Shown here: in pieces, positions 1 to 64,000 of the stretch
Position numbering within the stretch: position 1 is the first letter of the stretch
How the letters are laid out: each line of letters begins with the position of its first letter
Source of the DNA: a virus
Direction: 5' to 3' (one strand)
Virus record (IMG/VR): IMGVR_UViG_3300042945_003354
Span: 34,464-98,463 of that record
Length of the DNA stretch: 64,000 nt
The notes under the pieces: generated by a model
Databases searched by the model: none
The model's input: the letters and a program-made list of their open reading frames with translations, nothing else
What the model was told of the DNA's origin: nothing
Made by a program: the position numbers and the translations under genes

Positions 1-1
1 C

Positions 2-664
2 GTCAACCACACCGGGACTCCTGACACGGACTACAAGTGCGCGGCGGCCCACACGCAAGTCGAGGCCACCACGAACACGAACACGACCCAGCTATTCGTG
101 GCTCTGGACGCTGGCACCGCTGGTAACGCTCTCGTCACCACGGAGGCGGGCACGCATACGTCCTTCGGCGCGGCCACGCTCGCCGGCGGCACCGACCCGA
201 CCGTCGAGGGCGAAGTGAAGATCGGCGTCTCTGCTGCCACCTGCCTCGACAACCTCAAGGCCGCGGTCAACAAGGACGCCGGCCACGGCACCCTCTACTT
301 CGCTGCGGCGGCCCACACGCAGTTCACGGCGACGACCAACTCGGACACCACGCAGCTGTTCGTGGCCAGCGTGGGTGCATACACCGGCGCAGGCGGCAAC
401 GGTCTCACCGTGTCGGACACCTCGTCCACCCTGACCTGGAGCGTGGCGACACTCGCTGGCGGTCTGGATGGCATCCTCGTCAACGAGATGGTCGACAGCA
501 CCAACCTCGCGGACACCGACGAGGACGGACTCATTCAGAACCTCACCCTTCGCTCCGACGCAGAGGTCATCACCGGCGGCAACTCGCTCATCCTGTCCAT
601 CCGCGGCGGATCCACTGCGACCACGGACGTGAAGGACGTGGACATCGAATACAGCGTCATCTAG
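2..664 (+). CDS. Repeat-domain phage structural-type protein (3' part only)
   Basis: The frame is open from the window edge to the TAG at 662-664, so only about the last 220 residues are present. Two related blocks are visible: AHTQVEATTNTNTTQLFVA near the edge and AHTQFTATTNSDTTQLFVA about 85 residues later. Each is followed by a Gly/Thr-rich stretch closing with ATLAGG. A repeat of this kind (a 'LDNL.AA' helix, a beta-rich stretch and a terminal LAGG) is familiar from tailed-phage virion proteins, so a fibre, decoration or tail appendage protein is likely. It is the only plus-strand gene in this part of the window and ends at a strong terminator. Function is inferred from composition and repeat style only. 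Confidence 0.6.
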   Translation, partial: VNHTGTPDTDYKCAAAHTQVEATTNTNTTQLFVALDAGTAGNALVTTEAGTHTSFGAATLAGGTDPTVEGEVKIGVSAATCLDNLKAAVNKDAGHGTLYFAAAAHTQFTATTNSDTTQLFVASVGAYTGAGGNGLTVSDTSSTLTWSVATLAGGLDGILVNEMVDSTNLADTDEDGLIQNLTLRSDAEVITGGNSLILSIRGGSTATTDVKDVDIEYSVI

Positions 665-684
665 TCCAGCAGGCTGAAACATTC

Positions 685-720
685 AAGGCGCCGGTCTCTC
701 GCGAGACCGGCGCCTTTTGT
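685..720 (+). terminator. Rho-independent terminator after the plus-strand repeat protein
   Basis: A perfect 14-bp stem (685-698 with 703-716) has a 4-base TCGC loop and a T run at 715-718, 20 bases after the stop codon. It lies between two converging genes. The T run is on the plus strand, so it mainly serves the left-hand gene. Confidence 0.9.
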
Positions 721-753
721 TTCTACGCGATAGTGTCAACCGATCGGGGCTCG

Positions 754-1161
754 TTATTTGCTTCCTCCCCAGATTCCGTCCCCTGCTAGCCTTCTATCCC
801 GGTCTGCGTGCACTTCGTGTAAGTGCAACTTCCTCCGTATCTCGTCGCGCTCCGCGAACTTCGATGAGTAAGGGCGCTTGCCTTTGAGCGCGACAGAGAG
901 CTGCCGGTTGAGTTCGTCGAGCGCGACATCGCCCTCACGTTCAGCGGTCTGCACGTAATCCAGCATCCCGTCCACCTGCGGCAGGATTGCCAAGATCAGC
1001 TTGTCCCGGGTGCGCCAGTCGTCCGGATCCATTCCGAGCGCAAGCATCGCAGTGACGGCGATCGCGCTCGAGGCAGAGACGCCTTCTTCGTTGTCGAGTC
1101 GCCACACGCTACCTGACTTGCCTCGCCGAACTGCGAAGGGATTGGTTTTTGGTTTGCTCAT
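754..1161 (-). CDS. Hypothetical protein, last gene of the replication operon
   Basis: A 135-residue protein of unknown function. Its ATG (1159-1161) overlaps the TGA of the DnaB-type helicase gene in an ATGA, so it is probably translationally coupled to it. The N-terminus is basic (MSKPKTNPFAVRRGKSGSVW). The middle is helical, and the C-terminal half is highly charged with an RRKLHLHEVHADRDRR stretch. No Cys cluster, membrane segment or catalytic motif is visible. A helicase-accessory or DNA-binding role would fit the position but is only inference. Confidence 0.75.
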   Translation of the reverse strand: MSKPKTNPFAVRRGKSGSVWRLDNEEGVSASSAIAVTAMLALGMDPDDWRTRDKLILAILPQVDGMLDYVQTAEREGDVALDELNRQLSVALKGKRPYSSKFAERDEIRRKLHLHEVHADRDRRLAGDGIWGGSK

Positions 1162-3629
1162 GCTGTCTTTGCTGTGAATCGCTGGAACCGGAACTCCCGG
1201 CGCACTTGAATGTTGTTTCCCTCGCCCTTTCTGGCCTTGCACAGGCAGAACAGCTGGTCATCGAGGAACATGCTGCGAGGCATGTCCGCCTTGCCGCGCT
1301 CTGCCGCCACGATGCCGGCCTTGTCGATCGTGTTGGTGACGCCGATCACGGCGACCATGTTCTTGCCGAGCCCCTTGCTGATGCCTATGTCGTTGATCGT
1401 CAGTATGCGCTTGAGCTGTGCATCGTTGACCGCCTGGGCCAGGAGCAGCGTCGGGATTCCGGAGCGGTCCGCAAACTTCACGCCGCTGTTGGCTGACTGC
1501 TCCCAGAGCATTGCCCGCTCCGAGGTGCCGCCGTGCTTGCCGCCCGGCGCGGCGTCCGCCACCGAGCCCAGCCAGTCCAGACACACCCAGGTCGGGTCGT
1601 GTCCCATCTTGGACTTGTAGATCATGCACTCCCGCTCCAGCAGCATCTGCAGGTTCATCCCGTCATCCGGGGAGACCTTGTGGATGCGCGTGCGCTCGAG
1701 GAACTTTGCCAGCACCTCGTCCACCTTCTTGATGCGATACATGGACGCGGGGTTGCTCATGACCGCCTGCCGTATCTGCGCGACGTTCTCGCAGTCCTGC
1801 ACGACGTTGATCGGGATACCGGCCGCGTTGGACACCGTGCGCACGGCATACTCACGCGGGTGCAGCTCCGTGGTCACAATCAACGGCCAGCCGTGGTTGT
1901 GGCTGGCCTCCCACCAGGCGCACTGCCCCGCGGCGATCGAGTTGTGCGTAATGGAGAAATCACCCAGCAGGTAGCGACGATCCGGTCCTTCCACGCTGAA
2001 ACCGTAGTAGTCACCTTCCCCTAGACTTTCCACGGAGAACCCATTGGTCAGCGGATTTTTGATCTGCCGCCTGGTCGGCGGCGTCACCCTTTTTACAGGC
2101 AACACCACGTCGCCGTAAGGCTGTATGAGCGCGCGCCAGCTGGTGCAGTCGACATCAAACCCACGCGTTACGCGAGGACTGGACACCGTGACCGAGTATC
2201 CCAGCGAACGACCCAGAAACGCCACAGCGTTCACTAGGTCTTCCTGCGTGTTTGAAAACTCCCAGCCGGACTTCGCGACGCACCCGTCGGAATCAAGCAA
2301 CCCAGCCAGCAGTGCTGCCCTCTCGTCGATGGAGGCGACCAGAAAATGAGCCGGAACATGCTTATTACGGATCAGTCCCAATTTGCGCAGAGCCGCCTTG
2401 AAACCGCCAGTGATGGAAATCTTTTCGCAACGATCCGGGTCGTCCGGACGGCGCACGCATGTCCACCCGGCGGATTCGACTATTTCCCGAAGCATCCGCT
2501 CGCATCCTGGCTTGCTGATTTCTGGGTGCCACTTGCACCCGTCGCCTAACCAAAATCCCAGCAGGTAAGGTGGGATTTCCAACGGAGACGCCTGCTGCGG
2601 AAACACCACGATCCCGGCTTGCACCCACTTGGTGACATGCCGAAACTTTTTGCTGCTCGCCAGATAGTCGTCCAGCGGGACATCAATCAGTGTTCCACTG
2701 CGCGCAGCTACGCCGCGAGAGGACCTCACCGTCCTCTTTCCTATGTTGGTGACAGCCAGAGTCAGCGTGTGGCTGCGGTTGACAACGACAGGTTCGGCCG
2801 ACCGCAGAGGGGTGATCCGGAACATCTCTTCTCTTCCGCGGACAAGCTCGGTGACTTTTCTCGGGGTCGAGTCGGGTCCCATGAGCAGGTCGCCTACGAC
2901 GACATCTTCGACTGCCTTAGTAATACCGTCATACATCAGTATTCGAGTCCCCTTGCTGTAGCACTTGCCGCCGCCTGTGCCCCCGAAGAGCAGGTAGCAC
3001 TCGTTGGGGCCCCATCCGCCGTTCAGGCACTCGTCCAGCCCTGTGATGCCTGTGGGGCGCCTCAGCGTGCGTTCGAGGATCTGACTGCCGGCGAACGCCT
3101 GCATGGGGTCCTCCGCGCCTTCTGCGACCGCCTGGGCCGCGGCGGAGAGGGACCGCTGCATCTCGACGATCTGCCCGGGTACATCGGGAATCACGTCCCG
3201 CCGGAGCACCAACGCGGCTTTCTTCGCGCGGATGCTGCCATACCAGGCCTCGAAGTAGGGCCGGATGCAGTAGTGCTGCTCGCAGAACGATGGGTCCTGC
3301 AGTTCCTTGATTAACTTCACAGCGATCGCGACGATCTCGTCATCGGAGCTTTCCGTCTTCGCGGCGACCTCCAGGTAGGTGCGCAGGAACTCGTAGGTCG
3401 GCGGGCACGGCACCTGGTGCCCGATGACGTGCATGATCTTCACGGCGCTGGTCAGGGCCGCCACGATCAGCGAGTGCTCTTCCCGCTCGAAGTCATCATC
3501 CGTCACCGGGACGCTGAGCATCGCTGCGCGCATCAGCGGATCGTGCATCATCGCGTGCAGCAGGTAGAACGCGTAGGTGTCGCGGTTGTCCGCGAGCCAC
3601 TGCTTCATCTCATCTGTGATCTGGGCCAT
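1158..3629 (-). CDS. DnaB-type replicative helicase with an intein in the P-loop
   Basis: The 823-residue precursor has an N-terminal helical domain (about 1-180) and a RecA-like motor domain. The Walker A sequence GGTGGGK ends at residue 222 and its Ser resumes at residue 564. Between them lies a 341-residue intein (223-563). After splicing the helicase would be about 482 residues, the usual DnaB size. Further support is the Walker B-like VCLDWLG and the LLLAQAVND segment typical of DnaB-family helicases. The family unwinds DNA ahead of the replication fork as a hexameric ring. The gene starts 2 bases after the stop of the preceding small gene. Without splicing the P-loop is broken and the helicase should be inactive. 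Confidence 0.93.
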   Translation of the reverse strand: MAQITDEMKQWLADNRDTYAFYLLHAMMHDPLMRAAMLSVPVTDDDFEREEHSLIVAALTSAVKIMHVIGHQVPCPPTYEFLRTYLEVAAKTESSDDEIVAIAVKLIKELQDPSFCEQHYCIRPYFEAWYGSIRAKKAALVLRRDVIPDVPGQIVEMQRSLSAAAQAVAEGAEDPMQAFAGSQILERTLRRPTGITGLDECLNGGWGPNECYLLFGGTGGGKCYSKGTRILMYDGITKAVEDVVVGDLLMGPDSTPRKVTELVRGREEMFRITPLRSAEPVVVNRSHTLTLAVTNIGKRTVRSSRGVAARSGTLIDVPLDDYLASSKKFRHVTKWVQAGIVVFPQQASPLEIPPYLLGFWLGDGCKWHPEISKPGCERMLREIVESAGWTCVRRPDDPDRCEKISITGGFKAALRKLGLIRNKHVPAHFLVASIDERAALLAGLLDSDGCVAKSGWEFSNTQEDLVNAVAFLGRSLGYSVTVSSPRVTRGFDVDCTSWRALIQPYGDVVLPVKRVTPPTRRQIKNPLTNGFSVESLGEGDYYGFSVEGPDRRYLLGDFSITHNSIAAGQCAWWEASHNHGWPLIVTTELHPREYAVRTVSNAAGIPINVVQDCENVAQIRQAVMSNPASMYRIKKVDEVLAKFLERTRIHKVSPDDGMNLQMLLERECMIYKSKMGHDPTWVCLDWLGSVADAAPGGKHGGTSERAMLWEQSANSGVKFADRSGIPTLLLAQAVNDAQLKRILTINDIGISKGLGKNMVAVIGVTNTIDKAGIVAAERGKADMPRSMFLDDQLFCLCKARKGEGNNIQVRREFRFQRFTAKTA
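1941..2963 (-). other. LAGLIDADG intein inserted at Lys|Ser of the helicase Walker A motif
   Basis: The element encodes 341 residues, from Cys223 (codon 2961-2963) to Asn563 (codon 1941-1943), and is followed by extein Ser564. Block A begins CYSKGTRILM. A block-B-like NRSHTLTL carries the conserved His. Two LAGLIDADG motifs, YLLGFWLGDG (355-364) and LLAGLLDSDG (440-449), retain the acidic residues expected for nuclease activity. The C-terminal splice block ends in HN|S. All residues needed for splicing are present, so it looks like an intact, potentially mobile mini-gene. Confidence 0.93.
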
Positions 3630-3631
3630 GT

Positions 3632-3832
3632 TTACGCAGCCTCCTTGATGTAGTCCGAGGCCATCTTCTCACTCACTCCGCAGAGGACGGGCGTTTGATA
3701 CGCTGGCGAGCCGACGGTCTCATACACCGTGTAGGTTTTGAGCAGCACGACTTTGGTGTTCGACCATTTCTTCGTGACGGGACACTGCTCCGCTTCGTAG
3801 GTTCTGTCCCGCTCGTAGGTGAGCCTCTTCAT
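3632..3832 (-). CDS. Small hypothetical protein upstream of the helicase gene
   Basis: A 66-residue basic protein starting MKRLTYERDRTYEAEQCPVT. The ATG at 3830-3832 overlaps the TGA of the upstream gene in an ATGA, and this junction decides the start over a longer possible frame. It contains two Cys residues but no recognisable zinc motif. It ends 2 bases before the helicase start and is almost certainly co-transcribed and co-translated with it. Function unknown. Confidence 0.7.
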   Translation of the reverse strand: MKRLTYERDRTYEAEQCPVTKKWSNTKVVLLKTYTVYETVGSPAYQTPVLCGVSEKMASDYIKEAA

Positions 3833-4446
3833 TTGGGTTGGTTCTTTCGTTTGTTGAATTGTGCAGCCACACGTTCGTAGAGCACCCCGCGGTGCGCCAG
3901 CCACTTGGTCACGCGGCGGTCGGCCGACATCATCGCCAGGAGTTCCTGTGCCATGTAGAACATCGACTCCATGTCCATCCGGTGAACCGCGATGAGGTAG
4001 CGCACCTCGACCGGGTAGGACGTGGCGGTGGTGACGTCGGTCACGCCGGCCCGCTCCAGCTCCTGCCGCATCCGGGTGAACTCGAAGTCGCGACGCTCCA
4101 GGAACAGCTTGGCGCTGCGCTTGTCCACCACGACCTCGTAGGGCACCTGCAGGTAGTTGCTGAGCGCCTTGGTGAGATACTTCGACGAGAACAGCATGTT
4201 CGGCATGGGGCCGTCCGGATGCTTGTTGAACTTCGCCCAGTCGAATATCGCCTCCATCAGGATGTCCGGCTGCACGTCCCAGTCGTGCACGACGCTCGCC
4301 ATCTTCTCGATACGAGGCAGCATCAGCGAGCGTAGGCGCCGTTCGTCCAGCTTGCCGTGATGCCCGGCGTCCTCGAGCAGCTTGGCCTTCTGGTAGATGT
4401 AGTTGTCGAGGAGCCGCGTGACGAGGGTTGGGTCAATGTCCGGCAT
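3829..4446 (-). CDS. Hypothetical helical protein, possible helicase loader or replication accessory
   Basis: A 205-residue, mostly helical protein with no Cys cluster and no P-loop. Position is the only functional clue: it sits two genes upstream of the DnaB-type helicase, a common place for a helicase loader or primosome protein, but no loader motif can be seen. The start MPDIDPTL at 4446 overlaps the end of the preceding gene by 14 bases. An in-frame ATG at 4482 would lengthen the overlap to 50 bases and is less likely. It ends in a basic NKRKNQPK tail. Confidence 0.75.
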   Translation of the reverse strand: MPDIDPTLVTRLLDNYIYQKAKLLEDAGHHGKLDERRLRSLMLPRIEKMASVVHDWDVQPDILMEAIFDWAKFNKHPDGPMPNMLFSSKYLTKALSNYLQVPYEVVVDKRSAKLFLERRDFEFTRMRQELERAGVTDVTTATSYPVEVRYLIAVHRMDMESMFYMAQELLAMMSADRRVTKWLAHRGVLYERVAAQFNKRKNQPK

Positions 4447-4642
4447 TCTTGGTCTTCTGTTTGGACCTGGTGACTTGTCCAATGTTTGCGCGGTCGAACT
4501 TTATGCGACGTTTGGCGCCGTTCGGAAACACTCCGTGGACTTCGAAGCGCTCGATGCGCCACTCTGGATCGTCGAAAGTTTCACGAATTCTGTCCAATGT
4601 CCGTTCGATGGTCCTGCAGTCTTTTTGTGGGTCTTCTTTCAT
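4433..4642 (-). CDS. Small hypothetical protein
   Basis: A 69-residue charged protein starting MKEDPQKDCRTIERTLDR. Its ATG overlaps the TGA of the zinc-ribbon reading frame upstream in an ATGA. An N-terminal amphipathic helix is followed by a short beta-like segment (WRIERFEVHGVF) and a basic tail. No family recognised. Confidence 0.65.
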   Translation of the reverse strand: MKEDPQKDCRTIERTLDRIRETFDDPEWRIERFEVHGVFPNGAKRRIKFDRANIGQVTRSKQKTKNAGH

Positions 4643-4860
4643 GGTGGTGTCGTGGATGTTGATTTACCGCGTCGACGCTCAGCTTCGGGTGCGTGCTCAA
4701 GGCACGGCCAGACATTTCCGCAGTCACCGCAGCGTCCAGTCTGTGGGCACCGGATCTTCGGATGATGCGCCCCGCTGCGATGAAAGCCGCACTCGCAACA
4801 GGCAACCTCTTCACGGTGTCACTGTCGACCCACGAGCCGGTCGTAAGTCCTGTTGCTCAT
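4639..4860 (-). pseudogene. Small zinc-ribbon gene interrupted by an in-frame TGA
   Basis: The ATG at 4858-4860 overlaps the TGA of the RecU-like gene (ATGA). The same frame ends at a TGA (4639-4641) that overlaps the ATG of the next gene (ATGA). Both junctions match operon style, but codon 14 (4819-4821) is TGA. Downstream of it the frame encodes a convincing Cys-rich protein with EVACCECGF, RCPQTGRCGDCG and NVWPCLEHAP segments. There is no ATG, GTG or TTG after the internal stop that could restart this part. It may be a broken gene, a sequencing error, or a gene needing stop-codon readthrough. Confidence 0.6.
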
Positions 4861-5666
4861 GCTGCGCCGACCAGACCCAGCAGGTCCGGTCGGAGTTTGT
4901 TGGCCCTCGGCGGAATGTGCCACTTGACTGGAATTCCCAGCTCCTGCGCCAGCTGCCTGGTCAACCCGGGGAATTCGGTGTCCTTCTCCTTGCATTCAGC
5001 GAACTGCGCCCATCCCGCGGCCCATCCGTCAGCGCCATCAAGTATCGGCATGGCCACCGTGAACGCAGGCTCGTAGAACGTGCGACCCAGGCGCGCGTTG
5101 AAGTGAATCAGCACGTAGCAGTCCACGTTGAACCGGCTGCGCTTGAGCATGTGTCGCAACTGCTTCTGCTTGATCTTGTCGTTCTGGATGCGGAAGGACG
5201 GCTGGCTGCAGACCTTGGCCTCGATGATGAACTGCCGTCCGCTGGAGCGCACGCCTTCGAAGTCCGGCAGGCTCGGCACCGGCAGCCAGGCGTCGTCCAC
5301 CATGCTGACCATCGTGCCGTAGCGACCCATCGTCAGGCTGCCGTCCTTCTCGAGCCGCTTGGCCTCGTTCATCAGCAGCTCCTCCAGCTCCTTGCCGTTC
5401 CCGCCCAGGTGGCGCGGCGGCGAGTATGGGTCACGCGAGGCGACGGTGTCGTGGATGAACTGCAGCACATCGCCGACGTCGGCCTCGGCTTCGAGCAGCA
5501 ACCCGGATGGTAAACTGCTCTGGATGACGTCGTCCCCGTAGGCAACGAACGTCAGGTGGCCGCAGCGGAGTGTGTCCAGTTCGTAGTGGAACCGCGCGTC
5601 GGACCTCCACAGCAGCTCCGCCGCCTTTTCGAACAGGCTTTTCTTGGGAGCCGCAGGCTTAGCCAC
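4857..5666 (-). CDS. RecU-like Holliday junction resolvase (PD-(D/E)XK nuclease)
   Basis: A 269-residue protein. The central block LPDFEGVRSSGRQFIIEAKV followed by SFRIQNDKIKQKQLRHM and YVLIHFN matches the RecU pattern: nuclease core Asp135, Glu149 and Lys151, then the SF..I....QL.HM element. RecU-family enzymes cut four-way junctions made during recombination. An N-terminal extension of about 90 residues precedes the GKELEELL helix where RecU homologues begin. The start is taken as GTG at 5664-5666 because AGGAGG lies just upstream; it overlaps the preceding stop by 8 bases. It fits the recombination genes in this operon (Mre11/Rad50, SF2 helicase). The family call rests on motif order only. 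Confidence 0.75.
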   Translation of the reverse strand: MAKPAAPKKSLFEKAAELLWRSDARFHYELDTLRCGHLTFVAYGDDVIQSSLPSGLLLEAEADVGDVLQFIHDTVASRDPYSPPRHLGGNGKELEELLMNEAKRLEKDGSLTMGRYGTMVSMVDDAWLPVPSLPDFEGVRSSGRQFIIEAKVCSQPSFRIQNDKIKQKQLRHMLKRSRFNVDCYVLIHFNARLGRTFYEPAFTVAMPILDGADGWAAGWAQFAECKEKDTEFPGLTRQLAQELGIPVKWHIPPRANKLRPDLLGLVGAA

Positions 5667-5874
5667 GGGGCGCCTCCTCCTGCGTGAACGCTGCAATGCG
5701 CTCACCGAGCACGACCGAATACTGGTCCATGATCTTCGACTGCCGTATGAGGCGTTCCTGTTCTTCCGCTGGCAGCGTCGGAAAGACGTCTCCACGTCCG
5801 AACGCATTCAGCTTTTCGAGCTTTTCATCCAGATCTTGTTTTTCTGTCACGACTCTCTGTTGATGTGGTTTCAT
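5659..5874 (-). CDS. Small hypothetical helical protein
   Basis: A 71-residue, highly charged protein (MKPHQQRVVTEKQDLDEKLE...) predicted to be helical or coiled. The end of the gene contains the ribosome binding site and overlaps the GTG start of the RecU-like gene. No obvious Shine-Dalgarno precedes its own ATG. It probably belongs to the same transcript as the helicase upstream, whose stop is 12 bases away. Function unknown. Confidence 0.6.
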   Translation of the reverse strand: MKPHQQRVVTEKQDLDEKLEKLNAFGRGDVFPTLPAEEQERLIRQSKIMDQYSVVLGERIAAFTQEEAPRG

Positions 5875-5885
5875 GTGTTGTGTGA

Positions 5886-7388
5886 TTAAATGGTTGTAAC
5901 CGCTGTTTGCTCGTAAGCCCCCAGCACGATTTCTCGCGCGCGTTCAGACGTCGCCACGAACTCGATGTCGTAGCCGATCTCCTCGTATGCTTTGTGCCGC
6001 GCCCAGCACTCCCCGATGATGCCGGAGTACGGAGGGTTGCTGCGCGTCTCCTGCTCCGCGTCGCGGCACTCGAACATGAAGTCGACCATCACGCCGTAAT
6101 TCTTGCCGGGGCGGCACTGCAGCAGCCGGCCCGGCTTCTGAATCGCCGTCGTGTTCGCCCCGCCGCCGGCCAGATTCACCACCACCTTCAGGTCCGGAAA
6201 AGTCAGCCCCTGCACGTAGATGTTGCTCGCGAGCACGCGGATGATCGAGCCGTCGGCAATCCTGCGTGTGACGCTGTCGCGCTCTTTGTCCGTCATGCGT
6301 TTGGCCATGGCGATGGTGCCCCACGGCGGCATGGCGTGCTCAAGGTAGAACTCGGCTTGCTTCTCGTCGCGGATGAACGCCATGGTCTGCCAGTCCTGCG
6401 GAATCACCTCGTCCACGATCTTCTTCACCAGCGCCGCGGTGCGGGAGGATTCAGTCAGCAGCCGCTGATACACCACCGCGCGGTCCACCATGCGCCCCGG
6501 CACCGTGTCCTTGCTGAACGGGATCTTCACGAAGATGACCTTCAGCGGCGCAATGGCGCCCCAGGCGACGGCCTCGCGGTAGGTGACGTTCGATATCACC
6601 GGCCCGATGATCCCCTCGATCAGACGGTCCTTCTTGTCGAACCGGCCTTTCAGCGTGGCGCCGAACCCATACTTCCGGGCACGGACGAACGCGGTCACCT
6701 TGGGCATGCGCTCATCCGACACCACTGCGTGCGGCTCGTCGATGATCAGCAGCTCGGTCGCGTCCGGATCCATCTTGTCCAGCGAGTCGACGGAGCAGAT
6801 CGTGATGTCGTCCGACTGCTTGGAGTTGCGGCTGCCGGTGTAGACTCCTTTGATCTCGCGCCCAGGAATGGCATCCTTGAAGTGCGCGAAGAGCTGCTTG
6901 CACAAGTCCACGCCGGGGGCGGTGATCACCGTCATCGCCTTCGGGAACGCTTTGCAGATGGCGGACATTCCAAAACTCTTCCCAAATCTGGTTGGAGCGC
7001 CGATCAAGCCGGAGTCGCCGCACATCAGAGCGTCCATGATCCAGCGCTTCTGGAACCCGCGCAGCCCTGGCAGGGCTGTCAGGAAGTTCGGATGGTCCAG
7101 CACCTTTGGGCGCACATCCTGCACGACCACCGTGTGTCCCAGCTCGACGAGATGCTGCCGTAAAACTTTCCAGAAGCCCTGATGGCTGAGCAGCGCCGCC
7201 CGCCCATCCACGGAGGTCATGTTGAACATCGGCTCCGTGATTGTCTCGAACCTCGTGCGACCGCGATCGAAAATCATCTCGCGGTATTGCAGGGTCAGGA
7301 ATTCCCGCACGAGCGGATGGTCTGGCAGCACAGTCAGGCCGCCTTCGTCCCTGGCTATGACGAAATGGGTAGATTCATTCTTCTTCAC
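5886..7388 (-). CDS. SF2 DNA helicase, UvsW/DEAD-like
   Basis: A 500-residue ATPase. A Q-like element (LRGFQKRWI, about 109-117) precedes Walker A IGAPTRFGKS (129-138), motif II LLIIDEPH (213-220), motif III-type FGATLKGR (242-249) and a motif VI-like QKPGRLLQ in the C-terminal half. The order and the GRLLQCRPGK arrangement resemble phage UvsW-type and restriction-type helicases, which remodel recombination and replication forks. It sits in a recombination operon with RecU-like and Mre11/Rad50 genes. The short N-terminal domain (1-100) resembles nothing I recognise. The exact biological role within SF2 is inferred. Confidence 0.85.
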   Translation of the reverse strand: MKKNESTHFVIARDEGGLTVLPDHPLVREFLTLQYREMIFDRGRTRFETITEPMFNMTSVDGRAALLSHQGFWKVLRQHLVELGHTVVVQDVRPKVLDHPNFLTALPGLRGFQKRWIMDALMCGDSGLIGAPTRFGKSFGMSAICKAFPKAMTVITAPGVDLCKQLFAHFKDAIPGREIKGVYTGSRNSKQSDDITICSVDSLDKMDPDATELLIIDEPHAVVSDERMPKVTAFVRARKYGFGATLKGRFDKKDRLIEGIIGPVISNVTYREAVAWGAIAPLKVIFVKIPFSKDTVPGRMVDRAVVYQRLLTESSRTAALVKKIVDEVIPQDWQTMAFIRDEKQAEFYLEHAMPPWGTIAMAKRMTDKERDSVTRRIADGSIIRVLASNIYVQGLTFPDLKVVVNLAGGGANTTAIQKPGRLLQCRPGKNYGVMVDFMFECRDAEQETRSNPPYSGIIGECWARHKAYEEIGYDIEFVATSERAREIVLGAYEQTAVTTI

Positions 7389-7974
7389 TTAGGTTTGCAA
7401 ATTGTTCATCGGCCTGCGCCGGCGACTCCAGCGGCAGATCGCCGCTGGGTTCTTTTTCGTCCACAGAGCGCAGCTCGAACCGTCCGTAATCACGCGCGTG
7501 TCCCCACTCGGATATCCCAAGATGCGCGCCGATATGCAGCAGCATCTCGTCGAACTCTTGCTCATCTGGCGCCCGGGTGAATCGTCCTCCGCCGTCGGTG
7601 TTCGGAGGGATGTGCTTGGACAGGGTGAACTGCACGTCGAGCGTCTGCCCGGTGGACAGCGACTCGAACTTTTCCGTCAGCATCTGTCCCGCGCGCTTGA
7701 ACTTTCGGTTGTAGGCCGACGTGCGCTTCACCGAATACCAGCGGCAGGGGATGATGGCACTCACAGCCACGTCACTCAGGTGCAGCGCGTCGCGGGCCTC
7801 CAGGAACGCCCACTCCCATCGCGGCATGTCCATGTAGATGTAGCAGCGATCTGGATCGCACCCCTGCGGAGGCTTCAGCACGCGGTTGAACACCCGCTTC
7901 GGGTCTTTGCGGTCGTTGTTGTGTTTCGCCGCGAGCAGCGGAGTGAGGAGACGAAGACGTCGGTTAATCAGCAT
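7375..7974 (-). CDS. Hypothetical protein, first gene after the repeat region
   Basis: A 199-residue protein starting MLINRRLRLLTPLLAAKHNN. A conserved-looking core includes CYIYMDMPRWEWAF and HLGISEWGHARDYGRFEL. The latter resembles segments in phage proteins of unknown function. It overlaps the helicase gene by 14 bases. It is the first gene downstream of an intergenic stretch carrying four 9-base repeats and a possible promoter, so its transcript probably reads through to position 754. Confidence 0.7.
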   Translation of the reverse strand: MLINRRLRLLTPLLAAKHNNDRKDPKRVFNRVLKPPQGCDPDRCYIYMDMPRWEWAFLEARDALHLSDVAVSAIIPCRWYSVKRTSAYNRKFKRAGQMLTEKFESLSTGQTLDVQFTLSKHIPPNTDGGGRFTRAPDEQEFDEMLLHIGAHLGISEWGHARDYGRFELRSVDEKEPSGDLPLESPAQADEQFANLSEEE

Positions 7975-8016
7975 GGTGGCAATCGTTGAGCAACTGGCGC
8001 AATCTGGCAAGGCCCA

Positions 8017-8078
8017 TGTAGGCGTTCTGTGGGCGTAACATTTTAACCGCCTGGACTTTGTAGGCGTCCTGTAGGCGT
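8017..8078. repeat. Four 9-base repeats in two helically phased pairs
   Basis: TGTAGGCGT occurs at 8017-8025, 8059-8067 and 8070-8078, and TGTGGGCGT at 8028-8036. Within each pair the starts are 11 bases apart, and the two pairs are 42 bases apart, close to four helical turns. They lie between a terminator and the first gene of the left operon. A minus-strand TAAAAT box sits between the pairs. This looks like a protein-binding array (operator or origin iterons). Confidence 0.6.
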
Positions 8079-8096
8079 GCTAGGTAAACAACGAGA

Positions 8097-8124
8097 AGCG
8101 GCGGCCCCTTTCGGAGCCGCCGCT
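8097..8124 (-). terminator. Hairpin terminator with the recurrent TTTACCT tail
   Basis: A 9-bp GC stem (8097-8105 with 8116-8124) directly follows the stop of the gene at 8127. On the minus strand it continues CTTCTCGTTGTTTACCT, a variant of the tail seen at three other terminators in this window. Confidence 0.7.
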
Positions 8125-8126
8125 GG

Positions 8127-8435
8127 CTAGTTCGGAATTCGTTCTGCGTCCCGCATCCGCTGCTGAGCGCAACGCTTGTCCCACGCGACGCGGTCGTAAT
8201 AGACATCGATCATGTCGACGGACAAACGCGGGTCCACTATGAATGGCAGACCACACAGAGCATTGAAGAACATGTCGGCGCGCGACAGCAGGTCGTGCTC
8301 CAACCTCAGAATGTCTTCCGCCTGCGGGCTGATCGCTATCCCGACCGGCGATACCGCGGGACGCTCAGCCGCAAGCATCGCGGCGAGCGCGCCACCAAAG
8401 TCAGGCCCGGGGCTCGTGGTGAATGTCCCTGTCAT
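8127..8435 (-). CDS. Small hypothetical protein
   Basis: A 102-residue protein starting MTGTFTTSPGPDFGGALAAM. Its ATG overlaps the TGA of the upstream gene (ATGA). The C-terminal part contains a MIDVYYDRVAWDKRCAQQRM helix. It is the last gene before the hairpin at 8097. No family recognised. Confidence 0.7.
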   Translation of the reverse strand: MTGTFTTSPGPDFGGALAAMLAAERPAVSPVGIAISPQAEDILRLEHDLLSRADMFFNALCGLPFIVDPRLSVDMIDVYYDRVAWDKRCAQQRMRDAERIPN

Positions 8436-8884
8436 GGCAGCGCCTTCGTGGTGGAAGATGTCGGAAGCGCGAGCCCGGCAAATCCGCGTTCCTTCAGCGT
8501 CTCGTAGAGCGTCGCTCCCGACGCATCCTGCGCATACGGCAAGAAGACCTGCTCGAGTTCCGCCAGCCCGGCGCTCACCAGCGCCAACTGCGCGGCGAGC
8601 CAGTCTTTCACGATGCGCCACGCAACGCGCGCGGCCTGCTCGTGTGTCTTCAGTTTGGGAGTGACGTTCTGCCGCACAAGCACCTGATATATCCTCGGCA
8701 CGTTTGATGGCAAACGAAAACTCATCAGTCCCGCCGCCGTCTGAATCCGGAAGCTCAGAGCGACCAGCACGCCGTCGGTATACTCGGTCATCACAGCCTG
8801 CGCCTTGGCCTTCGCGAGCATAGCCTGGATCTCCGTCACCGTTTTCTCCGCAGCAATCTGTGTATTATAATTCAGGATGGGCAT
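8432..8884 (-). CDS. Hypothetical protein
   Basis: A 150-residue protein starting MPILNYNTQIAAEKTVTEIQ. The N-terminal half is mixed alpha/beta (TEYTDGVLVALSFRIQ). A helical segment follows, with RVAWRIVKDWLAAQLALVSA. The two alternating beta/helix parts recall small phage proteins of unknown role found among replication genes. No catalytic motif visible. Confidence 0.7.
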   Translation of the reverse strand: MPILNYNTQIAAEKTVTEIQAMLAKAKAQAVMTEYTDGVLVALSFRIQTAAGLMSFRLPSNVPRIYQVLVRQNVTPKLKTHEQAARVAWRIVKDWLAAQLALVSAGLAELEQVFLPYAQDASGATLYETLKERGFAGLALPTSSTTKALP

Positions 8885-8923
8885 ACGTCTCCTTCGCCGT
8901 TCGCCGCGTCGAATTTTTCCTGC

Positions 8924-9244
8924 TCATCGTCGTCCAACACCCCCTCCGGCGTCGGCTGCGTCGTCGAGGTCGTAGTTCTGCGCCTTCCTGCCTTCGAGCA
9001 GTATCAGCGCGAAATCCCGGTTATTGAGTCCGGTGAATTTCCACTCCGCGAGTTCTTCCTTTGTGACCGGGATTGGCTCGCCGTCTTCTATCCACGTCAC
9101 TTTTTCGAGCGGCACACTTTCCACGGTTGCGAGGTATGCCATCACTCTCCGAAGGTCTTTCATTTCCACGCGAAGCCCCGGCGCAGAACCCGGCGCTGCG
9201 CTAGAACGCGCCTCCTGTGTGCTATTTTCGGTTTCGGTTTTCAT
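8924..9244 (-). CDS. Small hypothetical protein
   Basis: A 106-residue protein starting MKTETENSTQEARSSAAPGS, with a low-complexity N-terminus and a folded-looking centre (MKDLRRVMAYLATVE...WIEDGEPIPVTKEELAEWKF). Gly/Asp-rich C-terminus. Separated from its neighbours by about 30-40 bases on either side. Function unknown. Confidence 0.6.
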   Translation of the reverse strand: MKTETENSTQEARSSAAPGSAPGLRVEMKDLRRVMAYLATVESVPLEKVTWIEDGEPIPVTKEELAEWKFTGLNNRDFALILLEGRKAQNYDLDDAADAGGGVGRR

Positions 9245-9271
9245 AGAGTTTTCAGTGTTTTCGATGCGCTA

Positions 9272-9889
9272 TCACGGCGCGTCTGTGAGCTTTGCGGTGG
9301 GCGAACTTCCTTCGTGCGAGCGACGCGCAGCTTCCCACCCCGCCAAGAATACCTCTTGGTGAGTTAGTCGGGGCCACACTCCGCGCTTGTCGCACCATTG
9401 CAGGAACGCCCATTCCGGCCCCTCCTCCCACTCCTTGTTCGCCCGGCGCTTCTCGTCGTCGCCCACCACGCTAGTGCAGCGAACGGCGGTCTCAGGTTGT
9501 TTGTCGTTTTCAGTGTTCATAAAGGTTGTTTCTTCTCCGCGCGCGCCGGCCCTGCAGAACGCATCTGCAGGGCCGGCGTAGATGTCGTCCCCGTGTAGAG
9601 CCACCGTCACCGTCGCGTCGGCGAACATCTTGGTCAGCCACTCTGCAAGGGGCAGCGCCGGACCCTCGCACCAGGCGTCATGGATCAACCCGGCGATCAA
9701 CGGGACCATGTGGTAGCGCCAAGGGTAGTCCCAATCTTCTCCCTCCGCGTGGATGATGGCGTCGCCGGGTTCGGTGATCGCATCGGCCAGCTCACCGCAT
9801 AGGCCGTCCCAGTCTTCCACGGTTTCGCCGCGCGCATCCAAGAACGCCGTCGCCAGATTGGGAATTTCCTTGGAAGCGGGGTCAGACAT
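9272..9889 (-). CDS. Hypothetical acidic protein
   Basis: A 205-residue protein starting MSDPASKEIPNLATAFLDAR. The start is chosen because AGGAGG lies 5 bases upstream of the ATG at 9887-9889. The first half is acidic and Trp-rich (EDWDGLCGELADAI, EGEDWDYPWRYHM). The second half holds WAFLQWCDKRGVWPRLTHQEVFLAGWEAA, a short helical module like those in small phage proteins of unknown function. It could be two fused small domains. No enzyme motif. Confidence 0.7.
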   Translation of the reverse strand: MSDPASKEIPNLATAFLDARGETVEDWDGLCGELADAITEPGDAIIHAEGEDWDYPWRYHMVPLIAGLIHDAWCEGPALPLAEWLTKMFADATVTVALHGDDIYAGPADAFCRAGARGEETTFMNTENDKQPETAVRCTSVVGDDEKRRANKEWEEGPEWAFLQWCDKRGVWPRLTHQEVFLAGWEAARRSHEGSSPTAKLTDAP

Positions 9890-10166
9890 GGGCGCCTCCT
9901 CTCGGCGATGGCTCCAAAGATTTGCCGCATTTCCGGCATTTGGTTTCGTAGGCGGCGTGTGCCCTGTTACAGCATATCGCCCGTGTCGGGCATCCGCTGA
10001 TCTCACGAGTGCCGCAAAGCCATTCCTGCTTTCCTTTGCTGCTGCGATACCCCTGCCCCTGCGTGAATACTCCAGGATCAGGGCGAGGCCAGTAGCACGG
10101 GCATTTGAGGCAGCGCGAATCGGCCACGCTCACGGTTTGTCTGACATTCCTGTCGCGGACATTCAT
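9882..10166 (-). CDS. Small zinc-ribbon protein
   Basis: A 94-residue protein with several Cys pairs: CLKCPC, LCGTREISGCPTRAICC and CRKCGKSLEP near the C-terminus. The last is a classic CxxC knuckle. Such proteins usually bind zinc and contact nucleic acid or protein. The stop overlaps the next start by 8 bases, and the start lies 13 bases after the Rad50-like stop. The role is unknown. Confidence 0.7.
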   Translation of the reverse strand: MNVRDRNVRQTVSVADSRCLKCPCYWPRPDPGVFTQGQGYRSSKGKQEWLCGTREISGCPTRAICCNRAHAAYETKCRKCGKSLEPSPRGGAHV

Positions 10167-10179
10167 GTTACTGTGCCCG

Positions 10180-12702
10180 TCATTCTGGGATCTCGATCAG
10201 GTCACTGAAGGCGTCGATGAGCGTCGGGGAGTGGTCGCAGACGATCATCTGCAGCGTGCCCTCTTCGCCGATCTTCCGGAGCATGTCCGCCATAGCGCGT
10301 TTGGCTTCTTCGTCCAGATGCGTGGTCGGCTCGTCCAGCGACAGGAGTCCCACGTTTGGCATGATCATCGCGTGCAGCGCGCGCAGCGTAGCCACGGCCA
10401 GGCGCACCTTCTGGCCGCCTGACATGCGGCTTTGCGGCATCCAGGCCTCGTCCGCGCGGTCAGTGCGGAGGAAGTCATAGGACAGCGGCAGCTCCTCGCT
10501 CGCCGAGACCATGAAGTCCGCGCCGCTCTCCGCCAGATAATCCCCGGCCAGTTGTGCGATCTGCCCGAACTTGTAGTTCAGGAATTCGAGGCTGGCGCCG
10601 TTCGGTCGGAACGTGTCGCGCAGCATCTCCAGATCCTTGGCGAGCGCCAGGCGCGTCTTCTGTTCCGCGGTCCGAAGGTCGAGCTCGTCGATCTTGCGGC
10701 TCGCCGCCTTCATCGACTCGTTGGCGGCGTCGTGCCGTCCGCGGGCCTCGTCGAGGGTCTGCTGCGCCTTCTCGAGTTCGGTCAGTTTGCTCTGCACCAT
10801 CTGCTGCGTCAGCACCGGGGCACCGTCGCTCGGGAAGAATCCCAGCGGCACATCAGCAAGCAATTTGTGCAGGCTGTCGTGCGCGGCTTCCATGCTGCGC
10901 TGCGCGGCGTCGACTTCCGCGATCTGCTTCTGTACAGTCTCCACTGCGTCGCTGGTGCTCTTGGCTTTCTCGGCGGCGTCGTGAAGCATTGCACCGTCGA
11001 TCAGCGCGCGCCACGGCGCGTCTTTCAGCGCTTGCGCCTGGCTCGCCTCTTGCGCGACCAGATTGTCGATCTCGTGCTGCGTCGGCTCCGTCTTGCCTTT
11101 GACAGCGACCCTGTAGCGGTCCACGACCTGCGTGAGACGCGCGTGCTCGTGCGCCTTGGCGTGCCACGCCTGCAGCTTTGCCGTCGCTTCATTCAGCCCC
11201 TGCTGTGTCGTCTCCCTGGTAGTCAGCGACGTTTCAATCTGCAGCCGCCTCCGGTCGTTCAGGTGCTTTGCCAGCGCGTCAGCCAGCGTCGCGTGCGCGC
11301 GTTGCAACGCGCCCGCATCCTTCTGCTTCGCGCGAAGAGCGTCGCCGCTGACCACCCCCTTGTCCTCGGCCTTTTTCAACTGCCCCTCGAGGTCTGTGAT
11401 TTCCTTGCGCAGATGCTCTGGGTCAGGAGGCGTCGTGCCGCCACAAAGCGGACAGTGATCCGCGTGTCCCCCGCCGACTTCGAGTCCACGCAGAAGATCA
11501 CGCCGCATCTGCAGAGCATTGCGAATCAGAACGTATGACTCCCGGTTGGCGTCATACGCAGTCTGCAAGGCCGTGACGACTTCTGTGCCCGCGGTCACCT
11601 TCTCCTCTGCCTCTCTCTCGCTCGCAGTCGCGCCGGGGATGGATGTCGTCAGCGTGTCCAGGTCGTCGAACTTCTTCAGCATCGCCTCGGCGCGTTTGAC
11701 GGACGACTCGGGACTGTCGCCCAGCTCTCCGGCCTCTTTCAGCTTTGCTTCCGCGTCTGCGAGTTCCGCGAACTGTTGCTTGAGCCCGCGCGCGCTGAGC
11801 AGAGCCAGGTCCGTCTTGGACTGGTCTGCGCTGGCTTGCAGATTCGCCTGCTTGCGCTGCGTCAAACTGGTCAGCTTCTTCTGCCACTCTTGTTGCTGCT
11901 GGCGCGCGTTGACGAGCCACAGGGCAGCGTCCTCGCCCGCTGGGACGTGCTGCTGCAGTTGCGTCTTGGCCGCTGTCGCGGCATCCTCCGCCGCCGCAAC
12001 CGCGCTGTGTTGGGACGAAACATTGCGGACCAGCGCCAGATACTCGGCAGGCGAAGGCAACCCTTTCATCTCCGACTCGCAGGTCTCGAAGAAACGGCGG
12101 GCCTCTTCGTAGGTCGCCTGGGCGGCGTCGCGCACCGCGCCGAGATCCTGGACGCTGCTCGCGACGGTTTCCCGATGCGTCTCGATCACGTTGGCAATCT
12201 TCGCGAGGTGCCCCAGCATGAGCAGTTTGGTGTAGAACTCCCGGCGGTCAGTCTCGAGCCCGAACATGTTGGCCATCTCGCCCTGCCGGATGAACACCGT
12301 GGAGTTGATGGCCTTTTTGTCGACGCCGAGGATGTCGAACATGATGCTGCTGACCTCTGCGTCGGACGTGATGGGCTTCTCGGCCCCGTCCCACCACAGC
12401 TTCCTGGTCACTGTCGTGCGCGTGATGCGCCGCTGGATCTTGCCTACCTTGCCGTCCGCCACGAACTCCAGCGTCACCTCGGCCGCGGCCGGCGGATTTT
12501 CGCCGCTCGACCGGCGGATGAATGCGCGCAGCGGGTCCGGGTGGTCGATGGTGCCGGTGAGTCCGAATTGAATGGCCTGCAGCACAGTCGATTTGCCGCG
12601 CCCGTTGGGGCCGGCCAAGCCGACGACGCAGCCCTGCAGTTTGCTTTTGATCGAGTGATGCCGACCGAAGTCGGTGATCTCGATGGATGTGATTTTGATC
12701 AT
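10180..12702 (-). CDS. SbcC/Rad50-type recombination ATPase (T4 gp46-like)
   Basis: An 840-residue SMC-like ATPase starting MIKITSIEITDF. Walker A GPNGRGKS is at 31-38. Two long coiled-coil arms flank a zinc hook (DHCPLCGG, about residue 418). The C-terminal lobe carries the ABC signature MSGGQKVRLAVA and Walker B GLLSLDEPTTHLDE. Rad50/SbcC works with the Mre11/SbcD nuclease to process double-strand ends; the partner is two genes upstream on the same strand. In T4 the equivalent pair feeds recombination-dependent replication. An in-frame ATG further upstream (12771) would overlap the HNH-like gene and lacks support. Confidence 0.93.
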   Translation of the reverse strand: MIKITSIEITDFGRHHSIKSKLQGCVVGLAGPNGRGKSTVLQAIQFGLTGTIDHPDPLRAFIRRSSGENPPAAAEVTLEFVADGKVGKIQRRITRTTVTRKLWWDGAEKPITSDAEVSSIMFDILGVDKKAINSTVFIRQGEMANMFGLETDRREFYTKLLMLGHLAKIANVIETHRETVASSVQDLGAVRDAAQATYEEARRFFETCESEMKGLPSPAEYLALVRNVSSQHSAVAAAEDAATAAKTQLQQHVPAGEDAALWLVNARQQQQEWQKKLTSLTQRKQANLQASADQSKTDLALLSARGLKQQFAELADAEAKLKEAGELGDSPESSVKRAEAMLKKFDDLDTLTTSIPGATASEREAEEKVTAGTEVVTALQTAYDANRESYVLIRNALQMRRDLLRGLEVGGGHADHCPLCGGTTPPDPEHLRKEITDLEGQLKKAEDKGVVSGDALRAKQKDAGALQRAHATLADALAKHLNDRRRLQIETSLTTRETTQQGLNEATAKLQAWHAKAHEHARLTQVVDRYRVAVKGKTEPTQHEIDNLVAQEASQAQALKDAPWRALIDGAMLHDAAEKAKSTSDAVETVQKQIAEVDAAQRSMEAAHDSLHKLLADVPLGFFPSDGAPVLTQQMVQSKLTELEKAQQTLDEARGRHDAANESMKAASRKIDELDLRTAEQKTRLALAKDLEMLRDTFRPNGASLEFLNYKFGQIAQLAGDYLAESGADFMVSASEELPLSYDFLRTDRADEAWMPQSRMSGGQKVRLAVATLRALHAMIMPNVGLLSLDEPTTHLDEEAKRAMADMLRKIGEEGTLQMIVCDHSPTLIDAFSDLIEIPE

Positions 12703-12715
12703 GTAATGAGTATGG

Positions 12716-13276
12716 CTAGAAAGGACAATTTGGGTCGTCCGGGATGGTGTATTCGCCGCTGTCCTTTTCATCTAAGACGTCGGACTCCTCTCGGTTGTCC
12801 ATCGCCAGGTATTTCGCATTCCTCTCCTGGATGTCGTCGCGTTTGCGTTCCAGCATGTGCTGCACGTGCTCTGGCAGGTAGCGCTCCTGATGCGATTTCC
12901 ATGAGTTCAGCTCCACCGTCACCACGCGCATGTTGCCCTCCTCGTAGCCGAGCGTCGGATTCACGCGGTCGATCGTCAGCACCGAATCGTCGCCCTCTTT
13001 TTTGGAATACAGACCGAAGGCGTCCACCAACCCTCGCCAGTAGTCCAGCGTGATCCTGAACGGTATTTTCCGCTCGGCCGCGTGGTCACGCAGCGTGCAG
13101 TAGTCCGCGGTTTTCTTCTGCTGCGCACGCCAACGCCGCATCTCGTGCATGTGACACAGACACCGATCGTCCCGCGACGCGCGCCGGCAGCCTTTTACCC
13201 AGCACAGTCCGTCGCCGGAATTCCCCTTGAACTCGAAGAATCCTTCGGCAAGCAGAGCTGCGCTGGGTTTCGGCAT
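12716..13276 (-). CDS. HNH-like nuclease-fold protein with a Cys-rich N-terminus
   Basis: A 186-residue protein. The N-terminal part has CWVKGC and CLCHMHEMRRW, a likely zinc site. The central block VLTIDRVNPTLGYEEGNMRV resembles the 'DRI....GY..GN.R' core of phage HNH-superfamily proteins. It lies between the two halves of the Mre11/Rad50 complex. A free-standing HNH gene inserted among core genes is common in phages, where it can be a homing endonuclease. The usual catalytic His pair is not obvious, so activity is uncertain. Confidence 0.6.
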   Translation of the reverse strand: MPKPSAALLAEGFFEFKGNSGDGLCWVKGCRRASRDDRCLCHMHEMRRWRAQQKKTADYCTLRDHAAERKIPFRITLDYWRGLVDAFGLYSKKEGDDSVLTIDRVNPTLGYEEGNMRVVTVELNSWKSHQERYLPEHVQHMLERKRDDIQERNAKYLAMDNREESDVLDEKDSGEYTIPDDPNCPF

Positions 13277-13282
13277 GTCAGC

Positions 13283-14491
13283 CTATTCTTCATTTTCCCT
13301 GACGTCTGCTGCGACTAGGCGAGCCTCGATCAGATCTGCCACGATATTGCTGGCGTCGCTCTCGCCCCGGTGCAGGAGATCCAGCGCCGTCTTCTGCAGG
13401 TCTTCCCGGTCCTTGAATCGCTGACTCACGAAGTATTCCATCGTGAACTCCTTCTCGGAGTCCGGTGAATCTTTGACTCTCGCCGGATGCGCCTGCGTGT
13501 TGGGCAGCGGGTAGCACCGTATGACCGCGCGCTGGGCGTCCAGCATCGAGTGCAGCCGGTTGATCGTCTGCGGAAACTGCCGGTCGAACTGCACGACCGC
13601 CACAGGATGCTGCGCGGCCACCGGCTCGATACGCAGCATGAGCGCGTCGAGGTCCTCGGCGGTGCGCACCTCCGCGTTGATGAACGGACGGGTGTGAATC
13701 GGAATCGTCTCCTTCAGGACAGCGCCCTCGGCGGTCAGCCGGATGATCGGCACAGACTTGCCGATCGGCTCGCCGGCGTTGCACATCTCGGTCGACCCCG
13801 GGTAACCGATCAGGCACTTGCCTCCGCCGGGACGGTCCAGCTGCTGGAACCCCTGCAGGTGGATGTCGCCGAGCAGCCAGGCCTTGTTGTGCTTCGAGAT
13901 TGGCAGCTCGGATACGTGCAGCGGGTCCGGTGTGTGAATCGGAAACTTCACCACTCCGTCGATGAGTCCGTGGAACAGCACGACATCTGCCTGCCGCGCC
14001 CGCACGGTGATGTTCGCCAAGTCGCCGCGGAAGCTGGCTGCGGTGTGCGGCGTGAGCCCCACGATGCGGTAGCCACGGAAGACGACGCTGGAGTCGTCCA
14101 ACGGCACGATGCCTGTCTCACCTTCAAATAGCGTCTCGGTGTCGTCGTCCGTCAGATTTAACGCGCGCCCCGGAAACAGCGTCTGCAGCCACGTGGGCGT
14201 GCTCCAGTCGTGGTTGCCGGTGATGGTGAATGCCACCTTCCCGGCGCTCCGGATCATCTGGTCGATGTGCATCAGCTGCCCGATTACCTGCGGGCTCGGC
14301 CGCGGGCGGTCGAAGATGTCGCCGGTGATGCAGATGATGTCCGCGTGCTTCAGCGCCGCCTCGACTGCATTACGGAAGCCGTCGTAGAAGTCCTGGCCCC
14401 GACGGGCAGCCGCGTATTGTGAGTCTCGCAGGTGGGTGTCACCGATAAGTGCGATCAGAAGATCGCTGTTTGGGGTCGCATTTTTTGCCAT
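13283..14491 (-). CDS. SbcD/Mre11-type nuclease (T4 gp47-like)
   Basis: A 402-residue metallophosphoesterase. The five motifs appear in order: LIGDTHLRD, ITGDIFDRP, ITGNHDWS, VLFHGLID and LLGDIHLQGF. These ligate the two metal ions of Mre11-family exonuclease/endonucleases. The C-terminal 130 residues form the cap and Rad50-binding region. It pairs with the Rad50-like ATPase two genes downstream. The start overlaps the RNase H-like gene by 37 bases, and no later start precedes the first motif. Confidence 0.92.
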   Translation of the reverse strand: MAKNATPNSDLLIALIGDTHLRDSQYAAARRGQDFYDGFRNAVEAALKHADIICITGDIFDRPRPSPQVIGQLMHIDQMIRSAGKVAFTITGNHDWSTPTWLQTLFPGRALNLTDDDTETLFEGETGIVPLDDSSVVFRGYRIVGLTPHTAASFRGDLANITVRARQADVVLFHGLIDGVVKFPIHTPDPLHVSELPISKHNKAWLLGDIHLQGFQQLDRPGGGKCLIGYPGSTEMCNAGEPIGKSVPIIRLTAEGAVLKETIPIHTRPFINAEVRTAEDLDALMLRIEPVAAQHPVAVVQFDRQFPQTINRLHSMLDAQRAVIRCYPLPNTQAHPARVKDSPDSEKEFTMEYFVSQRFKDREDLQKTALDLLHRGESDASNIVADLIEARLVAADVRENEE

Positions 14492-15222
14492 TTTTCAGTA
14501 GGGTAAATTTTGGAAGCCGCTTCAGCCAATTCTTCGCGAGCCCCCTTGAGGAGAGCGCGCGCCGCGCCTGCGAGTGCATCACAAATCGCCTGCCCGTCCA
14601 CGACATTACGCGGGCGGCACATGGGCGTGATGCAAACGTGCTTGGCCATGAACGACCAACGCATCCACAGATCACGCTCCTTCAGCCGGGACATCAGCGG
14701 GTCGCCATCCTCGTTGTAGAGGAACGCGTGGGCGAGACTGCTGCGATCGGTGTACCAGAGAATCGAGACCCGGTCAGGTCCCGTGAATTGGTTCAGGATT
14801 CCCTCGGTGCCGATTTTGTAAAGCTCCGCGGAGTCAGTCGTCTGCTCCTGAAGCTCCCGCCCGCGCTCTGTCAGGATGGAGTGCACGCCATCCAGCAGGG
14901 CGCTGAACTCCGATCGGCTGACCGTGGACCCATAGGTGCCAGCGACGTAGCAACCGCGCGACACCGGCGCCCTGACCTCGCCGATCAGATCGATACGCTC
15001 CCAGACGGCCGCGTAGCCGCCCCATCCCTCGGTGCAGCCGGAGCCGTCGGTGTAGAGGACGCAGTCGTGCTCGTAAGGATCCGGGGCGACATCTTCGAGC
15101 CACTCGAACACGTCGGCGTAGCGCTCCTTGATCAGCTCACCGTCGACGGTCAGGTTATCCCACCAGGACGTCTCTTTTCGCCACTTGTGTTTGTTCCAGG
15201 TGTCACGGTTGTGGTGAGTCAT
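14455..15222 (-). CDS. RNase H-like protein
   Basis: A 255-residue protein. The pattern VLYTDGSGCTEGWGGYAAVW, then TVSRSEFSALLDGVHSIL, then ILWYTDRSSLAHAF matches the RNase H fold order (Asp in DGSG, Glu in the helix, Asp after a beta strand). A later DGQAICDALAG could hold the final Asp. Phages use RNase H to remove RNA primers, which suits its place among replication genes. A 50-residue N-terminal extension is unassigned. Overlaps the preceding stop by 20 bases. Confidence 0.75.
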   Translation of the reverse strand: MTHHNRDTWNKHKWRKETSWWDNLTVDGELIKERYADVFEWLEDVAPDPYEHDCVLYTDGSGCTEGWGGYAAVWERIDLIGEVRAPVSRGCYVAGTYGSTVSRSEFSALLDGVHSILTERGRELQEQTTDSAELYKIGTEGILNQFTGPDRVSILWYTDRSSLAHAFLYNEDGDPLMSRLKERDLWMRWSFMAKHVCITPMCRPRNVVDGQAICDALAGAARALLKGAREELAEAASKIYPTEKWQKMRPQTAIF

Positions 15223-15811
15223 CGTCGTCCGCTTCTGGAGTCCTCACGTTTCCGGCCGTCTCCTTTTCGTGCTGCTGCGCCGCGTCCAGAACGCTGCCGT
15301 TCGCGTCCTCTCCTTGTGGTAATTTCGGCACGGCGGGTGCGGTGGTCTCGACCGCCGTGATCAGGCGCCGGCTGGCAATTCGCTTCAGAGAGCCGACGTT
15401 CTGATGTTCCGCTTCTTCCATGAACGCAGCGATGAGAGGGCCGGCCATCTTGTCCGCCACCTCCTGCTGAATCTGCGCTTGAGCATGCGGTCGCATCTTG
15501 TCGCTCAGCATACCGGGCATGGATGATGTGCCAGTGACCTGCGTGAACGGCTGGTCGGCCCCGCGCACAATGCGGATGTCCCAGTAGATGCGGATGTCGC
15601 TGTCGTTGACCCCGACGACGCCCGAGTGGAAATCGATCAGCGGACGTTCGCGGTCCAGCAGCCTGGCGTTGAGTTCGTTGGCCTCCTGGATGGCCTTGAC
15701 CGCGCTCTGCAGTGCGGCCAAGACATCGACGGACGGCGCGTCAGGCGTTGAATTTCGCCCGGATTTCTTCTGCTTCGCTTTCGACTGGTTCGGTGGGTGG
15801 TGATTGCTCAT
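15203..15811 (-). CDS. Hypothetical protein
   Basis: A 202-residue protein. The start MSNHHPPNQSKAK gives a 71-base overlap with the preceding gene, which is large for this genome, so the true start could be further in. The N-terminus is basic and disordered. The middle (RIYWDIRIVRGADQPFTQV) looks folded and the C-terminus is acidic and disordered. It resembles small single-strand-binding or accessory proteins in layout only. Function unknown. Confidence 0.65.
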   Translation of the reverse strand: MSNHHPPNQSKAKQKKSGRNSTPDAPSVDVLAALQSAVKAIQEANELNARLLDRERPLIDFHSGVVGVNDSDIRIYWDIRIVRGADQPFTQVTGTSSMPGMLSDKMRPHAQAQIQQEVADKMAGPLIAAFMEEAEHQNVGSLKRIASRRLITAVETTAPAVPKLPQGEDANGSVLDAAQQHEKETAGNVRTPEADDDDSPQP

Positions 15812-15935
15812 TTTGAATATCGCGTAGTTTCTCGCCTTGCTCACGCGTCCAGATCAAATAGAGTGACGTGCGTGCTTTTCCGAACCTGTCCGCACGTTCG
15901 TTTTCCAACAACACCGTCGATTTTGATTGAGCCAT
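15741..15935 (-). CDS. Small hypothetical protein, divergent to terminase
   Basis: A 64-residue protein, MAQSKSTVLLENERADRFGK and onward, with charged helical content. Its ATG (15933-15935) interlocks with the plus-strand terminase ATG (15934-15936) within the sequence CATG, so no room exists for separate leaders. Either this start or the terminase start may be misplaced. First gene of the left operon. Confidence 0.55.
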   Translation of the reverse strand: MAQSKSTVLLENERADRFGKARTSLYLIWTREQGEKLRDIQNEQSPPTEPVESEAEEIRAKFNA

Positions 15936-16368
15936 GTTAGCGCAAGGTGAATTTATTTATGATTTGATGAACGCCTTGAGGAGAGACCCTCAGCGGGCGG
16001 CAAAGGTGTCCGCCGCTCTGCAGCGCATGGACACGGTAACGGCGGCCGTGGCGGATGGCAAGGCCACACGCAGCGACATCGCCAAGATCGAGGCTGAGAT
16101 CGTCCCGCTGTGCGGTTTCAACTTCGGCCTTCTCATTCCTCGATTCTTCCCGCGTTACCCATTCGAGAAGCCGCTCGACCTGAGCGCGCGCCCGTTCATG
16201 TATGCCATGACCGCGCTGGCGCCGGGCAGCGTCGTCACCCTAAAGGCTGGACGTCAGGTCGGGAAATGCGCCGACGGCGACACCACGGTCGTCACCGACC
16301 GCGGCGTCGCCACGTTGCACGACATCTTCGCGGAGGGGATCCCAGTTCAGGCCAGCATCGTGCGATAG
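15934..16368 (+). CDS. Terminase large subunit, N-terminal half fused to an N-intein
   Basis: A 144-residue product. Residues 1-111 are the N-terminal extein of the packaging ATPase, ending in the Walker A lead LKAGRQVGK. Residues 112-144 begin CADGDTTVVTDRGVATLHDI, a typical intein block A with Cys1, and then stop at TAG 16366-16368. The continuation of Walker A (STGLGAAELF) is encoded 1.5 kb downstream by a separate gene after a C-intein. Together they make a split-intein terminase. The 3' end overlaps the opposing gene by 22 bases. The start interlocks with a divergent gene; ATG 15967 is an alternative. Confidence 0.9.
   Translation: MLAQGEFIYDLMNALRRDPQRAAKVSAALQRMDTVTAAVADGKATRSDIAKIEAEIVPLCGFNFGLLIPRFFPRYPFEKPLDLSARPFMYAMTALAPGSVVTLKAGRQVGKCADGDTTVVTDRGVATLHDIFAEGIPVQASIVR
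16267..16365 (+). other. N-intein (33 residues) of the split terminase intein
   Basis: Begins at Cys codon 16267-16269 directly after the P-loop Lys. Only block A (CADGDTTVVT) is present; block B lies on the C-terminal piece. This is the atypical split position known from the AceL-TerL type of natural split inteins, whose N-piece is about 25 residues. Confidence 0.88.
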
Positions 16369-17309
16369 CTGCGAATGGCTTCTGCTCCGTGGATCTCGAC
16401 GTATGACGGGTCGAACACTTCCGCCTCCGCAGGCGTGTAGATCAGCCCGTCCTTCAGCTTGTCGATCAGGTGCTGCGAGAACCGGTAGCGGACGCCGGGC
16501 GAAGCGAGCATCCACTTCGACTGCAGCGTGAGGATCATCTCGCCGGACATCCCGGCTGCGAATCCGCAATCCCGCAGCAGATCGGTGATGTAGTTTTCCC
16601 GGATGCGCGCGAAACGATCCGCCAGCGTCTCGAAGTGGTGTCTGGCGCTCAGCGGCCAGCTTTTCTTCAGCCACTTGTGGCGCTCGAGGTAGATGTCCTG
16701 CATGCTCGGGGACAGGGCGCTCACGTCGGCGTAGAGGCAGGACACTCCGCAGGTCCACATCTTGTGCTCGCCGACGTAGAACTGATCAAGGTCCGCCTTG
16801 CCCGATTCCATGATCATGCGGCGGCAGAGCATGCCGAAGTTGGAATGATCCGCGGCGCTGGCTCCGGCGTGATCCTCCGCGCACGCCAGCAGCGACAGCT
16901 GCGGTTGACGCAGCGCGGTCCGCATCTGCTGCAGCAGGATGCTACGGTCAATCTGCAGCGCCGTTGCGTCCGGGCCCGTATATGGGTATTCCGGCTTCGG
17001 CAACTTCTTGCTCAGCTTTCCGGCTGCGTCATACATCTCGACGATCCGCTCGTCGCGACGCAGGAAGAACGCATCGCTCTCGTCTTTCCTCGCTGCCTTG
17101 CGCATCCATATTTCGGCGTCTTCGACGTCGATTCGGTAGATGGTGATGTCCGGCCTGCCCGGGTCGTTGCTGGCGGCCTGGACGCTGACGAGTCCTGCGA
17201 GGAACGGGGATGGACGCGGAGTCCATTGCTGCTTTTTTGGTAGTTTCTGAGTGGTGTTCAAATGGTTGAGTTGTGGACGACCATACAGCGTGGAGACGGC
17301 GGACGGCAA
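16347..17309 (-). CDS. Unknown protein encoded inside the split-intein locus, opposite strand
   Basis: An open frame of about 320 residues lies between the two terminase halves and runs against them. It has no ATG near the front. TTG at 17307-17309 or TTG at 17259-17261 are possible starts, and the frame stays open to about 17430. Segments include RPDITIYRIDVEDAEIW, FYVGEHKMWTCGVSCLYADV and a helical C-terminus. No LAGLIDADG, HNH, GIY-YIG or clear PD-(D/E)XK motif is visible. In other fractured-gene split-intein loci the intervening gene is a free-standing homing endonuclease, so that role is plausible by position only. Confidence 0.6.
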   Translation of the reverse strand: MPSAVSTLYGRPQLNHLNTTQKLPKKQQWTPRPSPFLAGLVSVQAASNDPGRPDITIYRIDVEDAEIWMRKAARKDESDAFFLRRDERIVEMYDAAGKLSKKLPKPEYPYTGPDATALQIDRSILLQQMRTALRQPQLSLLACAEDHAGASAADHSNFGMLCRRMIMESGKADLDQFYVGEHKMWTCGVSCLYADVSALSPSMQDIYLERHKWLKKSWPLSARHHFETLADRFARIRENYITDLLRDCGFAAGMSGEMILTLQSKWMLASPGVRYRFSQHLIDKLKDGLIYTPAEAEVFDPSYVEIHGAEAIRSYRTMLA

Positions 17310-17513
17310 GTCCGTGGATGTCTTCGCTGCCCCTTCGTCCGTAATGGGGAATAATGCGCGCGGTCGTTCCGTGCCGACCGTGTTCCTGCGCCTGTTCAGG
17401 TGAGCCCCCGCCGCTTGCGCTTGCGGGGATCTTCATCTTGACGCTATTTGCGATGCGCCTACGATGCCAAACATCGCGTGCTGTTGGAAACCGAAATAGC
17501 TGAGGAAAGATCC

Positions 17514-17834
17514 GTGGAGCATCTCGACTTAAAAGTCGCTGCTCCGGGTGGTGCTTTTGTGCGTGTCACCCACGTCTGCCGAACCGTGCCGATGCCGGTG
17601 TGGCGAATCCTGACGCGAGATTTCGCGTTGGAGTGCGCCGGCAAGCATTTGGTAAGGAGACTCAGTGGATATGGGCAGGTGGATCAATGCCTGCCCGGTG
17701 ACTTCATACTGACTCAAGACGGCTGGCAGCCCGTCACTGCATGTGCGCCGGTGGGTGAGGAACGCGAGATGTTCGACCTCCGTGTGGAGGGCGAGGATCA
17801 CGCATACTTCACCTCCGGGATTGCCAGCCACAAT
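17514..17834 (+). other. C-intein (107 residues) of the split terminase intein
   Basis: Contains block B-like RILTRDFALECAGKHLV (with the His), a LPGDFILTQDGW turn, block F MFDLRVEGEDHAYFTSG and block G IASHN, followed by extein Ser (17835). There is no nuclease domain. Length and block content match atypically split terminase inteins whose C-piece is about 104 residues. Confidence 0.88.
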
Positions 17835-19394
17835 TCCACGGGCCTCGGGGCCGCTGAGCTGTTCAAGCTCAGCGTGGTTCCAAATTACCGCTCCATCTAC
17901 CTGACCCCGCTGAGGGAGCAGAGCAAGACGATGGCGGACAAGCTGCTCAACATGCAGCGCGGCTCGATCTGTCCCCCGGCGTATTTCACCTCCCGCGGCT
18001 ACCGCAACAACATGTATTACAAGGAGTCGCCACAGGGAGGCTCGCTGAAGCTGATGCACATCCTGACGGACCCGACAAAGATCCGCGGCGAAAGCGTGCC
18101 CACCATCATCATCGATGAGAGCCAGGATTTCGACGCCGAGCATCTGCCGGAAATCGAGCAGGTTCAAAAAGCCTTTCCCGACGATCGTCTGACCGTGTTC
18201 GCCGGCACGTCGAAGCATCTCGATACCTGCCTGGAGGCTCAATACAACCTGGGCAGTCGCGGCGTGTGGCACGTGTATTGTCCGTGTCCGAAGAAGTTCC
18301 ACTCGCTTGGCGACGCAGAGCTCGTGCCGAAAATGATGGCCTCCGTGGAAGGCCTGCGCTGCCCGGACAACAAGCACATCAAGCTCAACCCCCTGATGGG
18401 GGAGTTCGTCCACGAAGACCGGTCTCGGCTGCGCGTCAACATGCCCAGCTTCCATCTGCCGCAGGTGATCGTGCCGGAGTATGCCCTCGGAAAGGGCTTC
18501 ATGGACATCTGGAAGGACTACAAAAAGTATCCTCTCAAGAAGTTCCTGCAGGAGGTCTGGGGTATCGCAGTCGAGTCCGGGCTGACCGAACTCAACGAGG
18601 AAGATTTGAAGCGGTGCTGCACCACCAAGACGTTCGCGCAGACGCAGGAGGACTGCCTCGCCGGACGTTCGCGCTACATGTATCTGTTCTCCGGCGTGGA
18701 CTGGGGCGGCTCGGACTGGGAGCCGGCGTATCGCAGCAAACTCTCCTACACGGTGCATACGATTTACGGGATGCGCGGCGACGGGAAGATGGACCTAGTC
18801 TACGCCTTCCGCTACTCCGGCATGAACTACCGCGAGATCGCACAGAACATCGTCGAGCAGCACAACAAGTATAAGAGCTTCGCGATGGGCACCGACAACG
18901 GCGGCGGCGCTTACTACAACGCCTACATGCGGGACTGCGGACGCATCCGGACGGAATCGATCATTCACTTTCAGTATACCGACACCAAGCTGATGCTGGA
19001 CCGCATCAAGCACCCGGAGGCGCACATCATGTCGCTGCACCGGTCGGACTCCCTCTCGGCTCTGCTTGCCGACATCAAGGACCAGAACATCTCATGGCCA
19101 CGCTGGGACGAGTCCAGCCCATTCGTGTTGGACTGCCTGAACATCCGGAGAAACATAGCCGAAGCGCCGTCCGGTCGCACCATCATGCGCTACATCAAGG
19201 CTGGGGCGCGGTCGGATGACTTCCTGCAGTCTACCAACTACGCGTGCATGATGAAGCGCATCGTGCGCAACGAATCGCTCATCCCGAACAAGCAGATCAT
19301 GGACGAGCTGCGGACGTTGTTCGGTCTGTCCATCCCGACCGATCTGGCGTCGCGGATGGGCGACATGTTCGAGGGCGGCTACGTGGGCGGGTAA
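17514..19394 (+). CDS. C-intein fused to the C-terminal half of terminase large subunit
   Basis: A 626-residue product. The start is chosen as GTG 17514 because GAGGA (17502-17506) lies 7 bases upstream; TTG 17448 is an alternative without such a site. Residues 1-107 are the C-intein, ending SGIASHN. The extein begins STGLGAAELF and completes Walker A. It carries Walker B TIIIDESQDF, coupling motif VFAGTSKH and an RNase H-like nuclease with SGVDWGGSDW and MGTDNGGGAYY. The family cuts concatemers and pumps DNA into proheads. Spliced terminase would be about 630 residues, a normal size. Confidence 0.92.
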   Translation: MEHLDLKVAAPGGAFVRVTHVCRTVPMPVWRILTRDFALECAGKHLVRRLSGYGQVDQCLPGDFILTQDGWQPVTACAPVGEEREMFDLRVEGEDHAYFTSGIASHNSTGLGAAELFKLSVVPNYRSIYLTPLREQSKTMADKLLNMQRGSICPPAYFTSRGYRNNMYYKESPQGGSLKLMHILTDPTKIRGESVPTIIIDESQDFDAEHLPEIEQVQKAFPDDRLTVFAGTSKHLDTCLEAQYNLGSRGVWHVYCPCPKKFHSLGDAELVPKMMASVEGLRCPDNKHIKLNPLMGEFVHEDRSRLRVNMPSFHLPQVIVPEYALGKGFMDIWKDYKKYPLKKFLQEVWGIAVESGLTELNEEDLKRCCTTKTFAQTQEDCLAGRSRYMYLFSGVDWGGSDWEPAYRSKLSYTVHTIYGMRGDGKMDLVYAFRYSGMNYREIAQNIVEQHNKYKSFAMGTDNGGGAYYNAYMRDCGRIRTESIIHFQYTDTKLMLDRIKHPEAHIMSLHRSDSLSALLADIKDQNISWPRWDESSPFVLDCLNIRRNIAEAPSGRTIMRYIKAGARSDDFLQSTNYACMMKRIVRNESLIPNKQIMDELRTLFGLSIPTDLASRMGDMFEGGYVGG

Positions 19395-19420
19395 TTTCTG
19401 TAGTAGGTAAAGAAGACGCC

Positions 19421-19446
19421 GGCGCGGCCCCACCTGGGGCCGCGCC
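19421..19446. terminator. Convergent hairpin terminator
   Basis: A perfect 11-bp stem (19421-19431 with 19436-19446) with a 4-base loop lies between the terminase stop and the stop of the minus-strand gene at 19460. The minus-strand side continues CGTCTTCTTTACCTAC, the recurrent tail of this window, so it mainly ends the leftward cassette. Confidence 0.8.
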
Positions 19447-19459
19447 ATGCGCAGACGAC

Positions 19460-19942
19460 TTAGATGTTTTTTCGTTCTGCCGCCTCGGCGGCGATCATCG
19501 CCGACATCAGTGGGGCGGCGTCAGTCGGCAGCACTTTCTTGATCGCCATCGGACGACACATGCCGTGTGTGTATGCCGACGCCTCCATCATGTCAGCTGC
19601 GCTGGGCATGCAATCGTTAGCGCGCGCAGACTTTGCGGTTTCCCCGCAGCACCCACGGCCGCACGGGCCGCAGTAGGTGCCGGAGGCGTGGCTCCTGCAG
19701 CTGCAGCCGCAGCGGCACTCGCAGAAGCTCGGGAGCGGCGGCGTGTAGAGACACACCCACTCGCCCAGCGCCTCGCGGCGGCCCACTTCAATCTGCGCCT
19801 CTTCCTCCGTCGCGTAGCGGTCGCCGACTAGCGCACGACTCTCCCCGGACCACACCCCGTATGGCAGCGGGGGTGTGATGCTAACGATATTGAGGCCTTC
19901 GCGCACAACAGTCAGCCCGTCACTTGTGATAGTGGTTTTCAT
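19460..19942 (-). CDS. Cys-rich hypothetical protein
   Basis: A 160-residue protein. A folded N-terminal part (MKTTITSDGLTVVREGLNIV) is followed by a very dense cysteine segment with FCECRCGCSCRS and YCGPCGRGCCG, about ten Cys in 30 residues. The C-terminus is helical and Ala-rich. Such spacing suggests metal clusters or disulfides. AAGGGGG upstream of the ATG is a good ribosome site. It lies in the third of three promoter-terminator cassettes, about 200 bases after the promoter. Function unknown. Confidence 0.65.
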   Translation of the reverse strand: MKTTITSDGLTVVREGLNIVSITPPLPYGVWSGESRALVGDRYATEEEAQIEVGRREALGEWVCLYTPPLPSFCECRCGCSCRSHASGTYCGPCGRGCCGETAKSARANDCMPSAADMMEASAYTHGMCRPMAIKKVLPTDAAPLMSAMIAAEAAERKNI

Positions 19943-20014
19943 AACGACAACCCCCTTAGCCCGTCCTTCAACAGGCGTTGGCGTCCAGACTCGGGGGAAG
20001 TCCAGAAGGCTGAC

Positions 20015-20131
20015 TCAGCATGACGCCCCGGAAGTGGGGAACCCGGGCGCCGTTCGAAGCAGCGCCCGGGTCTTGTCGTCATTGCCTGTCGGCGTGCACA
20101 CACACAGCCACCAGACGAATCTGGTAACCAT
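20015..20131 (-). CDS. Possible 38-residue small protein after a conserved promoter
   Basis: ATG 20129-20131 lies 13 bases after the -10 box at 20145-20150 and opens a 38-codon frame (MVTRFVWWLCVCTPTGNDDK...) ending TGA at 20015-20017. There is no ribosome site, so translation would start from a nearly leaderless mRNA, as for the neighbouring cassette. The same 19943-20130 stretch also holds a 10-bp GC hairpin (20041-20050 with 20062-20071) and could instead be a structured leader for the gene at 19942. Confidence 0.3.
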   Translation of the reverse strand: MVTRFVWWLCVCTPTGNDDKTRALLRTAPGFPTSGASC

Positions 20132-20144
20132 GTATATACAAAGT

Positions 20145-20172
20145 ATTATGACACGGAAGGGTCTGGAATTGC
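20145..20172 (-). promoter_or_regulatory. Conserved promoter, copy A
   Basis: On the minus strand: GCAATT (20167-20172), 16 bases, CATAAT (20145-20150), then ACTTTGT. It shares box sequences, spacing and flanking GTGTCATAA with two other copies at 20615 and 20984. It follows a terminator at 20197 and faces the Cys-rich gene. Confidence 0.75.
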
Positions 20173-20196
20173 ACGGGGTCCAACCAGGTAAAGGAA

Positions 20197-20232
20197 GTGC
20201 CGCCGCGGCCCCCGAAGGAGCCGCGGCGGCAC
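20197..20232 (-). terminator. Hairpin terminator of the middle cassette
   Basis: A 13-bp GC stem (20197-20209 with 20220-20232) starts 7 bases past the stop of the gene at 20239. On the minus strand it continues TTCCTTTACCTGG, the recurrent tail, and runs straight into promoter copy A. Confidence 0.85.
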
Positions 20233-20238
20233 GTTGCG

Positions 20239-20607
20239 TTACAGGGCGGGGTCGGCGCCAGCAAGGAGGCTGCCGGTGGTGCGCAGGCGCTCGACGAGTT
20301 CCCGCAGTCTGGCAGCGACGCCAGCCACGAACGGGATCTCGTAGTCGAGGTCCGTTGGTCCGCTAAGGACCGCCGGCAGCCACCCGCCGTCATCGTCGTC
20401 GGGCTTGGTCGACGCTTCGAGCCAGAGAACGTCGGCGAGGTTTTTGGAAGTGAACTCCGAGAGGAGTTCCTTCCGGTGTTTCTCCAGCGCAGCGATAACT
20501 GACCAGCCCTTGCGGGCTGCGTCATCACTGGCCATGGTTCCGAGCTGTTTGACCAGCTCACACAGTTCAGCCGCTTTTGGCGGCATCATGGTATTGGTGG
20601 TGTCCAT
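20239..20607 (-). CDS. Hypothetical protein from a leaderless transcript
   Basis: A 122-residue protein, MDTTNTMMPPKAAELCELVK and onward. It is helical and acidic with a DDDDGG turn. The ATG (20605-20607) lies 7 bases past the CATAAG box, exactly where transcription should start, so the mRNA is probably leaderless. A longer frame reaching 20922 crosses a terminator and a promoter and is rejected. The gene forms a one-gene cassette bounded by promoter copy B and the hairpin at 20197. Function unknown. Confidence 0.7.
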   Translation of the reverse strand: MDTTNTMMPPKAAELCELVKQLGTMASDDAARKGWSVIAALEKHRKELLSEFTSKNLADVLWLEASTKPDDDDGGWLPAVLSGPTDLDYEIPFVAGVAARLRELVERLRTTGSLLAGADPAL

Positions 20608-20614
20608 ACAAAGT

Positions 20615-20642
20615 CTTATGACACCGCGCGGTCTCGAATTGC
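20615..20642 (-). promoter_or_regulatory. Conserved promoter, copy B (leaderless start)
   Basis: GCAATT (20637-20642), 16 bases, CATAAG (20615-20620), ACTTTGT, then ATG of the 122-residue gene. The upstream box begins a few bases after the tail of the terminator at 20660. Confidence 0.78.
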
Positions 20643-20649
20643 GGCAGGT

Positions 20650-20977
20650 AAAGAAGACGAGCCGGCGCGGCCTCGTGGGCCGCGCCGGCTGTTTCGTAAA
20701 GTGAACCGGGCGGGACCTCAGCCCCGCCCGGTGTATCGAGGCGATACGGTATCGCAGCACGACGCTGCGATTGATGAACACCAACCGCTCGAAGAGGCGC
20801 AGGACTCGCCTGCAGCTTTTCGAGCGGGGTGCGAAACGAAAAAGAACGGACACCGTATCCGTCAGCCAGCGGCGCATCTGTTGCTGTAGATGATCCCACG
20901 CATGACGCAGGATGAACTTCACAACAGATGCGCGGGCTGACGAGGCGTGATGTGTTTAGACGGCGAACACCACTCAG
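20650..20977 (-). ncRNA. Candidate structured non-coding RNA, about 325 bases
   Basis: Runs from promoter copy C to the terminator at 20660. No frame within it has a normal start plus ribosome site and stays inside the unit. It contains, in plus coordinates, a long helix 20861-20867/20935-20941 continued by 20872-20882/20923-20933 (18 bp with a small internal loop); a hairpin 20785-20793/20819-20827 with an inner 5-bp stem; perfect 8-bp 20751-20758/20764-20771; 6-bp 20733-20738/20742-20747; and 10-bp 20705-20714/20723-20732. I recognise no known RNA family. Confidence 0.6.
20660..20690 (-). terminator. Hairpin terminator of the RNA cassette
   Basis: A perfect 13-bp stem (20660-20672 with 20678-20690) with a 5-base loop. 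The minus-strand continuation is CGTCTTCTTTACCTGCC, followed at once by promoter copy B. Confidence 0.88.
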
Positions 20978-20983
20978 CAAAGT

Positions 20984-21011
20984 ATTATGACGCAAGATGA
21001 CGCCAAATTGC
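20984..21011 (-). promoter_or_regulatory. Conserved promoter, copy C (drives the candidate RNA)
   Basis: GCAATT (21006-21011), 16 bases, CATAAT (20984-20989), ACTTTG. The upstream box lies 1 base past the stop codon of the gene ending at 21013. No ATG follows at the expected start, unlike copies A and B. Confidence 0.72.
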
Positions 21012-21012
21012 G

Positions 21013-21642
21013 TCAAGCATCCGAGTCGTCTTTGAACTCGGCCGCGACCGCTGCATACTCCTCATCCATCGCGCGCAGCATGTCGGTCGGGACTCCCAGC
21101 GCACGCATCTGGTCGAGCACCATCAGGTATGCCCGCTCGACCTCTGTCGCATTCTGATCCTGATCCTCTTGCTCGTATTCGAGCGCATCCTGGATGTATC
21201 GCCGCACCGCATTCGAGAATGTCGGCGGATCGACGGAGTCGCTCGCCATCCCCATTTCGAGCACCGCCCACATGATCTCCGTAGCGTCCAGGTCATCGAA
21301 GATCAGCGTGTCGCCGAGGTCACCGTCGAACAAAGCGGTAGCGACCGCCACGAACACATCCGCGTCATACCAGAATTGTCCGTTCGTCAGCCCAGTGATG
21401 ATCGCGTTGAGTTTGTTCTCCCCCTCCTCGGTCACCCAGGTTCCATACCGGGTAAACAGGTCTGACCACATCTCAGATGGATCCATCTGCTCCACGCCTG
21501 CCTCAGCATCCCCCATGACCGCGGGGCCGAAGGCGTGGAGCGCAATGACAAACAGGACGATACCAGACGTGTCAGCATCTCCGAGGGCCTTCCTTATCTC
21601 GCCCTCGTCCAGTTTGACAGATGCCGTCATCAAGCTGCTCAT
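21013..21642 (-). CDS. Acidic hypothetical protein
   Basis: A 209-residue, strongly acidic, helical protein (MSSLMTASVKLDEGEIRKAL...) with ALEYEQEDQDQNATEVE and a DDSDA C-terminus. It has few aromatic residues apart from Trp/Tyr in the middle and no catalytic motif. It lies 19 bases downstream of the gene ending at 21662, so the two may share a transcript. DNA mimicry or a scaffold-like role is conceivable from charge alone. Confidence 0.7.
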   Translation of the reverse strand: MSSLMTASVKLDEGEIRKALGDADTSGIVLFVIALHAFGPAVMGDAEAGVEQMDPSEMWSDLFTRYGTWVTEEGENKLNAIITGLTNGQFWYDADVFVAVATALFDGDLGDTLIFDDLDATEIMWAVLEMGMASDSVDPPTFSNAVRRYIQDALEYEQEDQDQNATEVERAYLMVLDQMRALGVPTDMLRAMDEEYAAVAAEFKDDSDA

Positions 21643-21661
21643 AGTGCGTCAGGTGTTGGTT

Positions 21662-22729
21662 TCAGGCGGCGGCAGCGACGGTCAAACGTAGTAGAGTTTT
21701 TTGGTCGCTCTCCGGCCACTGCTCGACAGCGAGACTGAGGTCGCGCGCATCCCCGGTGTCCCGCAGACGTCTGAATGTATCCGCAGCAGATTTGCTGAGC
21801 CGATACTCCGCATCCATCGCATCGATCGAGCGGACTTCTTGCAGCGGCAGTAAAACGTCACGAACCAGGACGTGCTCCTTCGCCGCCTTTTCCGCATCAG
21901 AGGCGAGCGCGCCGCAGAACACGATGTCGAACGGCGTCGGCACCAGCGATGAGTGACGGTAGCTGTTGGAGACGCCAGCGACGAAATCGATGGTCGCAAT
22001 TTTTTCCATGGCAGCGTCCGGCTCGGCCTCCAGGTCGGCGAGGGCCGCCTGGTAGTCCGCCTCCACCTGCTCCCGGATTGTCGCGTCCTTGCAAAACTGC
22101 GACCGTCCCTGAATTCTTCGTGCGGCCTCCTCTGCGTCCGGGAAGCGCTCTACGCCGTGCCGCATGATGAGATCCGGCAGTTCGTGCGACACGTTATGGT
22201 CGTGCGCGGCTTTCACGATCTCTCTGGCCGCAGCCACGAACATCGGAAGCATGATGCGATTCTCCGCTGCCATCTTCGACAGCTCGAACGATGAATCGCG
22301 AACGTCGACCGCGTCGTTCAGCGGCAGCAGCTTGAAAACTTCGCCACCGAATTCGTCATTGATGGCGTAGCGGCCCTCCGTCAATTCGTCGAGCGAGGCG
22401 CTCTTCTCGAACTCGCCCGCGAACAGTTCAGCGTAGGGCAGGATGTCCTGCTCGATGCCATAGTGGGCGCACGCTGACTTGACGCGTTCCAGCGTGGCGT
22501 CGTCGTAATTATCCAGATGCGCGAATACGTTGAGTGCTGAGTGAAAGGCTGCAGACTTTGTGCAGATTGGCAGCAGCCGGCGCTTCGTGTCGGCGAAGGC
22601 TGCCGATGCTTTCTTCTCGAATTCCGCCGCCTCCGGCATGGGTTCGCTCGCGACCCAATCGGGAAACGGATGATGCATCTCTGCCCGATACAAAAACTTG
22701 GGATTGTTGAGGGTGTTGAAGTCTTGCAT
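21662..22729 (-). CDS. Hypothetical protein, possibly virion-associated
   Basis: A 355-residue protein. The start MQDFNTLNNPKFLYRAEMHH at 22729 is chosen because the open frame upstream of it is a low-quality extension running into the divergent gene. Mostly helical with repeated EEAARR/EKAAKE style segments and several Asp-rich turns. No domain recognised. The gap 22730-22847 to the divergent gene must carry promoters in both directions; a weak TTCCAC-17-TATGCT can be read toward this gene. Confidence 0.7.
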   Translation of the reverse strand: MQDFNTLNNPKFLYRAEMHHPFPDWVASEPMPEAAEFEKKASAAFADTKRRLLPICTKSAAFHSALNVFAHLDNYDDATLERVKSACAHYGIEQDILPYAELFAGEFEKSASLDELTEGRYAINDEFGGEVFKLLPLNDAVDVRDSSFELSKMAAENRIMLPMFVAAAREIVKAAHDHNVSHELPDLIMRHGVERFPDAEEAARRIQGRSQFCKDATIREQVEADYQAALADLEAEPDAAMEKIATIDFVAGVSNSYRHSSLVPTPFDIVFCGALASDAEKAAKEHVLVRDVLLPLQEVRSIDAMDAEYRLSKSAADTFRRLRDTGDARDLSLAVEQWPESDQKTLLRLTVAAAA

Positions 22730-22847
22730 GTTCGTGTCGTAGAGGTGGCTGTGGGTATGGAGACAGCATAGCCGAATTTTTGCAACTGTGGAAGTGCAAA
22801 TCCTGACGTGGACTTCCGGCAGAGGATCGCGATAATGCCAAACACCT

Positions 22848-25313
22848 GTGCGCATCATTACGGCAATCGACTTTCTGGGCATCCCAGTCACTCCACTGGA
22901 CACGTGGTCACATCAGCTGGTGTGTCCGTGGTGTCATGAGGATGCCTGGGCCGTCTCGGACTACCTCCAGTGCTACAATCCCACATGCACAACGCAGGCG
23001 GCGACAGCGGAGGATCTGCTCGCGCATCAGTTCGGCAGCTACGAGCAGGCCGCTCAAATCATGGCTCAAAAATATAAGCACGAGCCGGACTTTCAGAGGG
23101 CGAAAAGCCGCGAGGCGGAGCGCCTGGTGCTGGACACGTGGTTGCGGTTCTGCGTCACGCCGCCGACGAACGAAGCGCTGCAGGCAGCGGGCCGGCTGCA
23201 AGCCAGTGGTTACGGCATACGCAGCAGCCGTTTCGGCGCCATCGTGTTGGACTCCAATCAGATCAAGCAGCTCGTCGACGTGGCCATGTCCACCGGGGCG
23301 GAAGTTCCCGAGGCGTGGCAAAAAACACCACCATCGGTCGTCCGAGCGTTCTGTGTGCAGACGCGCCCGCACACCGTGGACCGCATCATCATCATGCACC
23401 ACAGCGGACGCACCGAGGAGATTATCTGGTACTCGCACGCCGCGGGGTTCTGTTCGCTGCTGGGGTTGCGCCCGAACCAGCCGCGCCTTCTGGCTGCCGA
23501 CATCGAGACGGCGCTGAAGCTTCAGCACGATCTGACCGCGGTTGGCAAATCGGAGGAGGTAGCCTGCATCCACCTGGACCTGCACCGCGGAGACCCGTGC
23601 CCGCGATGGGAAGTGCAGGAGCATCTGCTGACGGCGGTGCCACGTCACTGCGCAACGAGTTCGAACGCGAAGTTTTTCGGACCCAACGACATCGTGCGGA
23701 TACAGAACGCGATGGACCACTTCCCGGGCGCGGAGGGTAGCGTGCGAGGTCTGCCGATCGACCATGTCATCAATCTGCGTCCGCGCGAGCAAGCGGTGGC
23801 TTGGTCATCGCTGCGCTTCGCCATGATCGCCAGCATGGTGCCGTCGACGGTCGCGCAGATGCCGCCGGCCGCCGCCAGCATCTTCGAGCAGACTGGCACC
23901 AAGGCCGAGGACGCAGCGGCACTCATCGACTGTTACGCCAAGCAGGGACGTCAGCGCCTGGTGGAGGACGTGGAGATGCTGGCAATGACACGCGTGATCC
24001 AGCGCGACAGGTCGATGACCGTAAAGGAGACGGCAAACGACTACCGCATCATTCGCGGGGCTGACACAGCCCTGCTGACCAACTTCAGCCTGCGCATCAC
24101 CTCGAACGTCACGTTCCGCAACCACAAGGCCGACCGCTACTGCCAGGCCACGATGCGCTGCGGCAAGGCCGTCGTGGACGTCATCTTTCCGCAGACGCTG
24201 CTCAACGACCGCGTGCAAAGCCTGGAGGGAGAACTGCAGCGTCAGATCACCGTGGCAGACATGGTGACTCAGGCCGGCAGAATGCCGACAGTCATCGAGA
24301 TCAACAAGTTCAGGCAGTTCGTCGTCCCGCATCTGCGCACACAGGCGGCCAAGGCCAAACCGATCCGGGGCGTCGACATGCTCGGGTGGAGCGACAACCG
24401 CAAGTCGTTCATGTTCCCCGGCTTCGTCGTGACGGCGAACGGGACGGAAGCTGCCAGCCAGATTCTCTGTCCGTCCGTGCCTGTGCTGTCCCGATACAAG
24501 GCCATCCCGCTTGCGGGCTGGTCCGAGAGCTGCCCGGCGAATCTGGACTCTGCCTGCCACGACATCATCGCCATGATGGTGGCATCCAGTGTCCGATATT
24601 TCCGCCGGTGCATCACGCAGCCGATCATGATCGCGCAGAACTCAGCTGCGATGACCTTGCTGGACCGCCTGAGCACCGCGATGGGGCAGCACGAAATTCA
24701 TACGCTGAACAGCAACGCCAGAGAGGGCAGCCGCATCGAGGGAATCTACGGTTACCCGCTGCTGGCCGCGGGCGCCCGCAACGCAGGCCTGGCAGATTCG
24801 CAGACGCCGTTCCTGCATCTGACCGACAGCGGATACAGCATGTCCACTCCTACCGAGCCGCAGCAGGCGGCCGCCGCGGGCCGCGCAGCGCAGTTCTGTC
24901 TGAAGAAGGTGGTGGAGTGGTGCCTGGCGACCGGCGGCGACGCGTTCCAGGAGGTGCCGGCGTTGATCCATTACCACTCCCTGCTGCGCGAAGGCCGCTG
25001 GCTGATCGAGCAGGTGTGCGGACTCAATGGTTGGACTGTCTCACACCTGGAAGCGACCGCGCTGGAAAAGCTGCTCGCGCAGATACCATATGCCGAGGCC
25101 GGACGCCGCATCACACTCATCGACGGACAGGATCTCAGCATCGACATCCGCGGACTCGATCATGACCACGACGGTATTCTTCGGGAGGCGCGCGACATGG
25201 GCACCATCATCGCCATCAACGAGGATCAGCTGGCATCGTCCGCGGTCCGGCTACTGCCGGCCATCGCAACCTACTACGGGCAGGAGCCGGACGTCACTGT
25301 TGTGGTGTCGTGA
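22848..25313 (+). CDS. Large protein with an N-terminal primase-type zinc ribbon
   Basis: An 821-residue protein starting at GTG 22848. Cys26, Cys29, Cys42 and Cys47 form a CPWC...CYNPTC zinc ribbon of the kind heading DnaG-type primases and primase-helicases. A middle block (RLLAADIETALKLQHDLTAV) sits where a Toprim-like domain might be. A later VDMLGWSDNRKSFMFPGF recalls the GW...F..P signature of DUF927-type replication proteins. No clear P-loop is visible. A primase or replication-initiation role is the best guess. The coding strand is opposite to the neighbours, and its 3' end overlaps the DUF1353 gene by 20 bases. Confidence 0.6.
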   Translation: MRIITAIDFLGIPVTPLDTWSHQLVCPWCHEDAWAVSDYLQCYNPTCTTQAATAEDLLAHQFGSYEQAAQIMAQKYKHEPDFQRAKSREAERLVLDTWLRFCVTPPTNEALQAAGRLQASGYGIRSSRFGAIVLDSNQIKQLVDVAMSTGAEVPEAWQKTPPSVVRAFCVQTRPHTVDRIIIMHHSGRTEEIIWYSHAAGFCSLLGLRPNQPRLLAADIETALKLQHDLTAVGKSEEVACIHLDLHRGDPCPRWEVQEHLLTAVPRHCATSSNAKFFGPNDIVRIQNAMDHFPGAEGSVRGLPIDHVINLRPREQAVAWSSLRFAMIASMVPSTVAQMPPAAASIFEQTGTKAEDAAALIDCYAKQGRQRLVEDVEMLAMTRVIQRDRSMTVKETANDYRIIRGADTALLTNFSLRITSNVTFRNHKADRYCQATMRCGKAVVDVIFPQTLLNDRVQSLEGELQRQITVADMVTQAGRMPTVIEINKFRQFVVPHLRTQAAKAKPIRGVDMLGWSDNRKSFMFPGFVVTANGTEAASQILCPSVPVLSRYKAIPLAGWSESCPANLDSACHDIIAMMVASSVRYFRRCITQPIMIAQNSAAMTLLDRLSTAMGQHEIHTLNSNAREGSRIEGIYGYPLLAAGARNAGLADSQTPFLHLTDSGYSMSTPTEPQQAAAAGRAAQFCLKKVVEWCLATGGDAFQEVPALIHYHSLLREGRWLIEQVCGLNGWTVSHLEATALEKLLAQIPYAEAGRRITLIDGQDLSIDIRGLDHDHDGILREARDMGTIIAINEDQLASSAVRLLPAIATYYGQEPDVTVVVS

Positions 25314-25686
25314 CTGCGCACCAGCAGTCGTAACACCACACCCCAGCCAGCATGAGCCAGCGCCGACACCGTGTGACTCTCGGTGACTGCTTCAGCTGCG
25401 TGTGCATCCATTTGCGCGCGACGTCGCGCGGAAATCCCATGTCCAGCATGCGGTCATGTAGCAGCGCAGCCGGTGCGTGCGCTCCGATCTGAGACAGCAG
25501 CGACTGCAGAAACCACGGCACGGATGCGATGTCGGTTCTCCAGCCGACAGGGAACGACAGCATGCAACCTCCGACTCCCAACTCCACCTCCCCGGCTGCG
25601 GTGCAGACGAGAGTTCGGTAGTATTCGTCGTTCACCAGGCTGAACACCGGGCGGGTCTTCCACGTGATGTGCGTGTTCGGATCCAT
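25294..25686 (-). CDS. DUF1353 family protein
   Basis: A 130-residue protein with the DUF1353 signature: FPVGWRTDIASVPWFLQSLL followed by AHAPAALLHDRMLDMGF and a C-terminal helix with Arg/Trp. The family is common in tailed phages, usually near tail or lysis genes, with unknown biochemical role. It converges with the plus-strand gene and is the last gene of the virion operon. Confidence 0.8.
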   Translation of the reverse strand: MDPNTHITWKTRPVFSLVNDEYYRTLVCTAAGEVELGVGGCMLSFPVGWRTDIASVPWFLQSLLSQIGAHAPAALLHDRMLDMGFPRDVARKWMHTQLKQSPRVTRCRRWLMLAGVWCYDCWCAVTTPQQ

Positions 25687-25688
25687 CG

Positions 25689-25901
25689 CTACGATGACGC
25701 GATAGTAAAGCCCAGCGGCAGTCCGCTGATGCTCAGGATCACATCATCGACCGCCAACTGATTCGTCAGCAGCGTTCCGCCAGTCAGCGTCATCGGCCCC
25801 TTCAGTGCGAAGTCGCGCCGCATGGGAGGCGCGACCAAAGATCCGTCCTGTCGCCGGCTGTCGATGGTCATCAGATCCTCGATGGCGAGATGCTCGTTCA
25901 T
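25689..25901 (-). CDS. Small hypothetical protein near the baseplate genes
   Basis: A 70-residue, beta-rich protein (MNEHLAIEDLMTIDSRRQDG) with a GPMTLTGGTLLTNQLAV segment typical of small virion subunits. The start overlaps the stop of the upstream gene in an ATGA. Function unknown. Confidence 0.6.
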   Translation of the reverse strand: MNEHLAIEDLMTIDSRRQDGSLVAPPMRRDFALKGPMTLTGGTLLTNQLAVDDVILSISGLPLGFTIASS

Positions 25902-26290
25902 GCCTCCTCGGGTTCGATGATGATCTGCTCCGTGATGGAAAGCGATTCCGCAGCCTGCAAATTGTTGGCCAGATCTTGCACCATCATCTCGACCTTCTCC
26001 ACAAACTCCTCCGCGGCCTTCGCGCTGCGGCAGAGTTTCGTCACCGTGGACACCCGGTAATACGGGCTTCCCTCCGCGGGCTCCGACTCCGGCAGATCAG
26101 TCATCTGGATGGCGCTGGCGATGCAGGACAGGCTGTCCGCGGACACGTCCGGCTGTGGCGATGCCTGCATCACGAAGATGAACGCAGGCTCGTCGTTCCA
26201 TGTGTAGAGCGCGGTGTAGCGCACCGGCCACAAGTGCCGGTTGTTGATCACATCCTCGTCGCTTATTTCTTCTCTCGTCAGTTTGAACAT
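25898..26290 (-). CDS. Hypothetical protein near the baseplate genes
   Basis: A 130-residue protein starting MFKLTREEISDEDVINNRHL. Mixed fold with a YTALYTWNDEPAFIFVMQ strand region and an acidic helical C-terminus. ATGA overlap with the next gene. No family recognised; a minor baseplate part is likely from position. Confidence 0.65.
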   Translation of the reverse strand: MFKLTREEISDEDVINNRHLWPVRYTALYTWNDEPAFIFVMQASPQPDVSADSLSCIASAIQMTDLPESEPAEGSPYYRVSTVTKLCRSAKAAEEFVEKVEMMVQDLANNLQAAESLSITEQIIIEPEEA

Positions 26291-26310
26291 GTGGCGGGTG
26301 GGTTGCTGTC

Positions 26311-26505
26311 CTAGTCGCCAGCGACGGCAAGAGGCTGACCGGAGATCGTGAAGATGTAGTTCGGACCGCCTGGCGTGGTGGGAGAGACGGCAAAAGTGAA
26401 ATTCTCAGCGCCAGGGTCGGATATCAACGCTCTCACGTATTGTCCGCGCTCATCCAACAGCGGCGCTCCGAATGAGTTTTCAGGTGGTGTCAGCAGCAGA
26501 TTCAT
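26311..26505 (-). CDS. Small hypothetical protein near the baseplate genes
   Basis: A 64-residue protein, MNLLLTPPENSFGAPLLDER and onward, beta-rich with GGPNYIFTISGQPLAV. Its last-strand pattern (ISG.PL) is like that of the 70-residue protein two genes downstream (ISGLPLGF), hinting that the two are related. ATGA overlap with the gene at 26502. Confidence 0.6.
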   Translation of the reverse strand: MNLLLTPPENSFGAPLLDERGQYVRALISDPGAENFTFAVSPTTPGGPNYIFTISGQPLAVAGD

Positions 26506-27887
26506 AGCGGCAGCGGTTTGATGCTGACGAGAATGTTACACGACTTCGGCCGGTGTTCGAACAAAAACCGCCACAGCCGGCTGTTGATTGGGGGTCCGTG
26601 ATCGGCAGCCACAGCCAGCGCAAGCCGGCTGCCGTAGAACGTGTGCAGCATCTCCCAGAAATTCACGCTGTGTGGAAACGACGGAGCGCCCAGTTCCTCA
26701 TGCAGGAAGACTCCGGTCGCGCGCTCGTGCAAGGCCGAGAATTCCCAGTAGCGCTCCTGCACCGCAGTGTCGCCGTCGAACATCAAGCGGGCATGCGTCT
26801 TACCATTGTGGGGCCCGGGTTCTGGGTTGGTGCCGCCGTCAGTCAGCATGACTTCGCTGACGCCGTCCCAGGTCAGCCCGTTTACAGGCAGGATGCCGTC
26901 GAGCGTGATCGGATGGTCCCATCCGGAAAACATCTGCTTTCGAAGATCCTCGGTGCTGGCGTGCCTGGTGTTCACCAGCTCGAACTTATCGCAGACGATG
27001 TAGCCCGGCTCCACGGTTTGGCCCGGCGTGAGATGGACGTGCGGATAGGCGATCTCAATCGCCCCGGCGGACGCGGTGGCGTAGACCATGGTGTCGACAC
27101 CACTGACCGCGTGCGCTGAGAGCACCACGTCGGCTGAGTGAAAGACGTAGAGACCGGCATACTCCGCCGCGGCCCTTTTGTAAGCCTCCAGCGACTGCGT
27201 CTTGTAGGTGTAATCGGCCACCCACTTGCTGCGCGTCAGCTGCGCAGGCGCGGACAGCACGAACCGGTTGACCGACGCGGTCTTCACATACGCGGAGTTT
27301 ACCTTCACCACGCCCCTGGGCATCACCAGAGTCGGCAGATCGATCATGGCGATGTAACCTTCGAAGGCCAGGAAATCCACACCCTGCACCAGATACTCCC
27401 CTGCATTCAGACCCTGAATAACGATCGGCAGGATGTGCGACGGCACGGGAACCAGATACCAGTCACGACTCTGGTCTGCCAGGAACATGTCCTGGTCCTC
27501 CTCGACCTTCGCGACGAACTCGAGCGACAGGCGCGCAAGTTTCGTCGCCAACGGATCGGCGCTGTAGCCGCCAGCCCCGGACCGGTAGCCGGCGTAGATC
27601 GGCGTGCCGTCCGGCATGACGACGCGCCGGTGGCTATACTCCCGCTGCTTCTTGCCGATGACTGCGAATTCGCCGTCCGTAAATTGGAAGTAGACATCCT
27701 CCACGAGCACGCGCTCGCTGTTCAGCGCGGCGGCCGCCGCCTGATCCAGCTGGGCAAGCAGCGATGCGCCGCCTGCCGCGCTCACGATGGCGCGGATGAT
27801 CTGACGGGTGGGCCCGTCGACCTGGCTCTCCCAGAGCGAACCCTGCCCGCCGTATAATTTGTGCCGCAGATCGTAGTCGGCTTTCAT
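26502..27887 (-). CDS. Baseplate/tail-tip structural protein of unknown type
   Basis: A 461-residue protein starting MKADYDLRHKLYGGQGSLWE. It follows the baseplate J-like gene by 1 base. It has long beta-rich stretches (HVHLTPGQTVEPGYIVC, YLVPVPSHILPIVIQG) and a C-terminal WRFLFEHRPKSCN. In contractile phages the gene after the J-like wedge protein often links the baseplate to fibres. No sequence family recognised. Confidence 0.65.
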   Translation of the reverse strand: MKADYDLRHKLYGGQGSLWESQVDGPTRQIIRAIVSAAGGASLLAQLDQAAAAALNSERVLVEDVYFQFTDGEFAVIGKKQREYSHRRVVMPDGTPIYAGYRSGAGGYSADPLATKLARLSLEFVAKVEEDQDMFLADQSRDWYLVPVPSHILPIVIQGLNAGEYLVQGVDFLAFEGYIAMIDLPTLVMPRGVVKVNSAYVKTASVNRFVLSAPAQLTRSKWVADYTYKTQSLEAYKRAAAEYAGLYVFHSADVVLSAHAVSGVDTMVYATASAGAIEIAYPHVHLTPGQTVEPGYIVCDKFELVNTRHASTEDLRKQMFSGWDHPITLDGILPVNGLTWDGVSEVMLTDGGTNPEPGPHNGKTHARLMFDGDTAVQERYWEFSALHERATGVFLHEELGAPSFPHSVNFWEMLHTFYGSRLALAVAADHGPPINSRLWRFLFEHRPKSCNILVSIKPLPL

Positions 27888-27888
27888 G

Positions 27889-29643
27889 TCAGGCGGTTTC
27901 GACGAAGCTCACGTTCTCAGGATCGACAGCGTAACGCACGGTGCGGTTGGTTGCTGCCCAGGCGTCGGCAGGTCCTCCCGGTGAGATCTCCCCGTCGACG
28001 ATCTCATACGGATTGTTGACCGTCGCGATGTCCGTAAACGTGGGGATGTAGAGCGCGTCCGATTCCGTCGCCCAGTCCGCCGTGATGTCCGCATCACCAG
28101 GATCAGCGATCGCGACGCGCAGCAAGCGTGAAGCTGCCGAGACCAGTATGCGCCCAGCGACGCCCACCGCGATGATTTTGTCCGCTCCGGCGTTGCGCAT
28201 GATGTCGTAGATCTCCGTCACGCGAAAATCATCCGGGTGGCCAGCGGTGCGGAGATACTCCACGATCTTGTCCCTGGCCACGCTGAGCAGCGTCTTCACT
28301 CCCTGCTTCTTCACATACGTGATTTCGAGATCATCGAGGACAAGCAGCGGGCCGGACTTCACGAGCACGTCCACGCCGGCCGGTCGATACTCCGGCGACT
28401 CGAGCAACGACGACACCGTTTCGAGCAGCGGATCAGCGTCGTAGGTGATGGTGAAAATGGCATACTGATCGCCGTCATCCTCGCTCAGCGGAATCAGCGG
28501 CACGTCCAAACCGTCCACGATCGGCACCAGCGACAAGTAGAGCGACTCGAACCGCGTTCCGCAGTGCAGGCTGCCGTAGAGATCGGCGCGATCGGTTTTG
28601 CTGAACACCGCATAAGAACTCACCAGCGACTCGGTCGTGGTGCCGGACCACTCGATGCTGACGATCCGCGACGCGCGGTGAAGCAACGGCAGCAGGCCGC
28701 GGAACACTTTGTCCCCGACCGACGGTTGCACGTAGTCCAGGCGGACGCTCTGCGTGATGCGCTGCATGTCCCGAGCCGACCGGAAGTAGACGTCGACGGA
28801 GGGCGCCGTCAGCGCGAGCGCCGAACCTGCGGCGATTCGCTGCATCTCAGCGTCGCTCGGGACGATAGGTGAGACCATGTTGGACTCCGGCCAGTTGCGA
28901 TACACCAGCGCCTTCGTGGACGCGCGCGACCCGGACGTCAGCGAGCAGGCGATCTTGCGCGCCGTGCGCGCCAAGTCAGACAGTGTAGCTGACGGCACGC
29001 CCGACGTGAAAGTGATGGCCGCCGCAATGCCGACGAGCGTCGTCGCGATCTCAGTGGCTGCGCCTTCCGTGCCGATTTCGATTGGCGCGCTCAGTGTGCC
29101 TTCCACCGGCAAGTCCACCGCCCAAGTGTTGGCGGTCGTCTGCGCCAGAATGTAGGTGTCAGCCGCCCCGGTGTGCGTGCTGCCGGCGGCCAGTATCTGG
29201 ACGTAGGTGGCGTCCGGGTTGACCGCCTTCAGAACCCAATCGTCGTCAGCGGCGAAGCGGAAGCGAATCGTGCGATCCAAACTGACGGCGTTTGGACTCG
29301 AGAAGGTCAGACGCACCAGACCAAACGCCCGCAGGTTCTCCACGTCGTAGACCCCGAAATTCCCGAGGTAGGCCTTCACAAACTCGCATGAGTAGATCAG
29401 CCCTTCGGCGACGTTGCCCAGGTCCAGGTCGCTCATGAACCTGCTGTGCGCTTCGTTCGTGGCTGCCCTGCGCAGTGCCAGCGGGGTGATGACGAGATCG
29501 CCGGTCGGCGTACCTGGCGCCAGGTCCACGTCGGGCATGGCGGGACGCAACTCGGCCACCTCTTCCGCGCGCGCAGCAGCGATCTGCTCCGGCGTCAGTT
29601 CCGCCACGGATGGGTAATACTCTTTGGTGAAGCTCAGGTTCAT
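27889..29643 (-). CDS. Baseplate J-like wedge protein
   Basis: A 584-residue protein. The N-terminal ALRPAMPDVDLAPGTPTGDL style segment and helical ATNEAHSRFMSDLDL match the start of baseplate J/gp47-type proteins. A repeated beta domain and a C-terminal DADITADWATESDALYIP region follow. The family forms the wedge ring around the tail hub and triggers sheath contraction. The gp25-like gene is immediately upstream (ATGA overlap), as in many myophages. Confidence 0.75.
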   Translation of the reverse strand: MNLSFTKEYYPSVAELTPEQIAAARAEEVAELRPAMPDVDLAPGTPTGDLVITPLALRRAATNEAHSRFMSDLDLGNVAEGLIYSCEFVKAYLGNFGVYDVENLRAFGLVRLTFSSPNAVSLDRTIRFRFAADDDWVLKAVNPDATYVQILAAGSTHTGAADTYILAQTTANTWAVDLPVEGTLSAPIEIGTEGAATEIATTLVGIAAAITFTSGVPSATLSDLARTARKIACSLTSGSRASTKALVYRNWPESNMVSPIVPSDAEMQRIAAGSALALTAPSVDVYFRSARDMQRITQSVRLDYVQPSVGDKVFRGLLPLLHRASRIVSIEWSGTTTESLVSSYAVFSKTDRADLYGSLHCGTRFESLYLSLVPIVDGLDVPLIPLSEDDGDQYAIFTITYDADPLLETVSSLLESPEYRPAGVDVLVKSGPLLVLDDLEITYVKKQGVKTLLSVARDKIVEYLRTAGHPDDFRVTEIYDIMRNAGADKIIAVGVAGRILVSAASRLLRVAIADPGDADITADWATESDALYIPTFTDIATVNNPYEIVDGEISPGGPADAWAATNRTVRYAVDPENVSFVETA

Positions 29644-30041
29644 TCGATGGATTTGATTTCCTGCGTGGTTTGTCCAGCGCGATTGGTCACGGTGATACCC
29701 ACCTGCGCCACGTTGTCTTTGACGGTGATCAGCGTGGTTTTTATGCTGGCTACGCTGTCGGCCGCCGCGCGCGCAGGTTCGTCGTAGAGCAGCATGTCGC
29801 TGCGCGCCTTCAGCGCGCCGAAGTTCAGGATGTGCTGCAGGCCCAGCATGTCAAACGCGCCGTAGCTGAAAAGCGTGCGCGCCACTTCCGTGCCTCGGTC
29901 CGGCAGCAGCTTGTCGGACCCGAGCTGAGTCAGCAGCGAAACGCTGACGCGCTGCGCGACCGCAGCCATCCCATCCACTGAGCTGCCCCAGTCGATCGCC
30001 ACTTTATTGGCTCCGCCGAAATTGATCTTGAGTGCTCTCAT
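29640..30041 (-). CDS. Baseplate wedge protein, gp25-like
   Basis: A 133-residue protein. LLTQLGSDKLLPDRGTEVAR resembles the 'L.T..GE...PD.G' motif of gp25/W baseplate wedge subunits, which seed sheath assembly. The C-terminal half is a beta hairpin domain (TTLITVKDNVAQVGITVTN). The start MRALKINFGGANK is set by the ATGA overlap with the upstream stop. It is followed directly by the J-like wedge gene, a conserved order. Confidence 0.68.
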   Translation of the reverse strand: MRALKINFGGANKVAIDWGSSVDGMAAVAQRVSVSLLTQLGSDKLLPDRGTEVARTLFSYGAFDMLGLQHILNFGALKARSDMLLYDEPARAAADSVASIKTTLITVKDNVAQVGITVTNRAGQTTQEIKSIE

Positions 30042-30364
30042 GCGTAGTTGTTGCCGTCCTGGATCTGACCGCCCCCGTCGTAGATGGATCTCAGGCATTG
30101 GCTCATGCCGAAAATCTGCAGGTAAGGAGCGGAAGCCACAGCGTAGCGCGCGTCCCGCGCGACCGCCAGCTTGAAGCGCCGGACCATCGAAGAGTCGCCG
30201 TCGGCCGGCTTCACGTCAGCGAAACTGAGTCGCTCCTGCATCGTCGCGCCGCCGCTGCCTGAGAACTCGAAAGGACCGCTTGGCAGGCGACCCTGCAGTT
30301 CCTGCCGGTGCTCTTGGAATGCGCGCGTGCGTGCGCGTTCATCTGCGAGCGCGTGCCCTTTCAT
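30038..30364 (-). CDS. Small hypothetical protein in the baseplate cluster
   Basis: A 108-residue protein starting MKGHALADERARTRAFQEHR, with a basic N-terminal helix, a short SGSGG linker and a C-terminal helix. ATGA overlaps at both ends show tight coupling with the sigma-like gene upstream and the gp25-like gene downstream. No family recognised. Confidence 0.65.
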   Translation of the reverse strand: MKGHALADERARTRAFQEHRQELQGRLPSGPFEFSGSGGATMQERLSFADVKPADGDSSMVRRFKLAVARDARYAVASAPYLQIFGMSQCLRSIYDGGGQIQDGNNYA

Positions 30365-31125
30365 GCGTGTGCGCCCTCGATTTGACCTTCCATGTCCTGC
30401 ATCTTCAGGCCGATGCGGTCCGAGCGGCGGGTCACCTGAGACGGCGAGATCCCGAGCTGCGCGGCGATGACATTCTTCGCCAGCAGCGGCGATCCGCCGT
30501 AGCCAGTCGTGTGCTCGATAATCTTGCGGTCGACGCGGTCGGACGTGTCGTAGACATACTCCAGAGCCTCACCCAGGAAGTCCGGCATGTCGTGCCCTTC
30601 GTCATACATCTGCGAGGACGCCGCCACCGGCCTGGTGATCTTGCGCACCGCGGCGATGCGCTTCACGGACAGCCCGGAGCGGTCCGCCAGCTGCTTCACG
30701 TCCGGGTCGAACCCGAGCTCGTCCTGCAGTTCCCTCGATGAGCGTTCGATTGCCCAGGCATCGATCGCGGCGCGATCCGGAACCTTCACCGGCCCCTGAC
30801 TCTCGCGGCGGTAGCGCTGCAGCGACTGCAGCTGGTTCTGCGTCCATGTGCGCAGGTTGACGCCAGCGCCCGGACTGAATTTCCGAACGGCGTCCGCCGC
30901 ATACAGCCGCGCCTGGTGCCGCATCTGCGGGTTCACGCTCACGCCCATGGAGGACAGCTTGAAGCTGATCGTAGGGTCGAGCGAGCGCACCACGCGGTTC
31001 ATGTTGTCCGGCGTCGGATCCTTGCGCCACGCGCCGTAGAGCGCCTCTGACGAAGTCGGCAGCGGGGACGTTGGAATATCTGGAGTCACGGGTATCAGTC
31101 TATACGCTTTGCTGCGGCTTGTCAC
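30361..31125 (-). CDS. Sigma-70-like RNA polymerase sigma factor
   Basis: A 254-residue protein. Residues 72-113 (AADAVRKFSPGAGVNLRTWT, then RYRRESQGPVKVP) match sigma region 2.3-2.4, including the Trp/Arg promoter-opening surface. Residues 129-160 (SRELQDELGFDPDVKQLADR, then GLSVKRI) match region 3. Residues 214-237 (LLAKNVIAAQLGISPSQVTR) form a region-4 helix-turn-helix. Region 1 is missing, as in most phage sigma factors. It would redirect host RNA polymerase to phage promoters, probably late ones. It sits inside the virion operon, overlapping its neighbours by 4 and 26 bases. Confidence 0.82.
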   Translation of the reverse strand: MTSRSKAYRLIPVTPDIPTSPLPTSSEALYGAWRKDPTPDNMNRVVRSLDPTISFKLSSMGVSVNPQMRHQARLYAADAVRKFSPGAGVNLRTWTQNQLQSLQRYRRESQGPVKVPDRAAIDAWAIERSSRELQDELGFDPDVKQLADRSGLSVKRIAAVRKITRPVAASSQMYDEGHDMPDFLGEALEYVYDTSDRVDRKIIEHTTGYGGSPLLAKNVIAAQLGISPSQVTRRSDRIGLKMQDMEGQIEGAHA

Positions 31126-31282
31126 GCTTGAGCCGCTCGCTCAGCATGTAGCGAAATCGCTCATGCACTTTGCGCACGGCGCACTTGCTGCATCCCCCTC
31201 CTCGGGAATGCAAGGCGGACTGCAGCTCCGCGTGGTAGCGTTTCTCAAGTTCCGGGTAGCGCGCGATACCCGGAACGCTCAC
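31100..31282 (-). CDS. Small CxxC protein, paralogue of the upstream gene product
   Basis: A 60-residue basic protein containing RGGGCSKCAVRKVHERFRYM. The C-terminal end of the next gene product upstream (GGAPCPSCEVGKLIRAFRGK) has the same layout: Gly run, CxxC, basic helix. The two genes are adjacent with an ATGA overlap, so they look like a duplicated metal- or nucleic-acid-binding module. It overlaps the sigma-like gene start by 26 bases. Confidence 0.6.
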   Translation of the reverse strand: MSVPGIARYPELEKRYHAELQSALHSRGGGCSKCAVRKVHERFRYMLSERLKRDKPQQSV

Positions 31283-31656
31283 AGCAGGCCCTTCGCCTCG
31301 AGCTTCCCCCGGAACGCGCGGATCAACTTTCCGACCTCGCAGCTGGGGCAGGGTGCGCCGCCGTAGCTCGACACGAGCTTCCGCTTCGCGGCGAAGAATT
31401 CCTCGCGAAGTTCCTCGCTTCCAGGAATCGGATTGACGTCCACTTGTTCCGTCACCCAGCGTCCGACAACCTGCGCCTTGCGGCGCTCAGGCGACGTCTC
31501 CTGCGTGGGGGTCGCGCGCCCTTCGGCGACGTGATCGAGCGCGGTCATGTCGGCATACTCCGCGATGACGGTGAGTTCCGCGTCGAGCTCGATCGTGTAG
31601 GGCACGCGCTGGTCGCCCTTCATCCGGAATATCCTCAGTTTGCGTGGTGCTGGCAT
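31279..31656 (-). CDS. Hypothetical protein with a C-terminal CxxC module
   Basis: A 125-residue protein starting MPAPRKLRIFRMKGDQRVPY. The N-terminal beta region (RVPYTIELDAELTVIAEYAD) is followed by a helical domain and a C-terminal GGAPCPSCEVGKLIRAFRGK segment shared with the next small protein. Function unknown; it precedes the sigma factor gene, so an anti-sigma or coactivator role is conceivable but not shown. Confidence 0.65.
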   Translation of the reverse strand: MPAPRKLRIFRMKGDQRVPYTIELDAELTVIAEYADMTALDHVAEGRATPTQETSPERRKAQVVGRWVTEQVDVNPIPGSEELREEFFAAKRKLVSSYGGAPCPSCEVGKLIRAFRGKLEAKGLL

Positions 31657-31661
31657 GGGTG

Positions 31662-32030
31662 TTAGATGTGGTGGAACAGGCGGTGGCCGATCCAGGCTGC
31701 GGTCGCCCATATCAGCGGCACGAGAAAGATTGGCAAGAAGAAACCGGCGACGCCGAACAGCGTCCCGACCGCGGCGACATGCGCGGACAGGCAGCCTGGA
31801 CATCCGAGGACGCCACGAATGAACCCGGGGGCGTTGGACTCGGCCGCCAGGAACATCTCGAAGTCCTCCGTGTTGAGCGTCAGGATGTCCTCGCGCGTCC
31901 GGTCCGCGCGCCACGATTTCGGAAACACGTAGGCGAACAGCGCGTGACGCAGCTCGCCCTTGAAGAACCAGTGGAGCCAGGCGGCGGTCCAGCCGGCGAC
32001 GAGGAACAGAATGAAGACGATGGTGAGCAT
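31662..32030 (-). CDS. Membrane protein with a CPxC-type motif
   Basis: A 122-residue protein starting MLTIVFILFLVAGWTAAWLH. An N-terminal membrane segment (about residues 2-20) and two C-terminal ones (AHVAAVGTLFGVAGFFLPIF, then LVPLIWATAAWIGHRLF) flank a soluble middle. GVLGCPGCLSAH resembles the L.CP.C..(W/H) motif of small DUF1360-type membrane proteins. It could change the host envelope. A host-lysis role cannot be excluded, as no other lysis gene is obvious here. Confidence 0.65.
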   Translation of the reverse strand: MLTIVFILFLVAGWTAAWLHWFFKGELRHALFAYVFPKSWRADRTREDILTLNTEDFEMFLAAESNAPGFIRGVLGCPGCLSAHVAAVGTLFGVAGFFLPIFLVPLIWATAAWIGHRLFHHI

Positions 32031-32094
32031 GGGGAAAGATTTACCGGATGCGCGGAGCGACGCAAGCACGATTATGACCAGCGACTAGAGCTCT

Positions 32095-32703
32095 TTATGT
32101 TAAACTTTCAAATTCCTCACATATTCTTCTTATGTCTTCTTCTGTGAATTGCTTTTTCAAATGCGTGTTCTCCTTCAGGCATCGCGGCGGTGTCCCAACA
32201 TACAAACCGAAGCATTTTGGGTTCACCTTTTTGGTGATGACAGTACCCATTCCTATCATACTCCCGCTGCCTATCCTTGAGTATTGGTGACACATGCTAC
32301 CAATTCCCATATTAACGTAACGCCCGATCATGGAGTGCCCGGCTATTATGACATTACACGACAGTATGGCATTACTCATTATTGTTGAGTCATGCCCTAC
32401 GTGGCTGGCTTTAAGCATGAGTATGTGATCCATCAGCTTTGTTGGTTTTTCACAACCCGCGTTTATAGTCACATACTCTCTAAAGATGTTGTCATCTCCT
32501 ATGATGACCCCTTTGTTGGGCTTGCCAAAATAAGCCTTGTGTTCTGGCTCGGTGCCGACAGAACAAAAGGCTTCAAATCTGTTGTTGTGACCAATCAAGG
32601 TATCTCCGGTGATATAACAAAAAGCGCCAACGTAATTACCGTGACCCAATTTCACACCATCGCCGATCACAGCGGTCGGGTGTATGTAGTTTGCTTTGTC
32701 CAT
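32095..32703 (-). CDS. LpxA-like left-handed beta-helix acyltransferase
   Basis: A 202-residue hexapeptide-repeat protein. The N-terminal IHPTAVIGDGVKLGHGNYVG, the central SVGTEPEHKAYFGKPNKGVI and VTINAG segments, and LKASHVGHDSTI with the likely catalytic His all follow LpxA order. LpxA transfers an acyl chain to UDP-GlcNAc in lipid A synthesis. The normal C-terminal helical domain is much shortened (about 30 residues). Its base composition is clearly more AT-rich than its neighbours, suggesting recent transfer from a Gram-negative host. It may alter host or virion surface glycans. Confidence 0.8.
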   Translation of the reverse strand: MDKANYIHPTAVIGDGVKLGHGNYVGAFCYITGDTLIGHNNRFEAFCSVGTEPEHKAYFGKPNKGVIIGDDNIFREYVTINAGCEKPTKLMDHILMLKASHVGHDSTIMSNAILSCNVIIAGHSMIGRYVNMGIGSMCHQYSRIGSGSMIGMGTVITKKVNPKCFGLYVGTPPRCLKENTHLKKQFTEEDIRRICEEFESLT

Positions 32704-32746
32704 CGTGTTCAGGTCTTTATATTACGCATTATTGGTAAAGGAGCAG

Positions 32747-34075
32747 TCACAACCACCTAATACGATCATGATACGTGAGCGCCTTGTCAACAAAAGAGCA
32801 CACTGTCGGATCTGCATCGTGTATGCGTCGAAAAAGATTTCCCTCCTCACCAAACTCAGAGTAGGACCATCCGAAAGAATTGTAGTAGTCCGCATCAAAT
32901 GCAATTTGTCCTCCGTCGACGTGCCCTCCTGTAAGATGGCTTAACCCAGCCGCGCGAAAGTGACCATGATTCACTTCCTGTCGAAAGTGAATCATCTTGA
33001 CCACGGGATTCTCTCTTACGTGAGCAACGAGGCTAGACACAAATTCCGGGTGAAGCAGATTGTCGTCTGACAGTATCAGCACCCAGGTCTTACTGAGGCT
33101 GCGGAGTGTGTCGTCCCATATACGAAGGTGGTCGCAAAACTGCATTCTCTCGGGTCTGTTCATTTTGACCAGCCACCGCAGATCCACACCGTCCGGAACC
33201 TGCGCGCTAGTAACTGAAGCAGCTACGCAAGGTAGCAACTGCGGACGACTACAGAAGGTCAGAAGTGTCACGCGCAGGGTGGTGTCTGCGGGTTGTTTGA
33301 TATGAGGTGCCAACTCGCCTTTGATGTTGTTCCAATGCGTGTGCACGCGTGAACCGCTCCAGAAATTTTCGTTTTCACACAGTAGACTGACCATGTGATG
33401 CCACGGCTTGCTACCTAACCACAGTTCTGCGTGCATGCGCGCCCATGGATTGCCGGCTATGTGAGGTCCTCCGCGCTCTCTGTAACTCGACACAGAATCA
33501 AGGCTGTTAATCCAGTCCGCTCTCGCCATCCAGAAATTACCACTGTAGTGCGGATGCTGTGGATTGTGCTGCCAGTTCACGCCGACCATATCCGCCGATT
33601 GGAGAAGCTGTAGGTTGTGCTGCCATCCGGTAACGATGTAATGCATCATCACGCGACGCCAAGCGCCTTTGCAGGAATCGTGCGGCGCACTAACACCTTT
33701 CGTGTGTAGATACATCACGACACCGGACGGATGCTCTTCGCACCACACATCCAGCGCAGCCAATGTAGGAGTTTCGTAATTATGGAAGTCGGGAGCGCTA
33801 CCAACGATATCGAGATCGAATTGACGAAGCCACGCAACATCATCAGACGTCCCCAGCACGAAAGACTTCGGCCTGCCTAACCCGGCGGCTGTCAAGTGCG
33901 CCATCTGTTCCGTTACAACTTCTTTCCAGTTACCCATACACGCTATGTGATAGAACACCTGCAAATCTTCCAAGGTATATGACACAGCAGATTCTCGCAC
34001 GCCGCGCCTGAGATCGTAACCTGCTTTGCTGTGATAATCGATCAGTGTAGTCGTAGCGAATTGATCTACTGCCAT
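32747..34075 (-). CDS. Two-domain glycosyltransferase-like protein
   Basis: A 442-residue protein starting MAVDQFATTTLIDYHSKAGY, with GGAGG upstream of the ATG. The first domain (about 30-240) has VVMYLHTKGVSAPH and HYSGNFWMARADWI, as seen in a family of sugar-transferase-like proteins that lack a classical DXD. The second (about 280-442) is GT-A-like, with TLLTFCSRPQLLPC and LILSDDNLLHPEF holding the acidic metal site. Fewer GC bases than the virion genes around it. It overlaps the GT25-like gene by 10 bases, so the two probably act together on a surface glycan. Confidence 0.72.
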   Translation of the reverse strand: MAVDQFATTTLIDYHSKAGYDLRRGVRESAVSYTLEDLQVFYHIACMGNWKEVVTEQMAHLTAAGLGRPKSFVLGTSDDVAWLRQFDLDIVGSAPDFHNYETPTLAALDVWCEEHPSGVVMYLHTKGVSAPHDSCKGAWRRVMMHYIVTGWQHNLQLLQSADMVGVNWQHNPQHPHYSGNFWMARADWINSLDSVSSYRERGGPHIAGNPWARMHAELWLGSKPWHHMVSLLCENENFWSGSRVHTHWNNIKGELAPHIKQPADTTLRVTLLTFCSRPQLLPCVAASVTSAQVPDGVDLRWLVKMNRPERMQFCDHLRIWDDTLRSLSKTWVLILSDDNLLHPEFVSSLVAHVRENPVVKMIHFRQEVNHGHFRAAGLSHLTGGHVDGGQIAFDADYYNSFGWSYSEFGEEGNLFRRIHDADPTVCSFVDKALTYHDRIRWL

Positions 34076-34902
34076 GTCATCGCCTCCAGTTTTTTTCCAC
34101 TCACGTTGGAGGTGTTGGCACGTTGCCCGCAAATCCATTTCGCAGGGCAGTAGACTGGCCAGTCCGCGCGCTGATGCGCCAACTCCAGCTGGTGGTCGAT
34201 GTGCTTGTTCGTGCCGACGTAATCCGGCATGTAGGACACGTGGTTGTAGATCTTCTGGATGTAGGCGGCGCTGACTGCATAAGCGTGCGTCCTGTTCACC
34301 GACTTGCCGACGATGACATCCGGGTTTGGCGTCTTGCCGATCGGTCTCCTGTGCTGCCCGCCCAGGTAGATCTGGCCCCAATCGGCAGGCACGCTCGTCA
34401 TGAAGCGTTTGAGATCCTCCAGCGCGTTGTCCAGGAAGAACACGTCGTCCTCCAGGATCAGGGCGCTGCCCCAGGTCAGCGCCTCGCGCTCGTCCCGGAT
34501 GTGCATCAGGTCCTCGCATATGCGCCTGTGGCTCTGCAGGCAACCCCAAGCTCCGCGGCCGCCGCCCCACCCGGCAGGGTGCGACGTGTAGTCTCCGATG
34601 ATCGCCGGGTAGACGGTGATCTTGTCGATATCCGCGAGCCCCTTGCTCGTGATCTCTTCCTTGAATTCCGCCAGGCGGTCGGGCCGGTGCTGGCAGTTGA
34701 TTACGAACACGCGGTCGAACCAGTCGGTCAGCTTCGCGGGCGCGGCGATCACCGGCTGCGGCGCCTCCGCGAGGCTGACCGTCGCGCCGTTCTTGCTGTG
34801 CGGTCTGCCCTTTGTGCTAGGTTTTAGGCTCATGCTCTGTATGGGTGTCTGCTGTTGATTTACACTGCTGCGTGCCGCGGGTGTCGTCAACGCGAACGTC
34901 AT
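34066..34902 (-). CDS. GT25-family glycosyltransferase
   Basis: A 278-residue protein. FDRVFVINCQHRPDRLAEF is the family's N-terminal signature, WGCLQSHRRI the middle one, and SALILEDDVFFLD the metal-binding DD motif. GT25 enzymes add galactose or similar sugars in lipo-oligosaccharide synthesis. An ATG at 34833 is an alternative start that would drop a 23-residue low-complexity leader. It lies between tail appendage genes and the second glycosyltransferase, so glycosylation of virion or host surface is inferred. Confidence 0.82.
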   Translation of the reverse strand: MTFALTTPAARSSVNQQQTPIQSMSLKPSTKGRPHSKNGATVSLAEAPQPVIAAPAKLTDWFDRVFVINCQHRPDRLAEFKEEITSKGLADIDKITVYPAIIGDYTSHPAGWGGGRGAWGCLQSHRRICEDLMHIRDEREALTWGSALILEDDVFFLDNALEDLKRFMTSVPADWGQIYLGGQHRRPIGKTPNPDVIVGKSVNRTHAYAVSAAYIQKIYNHVSYMPDYVGTNKHIDHQLELAHQRADWPVYCPAKWICGQRANTSNVSGKKLEAMTWQ

Positions 34903-34993
34903 TCAGCGCCGTGGATGCTTTTGCAATTCGGGCGACAGCGCAAGCGATTTCGCAGTCCTCTCCCGGCTTCCGGTTGGTCCGCAGCACGCAGCA

Positions 34994-36172
34994 TCAGATC
35001 AGTGTGAACGTCCCGTTGTCGAACACGGTAACGGTAGCGACAGTCTTTGCGGCAGGCACGGCCGTGATGTTCGGGTTGAAGCCGGGAGTGATGGTCAGCG
35101 GAGGCGATGTGACGCCGTTATATGTGACGGTCACGGTTGCGGTCGAACCCCTCCTGAACCACCAGTCCGCCTTGAGGTCCAGCACGGTTGACGTGGTCCA
35201 CGCTCCGGCCGTAAGGGCGTCCTCGGCGCTGATGTAATAGTCCTCGTGCCCGCCGGTCCATGGTACAGAGAAGTCCTGCCAGAGCATATACGCGGCAGAA
35301 ATACCGTTAGCATACCAGCCTAGTGTGTTACCCAGAAACGCAGTGCTGGTGATCAGGTCGTACCCGCCGGTCCATTCGTATTTAATCACCATGACTTCGC
35401 CGCAGTCCGTGCAGGGAGTGCAGCCCATCTCATTGTCACACCAGATGCCGCCGCCTGCGAAGACTGAACCTGCGTCCAACCATGCTCGACAGTCGTCGTA
35501 CGTCACCTCGATGTGCGCTAGAGATGTTACCGAAGGGCCTGGATCTGATGCAGTGACGGCGATGTTGCCCGAAAACACCAGCATCCCGCACGCATCTACG
35601 GCCTGCACTTCAAGCGACGTGTAAAGCCGGTCGAAGATGGTGTGAGTCCCGGACTGTGTACCGCTTGTATTTATGGCAGCGCCTCCCAACGTCGCGGATA
35701 ATTCAAAGGTATTTGCCGTCTTGTTCTTTACATAGTACCCTACATTTGCGGCCAAACCCGTTGGCAAAGAACCCGTGGTCTCGAAGGAGACGCGCCGGTT
35801 ATTGGCGTAGCCGTGACTGGCCTTTGATACCACGCATGGAGATGCGATGGTCATTGTGACCGTTCCTCCGGCGACCGCCGCGCCGTATACGTCTACCGTT
35901 GAACCGGCACCTAACACTGTGGTGATTTGCTCTGGTGCGCCTACTGGCGCTAGCACTGGCTCACAGCCATCGCCCGTAACAGGGTCGCTGAGGTTGGCTG
36001 GTAAGTAGCCGGGGGTTCCGGTGTATCCGCCAGTGATATACACATCGATCGGAAGCAGGATCGCAGGACCGCAGCAGCAACAGCCGGAGCTGCCGGAACC
36101 AGAGCCGCTACCAGAGCCGGAGCCGCTACTTGAGCTGACTGAACCGGATGACTTGGAGCTGCCGTAGCTCAT
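34994..36172 (-). CDS. Tail appendage protein with a Ser/Gly-rich CCCC leader
   Basis: A 392-residue protein. Residues 1-30 are almost only Ser and Gly, then SGCCCCGPAI. The rest is beta-rich with Ig-like segments (GGTVTMTIASPCVVSKASHG, TVTVTYNGVTSPPLTITPG) and a second Cys cluster MGCTPCTDCGEV. Such proteins often form fibres or decorate tails. The ATGA overlap ties it to the very large gene upstream, which has a matching Ser/Gly linker. Immediately downstream are glycosyltransferases that could modify the Ser-rich parts. Confidence 0.65.
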   Translation of the reverse strand: MSYGSSKSSGSVSSSSGSGSGSGSGSGSSGCCCCGPAILLPIDVYITGGYTGTPGYLPANLSDPVTGDGCEPVLAPVGAPEQITTVLGAGSTVDVYGAAVAGGTVTMTIASPCVVSKASHGYANNRRVSFETTGSLPTGLAANVGYYVKNKTANTFELSATLGGAAINTSGTQSGTHTIFDRLYTSLEVQAVDACGMLVFSGNIAVTASDPGPSVTSLAHIEVTYDDCRAWLDAGSVFAGGGIWCDNEMGCTPCTDCGEVMVIKYEWTGGYDLITSTAFLGNTLGWYANGISAAYMLWQDFSVPWTGGHEDYYISAEDALTAGAWTTSTVLDLKADWWFRRGSTATVTVTYNGVTSPPLTITPGFNPNITAVPAAKTVATVTVFDNGTFTLI

Positions 36173-39100
36173 TCAGGAGGGTAGATGGAGTTCAGGAAGT
36201 TTTCGTTGGCGTTAAACTGAGCCACGCTGCGCTCGGGCATGTTCATCCCGGCGAATCCGCGGCGAACGCCTGTCAGCTTCAATGTCACTTTGCTGGGTAA
36301 CTTTTTGTGCCACGGCTTCCACCAGCACGCAGTCGGCTCCGCCTCAATCACCAGATAAGCTCCTTCGATTCTCGCAGACATGTTCGCCGGGACATCAGGA
36401 TTGGGCTGTCCAGCGACTACGAGGCTGTTCGGCTCGCACACGAAACGATACCGGTGGTCCAGTTCGTATCTCGTGCGGCGACCAGTCAGGGGGATGTCCC
36501 GCAGCACGAACTCGAAGAGCACCTCGTTACTCTCCATGGTGAACAGCGCACCAAACTTCTTGGCGTGCCACGGCATCGGCACGATGGCGGTGGATTTGTC
36601 CGAGCCGCTGCCGCCAGTGCTGCCACCACCACCAGAGCCGCTGCCGCTGCCGCCAGTGCTGCCACCACCACCAGAGCCGACGCCGCTCCCTCCGCCGCTA
36701 CCAGAGTCGCCGCCGCCGGAGTCGCTGCCAGAGTCGCCGCCGCCGGAGTCGCTGCCAGAGTCGCCGCTGCCCACGCCGCTACCAGAGTCGCCGCTGCCGG
36801 AGTCGCTACCAGAGTCGCCGCTGCCGGAGTCGCTGCTGCTGCCATCAGGGCAGCATGTGTCGTGCAGGATGATCGGACCAGAGTGAGCCTGGCTTGTGAT
36901 GCTGCGCCATTTTCCAGCGCCCATGTCCGTGACATGATACGACCCGATGTAATACACCTCTGCCACGCCGGTTTGCCGCAGCGTTCCCACGAAATCAGTG
37001 CCCTTTTCGATGCCGAGGCGTCCCTTCTGGTTGGCGCCGCGAATGCTCTCGTAAGTCACGCCGGGATCTGCGGAGACGGTCAGGATCAATTTCTTCGCGC
37101 CGGACCCGCCTGAGCCGCTGGTAAACGATCCGTCGGGAGTGCACACCGCGTAAACGACGACGTGGCCACCGCCGGCCGCAATCGCCCGGTCCGTGACTTT
37201 CGCCGGTGTGATGCCATCGGGATCGTAGAGCGTGGCCTGGCTGAGCCCCAGCGGATGACACTCCGTCTCCGACTTGCCGACGACAGCCATCGCTGGCCCC
37301 GGCAACGAGAGGAGGTTGTCCGTGAACGTCAGCATGAAGTTGTGCGTGTCGCGGCATTCCAGCAGCGTCAGCAGCATCGTCTCCAGCGTCTGATCGGCAT
37401 CCCCAGTCGTCGCACCTTCCGTGATGACATCCAGAGCGGCGCTGCCTCCCCACGGTTTCTGGTTGGGCTGCGCGCAGGTTACGATGTGACGCGGCCACGC
37501 GATGTGTGTGCAGTCCAGCTGGCCTACCGCGGCGTTCCTGGCCTGCTCCGCCAGTCCGTGCGGATCGAAGGATTCCGCGACTCCCTCCGCGCAGTGATAG
37601 AATCCCCACGGGTCAGGCGCAGCCACAGTGTCGCCCTCCGCCGCTTTGTGGCAGGCCTTCACTGTCCCAGGCAGCCAGAGCGTGTCCGGATCTTCCTGGA
37701 CGCCGTCCGAAGCGGGTTCCGCCCACTGCTGCCCCCACTTCAACAGTCCGCCGTATTTGAACCTGGCGGGCATGCCTGGGCCGTGCCCGTCGTTCGGACC
37801 TGGATGCACGATGGCCGCAGCTGTGCCCATGTCTCCGTCAGGGTCGATCACGTTGTCACCGAGCACCGTCAGCTCGCAGTCATCAAACTGATCCGGCGAG
37901 AACACGATGGTGCCGCCTGACAGCGCGCACGCGTCGATGGACCGCGTGCTCAATTCGAGGAACCACTGATCCATGAACAGTTCGTGCTGCGTCTGATTCG
38001 ATTGCGTGCCGGCCAGATAAGAGGCGGTCGTGGAAGCGAAGTTCGGCGCCTCGTTGATCAGGTTCGGACGATCGTCCGGACGCGGCTCGCAGCAGGCCAT
38101 CTTGCACGCGACGAACATGCACGACAGCGCGGACTGACACAGCGTTGCGAGATCCGGCCACTGAAAATCTCCCTCGTAACCGTTCGCGACGTTCGGATAC
38201 TCCAGGCTGCTGATGAGTCCGCGCGGAAGCACGTTCGTGTGGACGGACCGCGTCAGGTCCAGCTTGACGGCCAGCGGACTTCCGCCAGGCGCATCCAGAA
38301 TCGACTGCGCGTCATCGGGGTCCGTTTGGTATTTGCCGGAGATGTCGACATCCGACACGGCGCCGCCCTGCTGGGACAGCAGCCCGTAAGTCTGCTCGGC
38401 GTCGCCCTGTTCATCCACGGAGCACGCGCACTGGTGCTTCGGCGAAATCCAGCTGCACGCCAGAAAACCAGCGCCATGCAGCGCGGCCTGCGCGTCGGCC
38501 TCCGCCTCGGTGCTGCCTACGAAAAGACCAGGCCAAACCCACACCTCGAACGCGGGGTTCACGTCGAGCGATTCCGTCGCATCCCCCAGATCCTGCAATC
38601 CTTTGTTGCAGCGCTCGTAGGCCGGCCCGCCGAAGTCGACCGGGTCTCCGCCGCGCAGCTCCTCATACATCGCCTGCCTTCCGTCTTCGTCGTTCTCGCG
38701 CTCGGGTATCACTGCAGCGGCACGCAGCGCCACGGCCGCGTTGCCGTAAGTCTCCGTCATGCACGAGATGACCCGCGGACGGTTCGGAAAAAAGCAGTCG
38801 AGTCGCGCCGCGGCCAAGTTGTAGGCGATGGCATTCGCTTCGTCCTGCGTGCGCGCCGCGGCGGTCGGCGTGTTCGCCGGCGTGACGGCGGTCGTGCGCA
38901 GGACGCGCAGCAGGTTACTCCCGACCTGAGACCGCAATTTGAACTCCTGCCCGTTCAGGTCGTTCAACGCGATCGATACCAAGTCGAACTCGAACGACTG
39001 CCACGCGTCCGGACTGTTCTCGCCACCCGCGGTGCCGATGGCCCCGGCCAGCGTCTGCATGTCGCTCGTTGTTGGATCGATGTTCGGAAGTGGCCACTCG

Positions 39101-40002
39101 GTCGGCCAGTCGATCAGCGTCGTCTCGTCGAGTATCTCCTCGGTGCCGCAGGTCGCCGTCTGCTCCGTGTTGCCGACCAGACATTGCAGATCAAAGGCAG
39201 CGTAAATGGCAGCCAGATTGTCCGCGTCTACCTGGCTGACCGTGGACTGATGCACTCCCGCAGCCACATACTCAAACTCATCGCCCGGCTCGGCGTAGAG
39301 AATCGCGTAGCCGGGATCCTCGGTGTCGCACACGACCCACATCTCACGGTTCCTCCATCCGCACACGATGCTTGCTTCAGCAGTCGCCTGGGCGATGTCG
39401 TCAGCCACGCCTTGCGCAATTACCAGCGCCTCCCGGATTTTCGTGGCGAGCAGCAGCGGCACTCCGACGAGGGCGACCAGTCCGTCGTCGAAATCCCCGA
39501 GGGTCGCGCCGCCGGTGCCGTTGATCGAGTCGATCAGATTTGCCGTCACGTAGGCCTGCAGAGCCTCGCTGTATGTTGCCAGCCGGAACAATTCGGACTG
39601 CGCGATCGCAGGCACGAGATCGTCGGGCGGCGGCAGCATGATGTCATCCAGGAACACCTCCTGAACCGCAGCGCCGGCGTCCACGACAAACGGATACGCG
39701 GCCCCGCTCAGCTCGACCTGTCCCTCTGCGCACAGCGCTGTGGCTTCCTGGCTGTAGATAATAATCGCATCCGGCAGCAGATCAGGATCTGCAGGCACAG
39801 CAGGCGGCAGGTTCGGCGGGCTGAATACAGCCTTCGGCGTCGCCTCCGGCTCGTCGCACTTGCCGGCTGGCGCCGCCGGAGTCGTGTCCGGGGTGAGTGT
39901 GACGACGTCCGCTGCGCAAGGCGTCGCGCCGCGGACCCGTGCCCGCTCTGCGAACAGACGGGCGGCGCTCGATGCTGAAGTGTCCTCGGGTTCCAGTGGC
40001 AT
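36169..40002 (-). CDS. Very large Cys-rich virion protein with a Ser/Gly/Asp linker
   Basis: A 1277-residue protein, the largest in the window. The first 1000 residues contain many Cys pairs (SCMFVACKMACCEPRP, FLACSWISPKHQCACSVDE), unusual for a cytoplasmically assembled virion protein. A linker of about 85 residues made of SDSGSGDSGS repeats (coded at 36590-36850) joins a C-terminal beta domain (TAIVPMPWHAKKFGALFT). The linker resembles spacer segments in surface-exposed proteins. A tail fibre or receptor-binding role is inferred from size, position and composition. No family recognised. Confidence 0.65.
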   Translation of the reverse strand: MPLEPEDTSASSAARLFAERARVRGATPCAADVVTLTPDTTPAAPAGKCDEPEATPKAVFSPPNLPPAVPADPDLLPDAIIIYSQEATALCAEGQVELSGAAYPFVVDAGAAVQEVFLDDIMLPPPDDLVPAIAQSELFRLATYSEALQAYVTANLIDSINGTGGATLGDFDDGLVALVGVPLLLATKIREALVIAQGVADDIAQATAEASIVCGWRNREMWVVCDTEDPGYAILYAEPGDEFEYVAAGVHQSTVSQVDADNLAAIYAAFDLQCLVGNTEQTATCGTEEILDETTLIDWPTEWPLPNIDPTTSDMQTLAGAIGTAGGENSPDAWQSFEFDLVSIALNDLNGQEFKLRSQVGSNLLRVLRTTAVTPANTPTAAARTQDEANAIAYNLAAARLDCFFPNRPRVISCMTETYGNAAVALRAAAVIPERENDEDGRQAMYEELRGGDPVDFGGPAYERCNKGLQDLGDATESLDVNPAFEVWVWPGLFVGSTEAEADAQAALHGAGFLACSWISPKHQCACSVDEQGDAEQTYGLLSQQGGAVSDVDISGKYQTDPDDAQSILDAPGGSPLAVKLDLTRSVHTNVLPRGLISSLEYPNVANGYEGDFQWPDLATLCQSALSCMFVACKMACCEPRPDDRPNLINEAPNFASTTASYLAGTQSNQTQHELFMDQWFLELSTRSIDACALSGGTIVFSPDQFDDCELTVLGDNVIDPDGDMGTAAAIVHPGPNDGHGPGMPARFKYGGLLKWGQQWAEPASDGVQEDPDTLWLPGTVKACHKAAEGDTVAAPDPWGFYHCAEGVAESFDPHGLAEQARNAAVGQLDCTHIAWPRHIVTCAQPNQKPWGGSAALDVITEGATTGDADQTLETMLLTLLECRDTHNFMLTFTDNLLSLPGPAMAVVGKSETECHPLGLSQATLYDPDGITPAKVTDRAIAAGGGHVVVYAVCTPDGSFTSGSGGSGAKKLILTVSADPGVTYESIRGANQKGRLGIEKGTDFVGTLRQTGVAEVYYIGSYHVTDMGAGKWRSITSQAHSGPIILHDTCCPDGSSSDSGSGDSGSDSGSGDSGSGVGSGDSGSDSGGGDSGSDSGGGDSGSGGGSGVGSGGGGSTGGSGSGSGGGGSTGGSGSDKSTAIVPMPWHAKKFGALFTMESNEVLFEFVLRDIPLTGRRTRYELDHRYRFVCEPNSLVVAGQPNPDVPANMSARIEGAYLVIEAEPTACWWKPWHKKLPSKVTLKLTGVRRGFAGMNMPERSVAQFNANENFLNSIYPPE
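36590..36850 (-). repeat. Low-complexity Ser/Gly/Asp-coding repeat tract
   Basis: A 36-base unit is repeated exactly at 36605-36640 and 36644-36679 (offset 39), followed by several copies of a gap-variable unit encoding SDSGSGDSGS or SDSGGGDSGS. The tract codes for the linker of the 1277-residue protein and is a likely site of length change by slippage. Confidence 0.8.
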
Positions 40003-40003
40003 A

Positions 40004-41485
40004 TCAGCTGAACTTTGCGTGGCTCAGACGCACCTGCGTGAACGAGTTCATTTGCTTGCCGGCGCGCAAGTCCACGCTGTGCGTAAAGCCCTGCACGAAC
40101 GCCGTGAATTCGGTTTTCTTTGCTCCCGGCTTTTCGTCGTCAGCTCCTCGAATTCGAAGTATCACGCGCTTACCTAGATACTTGGTCAGGTTGAAATCCA
40201 GCGGAATCGTCATACCGACAGATGAGTGTGCAAGCTGCAGTTCCTTGAACATGAGCTCGCACATCTCAGTCATGACGCGAGACGACGCCGCATCGACTTT
40301 GTTCTTCTGCGCCGCGGCGGCGACCGCGGCCTTCGCGCGCTGTGCGAGGCTCAGATTCACCTTGGCGCCTGGATCTTTCTTGCCGTCCATTTCGCTACCG
40401 AAGATAGGGACGCCGCCGCCGCGCAACAACCAGAACGGAACTGCTTCGTGCTGGATGAAGCCCTGGAGAAGAGGATCAGGCGCAAAAGCGACCGCAGACG
40501 GAGTCCGGCCTCCTTTCTCTTTTCGCGCCCACTCCGGCGCCATGGCATACATGACCACCCCGCCAGGTTGGAGGATGCGTGCGCTGCCGTCCGACACGCT
40601 GAAACCCGACACGCTGACTTCCATGACGTCGGTCGTGTCAGCCACTTTTTTGTCCACGCGTTCGAAGTGCCCGAAGCCTGCGAACGACGGCACGTAATAC
40701 ATCTGAAAGCTGGACATGAGCGCGCGGACCTTGTTCCAGAACCCGGGCATGAGGGCGATCAGCACGTCATGCACGCTCTTCGAGAGATGCTTGGCAATTT
40801 CGCCGTGCGCCTTGAAAGCGGCCTCCCAGCTCTGGAACTTGACGTCGCTGTCTGTGAGCATCTGCCGCCACATCCTGAGCGGTCCGTTCGTGTTGATGCT
40901 GTGCTGCCTGACGATCTGCTGCCTCTCCATCGCGCGATGCTGAATGCTGGCGATGGTCGCCGCGTAGTTCGAGACGAGAAGGTCCGTGATCGCCAGTATG
41001 GTCCCCGGCGCGTCCCCATTTCTCGCTGCCGGAACAGGCTTCAGCAATGGTCCGGATTCTACACGCGGAGCGCCCGGCGTCTGGGCGGCATACAGCCCGG
41101 TTCCGTAGATGCTCAGGTCCATGGCATCCAGCAGCGCCGCCTGTCCGACAGTCGCGAGCTTTTCAGACGTGCTGACTTTCGTCAGCTCCAAGATCGGGGA
41201 CGAAATAAAGCCCGAGTAGTTGACGGAGCCGCCGATGCCGTCTTCGGCGAACACCTCGAAGTCCGGCGTGGTCCGACCAGCCAGACGTGCTGTCTGCAGC
41301 TTGCCGATGCGCGCGATGACCTCCGGCGCTATCGGCGTCTTGACGGATACCTTTCCGGAGGTCTCGGCGACGTTCGCGCTGACCATCGGAAAGCTGTTCA
41401 CGTCGATCTCGAAAAGTAGTCCCTCGGGGGACACGTTGTCCCCGTTGATGCTTGCCGAAATTTTCGCCGTGGTCGCCTTAGACAT
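40004..41485 (-). CDS. Tail/baseplate structural protein
   Basis: A 493-residue protein starting MSKATTAKISASINGDNVSP. The N-terminal beta region is followed by a helical middle (QMLTDSDVKFQSWEAAFKAH), an Ala/Lys helix (LAQRAKAAVAAAAQKNK) and a C-terminal beta domain (LGKRVILRIRGADDEK, then FTAFVQGFTHSVDL). The last segment resembles hub domains that let a tail protein thread onto the tube. Position after the tape measure and two small tail genes fits a baseplate hub. Not confidently assigned. Confidence 0.6.
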   Translation of the reverse strand: MSKATTAKISASINGDNVSPEGLLFEIDVNSFPMVSANVAETSGKVSVKTPIAPEVIARIGKLQTARLAGRTTPDFEVFAEDGIGGSVNYSGFISSPILELTKVSTSEKLATVGQAALLDAMDLSIYGTGLYAAQTPGAPRVESGPLLKPVPAARNGDAPGTILAITDLLVSNYAATIASIQHRAMERQQIVRQHSINTNGPLRMWRQMLTDSDVKFQSWEAAFKAHGEIAKHLSKSVHDVLIALMPGFWNKVRALMSSFQMYYVPSFAGFGHFERVDKKVADTTDVMEVSVSGFSVSDGSARILQPGGVVMYAMAPEWARKEKGGRTPSAVAFAPDPLLQGFIQHEAVPFWLLRGGGVPIFGSEMDGKKDPGAKVNLSLAQRAKAAVAAAAQKNKVDAASSRVMTEMCELMFKELQLAHSSVGMTIPLDFNLTKYLGKRVILRIRGADDEKPGAKKTEFTAFVQGFTHSVDLRAGKQMNSFTQVRLSHAKFS

Positions 41486-42383
41486 GGAATCCGATGGGTG
41501 AATCAGGATCGACTGGCGCCTCGGTCATCCCGACGAGCCCCGGAGCGATCGTGTAGAACGTGTCCAACGGCTCGCGCGCGTCGACGCTGTCGTTCGCAGA
41601 CACGCTGTATCCCGCCTGTTCTTCGGCAGTCCACTTGAGCATCCGGCGGATAATCGCCAGGCCAGCCATCCCTACCCTCATGGCTGGATTTGCAGGCGAA
41701 GATTCAAAAGCGGCCAGCGTGCCTTCGCTGTTCATCAGCAACACCATGGCGCGGTCCTTGCGAAGTCGCTCCGCGGTGTCGACAAACGGATAGCGGGTCG
41801 GCGCCAGGCTCACCGACACGGAGTCGTCCGATGTCCACTGCGTCACCTGGAAGTCTGCGAAAATTCCGTATAGCGGCGCGGCGGCGACGCTCAAGCGGAA
41901 GTCGCCGCCGTCCAAGCTGGTCAGCGTCGCCGAAGATGTCGCACGGATGCCGTTGCTGGTCTGGATATCCACAGCAGTGTCTGACGTCCGGGTGATGGAG
42001 AGGCTGTTGAATCCGCGCGCGCCGGCGACCGAGCCGTCGACGTAGCCATCCGCGCGGTCCGAACGTCCGAGCATCGGGGCCGAGGTAACGATCTTGCGCA
42101 GCGCGAGCAGTCCCGGCACGAATACCGCGGCGACGTCGCGCGGCATCTCGCGCAGCATGGCCTTGGACATCAGCGACGCGGCGTAAACCGACAGCGCGTT
42201 GAAGTCGTCACCCAGCGTGTCCAGCTTCAGGAAGCGGCGCGCGTAGGTCACCTCAGCCGGCGTCGAGTTCACGACGTAGTTGATCGACGTGTTCAGCGCC
42301 GAATTGGCAAAGCCGGTCGAGCGTCCGGTGAGCAACCACAGGAAAAAATTGGAACGAATGTTGATGTTGGGTAGCGCGCTCAT
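41478..42383 (-). CDS. Tail structural protein
   Basis: A 301-residue protein starting MSALPNINIRSNFFLWLLTG, with a hydrophobic N-terminal start, a helical part (AASLMSKAMLREMPRDVAAV) and a beta-rich C-terminal half. It overlaps its neighbours by 4 and 8 bases. No family recognised; a baseplate component between the tape measure and fibres is likely by position. Confidence 0.6.
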   Translation of the reverse strand: MSALPNINIRSNFFLWLLTGRSTGFANSALNTSINYVVNSTPAEVTYARRFLKLDTLGDDFNALSVYAASLMSKAMLREMPRDVAAVFVPGLLALRKIVTSAPMLGRSDRADGYVDGSVAGARGFNSLSITRTSDTAVDIQTSNGIRATSSATLTSLDGGDFRLSVAAAPLYGIFADFQVTQWTSDDSVSVSLAPTRYPFVDTAERLRKDRAMVLLMNSEGTLAAFESSPANPAMRVGMAGLAIIRRMLKWTAEEQAGYSVSANDSVDAREPLDTFYTIAPGLVGMTEAPVDPDSPIGFHV

Positions 42384-42913
42384 GCGACGTCGGCGGTGAC
42401 CATCTGGATGGAAAACATCTGAGTGTTGACCCTTGGTTCGGCCGTCTCCAGACGCAGACCGACTACATAGGCGTCGATGGCCGAGGTTCCAAGCGAAACT
42501 CTCACCGGCCCCCGCTTCTTGCTGACTCGATTCTTATCATACCACTGCAGCAGTTTCGTCAGCTGCAGGCCGCGGGTGCTGGTGTTACCGAGCAGCAGGA
42601 TACCAGCCACGGAAACGTCGTTCCAGGCCGTCCCGAAGAGATAGAGCACGCGCTTGTCGTCCAGCGTGGTCGTCGGCTGCACGATCTCCACGAAGTTCAG
42701 CGGTACTCCCAGCACCAGAGCCCTGGAACCGGGGGCGTCGTCGATCTTCGGGTCCAGCCTGTAGAACCCGTTGGACGGTCCATCGAACGCGTGGACCCAC
42801 CCCTTGCAGTCTGCCAGCGTCGTCGAGGATGAACCTCCCGTGAACGCGTTCCCGGTGAGCAACGACGCGCCTTGCAGACTTCCGATTTGAAGAGATCCGG
42901 TGAGTAGTGCCAT
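42380..42913 (-). CDS. Tail structural protein next to the tape measure
   Basis: A 177-residue, beta-rich protein starting MALLTGSLQIGSLQGASLLT. The Gly/Ser-rich leader is followed by a compact domain with SRALVLGVPLNFVEIVQP and TSAIDAYVVGLRLETAEP. Genes in this place in myophages often encode tube-like initiators or hub proteins. It lies 4 bases after the tape measure gene stop. Confidence 0.6.
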   Translation of the reverse strand: MALLTGSLQIGSLQGASLLTGNAFTGGSSSTTLADCKGWVHAFDGPSNGFYRLDPKIDDAPGSRALVLGVPLNFVEIVQPTTTLDDKRVLYLFGTAWNDVSVAGILLLGNTSTRGLQLTKLLQWYDKNRVSKKRGPVRVSLGTSAIDAYVVGLRLETAEPRVNTQMFSIQMVTADVA

Positions 42914-42917
42914 GATT

Positions 42918-45900
42918 TTATTTGGGACTTTTTTCGACGTTGCCGGTTACCAAGATGTTGCCGTTTACGACAATCTGCGTCGTGGTTGTGCCGCCGTTTT
43001 CCTCGACAGCCTGATTCATGAATTTGCGCTTGGCAGCCTCCAGCTGCCTTTTTGCGTCAGCGATGAGCACGTCGTGAGGCTTACCTTTATCATCCTTGAG
43101 ATCGAAGGTCGTCTTCCCGGCATCTTCTGCCTTCTGGAGTTGCTTCAGCTGCGCGTCGATCTTGTTGACCATCTCCCCGCCCTCGTTCAGATGTCCAAGT
43201 GCTTTCATTTCATCTTTGGTGGCCATACCGATCCGCTTGGTCATCGTCATCATATTGTGGAGTCCGCCGCCTTCAAACTCGGCCTTCTTCCCGCTGAACC
43301 ACCCGCCCGGTTTGAAGTTGACCGCCTCAAACGCTGACAAATTCGGCGCTTCGCCTTTCGCGATTGATGTCATGAGGGAAGTCTGCAAGTCGTCGTCCAG
43401 ACCCATGGCCTGAGCGAGCATTTTTGCGGCGCCCTGACGCTGCCCAATCTTGTTGAGCTCTGCGGCGCCGGACTCCTTGGCAGAATCCGTTATGGCTGTC
43501 ATTCCGCCCCTGCCGTCCGCGTCGAGCCCCAGCGTAGGATCACCAGTCAGATTCATCCCCAGGTATTTTTTGTCTGTCTGCATCAGCTTGATGGCGTCGG
43601 CCCGCAGATTCTTATCCGTCACGGTGGCAGCCATCAGATCCTTCATATTCTCAAACCCCATCGCCTTGGAAATATCGATCTCCTTGCCGTGCACCTTGGA
43701 CAGCTGCGCCATTCCTTTTTCGGTCAGTCCATTGCTGAAATCAATGCCGGTCTCGTATTGCGAATCCGCAGCGACGAGCTTGCCGTCCTTGTCCAGCACT
43801 TGCGGCATCTTTATGCCTTCTTTTTTCATGGCTTCGAGCATCAGCACCATCGATTCGGGATCGCTGACGCCGCCCTTCATGCCCCCAGTCGCAAGCGCCG
43901 TCGCGATGCTGTTGAACGAGATGCCGCCATCTGCAGCAGAGAGCCGCCGACGGGAGGACGCCGCTCCAAGCATTTCGAGTCTGTTCTGTCCCGACTCGGC
44001 CTGCTCAAATACGGACATGCCGGGCTCGTAGTTGGCGTCGTTCAGCATGCTCACGGCCTGGCCGAATGCCTTCTCGTCCTTCACCTGCCCGTTCTTGTCG
44101 AAGAACTGGCTCATGAACTTATCCGCCGCGGCGCCAGTCACGCCGGCCTTCTTCAGGACGTCGCGCTGCATACTCGCACGGTCCGCCCCGGTGATCAGAT
44201 CCGTTTTGGACGGCTTTCCGTCCGGGCCGATTCTGGCGGTCTGCTTGGACAGGTTCAGCATCTGCCCCAACCCGCCGGTCCCCAGGTTCTTCAACATGGT
44301 CTCGCTGACGGCGTCCGCGTCTTTTACTCCGCTGCCCTCCAGGTAATTGGTCAGCATATCTGTGTCGATGGCATCCAACCGTTCCGCGGCTGCCTGTTTT
44401 TCCATGGCGCGAGCTTTCGCAGGGTCCTTGTATGCCTTCGCCAGCATGCGTTTCCCGGTGAGCGAGGATGTCAGCTCATCGAAGCCCGCTTCATTCCCGG
44501 GACGTCCGGCGGCTGATGCCAGCAGGCTTCGCATCTGCTGCTCCAGATTGTAGCGCGTCCCTGGGTCCTTTTCGCTGTCGAATTGCTGCAGCAGATCCTC
44601 GGCGTCCTTGCGTCTCGCTCCAGACAGATTGTCCATCCCGCCCCTGGCCATAGTCATCCCCTGATACTTGTCCAGGTATTGCAAGCGGCCCTCCTTCTTG
44701 TCTTCGTAAATTTCCTCGAAGGTCTGCGAGTCGGCCATATCCACGCCGAGCGATCTGCCCAGCATCACAGCACGGTTGGACTGCTGGTAGGCGATGGCCG
44801 AGTCGCCCATGATCTGGTTGTGGATGTTCGCGTTTATTCCGGTGACCAACGAGCTGTGCCGCCCGTCCGCTCCGATGACGCCAGCCACTTGCCCGCGCAT
44901 GGACGCCTGCATGTCGCTAGACCAGTCCATGAACGCACGAGGATCCATGCCGCTGATCACTGCTGCGCCGCGCAGTTGCGCCACCTGGGCGGATGCTTGC
45001 GCCGCCTGCTCTCGGTTGGTAATTTTCATGCCGGAGATGGACTCCAACTTCTGCTGCAGCTCCGGCGCCGACATCTCCTGGTAGACGTCCGCGAGTCCCG
45101 CCAGTCCGGCAGTGATGTCCTTCACGACTTGTCCGACGCGTCTGACCTCGTCCTTGTTCCCGATGAGCGCGTCGGGCGACTTGATCACCGCCTTGACTTC
45201 TTTCTGCAGCTTTTTGTCCCCTGTGGCGTCTGCCATCGCCTGCAGTTCTTCGGCCTGCTTTTCCGGTGAGAGGTCCTTGTTGACGCTGAGCTTGGCCAGC
45301 CCAGCCCGCAGGTCGGGACTCACGGCGTTGTCGGCCGCGGCAGACAACCGGGTCTGCAGGTCGGCGTTCTGCTGCAGGTGCGCGACGTGTCCGATGCCGC
45401 CGCGCTGTGCGAGCGTCTTGAACACGCCGGAAACTTCCTGCGAGTTGAAGCCGTGCATGCGGCTGGTGTCCCCGGTGCCGCCATACATGTCGCTCATGAT
45501 CTTCTTCATGAACGTCGCCGAGACATGCTCAGCGACGGCCCCGGAACCGCCTACGCGCCCGATCCCGTATTCTCTGCCCCCGGATCGTCCGGTGCCGCCG
45601 ATCGACATACCAAAGCCGCCGCCAGCCACGCCTTGCGCAATGTTGGCCGCTGCGGTGATCGGATCCCCTTGGCCAATCATGCCGGTGGTGCGCATCAGCA
45701 TGGCAGCATCCATCGCCATCTGCCCAGATGTGGACTGGAACATTGCGCGACGCACCTGGTCGGGGCCGGCGCCGGACATGCCATGCTGGAGGCGCACGAT
45801 CCTCTCGGCTGCGGCCAGCGCGACTGGGTCGGTGAGCGCCGCGGCGCGCGCCATCTGCGCGGTCATGTGCAGGTTGCGCTGCCGCTGCTGATGCTCCGCG

Positions 45901-45974
45901 GCCGTCGGCGCTCCGCCGGTGCCGGTAGGTCCGTAACCAGTCCAGTCTATTGGGTTGCGGTCGTAAGGGTTCAA
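42918..45974 (-). CDS. Tape measure protein
   Basis: A 1018-residue, overwhelmingly helical protein with Gly/Ala-rich N-terminal segments (GVAGGGFGMSIGGTGRSGGR) and long charged helices. The C-terminal TTTQIVVNGNILVTGNV resembles the ends of other tape measures. It comes straight after the -1 frameshift chaperone pair, the hallmark neighbour of tape measure genes. The protein sets tail length and is ejected with the DNA. Fewer obvious membrane segments than usual. Confidence 0.85.
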   Translation of the reverse strand: MNPYDRNPIDWTGYGPTGTGGAPTAAEHQQRQRNLHMTAQMARAAALTDPVALAAAERIVRLQHGMSGAGPDQVRRAMFQSTSGQMAMDAAMLMRTTGMIGQGDPITAAANIAQGVAGGGFGMSIGGTGRSGGREYGIGRVGGSGAVAEHVSATFMKKIMSDMYGGTGDTSRMHGFNSQEVSGVFKTLAQRGGIGHVAHLQQNADLQTRLSAAADNAVSPDLRAGLAKLSVNKDLSPEKQAEELQAMADATGDKKLQKEVKAVIKSPDALIGNKDEVRRVGQVVKDITAGLAGLADVYQEMSAPELQQKLESISGMKITNREQAAQASAQVAQLRGAAVISGMDPRAFMDWSSDMQASMRGQVAGVIGADGRHSSLVTGINANIHNQIMGDSAIAYQQSNRAVMLGRSLGVDMADSQTFEEIYEDKKEGRLQYLDKYQGMTMARGGMDNLSGARRKDAEDLLQQFDSEKDPGTRYNLEQQMRSLLASAAGRPGNEAGFDELTSSLTGKRMLAKAYKDPAKARAMEKQAAAERLDAIDTDMLTNYLEGSGVKDADAVSETMLKNLGTGGLGQMLNLSKQTARIGPDGKPSKTDLITGADRASMQRDVLKKAGVTGAAADKFMSQFFDKNGQVKDEKAFGQAVSMLNDANYEPGMSVFEQAESGQNRLEMLGAASSRRRLSAADGGISFNSIATALATGGMKGGVSDPESMVLMLEAMKKEGIKMPQVLDKDGKLVAADSQYETGIDFSNGLTEKGMAQLSKVHGKEIDISKAMGFENMKDLMAATVTDKNLRADAIKLMQTDKKYLGMNLTGDPTLGLDADGRGGMTAITDSAKESGAAELNKIGQRQGAAKMLAQAMGLDDDLQTSLMTSIAKGEAPNLSAFEAVNFKPGGWFSGKKAEFEGGGLHNMMTMTKRIGMATKDEMKALGHLNEGGEMVNKIDAQLKQLQKAEDAGKTTFDLKDDKGKPHDVLIADAKRQLEAAKRKFMNQAVEENGGTTTTQIVVNGNILVTGNVEKSPK

Positions 45975-46366
45975 AATAGCGGTTTGGATTTCTCCTCGGT
46001 GTAGTGAGCGTCGAGCGCGGAGAAGATACCAGACTTCTCTGCAATTTGGTAGAGCTGATAAAGGGACACCTCGTCTTTCGTGCTGCGCTTGAGTTTTCCG
46101 GCGATTTGATCAGCCACTTTGTAGATGTCGAACATCCGCAATTCGCTCGCGCGCACCAGCCGCGTGTTCGACTTGTTGATCGCATCGTTCAGCCCCTTCT
46201 GGTTGAGCACCGGGATCAGTGCCAGGTCCGCCGCGATGGACGCCTGCATGTTGCTGGCGATCATCTCGGACGTGAGCACCTCGATCACGATGTCTTCCGT
46301 GACGACGGAACGCTGACCGAATTTATGAGCAGGACGAAGAAGGCCGCGCAGATACGCGACTACCAT
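45971..46366 (-). CDS. Tail assembly chaperone, downstream (T-like) frame
   Basis: A 131-residue frame starting MVVAYLRGLLRPAHKFGQRS. Its ATG overlaps the stop of the upstream chaperone by one base, and the frame stays open upstream through a T7 slippery run, so it is most likely expressed as the C-terminal part of a frameshift fusion of about 417 residues. It ends in an ATGA overlap with the tape measure gene. The family binds the tape measure during tail assembly. Confidence 0.72.
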   Translation of the reverse strand: MVVAYLRGLLRPAHKFGQRSVVTEDIVIEVLTSEMIASNMQASIAADLALIPVLNQKGLNDAINKSNTRLVRASELRMFDIYKVADQIAGKLKRSTKDEVSLYQLYQIAEKSGIFSALDAHYTEEKSKPLF

Positions 46367-47223
46367 CAGTCGGTAGCGGCCCCAGTAAAAAAAGATCGGT
46401 TTTTCCAGTTCTGCAGGCAGACCTTGTATTTGAATTCCGCCGTGCGGACCGCATCCAGCAGCATGCGCCAGCGCGCCGCGCTCATGCGAAAGAAAGGCTC
46501 AAACGAGTCGTGCTCGCGCATCCGCTTCCGTATCGCGCTCAGTGGAGGCATGCCATCCACCCAGAAATCCGACCACGCAGTGGGCTCCCCATTGATCGCC
46601 CGCACTTGGTACCACGCGTGCATCTGCTGGAACGCCAGCAGCCATTGCAGGTCGCTGTCCTTGTCAATGTGCCCGTCGCGGCCCCACTGGTTGACCGCGG
46701 CTGATGCGCTGGTGGTGAATTCGTCCGGCGCCATGGCGATCTGCACCGTCGCCTGCAAGCCGTCCAGTTGGATGTCGAAAATCAACTCGGTGTCGTGCAT
46801 GGCTGCGCGGACGAACGCATCCCGGTCTGCGCCCGTGACCTGCACCTTCATGTCCCCCACTTCCAGCTGGAACCTGCGCTCCATCTCATCCTGCAGCCGG
46901 TCCGTCGCGCTCATCATCATGTTCGGATTCCGCAACTGCGTGACATCGTCTGTCGGCATCGGAGGCGGCGCCACGCCGTCCTCTTTCTTCTTCGCGTCGA
47001 TCGCGTCCTGTTCTGGCTTGTGATCGAACGGATCCACACCGCCGAGCGGGAGGGTTGCCTTCAGTTGCCCTCCGTCGACGACCACTTTGGGCGCGGTCGG
47101 ATCTTCTGCCTCGTCGACGCGCTGAGCGTCCGGAGCCGGATCCTCTACGACGGTTCCGAAGATACTCTGAAATGGTGGCGATTTAGGATCTGCTGGTTTG
47201 GTGTCTGCTGGTTTGTCGGACAT
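46366..47223 (-). CDS. Tail assembly chaperone, upstream (G-like) frame
   Basis: A 285-residue protein. The N-terminal half is Pro/Asp-rich and disordered (MSDKPADTKPADPKSPPFQS); the second half is a helical fold (LAFQQMHAWYQVRAINGEPT). The last codons contain TCT TTT TTT ACT, a classic place for a -1 shift. The fold and position between the spike and the tape measure match the G chaperone, made in excess over the fusion GT. Longer than most G proteins because of the disordered N-terminus. Confidence 0.75.
   Translation of the reverse strand: MSDKPADTKPADPKSPPFQSIFGTVVEDPAPDAQRVDEAEDPTAPKVVVDGGQLKATLPLGGVDPFDHKPEQDAIDAKKKEDGVAPPPMPTDDVTQLRNPNMMMSATDRLQDEMERRFQLEVGDMKVQVTGADRDAFVRAAMHDTELIFDIQLDGLQATVQIAMAPDEFTTSASAAVNQWGRDGHIDKDSDLQWLLAFQQMHAWYQVRAINGEPTAWSDFWVDGMPPLSAIRKRMREHDSFEPFFRMSAARWRMLLDAVRTAEFKYKVCLQNWKNRSFFTGAATD
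46387..46393 (-). other. -1 frameshift slippery site (T7)
   Basis: Seven T residues on the minus strand arranged T TTT TTT relative to the zero frame. Slipping one base back keeps perfect anticodon pairing and continues TAC TGG GGC CGC TAC CGA CTG ATG into the downstream frame without a stop. It lies 21 bases before the zero-frame stop codon. Confidence 0.8.
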
Positions 47224-47235
47224 GCGGTTTTGTGT

Positions 47236-49833
47236 TTAGGGTTGGACTTCTTCCTGACGCTTGAGAGCCTTCATGACAGCATTCGTCGTGGGGCGCCACT
47301 CAATGTTGACGTCGTCGAACGATGACGCCGCGCTGGAGGACGGCACGTGCAGATTCTCGCCCGTGTCCGATGCGCGGTAAAGAATCTCGTGATACCCGAA
47401 CCCGCCCGACTCGCGGATGCGCGTTCCGGTCACAGACAGGCGCAATCTCCAGTCCGCGTAGCCAGGACCTCCCCATCGGTCAGGCGGTCCCATGTCGGCA
47501 TCGAGGCGCAGATACTGTTGCGTCAGCGTCTCAGGCACCCCTGCGGCGGTTTTCTCGCGGTTGTTCCAGACATACTCATCCCGAGACGGGAAGCCCCACA
47601 GCGGGCCGCCTGCGGAGCTAGTCCACGCCAAGTCCGGCGCTGCGGATGAAAGGGCAGCAGCCTCAGCCAGCAGTATCCGCTGCGCCGCCGACGCTCCAGC
47701 AGGCGTCGCCGGCGGCGTGTCGTCCACGAACGCGTCAATGTGATTCAGATGGTTCTTGAGCTGCAGCGTGGGCTGCGAATCCGGGATCGGAATGATGGGT
47801 CCGCGCTTGGGTCCAGTGATGCGATTGCCTTTGATGTCGTCCGCTTGCAGATTATTGCACCACACCAGTCCATTGCGCAGCACCAGGTCCGGGATGGTCG
47901 GGTTCGGTCCCACGATGACCTCGCTGGAACTCGCCAGGAGCGTCTGCGTTGCGATGACCACCTGACTGCCGCCTGCCACCCTCACTGTCGACGAAGACCG
48001 TAAGTCAGCGCCCGTCTTGCCCCGCAAATCGAGAGCGCCGTTCGTGGAGACCACCAAGCCGTCCGAGCCGTCCACGACGACAGCCATCCCCAGTTCCGAG
48101 CGATACGCGGAACGGCCGGCCGCCGCTTCGCTCAGGATGGCGAACCCGTGCTTCTCGCCCTGCACCCTCCCAGCTACTTCCGGCGCAGGCATGCCGAGCG
48201 ACGCCGGCTCTGGCGCGTCCCCATCCTTGTCGGTGACCGCATTCGAGCGGAGCCACAGCGTCCCTTTCTCGCAGAGCATCTTCAGCCAGGCGTAGCTGTG
48301 CAAAATGAGTCCTCCAAACGTCGCAGAAATCTCGATGCAGCGGCGGGCTTTCATGTAGATGCTGCCGCCGCTCACCATGCGAATGTCGCCGGCCGCTTCG
48401 AGGTCGATGTGCTTCGCCGCGCTGATCTGCACGTTGCCGTTGCTCATCACGACAGACGACCCGTAGCCGTCGTGCATCACAATGGAGCCGTCGCGCATGA
48501 TCGTGAAGCAGGCGTAGGCATCGTAGTAGAGAACCTTCTGCTCCGGGTCTTCGCCCTCGCCCTCCGGCGTGTAATTGGCACGTCCGTTCGCCTCGTCGCG
48601 ATCGCTCTCGAGATTTCGCCAGTCGGGCGTGGGCGACGCAGCCTCCGAGGGGATCGCATACTCAGTGTCCTGCTGCAGCATCCGCGCGAACGCGTGATAC
48701 CGACTCAGCCACCTCGAATAGCTGCGGATGTGGTAGGCAGCCTGGTACATGTCCTTCTCGTCGACAGGCTGAATGGCGGACGGCAGCTTCAAAAATGCCG
48801 CCGTCAGTTTGTCATACTCGCGCTCCTTGGTAATCGCAGGGTCTTCGTGGTGGGCGATTCTGACAGGCACCGGGATGCGCGTGGTGCGCTCGATGCGGAT
48901 GTCTGCGACCGACTGGATGATGAGCGATCCGTCGCTGTTCCGGTGTATCCAGTTTTTGCCTGCGCCGGATTTGGCTGTGCTTGCACCGAGCGACACAATC
49001 GCCCGCGGCGGGTCAGACACGAAGCTGTGAATGAAGTCACCGGCGAACCCCAGAAATTCCTTGAAGCGCATGCGCCCGAGTCCGGTGACGCGACGCTCTT
49101 CCAGCTTCGTCCGGTCAACCTCGTCGCCGTTCATCTCCGCGAACGGTTCCTTCTCTTTTTCGATCCCGAGCACCTCGTGCCTGTAGGATGACCAGGACCG
49201 TTCCATGGTGGGGCGTCCGTGATCGTAAATCAGATCCTCGCCGAGCCCGCTGATGTGGCGATACTGCGCGGAGATGACGCGTACCATGTCGTTGATCAGA
49301 TGACACTCGACGACCGCTCTGTCGCTCGCCTTCATGCGGATCAGCGTGGTCAGGAATTCCAGCGCGATGCCGAACATGTTGGAAATCTCAACCTCGCCCT
49401 CGATCATGTCCTCCGCGTGATCGGACACGACGTTCCCGGTGACTCCCTCCGCTGCGTCTGTCGCCGGCCCCCACAGCAGCGAGCGGCTGCGTGCATTCAA
49501 CCAGTCGACGCTGTGCTCCGGCAGCACTTGCGTGATGAACGTCGGGGCGCCGTAAGCGATCTTCACGCGAGTCAGCGGCGGCAGGTTGCACCGGAGCTGA
49601 AGGCCGAACAACCCTCCCAGCACTGGCAGCGCCAAGCGCACGCCGCTGATCTCCTGTCTTGGATCCTCTGTCGTGACGTGATACGTACCGTCGATCTCCC
49701 TAGCCCGCACCGTGGCCGTGTAAAGCGCGCCGGGGGTGAGACGCTCGGACATGATGGCGCCAGTGGCCTGCGCGGTCCTCGAAGGATCTACGTCTGGAAA
49801 CCCGTCCCCCGGTTTTTCTGTGCTTATGGCCAT
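47236..49833 (-). CDS. Baseplate central spike / VgrG-like protein
   Basis: An 865-residue protein. An N-terminal OB-like region (TPGALYTATVRAREIDGTYH) is followed by a helical middle. A long repeated beta-helix comes next (IMRDGSIVMHDGYGSSVVMS, then VQISAAKHIDLEAAGDIRMV), with DG/SNG turns characteristic of membrane-piercing spikes (gp5, gpV, VgrG). The C-terminal 150 residues form an extra domain. It sits between tube and chaperone genes, an unusual order. Contractile tails drive such spikes through the host envelope. Confidence 0.72.
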   Translation of the reverse strand: MAISTEKPGDGFPDVDPSRTAQATGAIMSERLTPGALYTATVRAREIDGTYHVTTEDPRQEISGVRLALPVLGGLFGLQLRCNLPPLTRVKIAYGAPTFITQVLPEHSVDWLNARSRSLLWGPATDAAEGVTGNVVSDHAEDMIEGEVEISNMFGIALEFLTTLIRMKASDRAVVECHLINDMVRVISAQYRHISGLGEDLIYDHGRPTMERSWSSYRHEVLGIEKEKEPFAEMNGDEVDRTKLEERRVTGLGRMRFKEFLGFAGDFIHSFVSDPPRAIVSLGASTAKSGAGKNWIHRNSDGSLIIQSVADIRIERTTRIPVPVRIAHHEDPAITKEREYDKLTAAFLKLPSAIQPVDEKDMYQAAYHIRSYSRWLSRYHAFARMLQQDTEYAIPSEAASPTPDWRNLESDRDEANGRANYTPEGEGEDPEQKVLYYDAYACFTIMRDGSIVMHDGYGSSVVMSNGNVQISAAKHIDLEAAGDIRMVSGGSIYMKARRCIEISATFGGLILHSYAWLKMLCEKGTLWLRSNAVTDKDGDAPEPASLGMPAPEVAGRVQGEKHGFAILSEAAAGRSAYRSELGMAVVVDGSDGLVVSTNGALDLRGKTGADLRSSSTVRVAGGSQVVIATQTLLASSSEVIVGPNPTIPDLVLRNGLVWCNNLQADDIKGNRITGPKRGPIIPIPDSQPTLQLKNHLNHIDAFVDDTPPATPAGASAAQRILLAEAAALSSAAPDLAWTSSAGGPLWGFPSRDEYVWNNREKTAAGVPETLTQQYLRLDADMGPPDRWGGPGYADWRLRLSVTGTRIRESGGFGYHEILYRASDTGENLHVPSSSAASSFDDVNIEWRPTTNAVMKALKRQEEVQP

Positions 49834-49875
49834 GCTGCGAATCTACGCGTGCCGCGCGCTTTTGTGCAAGCACGC

Positions 49876-49906
49876 AAAAGCGCGCGGCCCCCGACCGCGC
49901 GCTTTT
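49876..49906 (-). terminator. Terminator after the tail tube gene
   Basis: The 12-base arm 49876-49887 pairs perfectly with 49895-49906 and, on the minus strand, ends in TTTT. A third copy of the same arm (49852-49863) can pair with 49876-49887 instead, giving two mutually exclusive hairpins. Follows the tube gene stop at 49930. Confidence 0.85.
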
Positions 49907-49929
49907 CCCTTGCTTCCAGCCTAGATTGA

Positions 49930-50373
49930 TCAGGCCGTGCGCATGCTGGCGGTCCTGATGGTCGCGCCCTGCGTGATTGTCTGTCGTCCTGTGGAGAGGT
50001 TTGCAGTGAGCTGCTCGACGATGGCGCCGCTGAAGAACAGCGAGCCCTTGCCCTCGAACTGGCACTGCCCGCCTTGAATCTGGATGCTGGCTGTGTCGAT
50101 CTTGCCGCACGCGGCTTGCCAGTCGCGGAAGAATCCTTCGGAGCCGACGAGCGAGCCCATGGTGATGCTGCCTTGCGGGCGACCCGGCAGCCAGAAGATC
50201 TGCGTTGATCCCACCTGGGTGATCTCCTCGATCTGCTGCCTGTATGAGACGTCCACCGACTGAACGAGCGAGTTCTTGCCGCCGCCCGCCTTTACGGAGA
50301 TTCGGGCGAAGTCGGAGGACGCGATCTGTCCGCTGGTTTTGATGTTGTTGTCGTAGCTGAAGACATCCTTCAT
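49930..50373 (-). CDS. Tail tube protein
   Basis: A 147-residue, beta-rich protein starting MKDVFSYDNNIKTSGQIASS. The centre (VSYRQQIEEITQVGSTQIFW, then PQGSITMGSLVG) has the strand order and RPQGS-type turn of contractile-tail tube subunits. It directly follows the sheath gene, the standard order. Hexamers stack to form the inner tube. It is followed by a strong terminator, consistent with high expression. Confidence 0.8.
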   Translation of the reverse strand: MKDVFSYDNNIKTSGQIASSDFARISVKAGGGKNSLVQSVDVSYRQQIEEITQVGSTQIFWLPGRPQGSITMGSLVGSEGFFRDWQAACGKIDTASIQIQGGQCQFEGKGSLFFSGAIVEQLTANLSTGRQTITQGATIRTASMRTA

Positions 50374-50406
50374 GGTATGGTGTGGTGGTTGAGTTGCTGG
50401 CTGGGT

Positions 50407-53250
50407 TTAGGTATTGTCGGCGCTGGCGAGCACCTCGGCCACGCCCACGTCGATGTAGTGGTTGATGCCGTTGAGCGGCAGCGGCACGCGCAGCTTGACG
50501 TAGGTCATCAGCGTGTCGGCCAAGTCGCCGTCCTGGCGCACGGTCACTTCGCCTTCGTTGCCCTTCTCGTCGAAAAATGTCATCACGGGCGGTCCGATGT
50601 CGACGTTGGCGAGCTCGACCTGCGTGAAGTCGGTGGCCAGTGCCTTGAGCTTGTCGTCGATTTCCGCGATGGTGTCCGGAGTGGCATTGCGGCGTCCGAC
50701 ATAGCGCTTGAAGGCGTCCTTCTCAGCGTAGCCGAACTCGTCCACGATGACGCCGACGTTGTCCTCGTATGCCAGCGCGCCCTCTTCGGTGCCGGTGGTG
50801 AGCTGATGGCGGATGAAGACGTCGCCGCCTTCGGATTCCTGCGTGACGATGAAGGTGCCAGCCGATGCGACTCCGTCGAGATCCGCGGGGTCGAATGACG
50901 TGAACATGGACGGCGCGGCTTCCACGGAGGTCACTTCGGTCATCGTCAGGCCCTGCTGCGGCAACAGCGCGCAGCGGAGGCCGGCGATTTCGGCCGCCAG
51001 GAATTTGGCAGGAAGAACAACGGTGACGCCGTTCTCGGTGACAGTCGGATTGTCGCACCAGACGTTGCTGATGCGGCGCGAGCCGAGTTTCACACTGCGC
51101 GCCTGCACGTAAAGCGCAGTGTTAGCCGGCGTGTCCGCGCGCGTCAGGATGAGGTTCGAGTTCGACACCGTCAGCACATCCGCGGCATCAGTCAGCACTT
51201 CGAAGTCGGACAGCACTTCCAGAATTGTGTAAGTCTGCCCCACGGATTGCAGCGTGATCGTGGAGCCCACGTCCGTCGCTGCAAACTTCCACGCGCTGCG
51301 GAATGCCGCATCCAGAGTCACTACCGAGGATGCTAGGTCGCCGGTGCGGTAACCGCCGCCGGTGAGTGCGCCCCACTGGACGTAAGTGCCGGGTGAGTCG
51401 GTGCCGATGTAGGCACGCCGGAAGTTCTTGTTGAACTTGTTCGACATGGTCGTGCAGTGGTCGCGCAGCAACTCCATGACGGCTTCGCTGTCGGTCATGC
51501 CGGCGAGTGCGTAGACGCGGTCCGTAGTCTGGATCTTGCGCAGCGCTGTCGTGAAATCCGCCACGGTGTCGCCACCGGTGCGCAGCGCGTAGACCACGCG
51601 ATTCTGATTTCCGGTAAACGCTTCGAGCGTGCCGCGTCCGAGCCAGTTCTCGATGCTTGTCTCGCCGACCTTCGTGACGATATCCACGTCGCGGTTGATC
51701 TCGATCATTGTCTCCCCGGCGAGCGGGATCACCAGTGCCTTGAAGGACAGGTAGACGGATCCGTAGCCGCCGGCAAACAGGCTGAAGTCTGAGCCGTTGC
51801 GTCCTGTCGCGGTGCTCGGCAGTCCCAAGTCTGCGGCATAGTCCCAGTCTGCCGCGTTCGCAACGAGCGCAGCGTCAACGCCCGCTGTGTTGGTGTCGTC
51901 CAGCAGCCCGCTGTAGGGTTGGAACACCGTAGTGGAGGTGAACGTGATGCTACTCGCGCCGCCGGCCGCTGCGACTTCCGCAGACGGCACCGCGGGTCCG
52001 TCCAGCAGCAGGCCGTCGAATTCCGTGGTGGACGCCGCGGCTGCGACGCAGTCGATGTAGAAAATCTGACCCTTCGCGAAGCCGCCGATCGTTGTCGGGT
52101 TAAAAATCAACCCCGAGGTCCCGATGTCCAAAGCCGAGCCCGCGATGGCGTCCGTGTATGCCACTGTCGGGTCTCCGCCGGTCACGTCGTAGACTTCCAC
52201 GTCGATATCCGTGGCGCCGCGCTCCGTCACCTCGATCGCGTATCGGCGGTCCACGGTGCCCGTGTAGGTGCCGGTGACAGCGAGTTGTGTGTCGGTGTTT
52301 GGTGCGAACACTGGCTGCAGGATCACGCGGATTTTATTGCCGGCGACCATGGCGGATGCCTTCGTGAGAATCACGTCAGTCGCGCCTGCGTAGCCAGCGG
52401 TGGTCAGGTCGATGGAAAATTCAGTCCCGCCGCCGCCCGCCGCAGACGTCACCGGACTCGGCGTGGTGATGCCGGTCGCCAGGGAGGTGACATTGAACGT
52501 AGCGACGGTGTTGGCGCCGCCTACGACACAGGTGAAGTCCAGCACATCGCAGAGCTGGTAATCGCTGCCCACGAGATACACCTTGCCGGCGCCCTTGAGC
52601 ATCGCGACGTCGGTGGCGTGAATCGTCGGCGGTGTCACCACGTCCAGCCCGGATGTGGTGTTCGCGCTGACTTTGACCGCCGCCGCGGTGGCGAGGGCGA
52701 CCGGGTTCAGCAAGCCGACAGCCGTGTCGTCATACGAGGACGCCGTCACTTTGCCAAGAAGGCCGACCACCTTGCGGCGTGTCGTACCGGTGGGTGTGCC
52801 ACCATCCCAATCGCTGGAGATGATGTCGCCGATGCTGATCGGGCGCCCGTCCAGCCCGGTGTTCAGCGTGCCAGCGCCAGCGAGATCGTCAGCCGGACTG
52901 CGCAGGGTGCGGAAAGTGGTGTCGTTCTCGTCCAGCGTCCAACCGTTCGGTGCGCCGGTGAACGTGGCCACCAGAGCCTGCAGCCCGGAGCCATACAACG
53001 CCGCTGTGGCGTTCTGCGGCTTGAGCTCAGTCAAATCCAGCGCCACACCTTTCGTGTCAGTGTAGAGGTTGTCTGTCGCGCCGGCAGAATCGAAGTCGAG
53101 ATACGCACCGGAGAGATCGCGCCCGTCGTTGAGGTAAAGGTTGAACTGCGGACCGATGACGATTGGATTCCTGCGTGACGTGGTGCGCACAGCAGTCTGC
53201 CTCAGGATCTGAGTGATGGTGTCTTGAGGACGAACGTATGGAGTGATCAT
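50407..53250 (-). CDS. Tail sheath protein (large)
   Basis: A 947-residue protein. The C-terminal half is sheath-like: VVYALRTGGDTVADFTTALR, then YALAGMTDSEAVMELLRDHC, and a last domain RRNATPDTIAEIDDKLKALA. The start MITPYVRPQDTITQILRQ has the short linker used in sheath meshes. Typical sheaths are 400-660 residues; here several Gly/Thr-rich beta domains (about residues 150-450) make up the excess, probably surface decoration. Contracting the sheath drives the tube through the cell envelope. Confidence 0.8.
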   Translation of the reverse strand: MITPYVRPQDTITQILRQTAVRTTSRRNPIVIGPQFNLYLNDGRDLSGAYLDFDSAGATDNLYTDTKGVALDLTELKPQNATAALYGSGLQALVATFTGAPNGWTLDENDTTFRTLRSPADDLAGAGTLNTGLDGRPISIGDIISSDWDGGTPTGTTRRKVVGLLGKVTASSYDDTAVGLLNPVALATAAAVKVSANTTSGLDVVTPPTIHATDVAMLKGAGKVYLVGSDYQLCDVLDFTCVVGGANTVATFNVTSLATGITTPSPVTSAAGGGGTEFSIDLTTAGYAGATDVILTKASAMVAGNKIRVILQPVFAPNTDTQLAVTGTYTGTVDRRYAIEVTERGATDIDVEVYDVTGGDPTVAYTDAIAGSALDIGTSGLIFNPTTIGGFAKGQIFYIDCVAAAASTTEFDGLLLDGPAVPSAEVAAAGGASSITFTSTTVFQPYSGLLDDTNTAGVDAALVANAADWDYAADLGLPSTATGRNGSDFSLFAGGYGSVYLSFKALVIPLAGETMIEINRDVDIVTKVGETSIENWLGRGTLEAFTGNQNRVVYALRTGGDTVADFTTALRKIQTTDRVYALAGMTDSEAVMELLRDHCTTMSNKFNKNFRRAYIGTDSPGTYVQWGALTGGGYRTGDLASSVVTLDAAFRSAWKFAATDVGSTITLQSVGQTYTILEVLSDFEVLTDAADVLTVSNSNLILTRADTPANTALYVQARSVKLGSRRISNVWCDNPTVTENGVTVVLPAKFLAAEIAGLRCALLPQQGLTMTEVTSVEAAPSMFTSFDPADLDGVASAGTFIVTQESEGGDVFIRHQLTTGTEEGALAYEDNVGVIVDEFGYAEKDAFKRYVGRRNATPDTIAEIDDKLKALATDFTQVELANVDIGPPVMTFFDEKGNEGEVTVRQDGDLADTLMTYVKLRVPLPLNGINHYIDVGVAEVLASADNT

Positions 53251-53268
53251 GGATTGTCGGCTTGGTGG

Positions 53269-53937
53269 TTATTTCTCGGCGGTTAAAATTTGCGAAATCA
53301 TTCGAATGCGATGCGATTCCAAAGTGCGAGTGACGGCCATACTGTAGGTGATCCGCACGGCGATGGCAACTGTGTAATGGTCTTTCGGCGCAGGTTTCTT
53401 CTCCTTCGGTCGCTGCATACTCACGACTTCGAATCCGGTGGCGCCTCCGTTGCGCGCCATCACCGACCCCATGGCCAGCAGCACGCGTGCAGTCAGATCG
53501 GCCAAGTCGTAAGCGTCCGACGCGTTCTTGGCCATGTGATGCACCTCGTAGTCAGCAACGGCTTCCTTCGTCACATGCGACCCGGCCAGGTCCTGCGTAT
53601 TGCCTGCGTGATTGCCGATGCCGACCTTGTTGAAAGTTGCCTCGGCGAAGCCGATGAACACACCGGGATAATTGTCGGCTTTGCGATCGTCCGCGCTGTG
53701 CGTGAACTCCACCGCCAGCTTGGACTGCTTTTCGTCCGGATGCCACACGAAGCACTGCAGATGATCGAAGCCCATGTAGTTGGCGGACGACGCGTAGTGT
53801 CCACGCAGGAACAGCAGCAGCATACGCCGGAACGCATCCGCAGTGGGAGGTCCCGACAGGCAGTGCAGCAGCGACTCCGTCGTCTCGACTTCGTGCCCTG
53901 AGAATGAGCTGAGCAATTCGGATTGGCGATCGTTCAT
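53269..53937 (-). CDS. Tail terminator/neck protein
   Basis: A 222-residue protein located between the connectors and the sheath. The core AVEFTHSADDRKADNYPGVF, then EVHHMAKNASDAYDLADLTA and YTVAIAVRITYSMAVT, has the alpha/beta layout of tail-terminator proteins that cap the tube. No direct sequence family recognised. ATGA overlap with the upstream connector gene. Confidence 0.6.
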   Translation of the reverse strand: MNDRQSELLSSFSGHEVETTESLLHCLSGPPTADAFRRMLLLFLRGHYASSANYMGFDHLQCFVWHPDEKQSKLAVEFTHSADDRKADNYPGVFIGFAEATFNKVGIGNHAGNTQDLAGSHVTKEAVADYEVHHMAKNASDAYDLADLTARVLLAMGSVMARNGGATGFEVVSMQRPKEKKPAPKDHYTVAIAVRITYSMAVTRTLESHRIRMISQILTAEK

Positions 53938-54794
53938 GGGAGTGTGTCCGGCGTCCAGTGAGCAATGCGGCGATATGCCTTGGTGTCGATGACCGGCAGC
54001 GGAAACTGGTATCGCTCGTCCGACTGATTCAGGTGCTCGAGCGTCGCGTCGTAAGCGACCGGCAGCACACTGCGGAAGCGATACGGCTTGATCTCGTCGC
54101 TGATCAAGTAACGCACGTCTGTCGTGGGATCCACGAGCATGTGCCCGCGGGCCGGATGCGGAAATGCCATGAGCCGGGCAGAGACCCTGAGCGTGTCTGC
54201 CGGCGAGAATTCCTCCGGATCATCCTTCAGCCCCTCGCCGTGCGCCGTGATGCTCATCCACGTGAGCACCGGCCGGTAAAAGCCGCCCTGAAATGCCATG
54301 CCGTAGGAACGCAGCGCGGGGTCCTCGACCGCGCACTCGCCTCCCTCCTTCTTGCCGGTGTCCGGGTCTGTCGCCAAGGACGGCGTGCCGAACTCGCGCG
54401 GGATGCAGTGCCACACAGGGAACCCGTTCACGACTCTCATCTGCGTGAATTCCTGGTGGATCATGGCGCGGATGATGCCGTATTCGCGCCGCGTGATGTC
54501 GCCCATGATCTGGAACGGCTCGGACAAAAAATCGCCGACCGACGCGATCAGCAGCAGCCGGTAAAATCCCTCGGCCGAGCCTTTGTTCATGAACAGCGTC
54601 GCGTCCTGATACACTCCCACGCCGGAGGCAACGGGCGCGTCCGGATTGAGTTCTTTCCATGTCCCCTGCGTGCCGGTGGTCGAGAACGCGGCATACACGT
54701 TCCCCGCGGGCGCGTCGGACGCCATCTCCCAGGTGATCGCAGCGTTACGCGTTCCGTGGTTCGGATAAATGCGGACGTTGCGGAATACGCTCAT
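53934..54794 (-). CDS. Head-tail connector/neck protein
   Basis: A 286-residue protein starting MSVFRNVRIYPNHGTRNAAI. The N-terminal half is an Ig-like beta domain with GFYRLLLIASVGDFLSEPFQ. The second half has SARLMAFPHPARGHMLVDPT and DVRYLISDEIKPYRFRS, beta strands of the sort that form stopper or neck rings. ATGA overlaps both sides. Family not identified. Confidence 0.6.
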   Translation of the reverse strand: MSVFRNVRIYPNHGTRNAAITWEMASDAPAGNVYAAFSTTGTQGTWKELNPDAPVASGVGVYQDATLFMNKGSAEGFYRLLLIASVGDFLSEPFQIMGDITRREYGIIRAMIHQEFTQMRVVNGFPVWHCIPREFGTPSLATDPDTGKKEGGECAVEDPALRSYGMAFQGGFYRPVLTWMSITAHGEGLKDDPEEFSPADTLRVSARLMAFPHPARGHMLVDPTTDVRYLISDEIKPYRFRSVLPVAYDATLEHLNQSDERYQFPLPVIDTKAYRRIAHWTPDTLP

Positions 54795-55393
54795 TGCGAC
54801 TTAGGCAAGCCGAGGCTGTCGATGTGTTGCGCGGCCTGTTCGTATGGGTCAGATGACGTCTGCGCTGCGGTCGCGGCAGGCGCCCCTGTCGGAGCTGGCT
54901 TCTCACCCTCTCCCGTTAGATAGCCGCCAGCCATACCTCCGAACCCGGCAGTCATACCGCCGGCAAGGAGTTTACCGCCTACCCCGGCTCGCTCCACGGC
55001 TTTTCCGGTTTGCATGGCTTTGATCACGCGGGGAGTTGCATTGGCCGCAAGACGAGAAGCTCCTCCGAAGAAGCCTTTGGCGGTTGACGCGACGCCTGGC
55101 AGAAACGACAGCGCCCCCCATCCGAGGTTGCTGACGCCCGACCAGAAGTTGCCGTTCGAAAAATCCTTGACCGCCTTGTAGCCGTAGTAAGGGACGCCGG
55201 TGACAGGATTCGAACCGGCGGCTATATCCAGCGCCAACTCGCCAGTGTCACCCCATGTCCACCCTTTGCTGGGTGCGCCCGGCGCGACGGGCTGCGGCGC
55301 GCGGCCAGGCTGATACATCGGCGCGAACGGAAACGGCTCCGTGTTTGCGGCTTTCACCATCGGATCCAATAGAGCAAATGGCGTCGGTGTCAT
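54791..55393 (-). CDS. Virion-associated protein with a Gly-rich hydrophobic segment
   Basis: A 200-residue protein starting MTPTPFALLDPMVKAANTEP; the start is fixed by the ATGA overlap with the upstream stop. Gly/Ala-rich segments (GVGGKLLAGGMTAGFGGMAG) look able to enter a membrane, as in ejected internal proteins. A similar Gly-rich style recurs in the proteins at 55816 and 61745, suggesting a set of ejection proteins. Confidence 0.6.
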   Translation of the reverse strand: MTPTPFALLDPMVKAANTEPFPFAPMYQPGRAPQPVAPGAPSKGWTWGDTGELALDIAAGSNPVTGVPYYGYKAVKDFSNGNFWSGVSNLGWGALSFLPGVASTAKGFFGGASRLAANATPRVIKAMQTGKAVERAGVGGKLLAGGMTAGFGGMAGGYLTGEGEKPAPTGAPAATAAQTSSDPYEQAAQHIDSLGLPKSQ

Positions 55394-55812
55394 CCTACGG
55401 CCCCCCATGCGCCTTCGAGGTTGGCGGTGACCTTCAAGTTCGTTGCAGCTTCCATAAATTCCGCCTCCAGTTTGTCGCGCAGGCGTTCGAGGTTCCTGAG
55501 CAGCGATCCCTGCACGCTGGCGTTGACGCCGCCGGCAGCGTAATCGAAATCGTTGATGCTCACGTTGCCGTGCCACCGGCGGTAGAGCGCCCACGCGATA
55601 CCGTCGAAGAACACCGAGGAGTTGATCGGCAGTTTGTCCGACGTCACCTCGAAGCCCAGCGGTCGGATGGAGTTAAATTTTCGCGCACACTTGCTCATCG
55701 CCCACTCGATGTCAGGATCAGTGAACGCCAAGTCTGCGAGCACCAGGTGGTCCTCCGCCTGGCGATCCATCATGTCCTCTCGGACGTCAGCGATAGCGAT
55801 GTAGCTAGCCAT
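55390..55812 (-). CDS. Head-tail adaptor protein
   Basis: A 140-residue helical protein starting MASYIAIADVREDMMDRQAE. The helix-rich pattern with LADLAFTDPDIEWAMSKCAR and EAEFMEAATNLKV matches small adaptors that sit under the portal. Position between head and tail modules supports it. No direct family match seen. Confidence 0.6.
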   Translation of the reverse strand: MASYIAIADVREDMMDRQAEDHLVLADLAFTDPDIEWAMSKCARKFNSIRPLGFEVTSDKLPINSSVFFDGIAWALYRRWHGNVSINDFDYAAGGVNASVQGSLLRNLERLRDKLEAEFMEAATNLKVTANLEGAWGAVG

Positions 55813-55815
55813 GCG

Positions 55816-56898
55816 TCAGTAGGTCGGGAAGAAGTCCCTGGTCAGTTGCTCACCGGAGCGCGGCGGGTGAGTTCGCCCGGTGGCGCCACCGCGCAGCAGC
55901 TTGGCTCTGTCTCGCGCCAGCCTGGAGTTTAACTCGTGACGTGCGAGACTTTCCTGGAGCGGCCCGATCCGGCGGTCCATTCCGCGCTGCACAGCGCCTG
56001 AATCGGCGAAAGGACCACGCCAATCACCTTCGCTCGCGGCCGCGGCCCACCGCCTCGGCGCGGCCCACCACGCCGTGCGTTGGTTCTCCAGATCCGCCTT
56101 ACGCTTGGCGATCTGATCCATCATGCTTCGGCTGTGATCCTCCTGCATGTCCAGGCGGTCCACGGTCTTGTTGAATTTTTTATCGTAACCTTCGTGAGAC
56201 CGCTCAAGTTCCTTCAAGTCGTAGTAGTCGTTTGAGCCGGCCCGGATCGTTCCTCCGTCGAGCGCCTCGCGCAGTTTTGCCATGCGAGCGACAGAACTGT
56301 CGCGATTCTTGTTCATGTCGAAAATGCTAGGCTCGTGCTCGCCAAGGCGGTTCGCATACATCTTCTCGTATTCGCTCGAGCTGAGACCGCCGGGGGGCAG
56401 GAACGAGTCTGCGCCATATCCGCCATATCCGCCCGTCAGCATGTCGTCCTTGTTCCACCACTTGGTGCCTGCGTATGTGCCGCCAATACCTCCCGCGAGG
56501 AGGCCCATACCGCCGATGAACGGATGCTTGGTCAGGAACGAAGGTTTGACTTTTGACGGGCCGACCGCCGCCGCAGTCGCCCGACCCACGCCGCTCAGGG
56601 CGCCCCAGCCGGCTGTGGCGGCTGCCCGTGGCGCATCCCAAAGCACCGCTTTACCCAGGCGTCCCAGACCGCCCCAAAATGGACCTGCCGCCTTCTCCAT
56701 ATCCGCGTGCGGAATCAGCATCGCACGCATCTGCCCGGGGAACGAGGCAACCTTCGCCAGATATCCGACGGCGAATGCAGGCCGGGCATCTAGCTCCTGG
56801 TCGAGCGACTCGCGCTGCAACAGCTGCGCGGCGGCCTCCTTGCTTAGTCCGTTCTCGAAGCAAGTCGTCAAAAATGCAGTAACAAATCGCTGAGTCAT
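55816..56898 (-). CDS. Virion-associated protein with Gly-rich membrane-like segments
   Basis: A 360-residue protein starting MTQRFVTAFLTTCFENGLSK (an ATG at 56910, 12 bases upstream, is an alternative). The N-terminal helix carries KEAAAQLLQRESL. The middle HPFIGGMGLLAGGIGGTYAG looks membrane-active. The C-terminal half is a charged coiled coil (YDLKELERSHEGYDKKFNKT). This layout suggests a protein packed in the head and ejected with DNA. It is the first gene after the capsid terminator. Confidence 0.62.
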   Translation of the reverse strand: MTQRFVTAFLTTCFENGLSKEAAAQLLQRESLDQELDARPAFAVGYLAKVASFPGQMRAMLIPHADMEKAAGPFWGGLGRLGKAVLWDAPRAAATAGWGALSGVGRATAAAVGPSKVKPSFLTKHPFIGGMGLLAGGIGGTYAGTKWWNKDDMLTGGYGGYGADSFLPPGGLSSSEYEKMYANRLGEHEPSIFDMNKNRDSSVARMAKLREALDGGTIRAGSNDYYDLKELERSHEGYDKKFNKTVDRLDMQEDHSRSMMDQIAKRKADLENQRTAWWAAPRRWAAAASEGDWRGPFADSGAVQRGMDRRIGPLQESLARHELNSRLARDRAKLLRGGATGRTHPPRSGEQLTRDFFPTY

Positions 56899-56916
56899 GG
56901 GCTCTCTCATGTGGGA

Positions 56917-56945
56917 AGGCTACTTTGAAAATCGGCGCGTGGCAA
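56917..56945 (-). promoter_or_regulatory. Possible promoter after the capsid terminator
   Basis: TTGCCA (56940-56945), 17 bases, TAGCCT (56917-56922), read on the minus strand, lies between the capsid terminator and the next gene. The same -35 hexamer and spacing occur at 60244-60272. The -10 box is poor. Confidence 0.3.
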
Positions 56946-56975
56946 TGCGAAAGGAACTTCGACGCACAAAAAGAA

Positions 56976-57001
56976 AGCGCCGGCTGTTTCCAGCCGGCGC
57001 T
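56976..57001 (-). terminator. Strong terminator after the major capsid gene
   Basis: A perfect 11-bp stem (56976-56986 with 56991-57001) with loop TTTC and, on the minus strand, TTTCTTTTT after the stem. It lies 26 bases past the capsid stop, typical of a highly expressed gene. Confidence 0.92.
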
Positions 57002-57026
57002 CCTTGTTGAATGGTGGAGGCGATCC

Positions 57027-57995
57027 TTACGCGATGCCAGTCATCGTGTAGGTCAGCTTCTGCACGCCGAGGGTGTTGCCGATCGTGAGACCGACCTGCT
57101 CCTGGGCACGCATGCGGATGATGTCGTACTCCTTCTTGATGGTGACGGTGATGTCTTCGAGCATCAGCGCGTTGCCAAGGAATTCCTTGGGCGCGAACTG
57201 ATACATGACGCCGTTTGCGACGAGTCCGTTCTTGATGGTGCTGACGAACGGGACGCCGAACATCTCGAACTTCTCGAGGGCCTTGAGACCCTTGCGGGCC
57301 ACGTCCTGCGACAAGTCGCCGCCCATCTCCAAACGCTCCCAACCGAGAAACTCGTTGGCAGTGCGTTGATTGACGAGGACGACACCGATCGGCAGCTGGC
57401 GCTCAATGAGGTAGCTGACGGCGCGCTTCAGGCCCTTGCGGGAGAAGGTAGCGCTGGTCATCGTGACGTTCTGGTAGGCGCCCGGAGAGGCACTTTCCAC
57501 CGTCGCGTAGGCCGTGGCACCACCCACGATGCGGTCGATCTCCGTAAGGAACGAAGTGTCTTCCGCCGTGTGGATGTCACGCAGCATGTTGTCGTTGACG
57601 ATCTGCCGAAGGTCCGTCTTGTAGGTCCGGAGCTGGTTGATGTTCTTCGTCGCTTCCTCGGTCGTGATCACCGACAGGAGCACCACATACTTCTCCGCGC
57701 GATACGAGAAGGAGTTCGGGGTGTCGTTGTAGGGGATGACGCGAGCAGGCGGCGAGTCCGGTTCGAGTTCGTACCAAACTCCGGGGAGTTCCGAGTCCCC
57801 GAAATAATCGAGGTCCTCGTTGGTAATCATGTCGAATGACAGAATCGCGCGCTGGAAGCCCTCCTCCCGGATTTGTGTCCGGGTGGCCTTCGAGGTCGCG
57901 GTGGATGCTTTCTTCACAACGCCGTCGTCCGATGAGAGGACGTCGTCGATGAGTTGCTTCTTGATGAGCAGGTCTTTTGCAGCTTGTTCGTTCAT
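57027..57995 (-). CDS. Major capsid protein (HK97 fold)
   Basis: A 322-residue protein starting MNEQAAKDLLIKKQLIDDVL. An N-terminal helical arm precedes REEGFQRAILSFDMITNEDL. A spine-helix region (LRTYKTDLRQIVNDNMLRDI) and a C-terminal A-domain with FEMFGVPFVSTIKNGLVAN and a final YDIIRMRAQEQVGLTIG strand follow, as in related phage capsid proteins. The position after decoration, scaffold-like and protease genes fits. The gene has its own strong terminator and few rare-looking codons, consistent with high expression. Confidence 0.85.
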   Translation of the reverse strand: MNEQAAKDLLIKKQLIDDVLSSDDGVVKKASTATSKATRTQIREEGFQRAILSFDMITNEDLDYFGDSELPGVWYELEPDSPPARVIPYNDTPNSFSYRAEKYVVLLSVITTEEATKNINQLRTYKTDLRQIVNDNMLRDIHTAEDTSFLTEIDRIVGGATAYATVESASPGAYQNVTMTSATFSRKGLKRAVSYLIERQLPIGVVLVNQRTANEFLGWERLEMGGDLSQDVARKGLKALEKFEMFGVPFVSTIKNGLVANGVMYQFAPKEFLGNALMLEDITVTIKKEYDIIRMRAQEQVGLTIGNTLGVQKLTYTMTGIA

Positions 57996-58017
57996 GGTCG
58001 TTTGTTACCGGTTAGAG

Positions 58018-58587
58018 TTAGGCTGCTTTGATCTGTCCATGGCGGGCCGTCTTGAACTGGAGCACTTCGGCGTCTGCTGCTGTCGCCGTAGGCAAAGTCT
58101 TGCCCACATACGGGAGCGAAGCATCCGAGCCCGTGCCGATCTTGGTCACGTAGCCGATGATGTAGTCGCCCTCGGTCGCGTGCGTCACGAGGCCGCCGAC
58201 CTTGATGGCGAGGGGCTCGTTCAACACGTAAGCGCCGCCGCTCTTGTCGAAATATCCAGTTTGGACTTCGTAATCGTCGGAGCAATCAAGCCCAACGATT
58301 CCGCCGGCCGCCTGCACGTCGTGAGAATCCTGGTCGTGGGTGGCGATAAAGACGGACAGGGCTTCGACGACTGCATCAGCGTCGACTCCCTTACGGAACG
58401 CGCCGGCGGTCGAAACCGCGTTGACGAGTCCTGTGTCCTTCACTATCACCATTCCAGACCGGATCGCTTCACCGTCGATAGGCGGGGCGAGAGACGACAA
58501 CTTGACAGGTTCCGTGGGTTGATTCCCGCGGATGATCTGTAGGGGCACTCGATCGCGCGAATAGCGCCGATTAGTTCCGTATAACAT
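58018..58587 (-). CDS. Head decoration protein
   Basis: A 189-residue, beta-rich protein starting MLYGTNRRYSRDRVPLQIIR. The core SGMVIVKDTGLVNAVSTAGA and HDQDSHDVQAAGGIVG, then EGDYIIGYVTKIGTG, resembles the beta-sandwich of capsid cement proteins encoded next to the major capsid gene. It lies 22 bases upstream of the capsid start. The call is by position and fold style. Confidence 0.65.
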   Translation of the reverse strand: MLYGTNRRYSRDRVPLQIIRGNQPTEPVKLSSLAPPIDGEAIRSGMVIVKDTGLVNAVSTAGAFRKGVDADAVVEALSVFIATHDQDSHDVQAAGGIVGLDCSDDYEVQTGYFDKSGGAYVLNEPLAIKVGGLVTHATEGDYIIGYVTKIGTGSDASLPYVGKTLPTATAADAEVLQFKTARHGQIKAA

Positions 58588-58626
58588 GTTGTTGTTTCAG
58601 GTATGTGGTGTTTTTGATCCGGCACC

Positions 58627-59040
58627 TTAGCCAAGACCAGCCTCAGTGCAGCACCGTTCCCAAAGGTCGGTTCTGCTTTCGGATGATCCGGCTTCAGTCC
58701 GGGTTGCGGCTGGCTTATCGACCAGGTCCCCGTCCTTGCCGAACAAGTCGACGTAGAGCGGAAACACGGCCCTGGAGGCCAGCTTCTCCAGAAACTCGAG
58801 CAGTTCAGCAGGGCCGGCCTGCTCGAGAGATTTTGCGAGGTCCTTTCCAGTGTTGTCCTGGAAGGCGCCTGTCTTCATGAGTTCCTTGGCGACTGCAGCG
58901 CAGCGAACGGACGCCACTTTCACCAGGGTCACTGGCTCGGGGCGGCGGTGCGCGAGTTCTGCAGATTTCACGGCTGTTTCAGCGAGGTCGATGGCATCAT
59001 CGATCACACTGAGCATCTCCGTGAACGCCTTGTTGTTCAT
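58627..59040 (-). CDS. Small helical head-module protein
   Basis: A 137-residue helical protein starting MNNKAFTEMLSVIDDAIDLA. It ends in an acidic, disordered tail. A short all-helical protein between the scaffold-like and decoration genes could be a scaffold or capsid-assembly helper. No family recognised. Confidence 0.6.
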   Translation of the reverse strand: MNNKAFTEMLSVIDDAIDLAETAVKSAELAHRRPEPVTLVKVASVRCAAVAKELMKTGAFQDNTGKDLAKSLEQAGPAELLEFLEKLASRAVFPLYVDLFGKDGDLVDKPAATRTEAGSSESRTDLWERCCTEAGLG

Positions 59041-59064
59041 GTCGTAAATGAGTTGCGAATGGGT

Positions 59065-60186
59065 TTAGACTGCTGCTTCCTCCGGCATGCCTTCGGGCGC
59101 GGCACCTTCGCCGCCGGACGTCGCTTGAACAGCTTCGAGGATGTCCTCCTCGGTGATCTGACCGCTGGCGAGCATTTCCTGCAGCAGCGCCATGATCTCT
59201 TCCTCGCTGAGGGATTCGCCGCCCATCGGCAATGCTTCGTCGGCTGGCGAGGCGCCATCGGCTGGCGGCTCAGCACCTTCCGGGGCTCCGGCTTCGTCGG
59301 CCGCGGCCATGAGCGCCGCATCGTCCATGCCCTGCGCGTAGGCTGCCTTGAGCAGCGGATGATCGAGTGACGCGAGCGTCTCCTGATGCAGCGCGGCCTG
59401 CTTGATGATGGCGTCCGCGTGCGCCTCGGTCACGCCAGCTTCCAGCAGGCTCTCATGAATTTCGTGCACCTTGCGTCCGAGATCGTCGTAAGCGGCCTGC
59501 TTGATCTGTTCACCCTCGCCGAAGACGTGCGAGGCGTCGATGGCCTCGAGAATCTGCGCGCGGGCTGCGTCCTCGCCTGCCTGCTTCTCTAGGAGGTCAT
59601 GCGCCATGCGGATGCCCTCGTCAGTGCTCACGAACACGCGGGCGATTTTGCACAGCACTTCCGTGCTGAGGTCCAGCGTGGAAGCCCCGGTGCCGGCCTG
59701 CTTCTCAGTCTGCCGTGCGGGCTGTCTTGCGGGAGCGGACGCAGCGAAGCGCTGAGCGAGCGCGGGATTCGACTGCACCAGCGCTGCGCGGATACTCGCG
59801 GCGCGTTTGGAAAGGTTTGCGGCTTTCAGCGTCGTGCCGTCTGCGGGCTGGTCCGCCTTCAACTCCGCTTCACCCGGATCCTTGGGAATGCTGGCCTTGC
59901 TCGCGGTGATACCGCCCTGGCCGTCGGCGACGGTCATACGATCGGGTCTGCCGGCCGGAACCTGGGCCCCTTTGCGCGCCGTGCCGTCTGCCGGCTGCAG
60001 GCGCTTCAGTTCAGCTTCGCCGACATCCTTGGGAATGCTGGCCTTGCTCGCGGTGATACCGCCCTGGCCGTCGGCGACGGTCATACGGTCTGGTGCGCCT
60101 TCTCCGGCTGCGGATTTCTCGGCTGCGATCTTTTCCGCATACTGGCGAAGCGCGGCAGCCACTCGGTGTTGATTGGGTTTGGACAT
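59065..60186 (-). CDS. Scaffold-like head protein with an internal duplication
   Basis: A 373-residue protein starting MSKPNQHRVAAALRQYAEKI. A 49-residue unit containing PDRMTVADGQGGITASKASI is duplicated in tandem (DNA offset 147 bases). A helical middle and a long acidic Ala/Glu/Gly-rich C-terminus follow (SLSEEEIMALLQEMLASG). High charge, helices and a location just after the protease gene and before the capsid are typical of scaffolding or core proteins that the protease removes. The start is the second ATG; the first (60255) has only a weak extension. Confidence 0.62.
   Translation of the reverse strand: MSKPNQHRVAAALRQYAEKIAAEKSAAGEGAPDRMTVADGQGGITASKASIPKDVGEAELKRLQPADGTARKGAQVPAGRPDRMTVADGQGGITASKASIPKDPGEAELKADQPADGTTLKAANLSKRAASIRAALVQSNPALAQRFAASAPARQPARQTEKQAGTGASTLDLSTEVLCKIARVFVSTDEGIRMAHDLLEKQAGEDAARAQILEAIDASHVFGEGEQIKQAAYDDLGRKVHEIHESLLEAGVTEAHADAIIKQAALHQETLASLDHPLLKAAYAQGMDDAALMAAADEAGAPEGAEPPADGASPADEALPMGGESLSEEEIMALLQEMLASGQITEEDILEAVQATSGGEGAAPEGMPEEAAV
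59878..60087 (-). repeat. Tandem duplication with an exact 63-base core
   Basis: 59878-59940 is repeated identically at 60025-60087 (offset 147 bases, 49 codons). The flanks are diverged, so the copies are not brand new but the core is under constraint or was recently converted. Confidence 0.85.
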
Positions 60187-60243
60187 GTTAGTCGTGGGTT
60201 TGTTGGTGTGGAGGCTTTCGCCAGTGGATGTGATCTTGTGGTG

Positions 60244-60272
60244 AGTATGTATCAAAAATGGGCGGATGGCAA
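60244..60272 (-). promoter_or_regulatory. Possible sigma-70-type promoter before the scaffold-like gene
   Basis: TTGCCA (60267-60272), 17 bases, CATACT (60244-60249) on the minus strand, in the 89-base gap between the protease stop and the next start. It would boost scaffold and capsid expression. Confidence 0.4.
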
Positions 60273-60275
60273 TCT

Positions 60276-61742
60276 TTATGCGCGACGAATCATCAAACTC
60301 GCGGCGAGCCCTCGAAACAGTGTGCCGGCGTTGACGTCCGGCAGGTCTTTGATCTGGTGTGCGGCTTTCACTAAGTAGTGTCCGTAAGCTTCTATCAGAC
60401 CGCCGTAGTAGTCGTCGATATTTTTTTTGAGGCCCGGACGCGCAGCGATGCTGCCGCTCTTGATGATCACCACGCGCATCGCACGATCAGACGCCTGACC
60501 TGTGCCCATTCCAAGGTCGCCGCCAACCTCGTCCATGAGACGATCGATGTTGTCCTTGCCGGGCGAGAAGGAGCAGCCTGTTTCGTCCGGCGCCACAGCG
60601 TCAGCGACATCCTCGCCGCACGCGCAGCCGCCGCTGTGCATCATCCCCGCCAGCAGCGAAGGCAGCTTGATTTCAGCAGCGTCGCACAGTGCCGCGTTCT
60701 TCTCGATGTCGGCTATCTTCTGTCCGGTCACGAGCGAAGCGAACGTGTAAAAATTGATGACCATGGCGCGCTTGGCCAGCTCGCCTCCGGCGTTGCGGAA
60801 GTCCACCTCGGCCAGTGTGTCTATCTGGTCGGCTGAAAGATCTTGCGGCGCCAGCTTGCACAGCACTTCCCGCGTCACCGCGTCAGCACGCTTCACGAAT
60901 TCATCAGCCGCGGCGAGCTTCTGCAGTGTGAGATTTTCCCACTCGCTGAACGGCACGACGCGCGCATTGCCGAACTGAAACGCGGCCCATTGTGCGCCGG
61001 TAATGATCGCGTCGCCCGACGCAGCCTTCGCCATCTCGCCCTCCGGAAATGTGTAGCTCAGGAAAGTGGCGATGCGGTCAGCGCGTCGTTTGACTTCGCT
61101 GATGTCGAAGAACTTCACGTCGTCCTCGTTGCGGGCGTAGGCATACTTCTCAAACCCATCCACGAACCGCAGCATGTTGTTCTTCAGATGGCTGCAGTAG
61201 TCCGTTGTGCGCTTGCTCTTTTTCTTGCAGCACGAGCACTCGTCATGCGGGAGGCGCATGGACATCGACCAAGACAGCTCCTCGCCGGCCTTCGCCTTCT
61301 TATACATGTCCGGCGCCTTGTCCTTTTCCACCCAGGCGATCAACTCGCCGCGGTGCATCTTCGGATTCACCCGGGCCAGTCGGACGGTGCCGATGCCCTG
61401 AGTCACGGGGTTGCGATTTTTGTGTTCGCGGAATACGCATCCAAATTTTTCGAACGTGCCGTGGTGACGGTCCAGCGATCGCCGGCTGGCTGAGTCGCCG
61501 TTGCGGTTCGGCCCAAAAGTTTCTTCCTCGCCCATCGTGATCAGATGCACGCCAAACTGATCATCCGGAGGCATGTGCTCCTGCAGATCCAGGCGCGAGA
61601 TGACGTCCGATGCCGACTTCGTAAATCCACTGCGGCCCCGGTCGCGCTCGAAGAATGTGAAAGCCTTGCCGTCAGCCGCCCGCAGCAGCTCCGCGTGGTC
61701 GTCCGTGGCGAATGATTTTTCGAGTTCGCGTTCGATGTGCAT
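60276..61742 (-). CDS. Prohead (head maturation) protease
   Basis: A 488-residue protein. GPNRNGDSASRRSLDRHH, then FREHKN (His), then GELIAWVEKDKAPDMYKKAK and ELSWSMSMRLPHDEC (Ser) followed by SCCKKKSKRTTDYCSHL closely follow the order found in a family of phage head maturation proteases with a zinc-like Cys tail. These Ser/His proteases cleave scaffold and capsid arms inside the prohead. The protease part covers about residues 40-205; the remaining helical 280 residues could be a built-in core domain and include a second Cys pair (GGCACGED). Confidence 0.8.
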   Translation of the reverse strand: MHIERELEKSFATDDHAELLRAADGKAFTFFERDRGRSGFTKSASDVISRLDLQEHMPPDDQFGVHLITMGEEETFGPNRNGDSASRRSLDRHHGTFEKFGCVFREHKNRNPVTQGIGTVRLARVNPKMHRGELIAWVEKDKAPDMYKKAKAGEELSWSMSMRLPHDECSCCKKKSKRTTDYCSHLKNNMLRFVDGFEKYAYARNEDDVKFFDISEVKRRADRIATFLSYTFPEGEMAKAASGDAIITGAQWAAFQFGNARVVPFSEWENLTLQKLAAADEFVKRADAVTREVLCKLAPQDLSADQIDTLAEVDFRNAGGELAKRAMVINFYTFASLVTGQKIADIEKNAALCDAAEIKLPSLLAGMMHSGGCACGEDVADAVAPDETGCSFSPGKDNIDRLMDEVGGDLGMGTGQASDRAMRVVIIKSGSIAARPGLKKNIDDYYGGLIEAYGHYLVKAAHQIKDLPDVNAGTLFRGLAASLMIRRA

Positions 61743-61744
61743 GG

Positions 61745-62554
61745 TCAGGCTTCGGAAGTCTTGTTGGTGATCAGCGCGCCGATGATCGCCGGAATGCCGG
61801 CGGCCGCCAGTCCTATCGCGCCGCGTCCGATCGCGCGCGGCGTCGACTGGCCCAGGATGCCCAGTCCACGGCGTCGCACGGTCGACAGAGCGCCTTGCGC
61901 ACTCTGCGCCTTCTCAGACGAGAGTCCGGCGCGCTCCAGTAGTTTGCCCACGCTGCCCTCCGCGACGTTGGAGGATGGAAGACCGGCCATGCGGCGAAGC
62001 TGGTCAGCTTGCGGTTGCTGCGCGGTCGGGAGAGCGCGGATGGCATCCGCGATTTCGTCCGCGCTCGCGGTGTTCGCCCAAGCAGTGTCCTTGTTCAGCA
62101 GCGGAAGCAGACGCTTGCTGTAGTCATCCGTCGAGCCGGCCCCGATGACAGAGCGACCGCGCGTCGCCGCCAGTGCGCCCAGGCCAGACGAAGCGGCGGT
62201 GATCGGCGAGAACGCCACGTTCTTCACTGTGGTGGACAGCGGCCCTTCGTCGTTGGGTGCTCCTGACAAAACCTTGGAACTGTCGGACATGTTGCCCACG
62301 GTTTTCTCCAGCCCTTTCGCTCCCAGGTAATGCGCGCCGCCGGCCAGGCCTCCCGCGATCAGCGCGTTGCGCAGGATGCGGCCCAAGTAGCCCACGCGGC
62401 TCTCGCCCGAATCAGCGCGCCGCCGGCCCGACAGCGCACCGCCCGCGATCGCGCCGACGCCGCCGGACATGAGGTAGGGAACCAGCGATTTGAAGGCGTC
62501 CGAGTTCAGGTAGCTCGCAGCCTGATCGCGCAGATTGGTAGGTTTGTCAGTCAT
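61745..62554 (-). CDS. Virion-associated protein with membrane-like segments
   Basis: A 269-residue protein starting MTDKPTNLRDQAASYLNSDA. Gly/Ala-rich hydrophobic stretches at both ends (YLMSGGVGAIAGGALSG and GRGAIGLAAAGIPAIIGALI) could span a membrane. The middle is helical with repeated Asp/Glu turns. Same general design as the proteins at 54791 and 55816, which suggests DNA ejection proteins. It lies 7 bases after the upstream gene and 2 bases before the protease gene. Confidence 0.6.
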   Translation of the reverse strand: MTDKPTNLRDQAASYLNSDAFKSLVPYLMSGGVGAIAGGALSGRRRADSGESRVGYLGRILRNALIAGGLAGGAHYLGAKGLEKTVGNMSDSSKVLSGAPNDEGPLSTTVKNVAFSPITAASSGLGALAATRGRSVIGAGSTDDYSKRLLPLLNKDTAWANTASADEIADAIRALPTAQQPQADQLRRMAGLPSSNVAEGSVGKLLERAGLSSEKAQSAQGALSTVRRRGLGILGQSTPRAIGRGAIGLAAAGIPAIIGALITNKTSEA

Positions 62555-62561
62555 TGAAATG

Positions 62562-64000
62562 TTACGCTCGCTTGTTGCTGTCGGAACGCACCAGCGACAG
62601 CGGACCGGCGCCGCCGACAGTGTAGCGCGATTTCTCGTTGATGTCGGAAAGTTCGTCCGCCTGTTCGCTGTTGCGGCGGATTTCAGAAAGCAGCTTCTGC
62701 GAGTCCAAGGTGAGCCCTTCGTAACTCACTGCCTCGCGCAGGATCAAGCGCAAAGCAGCCATGTCGCCCGCGAGTTGCGGGTTCCTGGCGGTGACCGAGT
62801 TGTAGATCTCCAGCACGACTTTCGGGTCCGCTTCCTTCAGCACGGGATCTGTGCCGATCAGTCGGCGAATGGCCATTGCGCGCTTGATGTCCTCCACGGA
62901 CACATCAGCGGAAATCTGCGCCTTGTTCAGCCGCGGCTTGGACGTGATGCCGGTGATCACTCCTTCGGCTTTGTCCGCGGCAGCCTGCGTTGCTCCGGCT
63001 ACTGCGGCGACTGGCTTTCCGAGCAGATCCATCAGGCTGATGGACTCCTGCTTGTTCTCGGGATCGCTGGTGCTGCGCTTGTCTCCAGTCGACTTGTCGC
63101 CGCCGCCGCCCACGGGCGGTCCGCTGGCGCGCGGCGGACCACCAGATCCAGCGGCGGGCTGTGCTGTTGTCGAGATCGAATCGACATTATCCAGCGACTT
63201 CTGCGCGTCGTCCACCTTGGCCTTGTCCGCCTTCTCAGGTTTAGGGACGTTGAATATATCGCTGACGTCTGCATCATTGTCCACCTGGTGGACCTCGACC
63301 GCGGTGCCGTCGCTGGCCTTGGCGGCCATCTTGATCAGCACTTCCAGCGTGCTGGCGGCCTTCGCCAGTTCTGCAAATTTCTGCCCGAGCGCGTGTCCGA
63401 TGTCGTAGGCCCGCTGCGGCACGCGGACGTCATAAGCAAACCGCAGCAGCTTCGTGCGATGCGGCGCTGCGAACTTCTCCATGAACGCGCCGGCCGCTTT
63501 GACCGCGGCGGGCGGCTGATACTGCAGCGCCTCTTGTTCGAACTCGGAAATGTCGCGCTGGAAATGCCAGTCGCCAACACGCGGCGCCGCTGTAAAAATC
63601 TCACTGGCGAGTTTGGACATCTCGTCTTCGAGATCAACTTCGAGCGTCAGCAGCGCATCCTGCAACTGCTCGCGCGACACCGCCTGCTTGAATGTTTCGT
63701 GCACCTTCGCCGGCTGGTCAGTCACCTGCGCGGCTGCCTTTTCCAGATTCGCCTCACGCCTCATTGCGGCGGCCAAGTCGACGGTGCGCGGATCGTGCGT
63801 CGAAAAAGAATGCGGACCGGCCGCTGCCTTCTCGTGATTGAGTCCGGTGGCGTAGCCGACCACAAGCGTCGGAACATCCACCAGCGGCACCGTCTGACCG
63901 CGCGCGTCGTCCGCAGCGTGATCGATGTAACTGACGGTGCGGAGAGTGTTGTAAACCTGGGCGAGCTTCTCGAGCTGCGCAGGCGGCAGATCCTCGCGAG
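62562..64000 (-). CDS. Portal-proximal or internal virion protein (5' end outside window)
   Basis: The frame is open through the right edge: residues coded at 63891-64000 read as ordinary protein (PPAQLEKLAQVYNTLRTVSY), so the GTG at 63890 is not the true start. About 479 residues are visible. A helical N-terminal part with several EKAAA repeats is followed by a Pro/Gly-rich linker (AGSGGPPRASGPPVGGGG), then a helical C-terminal domain. No family recognised. It lies two genes upstream of the protease, where a portal or its partner is expected. Confidence 0.65.
   Translation of the reverse strand, partial: REDLPPAQLEKLAQVYNTLRTVSYIDHAADDARGQTVPLVDVPTLVVGYATGLNHEKAAAGPHSFSTHDPRTVDLAAAMRREANLEKAAAQVTDQPAKVHETFKQAVSREQLQDALLTLEVDLEDEMSKLASEIFTAAPRVGDWHFQRDISEFEQEALQYQPPAAVKAAGAFMEKFAAPHRTKLLRFAYDVRVPQRAYDIGHALGQKFAELAKAASTLEVLIKMAAKASDGTAVEVHQVDNDADVSDIFNVPKPEKADKAKVDDAQKSLDNVDSISTTAQPAAGSGGPPRASGPPVGGGGDKSTGDKRSTSDPENKQESISLMDLLGKPVAAVAGATQAAADKAEGVITGITSKPRLNKAQISADVSVEDIKRAMAIRRLIGTDPVLKEADPKVVLEIYNSVTARNPQLAGDMAALRLILREAVSYEGLTLDSQKLLSEIRRNSEQADELSDINEKSRYTVGGAGPLSLVRSDSNKRA

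What the first reader, a model, noticed from the sequence alone, without database searches (positions are those of the whole stretch)
15934..19394. Terminase large subunit made from two genes by an atypically split intein, with an opposing gene between the halves
Terminase N-extein ends in GRQVGK and is followed by a 33-residue N-intein with only block A. A separate gene starting at GTG 17514 (with GAGGA upstream) encodes a 107-residue C-intein with blocks B, F and G, ending HN|S, and then the rest of terminase. The piece lengths match the AceL-TerL kind of natural split intein. The 1.1-kb spacer holds a gene on the opposite strand that overlaps the N-intein end by 22 bases. A fast trans-splicing intein with a very short N-piece would also be a new member of a small, useful class.
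Basis: partly seen in the sequence, partly recalled or inferred. Interest (0 to 1): 0.9.

Follow-up and report, generated by a model that had tools for sequence, protein, structure and literature searches.

The report
Split-intein terminase with opposing spacer gene
A phage makes its DNA-packaging motor from two separate genes whose protein pieces are predicted to be stitched together by a split intein, a known but little-catalogued arrangement; the unusual part is an unrelated, unidentified gene sitting backwards between the two halves.

Summary
The terminase N-part (15934-16368, +) ends GRQVGK|C with a 33-aa IntN. The C-part (GTG 17514-19394, +) starts with a 107-aa IntC ending ASHN|S. Joining the exteins rebuilds Walker A (GRQVGKS) and raises terminase scores. 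IntC matches a profile of phage TerL inteins at E = 6e-19, unique in the window, and its AlphaFold model (pLDDT 94.9) best matches the atypically split VidaL intein (TM 0.87). IntN is found by an independent profile (E = 9e-4). The layout recurs in a relative at 66/77% identity, catalytic residues kept. No intact terminase was found in five related records (none of known completeness).
It is not rare, however. One IMG/VR scan gave about 30 further natural N/C pairs, 22 with spacers of at least 0.9 kb, usually carrying a same-strand nuclease gene (Vsr-like or GIY-YIG), i.e. 'fractured genes'. Opposing orientation also occurs in L072.
Unusual is the spacer gene (16347-17309, -): a real, selected gene (dN/dS 0.36) with no recognisable relative in any collection searched. 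By position it is probably this element's homing endonuclease, but nothing in its sequence shows that. Splicing itself is predicted, not shown.

The parts
15934..16266 (+). Terminase large subunit N-extein (111 aa, ends GRQVGK, first part of Walker A)
   Evidence: 69% identical codons to L004; dN/dS about 0.16; joined-extein search
16267..16365 (+). IntN, 33 aa, CADGDTTVVTDRGVATLHDIFAEGIPVQASIVR; Cys1 and block A; stop 16366-16368
   Evidence: independent IntN profile E = 9e-4; CADGDT invariant in L004
17514..17834 (+). IntC, 107 aa, starts GTG, ends ASHN; blocks B (ECAGKH), F (MFDL...), G (GIASHN)
   Evidence: profile E = 5.8e-19; model pLDDT 94.9, Foldseek best match VidaL, TMq 0.87
17835..19391 (+). 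Terminase large subunit C-extein (519 aa; Ser+1 is the Walker A Ser); stop 19392-19394
   Evidence: phrog_675; 79% identical to L004
16347..17309 (-). Spacer gene on the opposite strand, 320 aa from TTG (start uncertain), orphan family; candidate homing endonuclease by position only
   Evidence: dN/dS 0.36; coding score positive only in this frame of six; no relatives
16347..16368 (.). 22-base tail-to-tail overlap of the spacer gene with the end of the N-part
   Evidence: 20-base overlap in L004
17438..17465 (+). Promoter-like site TTGACG-16-TACGAT upstream of the C-part, with similar sequence in L004
   Evidence: 1 site found against 1.1 expected, so weak alone
17493..17516 (+). Shine-Dalgarno-like GAGGA and start codon (GTG here, TTG in L004)
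17330..17349 (-). 20-base stretch CCCCATTACGGACGAAGGGG identical in L004, just upstream of the spacer gene's TTG; role unknown

Best explanation
This is a 'fractured' terminase large-subunit gene. The two halves are made as separate proteins, N-extein-IntN and IntC-C-extein. The intein pieces associate, complete a HINT domain and trans-splice: Cys1 activates the Lys-Cys junction as a thioester, Ser+1 takes over the acyl group, Asn107 (helped by His106) cyclises, and the exteins are joined as GRQVGK-STGLG. That rebuilds Walker A, without which the ATPase should not work. The split falls after the first helix region, as in AceL-TerL and GOS-TerL. The opposing gene in the spacer most likely encodes the mobility function (a homing endonuclease or similar) that spread the intein into the conserved P-loop site, as nuclease genes do in comparable spacers. 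Shown by sequence: the two genes, the intein pieces, their conservation and (for IntC) predicted fold, and the reality of the spacer gene. Inferred: trans-splicing in the cell. Conjecture from position only: the spacer gene's role. The confidence given is for the split-intein terminase; for the spacer gene being a homing endonuclease it is about 0.5.
For: IntC profile E = 5.8e-19, unique in the window. Independent IntN profile E = 9e-4. AlphaFold IntC pLDDT 94.9, with 40 PDB matches at E <= 0.001, VidaL first and Cat among them, all inteins or intein-like domains. Family-invariant residues all present (G13, H45, D88, S105, H106, N107). Joined exteins score better than either part. Same site as contiguous TerL inteins of Ackermannviridae (RQSGK|C...SHN|T). 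Same layout in L004 with purifying selection. No second terminase in five records. Spacers at comparable loci carry nuclease genes, one of them opposing (L072).
Against: IntN alone is too short to match the whole-intein profile. Block B lacks the Thr that many inteins have (CAGKH here, also in L016). The spacer gene shows no nuclease similarity by HMM, profile-profile or fold search, though its model is poor (pLDDT 38). IntC has weaker host-like codon usage than the exteins. No expression or proteomic data.
Confidence: 0.9

Rival explanations
1. The spacer gene is not a homing endonuclease but an ordinary phage gene that became lodged between the halves; the fracture then depends only on the split intein.
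For: No similarity to any nuclease family or to the Vsr-like spacer nucleases; transcribed in the direction of most long neighbouring frames; under purifying selection (dN/dS 0.36).
Against: Size and position are those of spacer nuclease genes in about 20 other fractured loci; it has no paralogue or relative outside this position in five records.
Confidence: 0.4
2. The intein is decayed: the halves no longer splice and the terminase works as two non-covalent pieces.
For: Genes-in-pieces without splicing exist, such as the nuclease-split ribonucleotide reductase cited in PMC10448857; IntN changes faster than the exteins (53% identity to L004).
Against: The break lies inside Walker A between Lys and Ser; Cys1, His45, Asp88, His106, Asn107 and Ser+1 are kept in both diverged relatives; IntC dN/dS about 0.21.
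Confidence: 0.05
3. The interruption is removed at RNA level (group I or II intron).
For: Phage terminase genes do carry introns (PMC10448857).
Against: Intein protein motifs on both sides with a HINT fold; no Rfam intron match in 14000-23000; the spacer holds an opposing gene.
Confidence: 0.01
4. The layout is an assembly artefact.
For: The source is a metagenomic contig.
Against: Five records from different IMG/VR entries show it, one only 66-77% identical in the terminase parts.
Confidence: 0.01

Closest known systems
AceL-TerL and GOS-TerL atypically split inteins (as described in PMC13014065)
   Same: Terminase host, short IntN (AceL 25 aa), long IntC, split after the first helix (S2 position)
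   Different: IntN 33 aa; a very divergent lineage; the AceL sequence was not compared directly here (its paper is not held)
VidaL intein (PDB 6VGV)
   Same: Best structural match (TMq 0.87, rmsd 1.1, 24% identity) and best PDB sequence match (E 0.015)
   Different: VidaL is split earlier (S1, 16-aa IntN; PMC13014065)
Cat, consensus engineered atypical intein (PDB 6DSL; 'TerL CAT, 30 aa' in PMC13014065)
   Same: 28% identity over 105 columns, short IntN
   Different: Engineered consensus, not a natural locus
Fractured genes with split inteins and spacer homing endonucleases (Dassa et al. 2009, cited in PMC10448857 and PMC6892783)
   Same: Gene in two parts, each fused to half an intein, with a free-standing gene between them
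   Different: Spacer gene here is opposing and belongs to no recognised nuclease family
L072 (IMGVR_UViG_3300013233_000217)
   Same: terL split at the same Walker A site, spacer gene on the opposite strand overlapping the N-part end (about 8 bases)
   Different: Its spacer gene is recognisable (DUF7487 + MTES_1575 + Mom-like); IntC only 38% identical and not its sister in the tree
Contiguous TerL inteins of Ackermannviridae phages (Kuja, 2050H1, VP-1) and Vibrio phage VPALA
   Same: Same insertion site in Walker A and same intein family
   Different: One gene at this site, not split

Membership tests
Class 1 inteins (HINT splicing domain) | Nucleophile Cys/Ser at position 1, block B His, C-terminal His-Asn, Cys/Ser/Thr at +1 | tested here: met
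   C1, H45 (IntC numbering), H106-N107, S+1 present and kept in L004
Class 1 inteins (HINT splicing domain) | HINT fold | tested here: met
   IntC model pLDDT 94.9; Foldseek top matches are inteins, TMq about 0.7-0.9. The 33+107 pair was not modelled together.
Class 1 inteins (HINT splicing domain) | Catalyses splicing | not testable with these tools
   Needs co-expression or proteomics
Atypically split inteins | Natural split near the N-terminus, IntN of 15-37 aa, on separate genes | tested here: met
   IntN 33 aa, IntC 107 aa, 1,145 bases between stop and start; range from PMC13014065
Fractured genes with spacer homing endonuclease | Host gene split at the intein, halves encoded separately with a spacer gene between | tested here: met
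Fractured genes with spacer homing endonuclease | Spacer gene encodes an endonuclease | tested here: inconclusive
   No Pfam, PHROG, NCBIfam or PDB match, no similarity to 8 other spacer proteins; fold model too poor to judge
Phage terminase large subunit | Walker A and terminase domain homology | tested here: met
   Joined exteins: phrog_675 1.2e-15, phrog_2 3e-11; Pfam GpA_ATPase 7e-5, below its cut-off

The most novel reading that the evidence does not exclude
The opposing spacer gene is the first member of an unrecognised class of homing endonuclease (or other mobility enzyme), unrelated to the Vsr-like and GIY-YIG types found in other fractured terminases, which maintains a split intein in the Walker A motif of this phage group.
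Probability: 0.35. Interest if true: 0.6.

Novelty: new member of a known kind. Interest (0 to 1): 0.45.

Why it matters
It adds a deeply divergent natural split intein with a short N-piece to a class used in protein chemistry. The survey also shows that such inteins are a common, mostly unannotated reservoir in environmental phages, so some terminases are annotated without their N-terminal part (Delftia phage PhiW-14 gp17 is one). The orphan spacer gene makes a concrete question testable: must every fractured gene be maintained by a nuclease of a known family?

Tried and rejected
AlphaFold of the spacer protein from a two-sequence alignment gave pLDDT 38.5 and no PDB fold match at E <= 0.001. 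Spacer-gene searches in phages, plasmids, 84,980 genomes and IMG/VR (two scans) found only the same locus in the same phage group. Profile-profile comparison with eight other spacer proteins: probability 0.1%. By eye the spacer protein has a weak HNH-like stretch (EDHAGASAADHSNFGMLCRRM), but the spacing is short, the last His is missing and no HNH model matched, so it is not used as evidence. Hunting an intein-free relative of this terminase found none. Rfam gave only sub-threshold chance matches. The 20-base conserved motif is single-copy in the window, so it is not a repeated phage promoter. Key papers on fractured genes, GOS-TerL and Cat are not held; statements on them and on AceL-TerL come from citing papers.

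Full report
What is there. The window is part of a 98,463-base virus record. On the + strand, ATG 15934 to stop 16368 encodes 144 residues: a 111-residue terminase start ending GRQVGK, then CADGDTTVVTDRGVATLHDIFAEGIPVQASIVR. GTG 17514 to stop 19394 encodes VEHLDLKV...GIASHN followed by STGLG and the rest of a terminase. Between them, on the - strand, a 320-residue frame runs from TTG 17309 to 16347 and shares 22 bases with the end of the N-part.

Is the split terminase real? The C-part alone matches phrog_675 at 44.4 bits over residues 292-579. With the two exteins joined the same family scores 57.8 bits over 80-583, phrog_2 (terminase large subunit) appears at 43.8 bits over 97-592, and the Pfam ATPase match extends back across the junction to residue 100. 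Joining restores GRQVGKS, a Walker A motif. No other terminase was found in the record or in four related ones of 82-200 kb; their completeness is not known. Note that phrog_2 does not ring on the unspliced genomes either, so that model is only a partial control.

Is it an intein? tblastn of the C-part reached cultured phages through the intein region. Their TerL genes carry contiguous inteins of 159-179 residues at the same site, RQSGK|C...SHN|T, and Delftia phage PhiW-14 a split one. A profile of these five finds the window's IntC at E = 5.8e-19 and nothing else convincing in 1,526 six-frame segments. An IntN profile made from 12 other sequences finds the window's N-part at E = 9e-4 and the relative's at 2e-4. 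In an alignment of 39 IntC sequences the invariant Gly, block B His, block F Asp and Ser-His-Asn are all present here. AlphaFold gives the IntC at mean pLDDT 94.9. Foldseek's best PDB match is VidaL (TM 0.87, 1.1 A), with Cat, the consensus atypical intein, at 28% identity. The 33-residue IntN lies within the 15-37 range for natural atypically split inteins, and a split after the first helix is that of AceL-TerL and GOS-TerL (PMC13014065).

Conservation. Four further IMG/VR records have the locus. Three are nearly identical; the fourth, L004, has the same layout at 66% (N-part), 77% (C-part) and 51% (spacer gene) identity. dN/dS is about 0.16 for the N-extein, 0.14 for the C-extein, 0.21 for IntC and 0.36 for the spacer gene, whose changes concentrate at its own third codon positions; synonymous sites are near saturation, so these ratios are rough. 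A codon score trained on other window genes is positive for the spacer only in the annotated frame. Sequence similarity upstream of the C-part includes a TTGACG-16-TACGAT promoter-like site and GAGGA before GTG (here) or TTG (L004). The C-half thus probably has its own promoter and start, diverging from the spacer gene.

How unusual is it? A scan of IMG/VR with the phage TerL inteins gave 73 loci. About 20 Ackermannviridae-type records are contiguous. Most others have the IntC at the very start of a gene. N-parts were matched for about 30 of these; together with the window and the PhiW-14 record there are about 33 N/C pairs, 24 of them with spacers of at least 0.9 kb. These counts were made from the printed tables and a few pairings may be wrong. 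In 21 of those 24 the longest spacer frame is on the same strand; in three (the window, L004, L072) it opposes. Not all are terminases; several are other P-loop proteins (for example GETNVGK|C...SHN|S). Of 19 spacer proteins tested against Pfam, 12 gave matches, mostly weak and below the curated cut-off, to the MTES_1575/DUF559 nuclease families or to T5orf172, and many have zinc-finger or ROS/MUCR stretches. This is the known fractured-gene arrangement (Dassa et al. 2009, cited in PMC10448857 and PMC6892783). L072 even repeats the opposing, overlapping layout, with a DUF7487+MTES_1575+Mom-like gene. In an IntC tree the window and L004 sit on a very long branch of their own, and L072 groups elsewhere with good support, so the two opposing cases look independent; deep placement in that tree is unsure.

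What is left over. The window's spacer gene has no relative in Pfam, PHROGs, NCBIfam, PDB, phages, plasmids, 84,980 genomes, or IMG/VR outside this locus. The IMG/VR and genome scans start from short conserved peptides, so distant relatives could be missed. It does not resemble the other spacer nucleases, and could not be modelled. Its position and size suggest a homing endonuclease of an unrecognised type. That is inference by analogy; an unrelated resident gene is nearly as likely.

Verdict. It is a new, divergent member of a known kind, with an unexplained spacer gene.

Noticed in passing
window 1158-3629 (-): 823-aa protein with a full intein carrying a LAGLIDADG homing endonuclease (Hom_end_hint 5e-19) inside a KaiC/RecA-like ATPase, so this phage carries more than one intein.
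   Followed up: partly
Outside the window: record G000:C1:14047-14832 (-), also G004:C1:180866-181117: Further intein-domain matches (PF14890, E 7e-9 and 7e-7, below the curated cut-off) in long open frames of the same phage group.
   Followed up: no
L008 4422-4895 and 4899-6701 (Delftia phage PhiW-14): The deposited gp17 terminase lacks its N-part: an unannotated frame upstream ends TARQMGK|CVQGDT..., so the gene appears to be split by an intein.
   Followed up: partly
L009 4413-6632 and 6475-7758 (Vibrio phage VP-1): TerL carries a contiguous intein at Walker A and a second break with a GIY-YIG-like frame followed by an IntC-like start ending SHN|C.
   Followed up: no
L016 (IMGVR_UViG_3300023313_000070) 1628-4670: A terminase with apparently three interruptions: an atypically split intein about three residues upstream of the window's site, a contiguous intein, and a third break.
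   Followed up: no
L072 1393-2979 (-): Opposing spacer protein that looks like a fusion of DUF7487, a Vsr-like nuclease and a Mom-like domain.
   Followed up: no
L054, L058, L071, L072 (second junction ending N|C): Several terminases appear to be split twice, by a second atypical intein at a downstream site.
   Followed up: no
window 17330-17349 (-): 20-base stretch CCCCATTACGGACGAAGGGG identical in the diverged relative L004, just upstream of the spacer gene's TTG; single copy in the window.
   Followed up: partly
window 15933-15936: The terminase N-part (+) and the neighbouring frame 15741-15935 (-) start divergently from one shared CATG.
   Followed up: no
window 17514-17834: IntC has a lower host-like codon score (0.11) and third-position GC (0.67) than the C-extein (0.54; 0.85), as if acquired from elsewhere.
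   Followed up: no

Follow-up and report, generated by a model that had tools for sequence, protein, structure and literature searches.

On the minus strand of the DNA examined here (the window, a 64,000-nt stretch forming part of a 98,463-base virus record; all coordinates follow window numbering), two genes meet at a TGATG junction, and the first of them carries a run of seven T shortly before its stop codon. The genes of this strand come in the order protease-like, major head, 222-aa protein, sheath, tube position, spike-like, G-like, T-like and a 1018-aa ORF. The main features are given below, where "the relative" is L004 (IMG/VR 3300042888_002988, 200 kb), the sole independent relative found.

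46366..47223, minus strand: 0-frame ORF from the ORF list, G-like short product of 285 aa; 65% identical to its counterpart in the relative
46387..46393, minus strand: candidate slippery heptamer T_TTT_TTT in the 0 frame; identical in the relative
46367..46387, minus strand: bridge YWGRYRL, read only after a -1 slip; its first base is the heptamer's last T, re-read
45971..46366, minus strand: -1-frame ORF from the ORF list, T-like, 131 aa; its ATG overlaps the upstream TGA (TGATG)
46341..46382, minus strand: predicted hairpin, starting 3-4 nt past the heptamer
42918..45974, minus strand: ORF in tape-measure position, 1018 aa, TTG start; named by position and length only
47236..49833, minus strand: spike/VgrG-like protein, 865 aa, weakly supported; weak matches around residues 447-513
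49930..50373, minus strand: protein in tail-tube position, 147 aa, next after the sheath; relative 82% identical
50407..53250, minus strand: tail sheath, 947 aa, by similarity to Salmonella phage Arash gp236

The position of the pair fits the G/GT arrangement, with the sheath identified, the tube and tape measure named by position or length, and the spike-like gene intervening. The window's sheath has no direct Pfam or PHROG family match and is recognized through Arash gp236, to which it is 23.6% identical over 46% of its length (E 2e-16) and which itself matches the PHROG tail sheath at E 6.8e-10. PHROG matches also mark, on the same minus strand, a 322-aa major head protein (E 4.3e-6), a 488-aa protein weakly resembling a head protease (E 1.6e-4) and the 222-aa protein, whose only match, to a tail terminator, is weak (E 0.067). 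The 865-aa protein matches DUF2345 at E 7e-4, under Pfam's cut-off, a baseplate PHROG at E 0.047, and PDB entries at E 0.31-0.5, one of them named Gp5. Neither the 147-aa protein in tube position (no convincing match) nor the 1018-aa ORF (no family match) was placed by Pfam or PHROGs; the relative of the latter is 1004 aa long, 50% identical and begins with ATG.

Elsewhere in the window, a 1277-aa protein at 36169-40002, with no convincing Pfam match, has a long Gly/Ser/Asp repeat towards its C-terminus and is perhaps a tail fibre or adhesin. The chosen gene chain has a 595-base gap (54795-55389) between a 140-aa and a 286-aa gene, covered by a GTG ORF of 267 aa at 54791-55594. The longest homopolymer of the window is an A8 run at 60421-60428, which falls within the protease-like gene of 488 aa, read on the minus strand as CTC AAA AAA AAT ATC, and is a possible slippage site.

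Reading frames at the junction

In the 0 frame the minus strand reads AAC CGA TCT TTT TTT ACT GGG GCC GCT ACC GAC TGA TGG, with the heptamer spanning codons 277-279 of the 285-codon ORF, six sense codons ahead of the stop. The upstream TGA (46368-46366) and the downstream ATG (46366-46364) overlap by one base; this ATG is the first ATG/GTG/TTG of the downstream -1 frame, which is open from the slip site onward. After a -1 slip the reading would be TCT TTT TTT TAC TGG GGC CGC TAC CGA CTG ATG (SFF-YWGRYRL-MVV). A first-pass annotation had placed the T7 run as T TTT TTT in the upstream frame, derived a fusion of 279+7+131 residues and set the pair just ahead of the tape measure. All of this is borne out: the heptamer lies at 46393-46387 on the minus strand, translation through a -1 slip yields ...NRSFF-YWGRYRL-MVVAYLRG... 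(279 + 7 + 131 = 417 residues), and the 1018-codon ORF in tape-measure position comes next.

The same annotation described the first 100 residues of the G part as disordered. Residues 1-100 of the 0-frame protein are Pro/Asp/Glu-rich (17 P, 20 D+E), with hydrophobic residues at 20/100 positions vs 62/185 in the remainder, and their identity to L004 is 55% vs 68% and 74% elsewhere. Composition and lower conservation fit the claim and fall short of proof, the structure model being of low confidence throughout.

Slip sites of this form are scarce in the module. The 24 minus-strand ORFs that we chose as genes (10,333 codons) hold seven in-frame XXXYYYZ heptamers including the T7, and the sole T7 heptamer among them sits near the stop of a gene that is followed by a gene in the -1 frame. 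TTT accounts for 82 of 341 Phe codons in this set, and runs of at least seven identical bases number three in the 64 kb. A second IMG/VR record, 99.995% identical over 19,054 bases with one mismatch, has the same T run, so an assembly error is unlikely (its sample may be linked to that of the window).

Comparison with the independent relative

Relatives were sought with exact short peptide or DNA patterns, a search that more distant relatives may escape. Scans of viral contigs reached two contigs only, one near-identical to the window and the other the independent L004, and genome contigs scanned with short exact patterns gave no relative; every comparative test below therefore has n = 1. More distant phages were reached through the structural proteins: the capsid protein search found Arash and three Vibrio phages, the sheath search Arash only, and the major capsid protein is about 28% identical to those of both Salmonella phage Arash and Vibrio phage D69. 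Profiles of two rows each, built for the two chaperone halves, detected both IMG/VR records and nothing in the whole Arash and D69 records, where tape-measure and tube profiles, run without a positive control, likewise found nothing. Because these searches were blank, no distant phage was usable for the slip site.

In L004, bridge and T half together have a counterpart with 68% identity across 138 aa, and the T7 heptamer, the TGATG junction and all seven bridge residues are kept. The 0-frame protein ends TGAATD in the window and TGADTD in L004, with the TGA stop kept in both. These observations bear on one alternative, in which a single gene was broken in two by a plain frameshift mutation, by phase variation or by faulty assembly. 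A homopolymer at the break is what such an event would leave; the run length is nevertheless equal in the window, in the near-identical record and in a relative some 65% identical, and the 0-frame tail and its TGA are retained. This explanation is thereby largely refuted, and we rate it as extremely improbable.

The slip site also stands out from its surroundings. Across ten aligned genes, in-frame XXXYYYZ heptamers occupy seven places in either phage, and only the T7 site is kept. The seven downstream-frame residues that precede the start are 7/7 identical here vs 0-3/7 at six other junctions; the two true overlaps among these six, both of 4 nt, agree at 2/7 and 3/7 residues. The junctions of the tail terminator and of a 493-aa gene, which the strings used did not locate in L004 or L007, are left out of this count. 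Agreement of the -1 frame farther upstream (13/15 codons before the start) was not taken as support, because there the DNA is held similar by conservation of the 0-frame protein.

Across the 40 bases from TCTTTTTTTACTGGGG to TACCGACTGATGGTAGTCGC, the window and L004 differ at two positions, and both fall in a single -1-frame codon of the bridge (CGC to AGA, Arg in both). In the 0 frame the same two bases give one silent change and an Ala to Asp replacement. Of all double substitutions in the bridge, 106/1890 (5.6%) preserve the seven -1 residues; among the 773 that make at most one change to the 0-frame peptide, 23 (3.0%) keep the -1 peptide. Being silent in the -1 frame, the change favours coding in that frame ahead of the ATG, on the strength of one codon, and such coding is not needed by re-initiation.

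Synonymous sites point the same way. Conserved Phe residues in the ten aligned gene pairs keep TTT as TTT in 6/24 cases, two of which are this site. Against a codon-specific background, the heptamer codons TCT TTT TTT are kept 3/3 (expected 0.84, nominal P 0.017) and codons 277-285 together 7/8 (expected 3.0, nominal P 0.002). Codons 280-285, from slip to stop, show mild retention only when taken alone (4/5, nominal P 0.07), T codons 1-7 nothing beyond chance (4/6, nominal P 0.22), and the flanks no excess (5/10 for codons 265-276, 2/9 for T codons 8-20). When overlapping segments of the ten-gene block are ranked by excess synonymous retention, the four best of 4424 segments of 14 codons all lie at the junction, as does the best of 4406 segments of 16 codons; with 9-codon segments the junction is second of 4469 and the sheath start first.

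The main competing account of the pair is translational coupling, in which ribosomes stop at the TGA and restart at the overlapping ATG, making two separate proteins, with the T run incidental. TGATG is a classic re-initiation layout and is kept in L004, and in GeneTack a stop and a start at the same place are regarded as a mark of coupling (PMC3711429). Other starts, the sheath start among them, also show synonymous constraint. Coupling would put no downstream-frame constraint on the stretch from slip site to start; YWGRYRL is instead identical at 7/7 residues in the one phage pair available, and the low agreement before the comparable 4-nt overlaps shows no such pattern. Since the bridge would be non-coding under coupling, both it and the conserved heptamer codons go unexplained, and we consider coupling as the whole account unlikely. 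The first-pass reading of a programmed -1 frameshift, by comparison, gains support from the kept heptamer, the 7/7 bridge and the high rank of the synonymous constraint, all from one independent relative.

An extra U added by RNA polymerase slipping on the T7 run would produce the same fusion from an altered mRNA. The motif is a homopolymer run, and the extra U gives TCT TTT TTT TAC, making the product identical letter for letter. Programmed transcriptional realignment, however, is described as often using homopolymers of at least 8, or two shorter runs combined (PMC3711429), and a length of seven in phase matches the ribosomal heptamer in both phages. We regard polymerase slippage as very unlikely.

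Predicted downstream hairpin and translation starts

A hairpin is predicted downstream of the heptamer, at a spacing of 3-4 nt in the window and of 6 nt in the relative. L004 has exactly the same inner stem of six pairs (46372-46357), whose loop contains the ATG, and a different pairing in the outer part. Covariation was rejected as support, since the inner stem shows no base changes and the outer pairs lack homology. Ranked by folding energy among local windows, the 44-nt segment falls in the lowest 1.3% for the window and 11% for L004, the 46-nt segment at 2% and 15%, and the 60-nt segment only at 19% and 27%. Shuffled sequences folded as well in 23/200 and 24/200 cases at 68 nt, and in 66/200 and 134/200 at 98 nt, for the two phages. 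As structural evidence the predicted hairpin is suggestive only. No Shine-Dalgarno-like stimulator is visible on direct reading of the 20 bases before the slip site.

Start codons were taken from ORF lists, some of them compared with relatives, and 21/22 head and tail genes (34994-63890, minus strand) lack GGAG, GAGG, AGGA or GGGG at 4-18 nt before the start. Such a 4-mer is present in one of the 22 alone, the T ORF (GGGG, 13 nt ahead of the ATG). When duplex energies were compared for 20 genes, the T ORF came second lowest with -4.7 kcal/mol, after a 269-aa gene at -5.1. An AGGAG lies 18-22 nt ahead of the TTG start of the 1018-aa ORF. The leaders of these minus-strand genes are in many cases A/C-rich, several with CC before the ATG, which suggests a host that initiates translation without Shine-Dalgarno sites. 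The argument that the T ORF has no ribosome-binding site, and must hence be reached by frameshifting only, was dropped because other genes of the phage are without one too.

Given the GGGG and the duplex energy, lack of a ribosome-binding site is no objection to a start at the T ORF, and the placing of its ATG within the loop of the conserved hairpin could lend itself to coupled initiation. A free downstream protein made through re-initiation at TGATG is thus possible as an additional route, and GeneTack lists seven clusters where frameshifting and coupling may both occur (PMC3711429). A single hairpin might then serve two exits, the T7 slip leading to the fusion and the TGA stop with a restart at the ATG in the loop leading to a free downstream domain, giving three proteins in a fixed ratio in a lineage seemingly without Shine-Dalgarno sites; we put this forward as a rather doubtful extension of the frameshift reading.

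Proposed tail-chaperone function and known systems

With a probability of roughly 0.8, we favour the view that a large phage with a contractile tail here carries a tail-assembly chaperone gene of the G/GT type, whose fusion product would arise by a ribosomal -1 slip. Searched directly, the 0-frame protein has no Pfam, PHROG or PDB match, and the T half has matches at noise level only (Pfam E 0.084, PHROG E 0.25, PDB E at least 0.56). Nothing was found by tblastn against 50,697 phage records with the 0-frame and bridge+T proteins, nor against phage records with the spike-like and tube-position proteins. The structure models are of poor quality, the T half reaching a mean pLDDT of 52.6 and the 0-frame protein one of 40.5. 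Because neither half matches a family, the chaperone role is argued from position, from recoding and from the observation that known tail chaperones have little sequence in common (PMC5009743).

Under the ribosomal-slip reading, most ribosomes would follow the 285-codon frame to the TGA and make the short protein. A minority would pause with two tRNA-Phe on U_UUU_UUU, perhaps aided by the downstream hairpin, and slip back one base, yielding the fusion of 417 residues. If assembly proceeds as in lambda, the tape measure would be covered by numerous short copies, with tube protein recruited through the downstream domain of the few long ones; the lambda G/GT ratio is about 30:1 and matters for assembly (PMC5009743). 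Frameshifting of 6-7% has been measured for two phage tail-chaperone genes (PMC3711429). U_UUU_UUU slips less than A_AAA_AAG in E. coli (PMC5009743), which counts against the frameshift reading. The sequences themselves establish how the genes are laid out, that one relative has conserved this layout, and that there are signs of constraint in the -1 frame; the ribosome as slipping agent, the efficiency of the slip, the effect of the hairpin and the chaperone function are what we infer. The tail proteins of this phage group match almost no family, and gene calling alone would leave two unrelated hypothetical proteins here; the frameshift offers grounds for naming a tail chaperone and a tape measure in a group with contigs of 184 and 200 kb.

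The gene order of the window resembles that of P2, where sheath, tube, E/E' and T follow one another, with a spike-like gene added; P2 E has 91 aa, vs 285 aa for the window's short product. The operon order itself is F I, F II, E, E', T (PMC3931495). P2 E/E+E' (FETUD) and the P2-like Smp131 resemble the window in a contractile tail, a frameshifted pair before gene T, a -1 slip on a T run and a downstream ORF with a possible start shortly past the slip (PMC3931495). Poly-T sites described for such chaperones are T6G in P2, a predicted T7G in Smp131 and T7C in related prophages (PMC3931495). In the window, by contrast, the T7 precedes an A, the tube position and the chaperone pair are separated by a spike-like gene, and the proteins gave no sequence-family match.

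Lambda has a non-contractile tail, a slip sequence (GGGAAAG) that differs from the window's T7, and a G protein of about 140 aa, whereas the window's short form is longer at 285 aa. Alike in lambda G/GT is the encoding of a short and a -1-frameshifted long form ahead of the tape measure (PMC5009743). SPP1 17.5/17.5* likewise has a putative -1 slip site (UUUUUUC) directly ahead of a tape measure of 1032 aa, and forms of 173 and 297 aa (PMC6316719); SPP1 differs in being a siphophage, in its shorter short form and in the Z base C. In the TAC-N/TAC-NC chaperone genes of Vandenendeviridae and Andersonviridae (Pseudomonas phage Adele), myophages as well, the short gene also closes with a T-rich slip motif, GTTTTT (PMC12846349); this motif has five T, and its comparative support is larger, with 56 alleles from 159 genomes (PMC12846349).

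From the comparison with one relative, a -1 frameshift of the same kind as lambda G/GT, P2 E/E+E' and SPP1 17.5/17.5* is well supported in the window as a conserved feature. The slipping trick itself is well known in phages and the lineage is new. With one independent relative as its base, the pair is an ordinary member of the G/GT kind, real and conserved, in a poorly known phage lineage, and it adds a plain U_UUU_UUU case to the tail-chaperone poly-T slip sites, in a phage with almost no Shine-Dalgarno sites among the tested genes.
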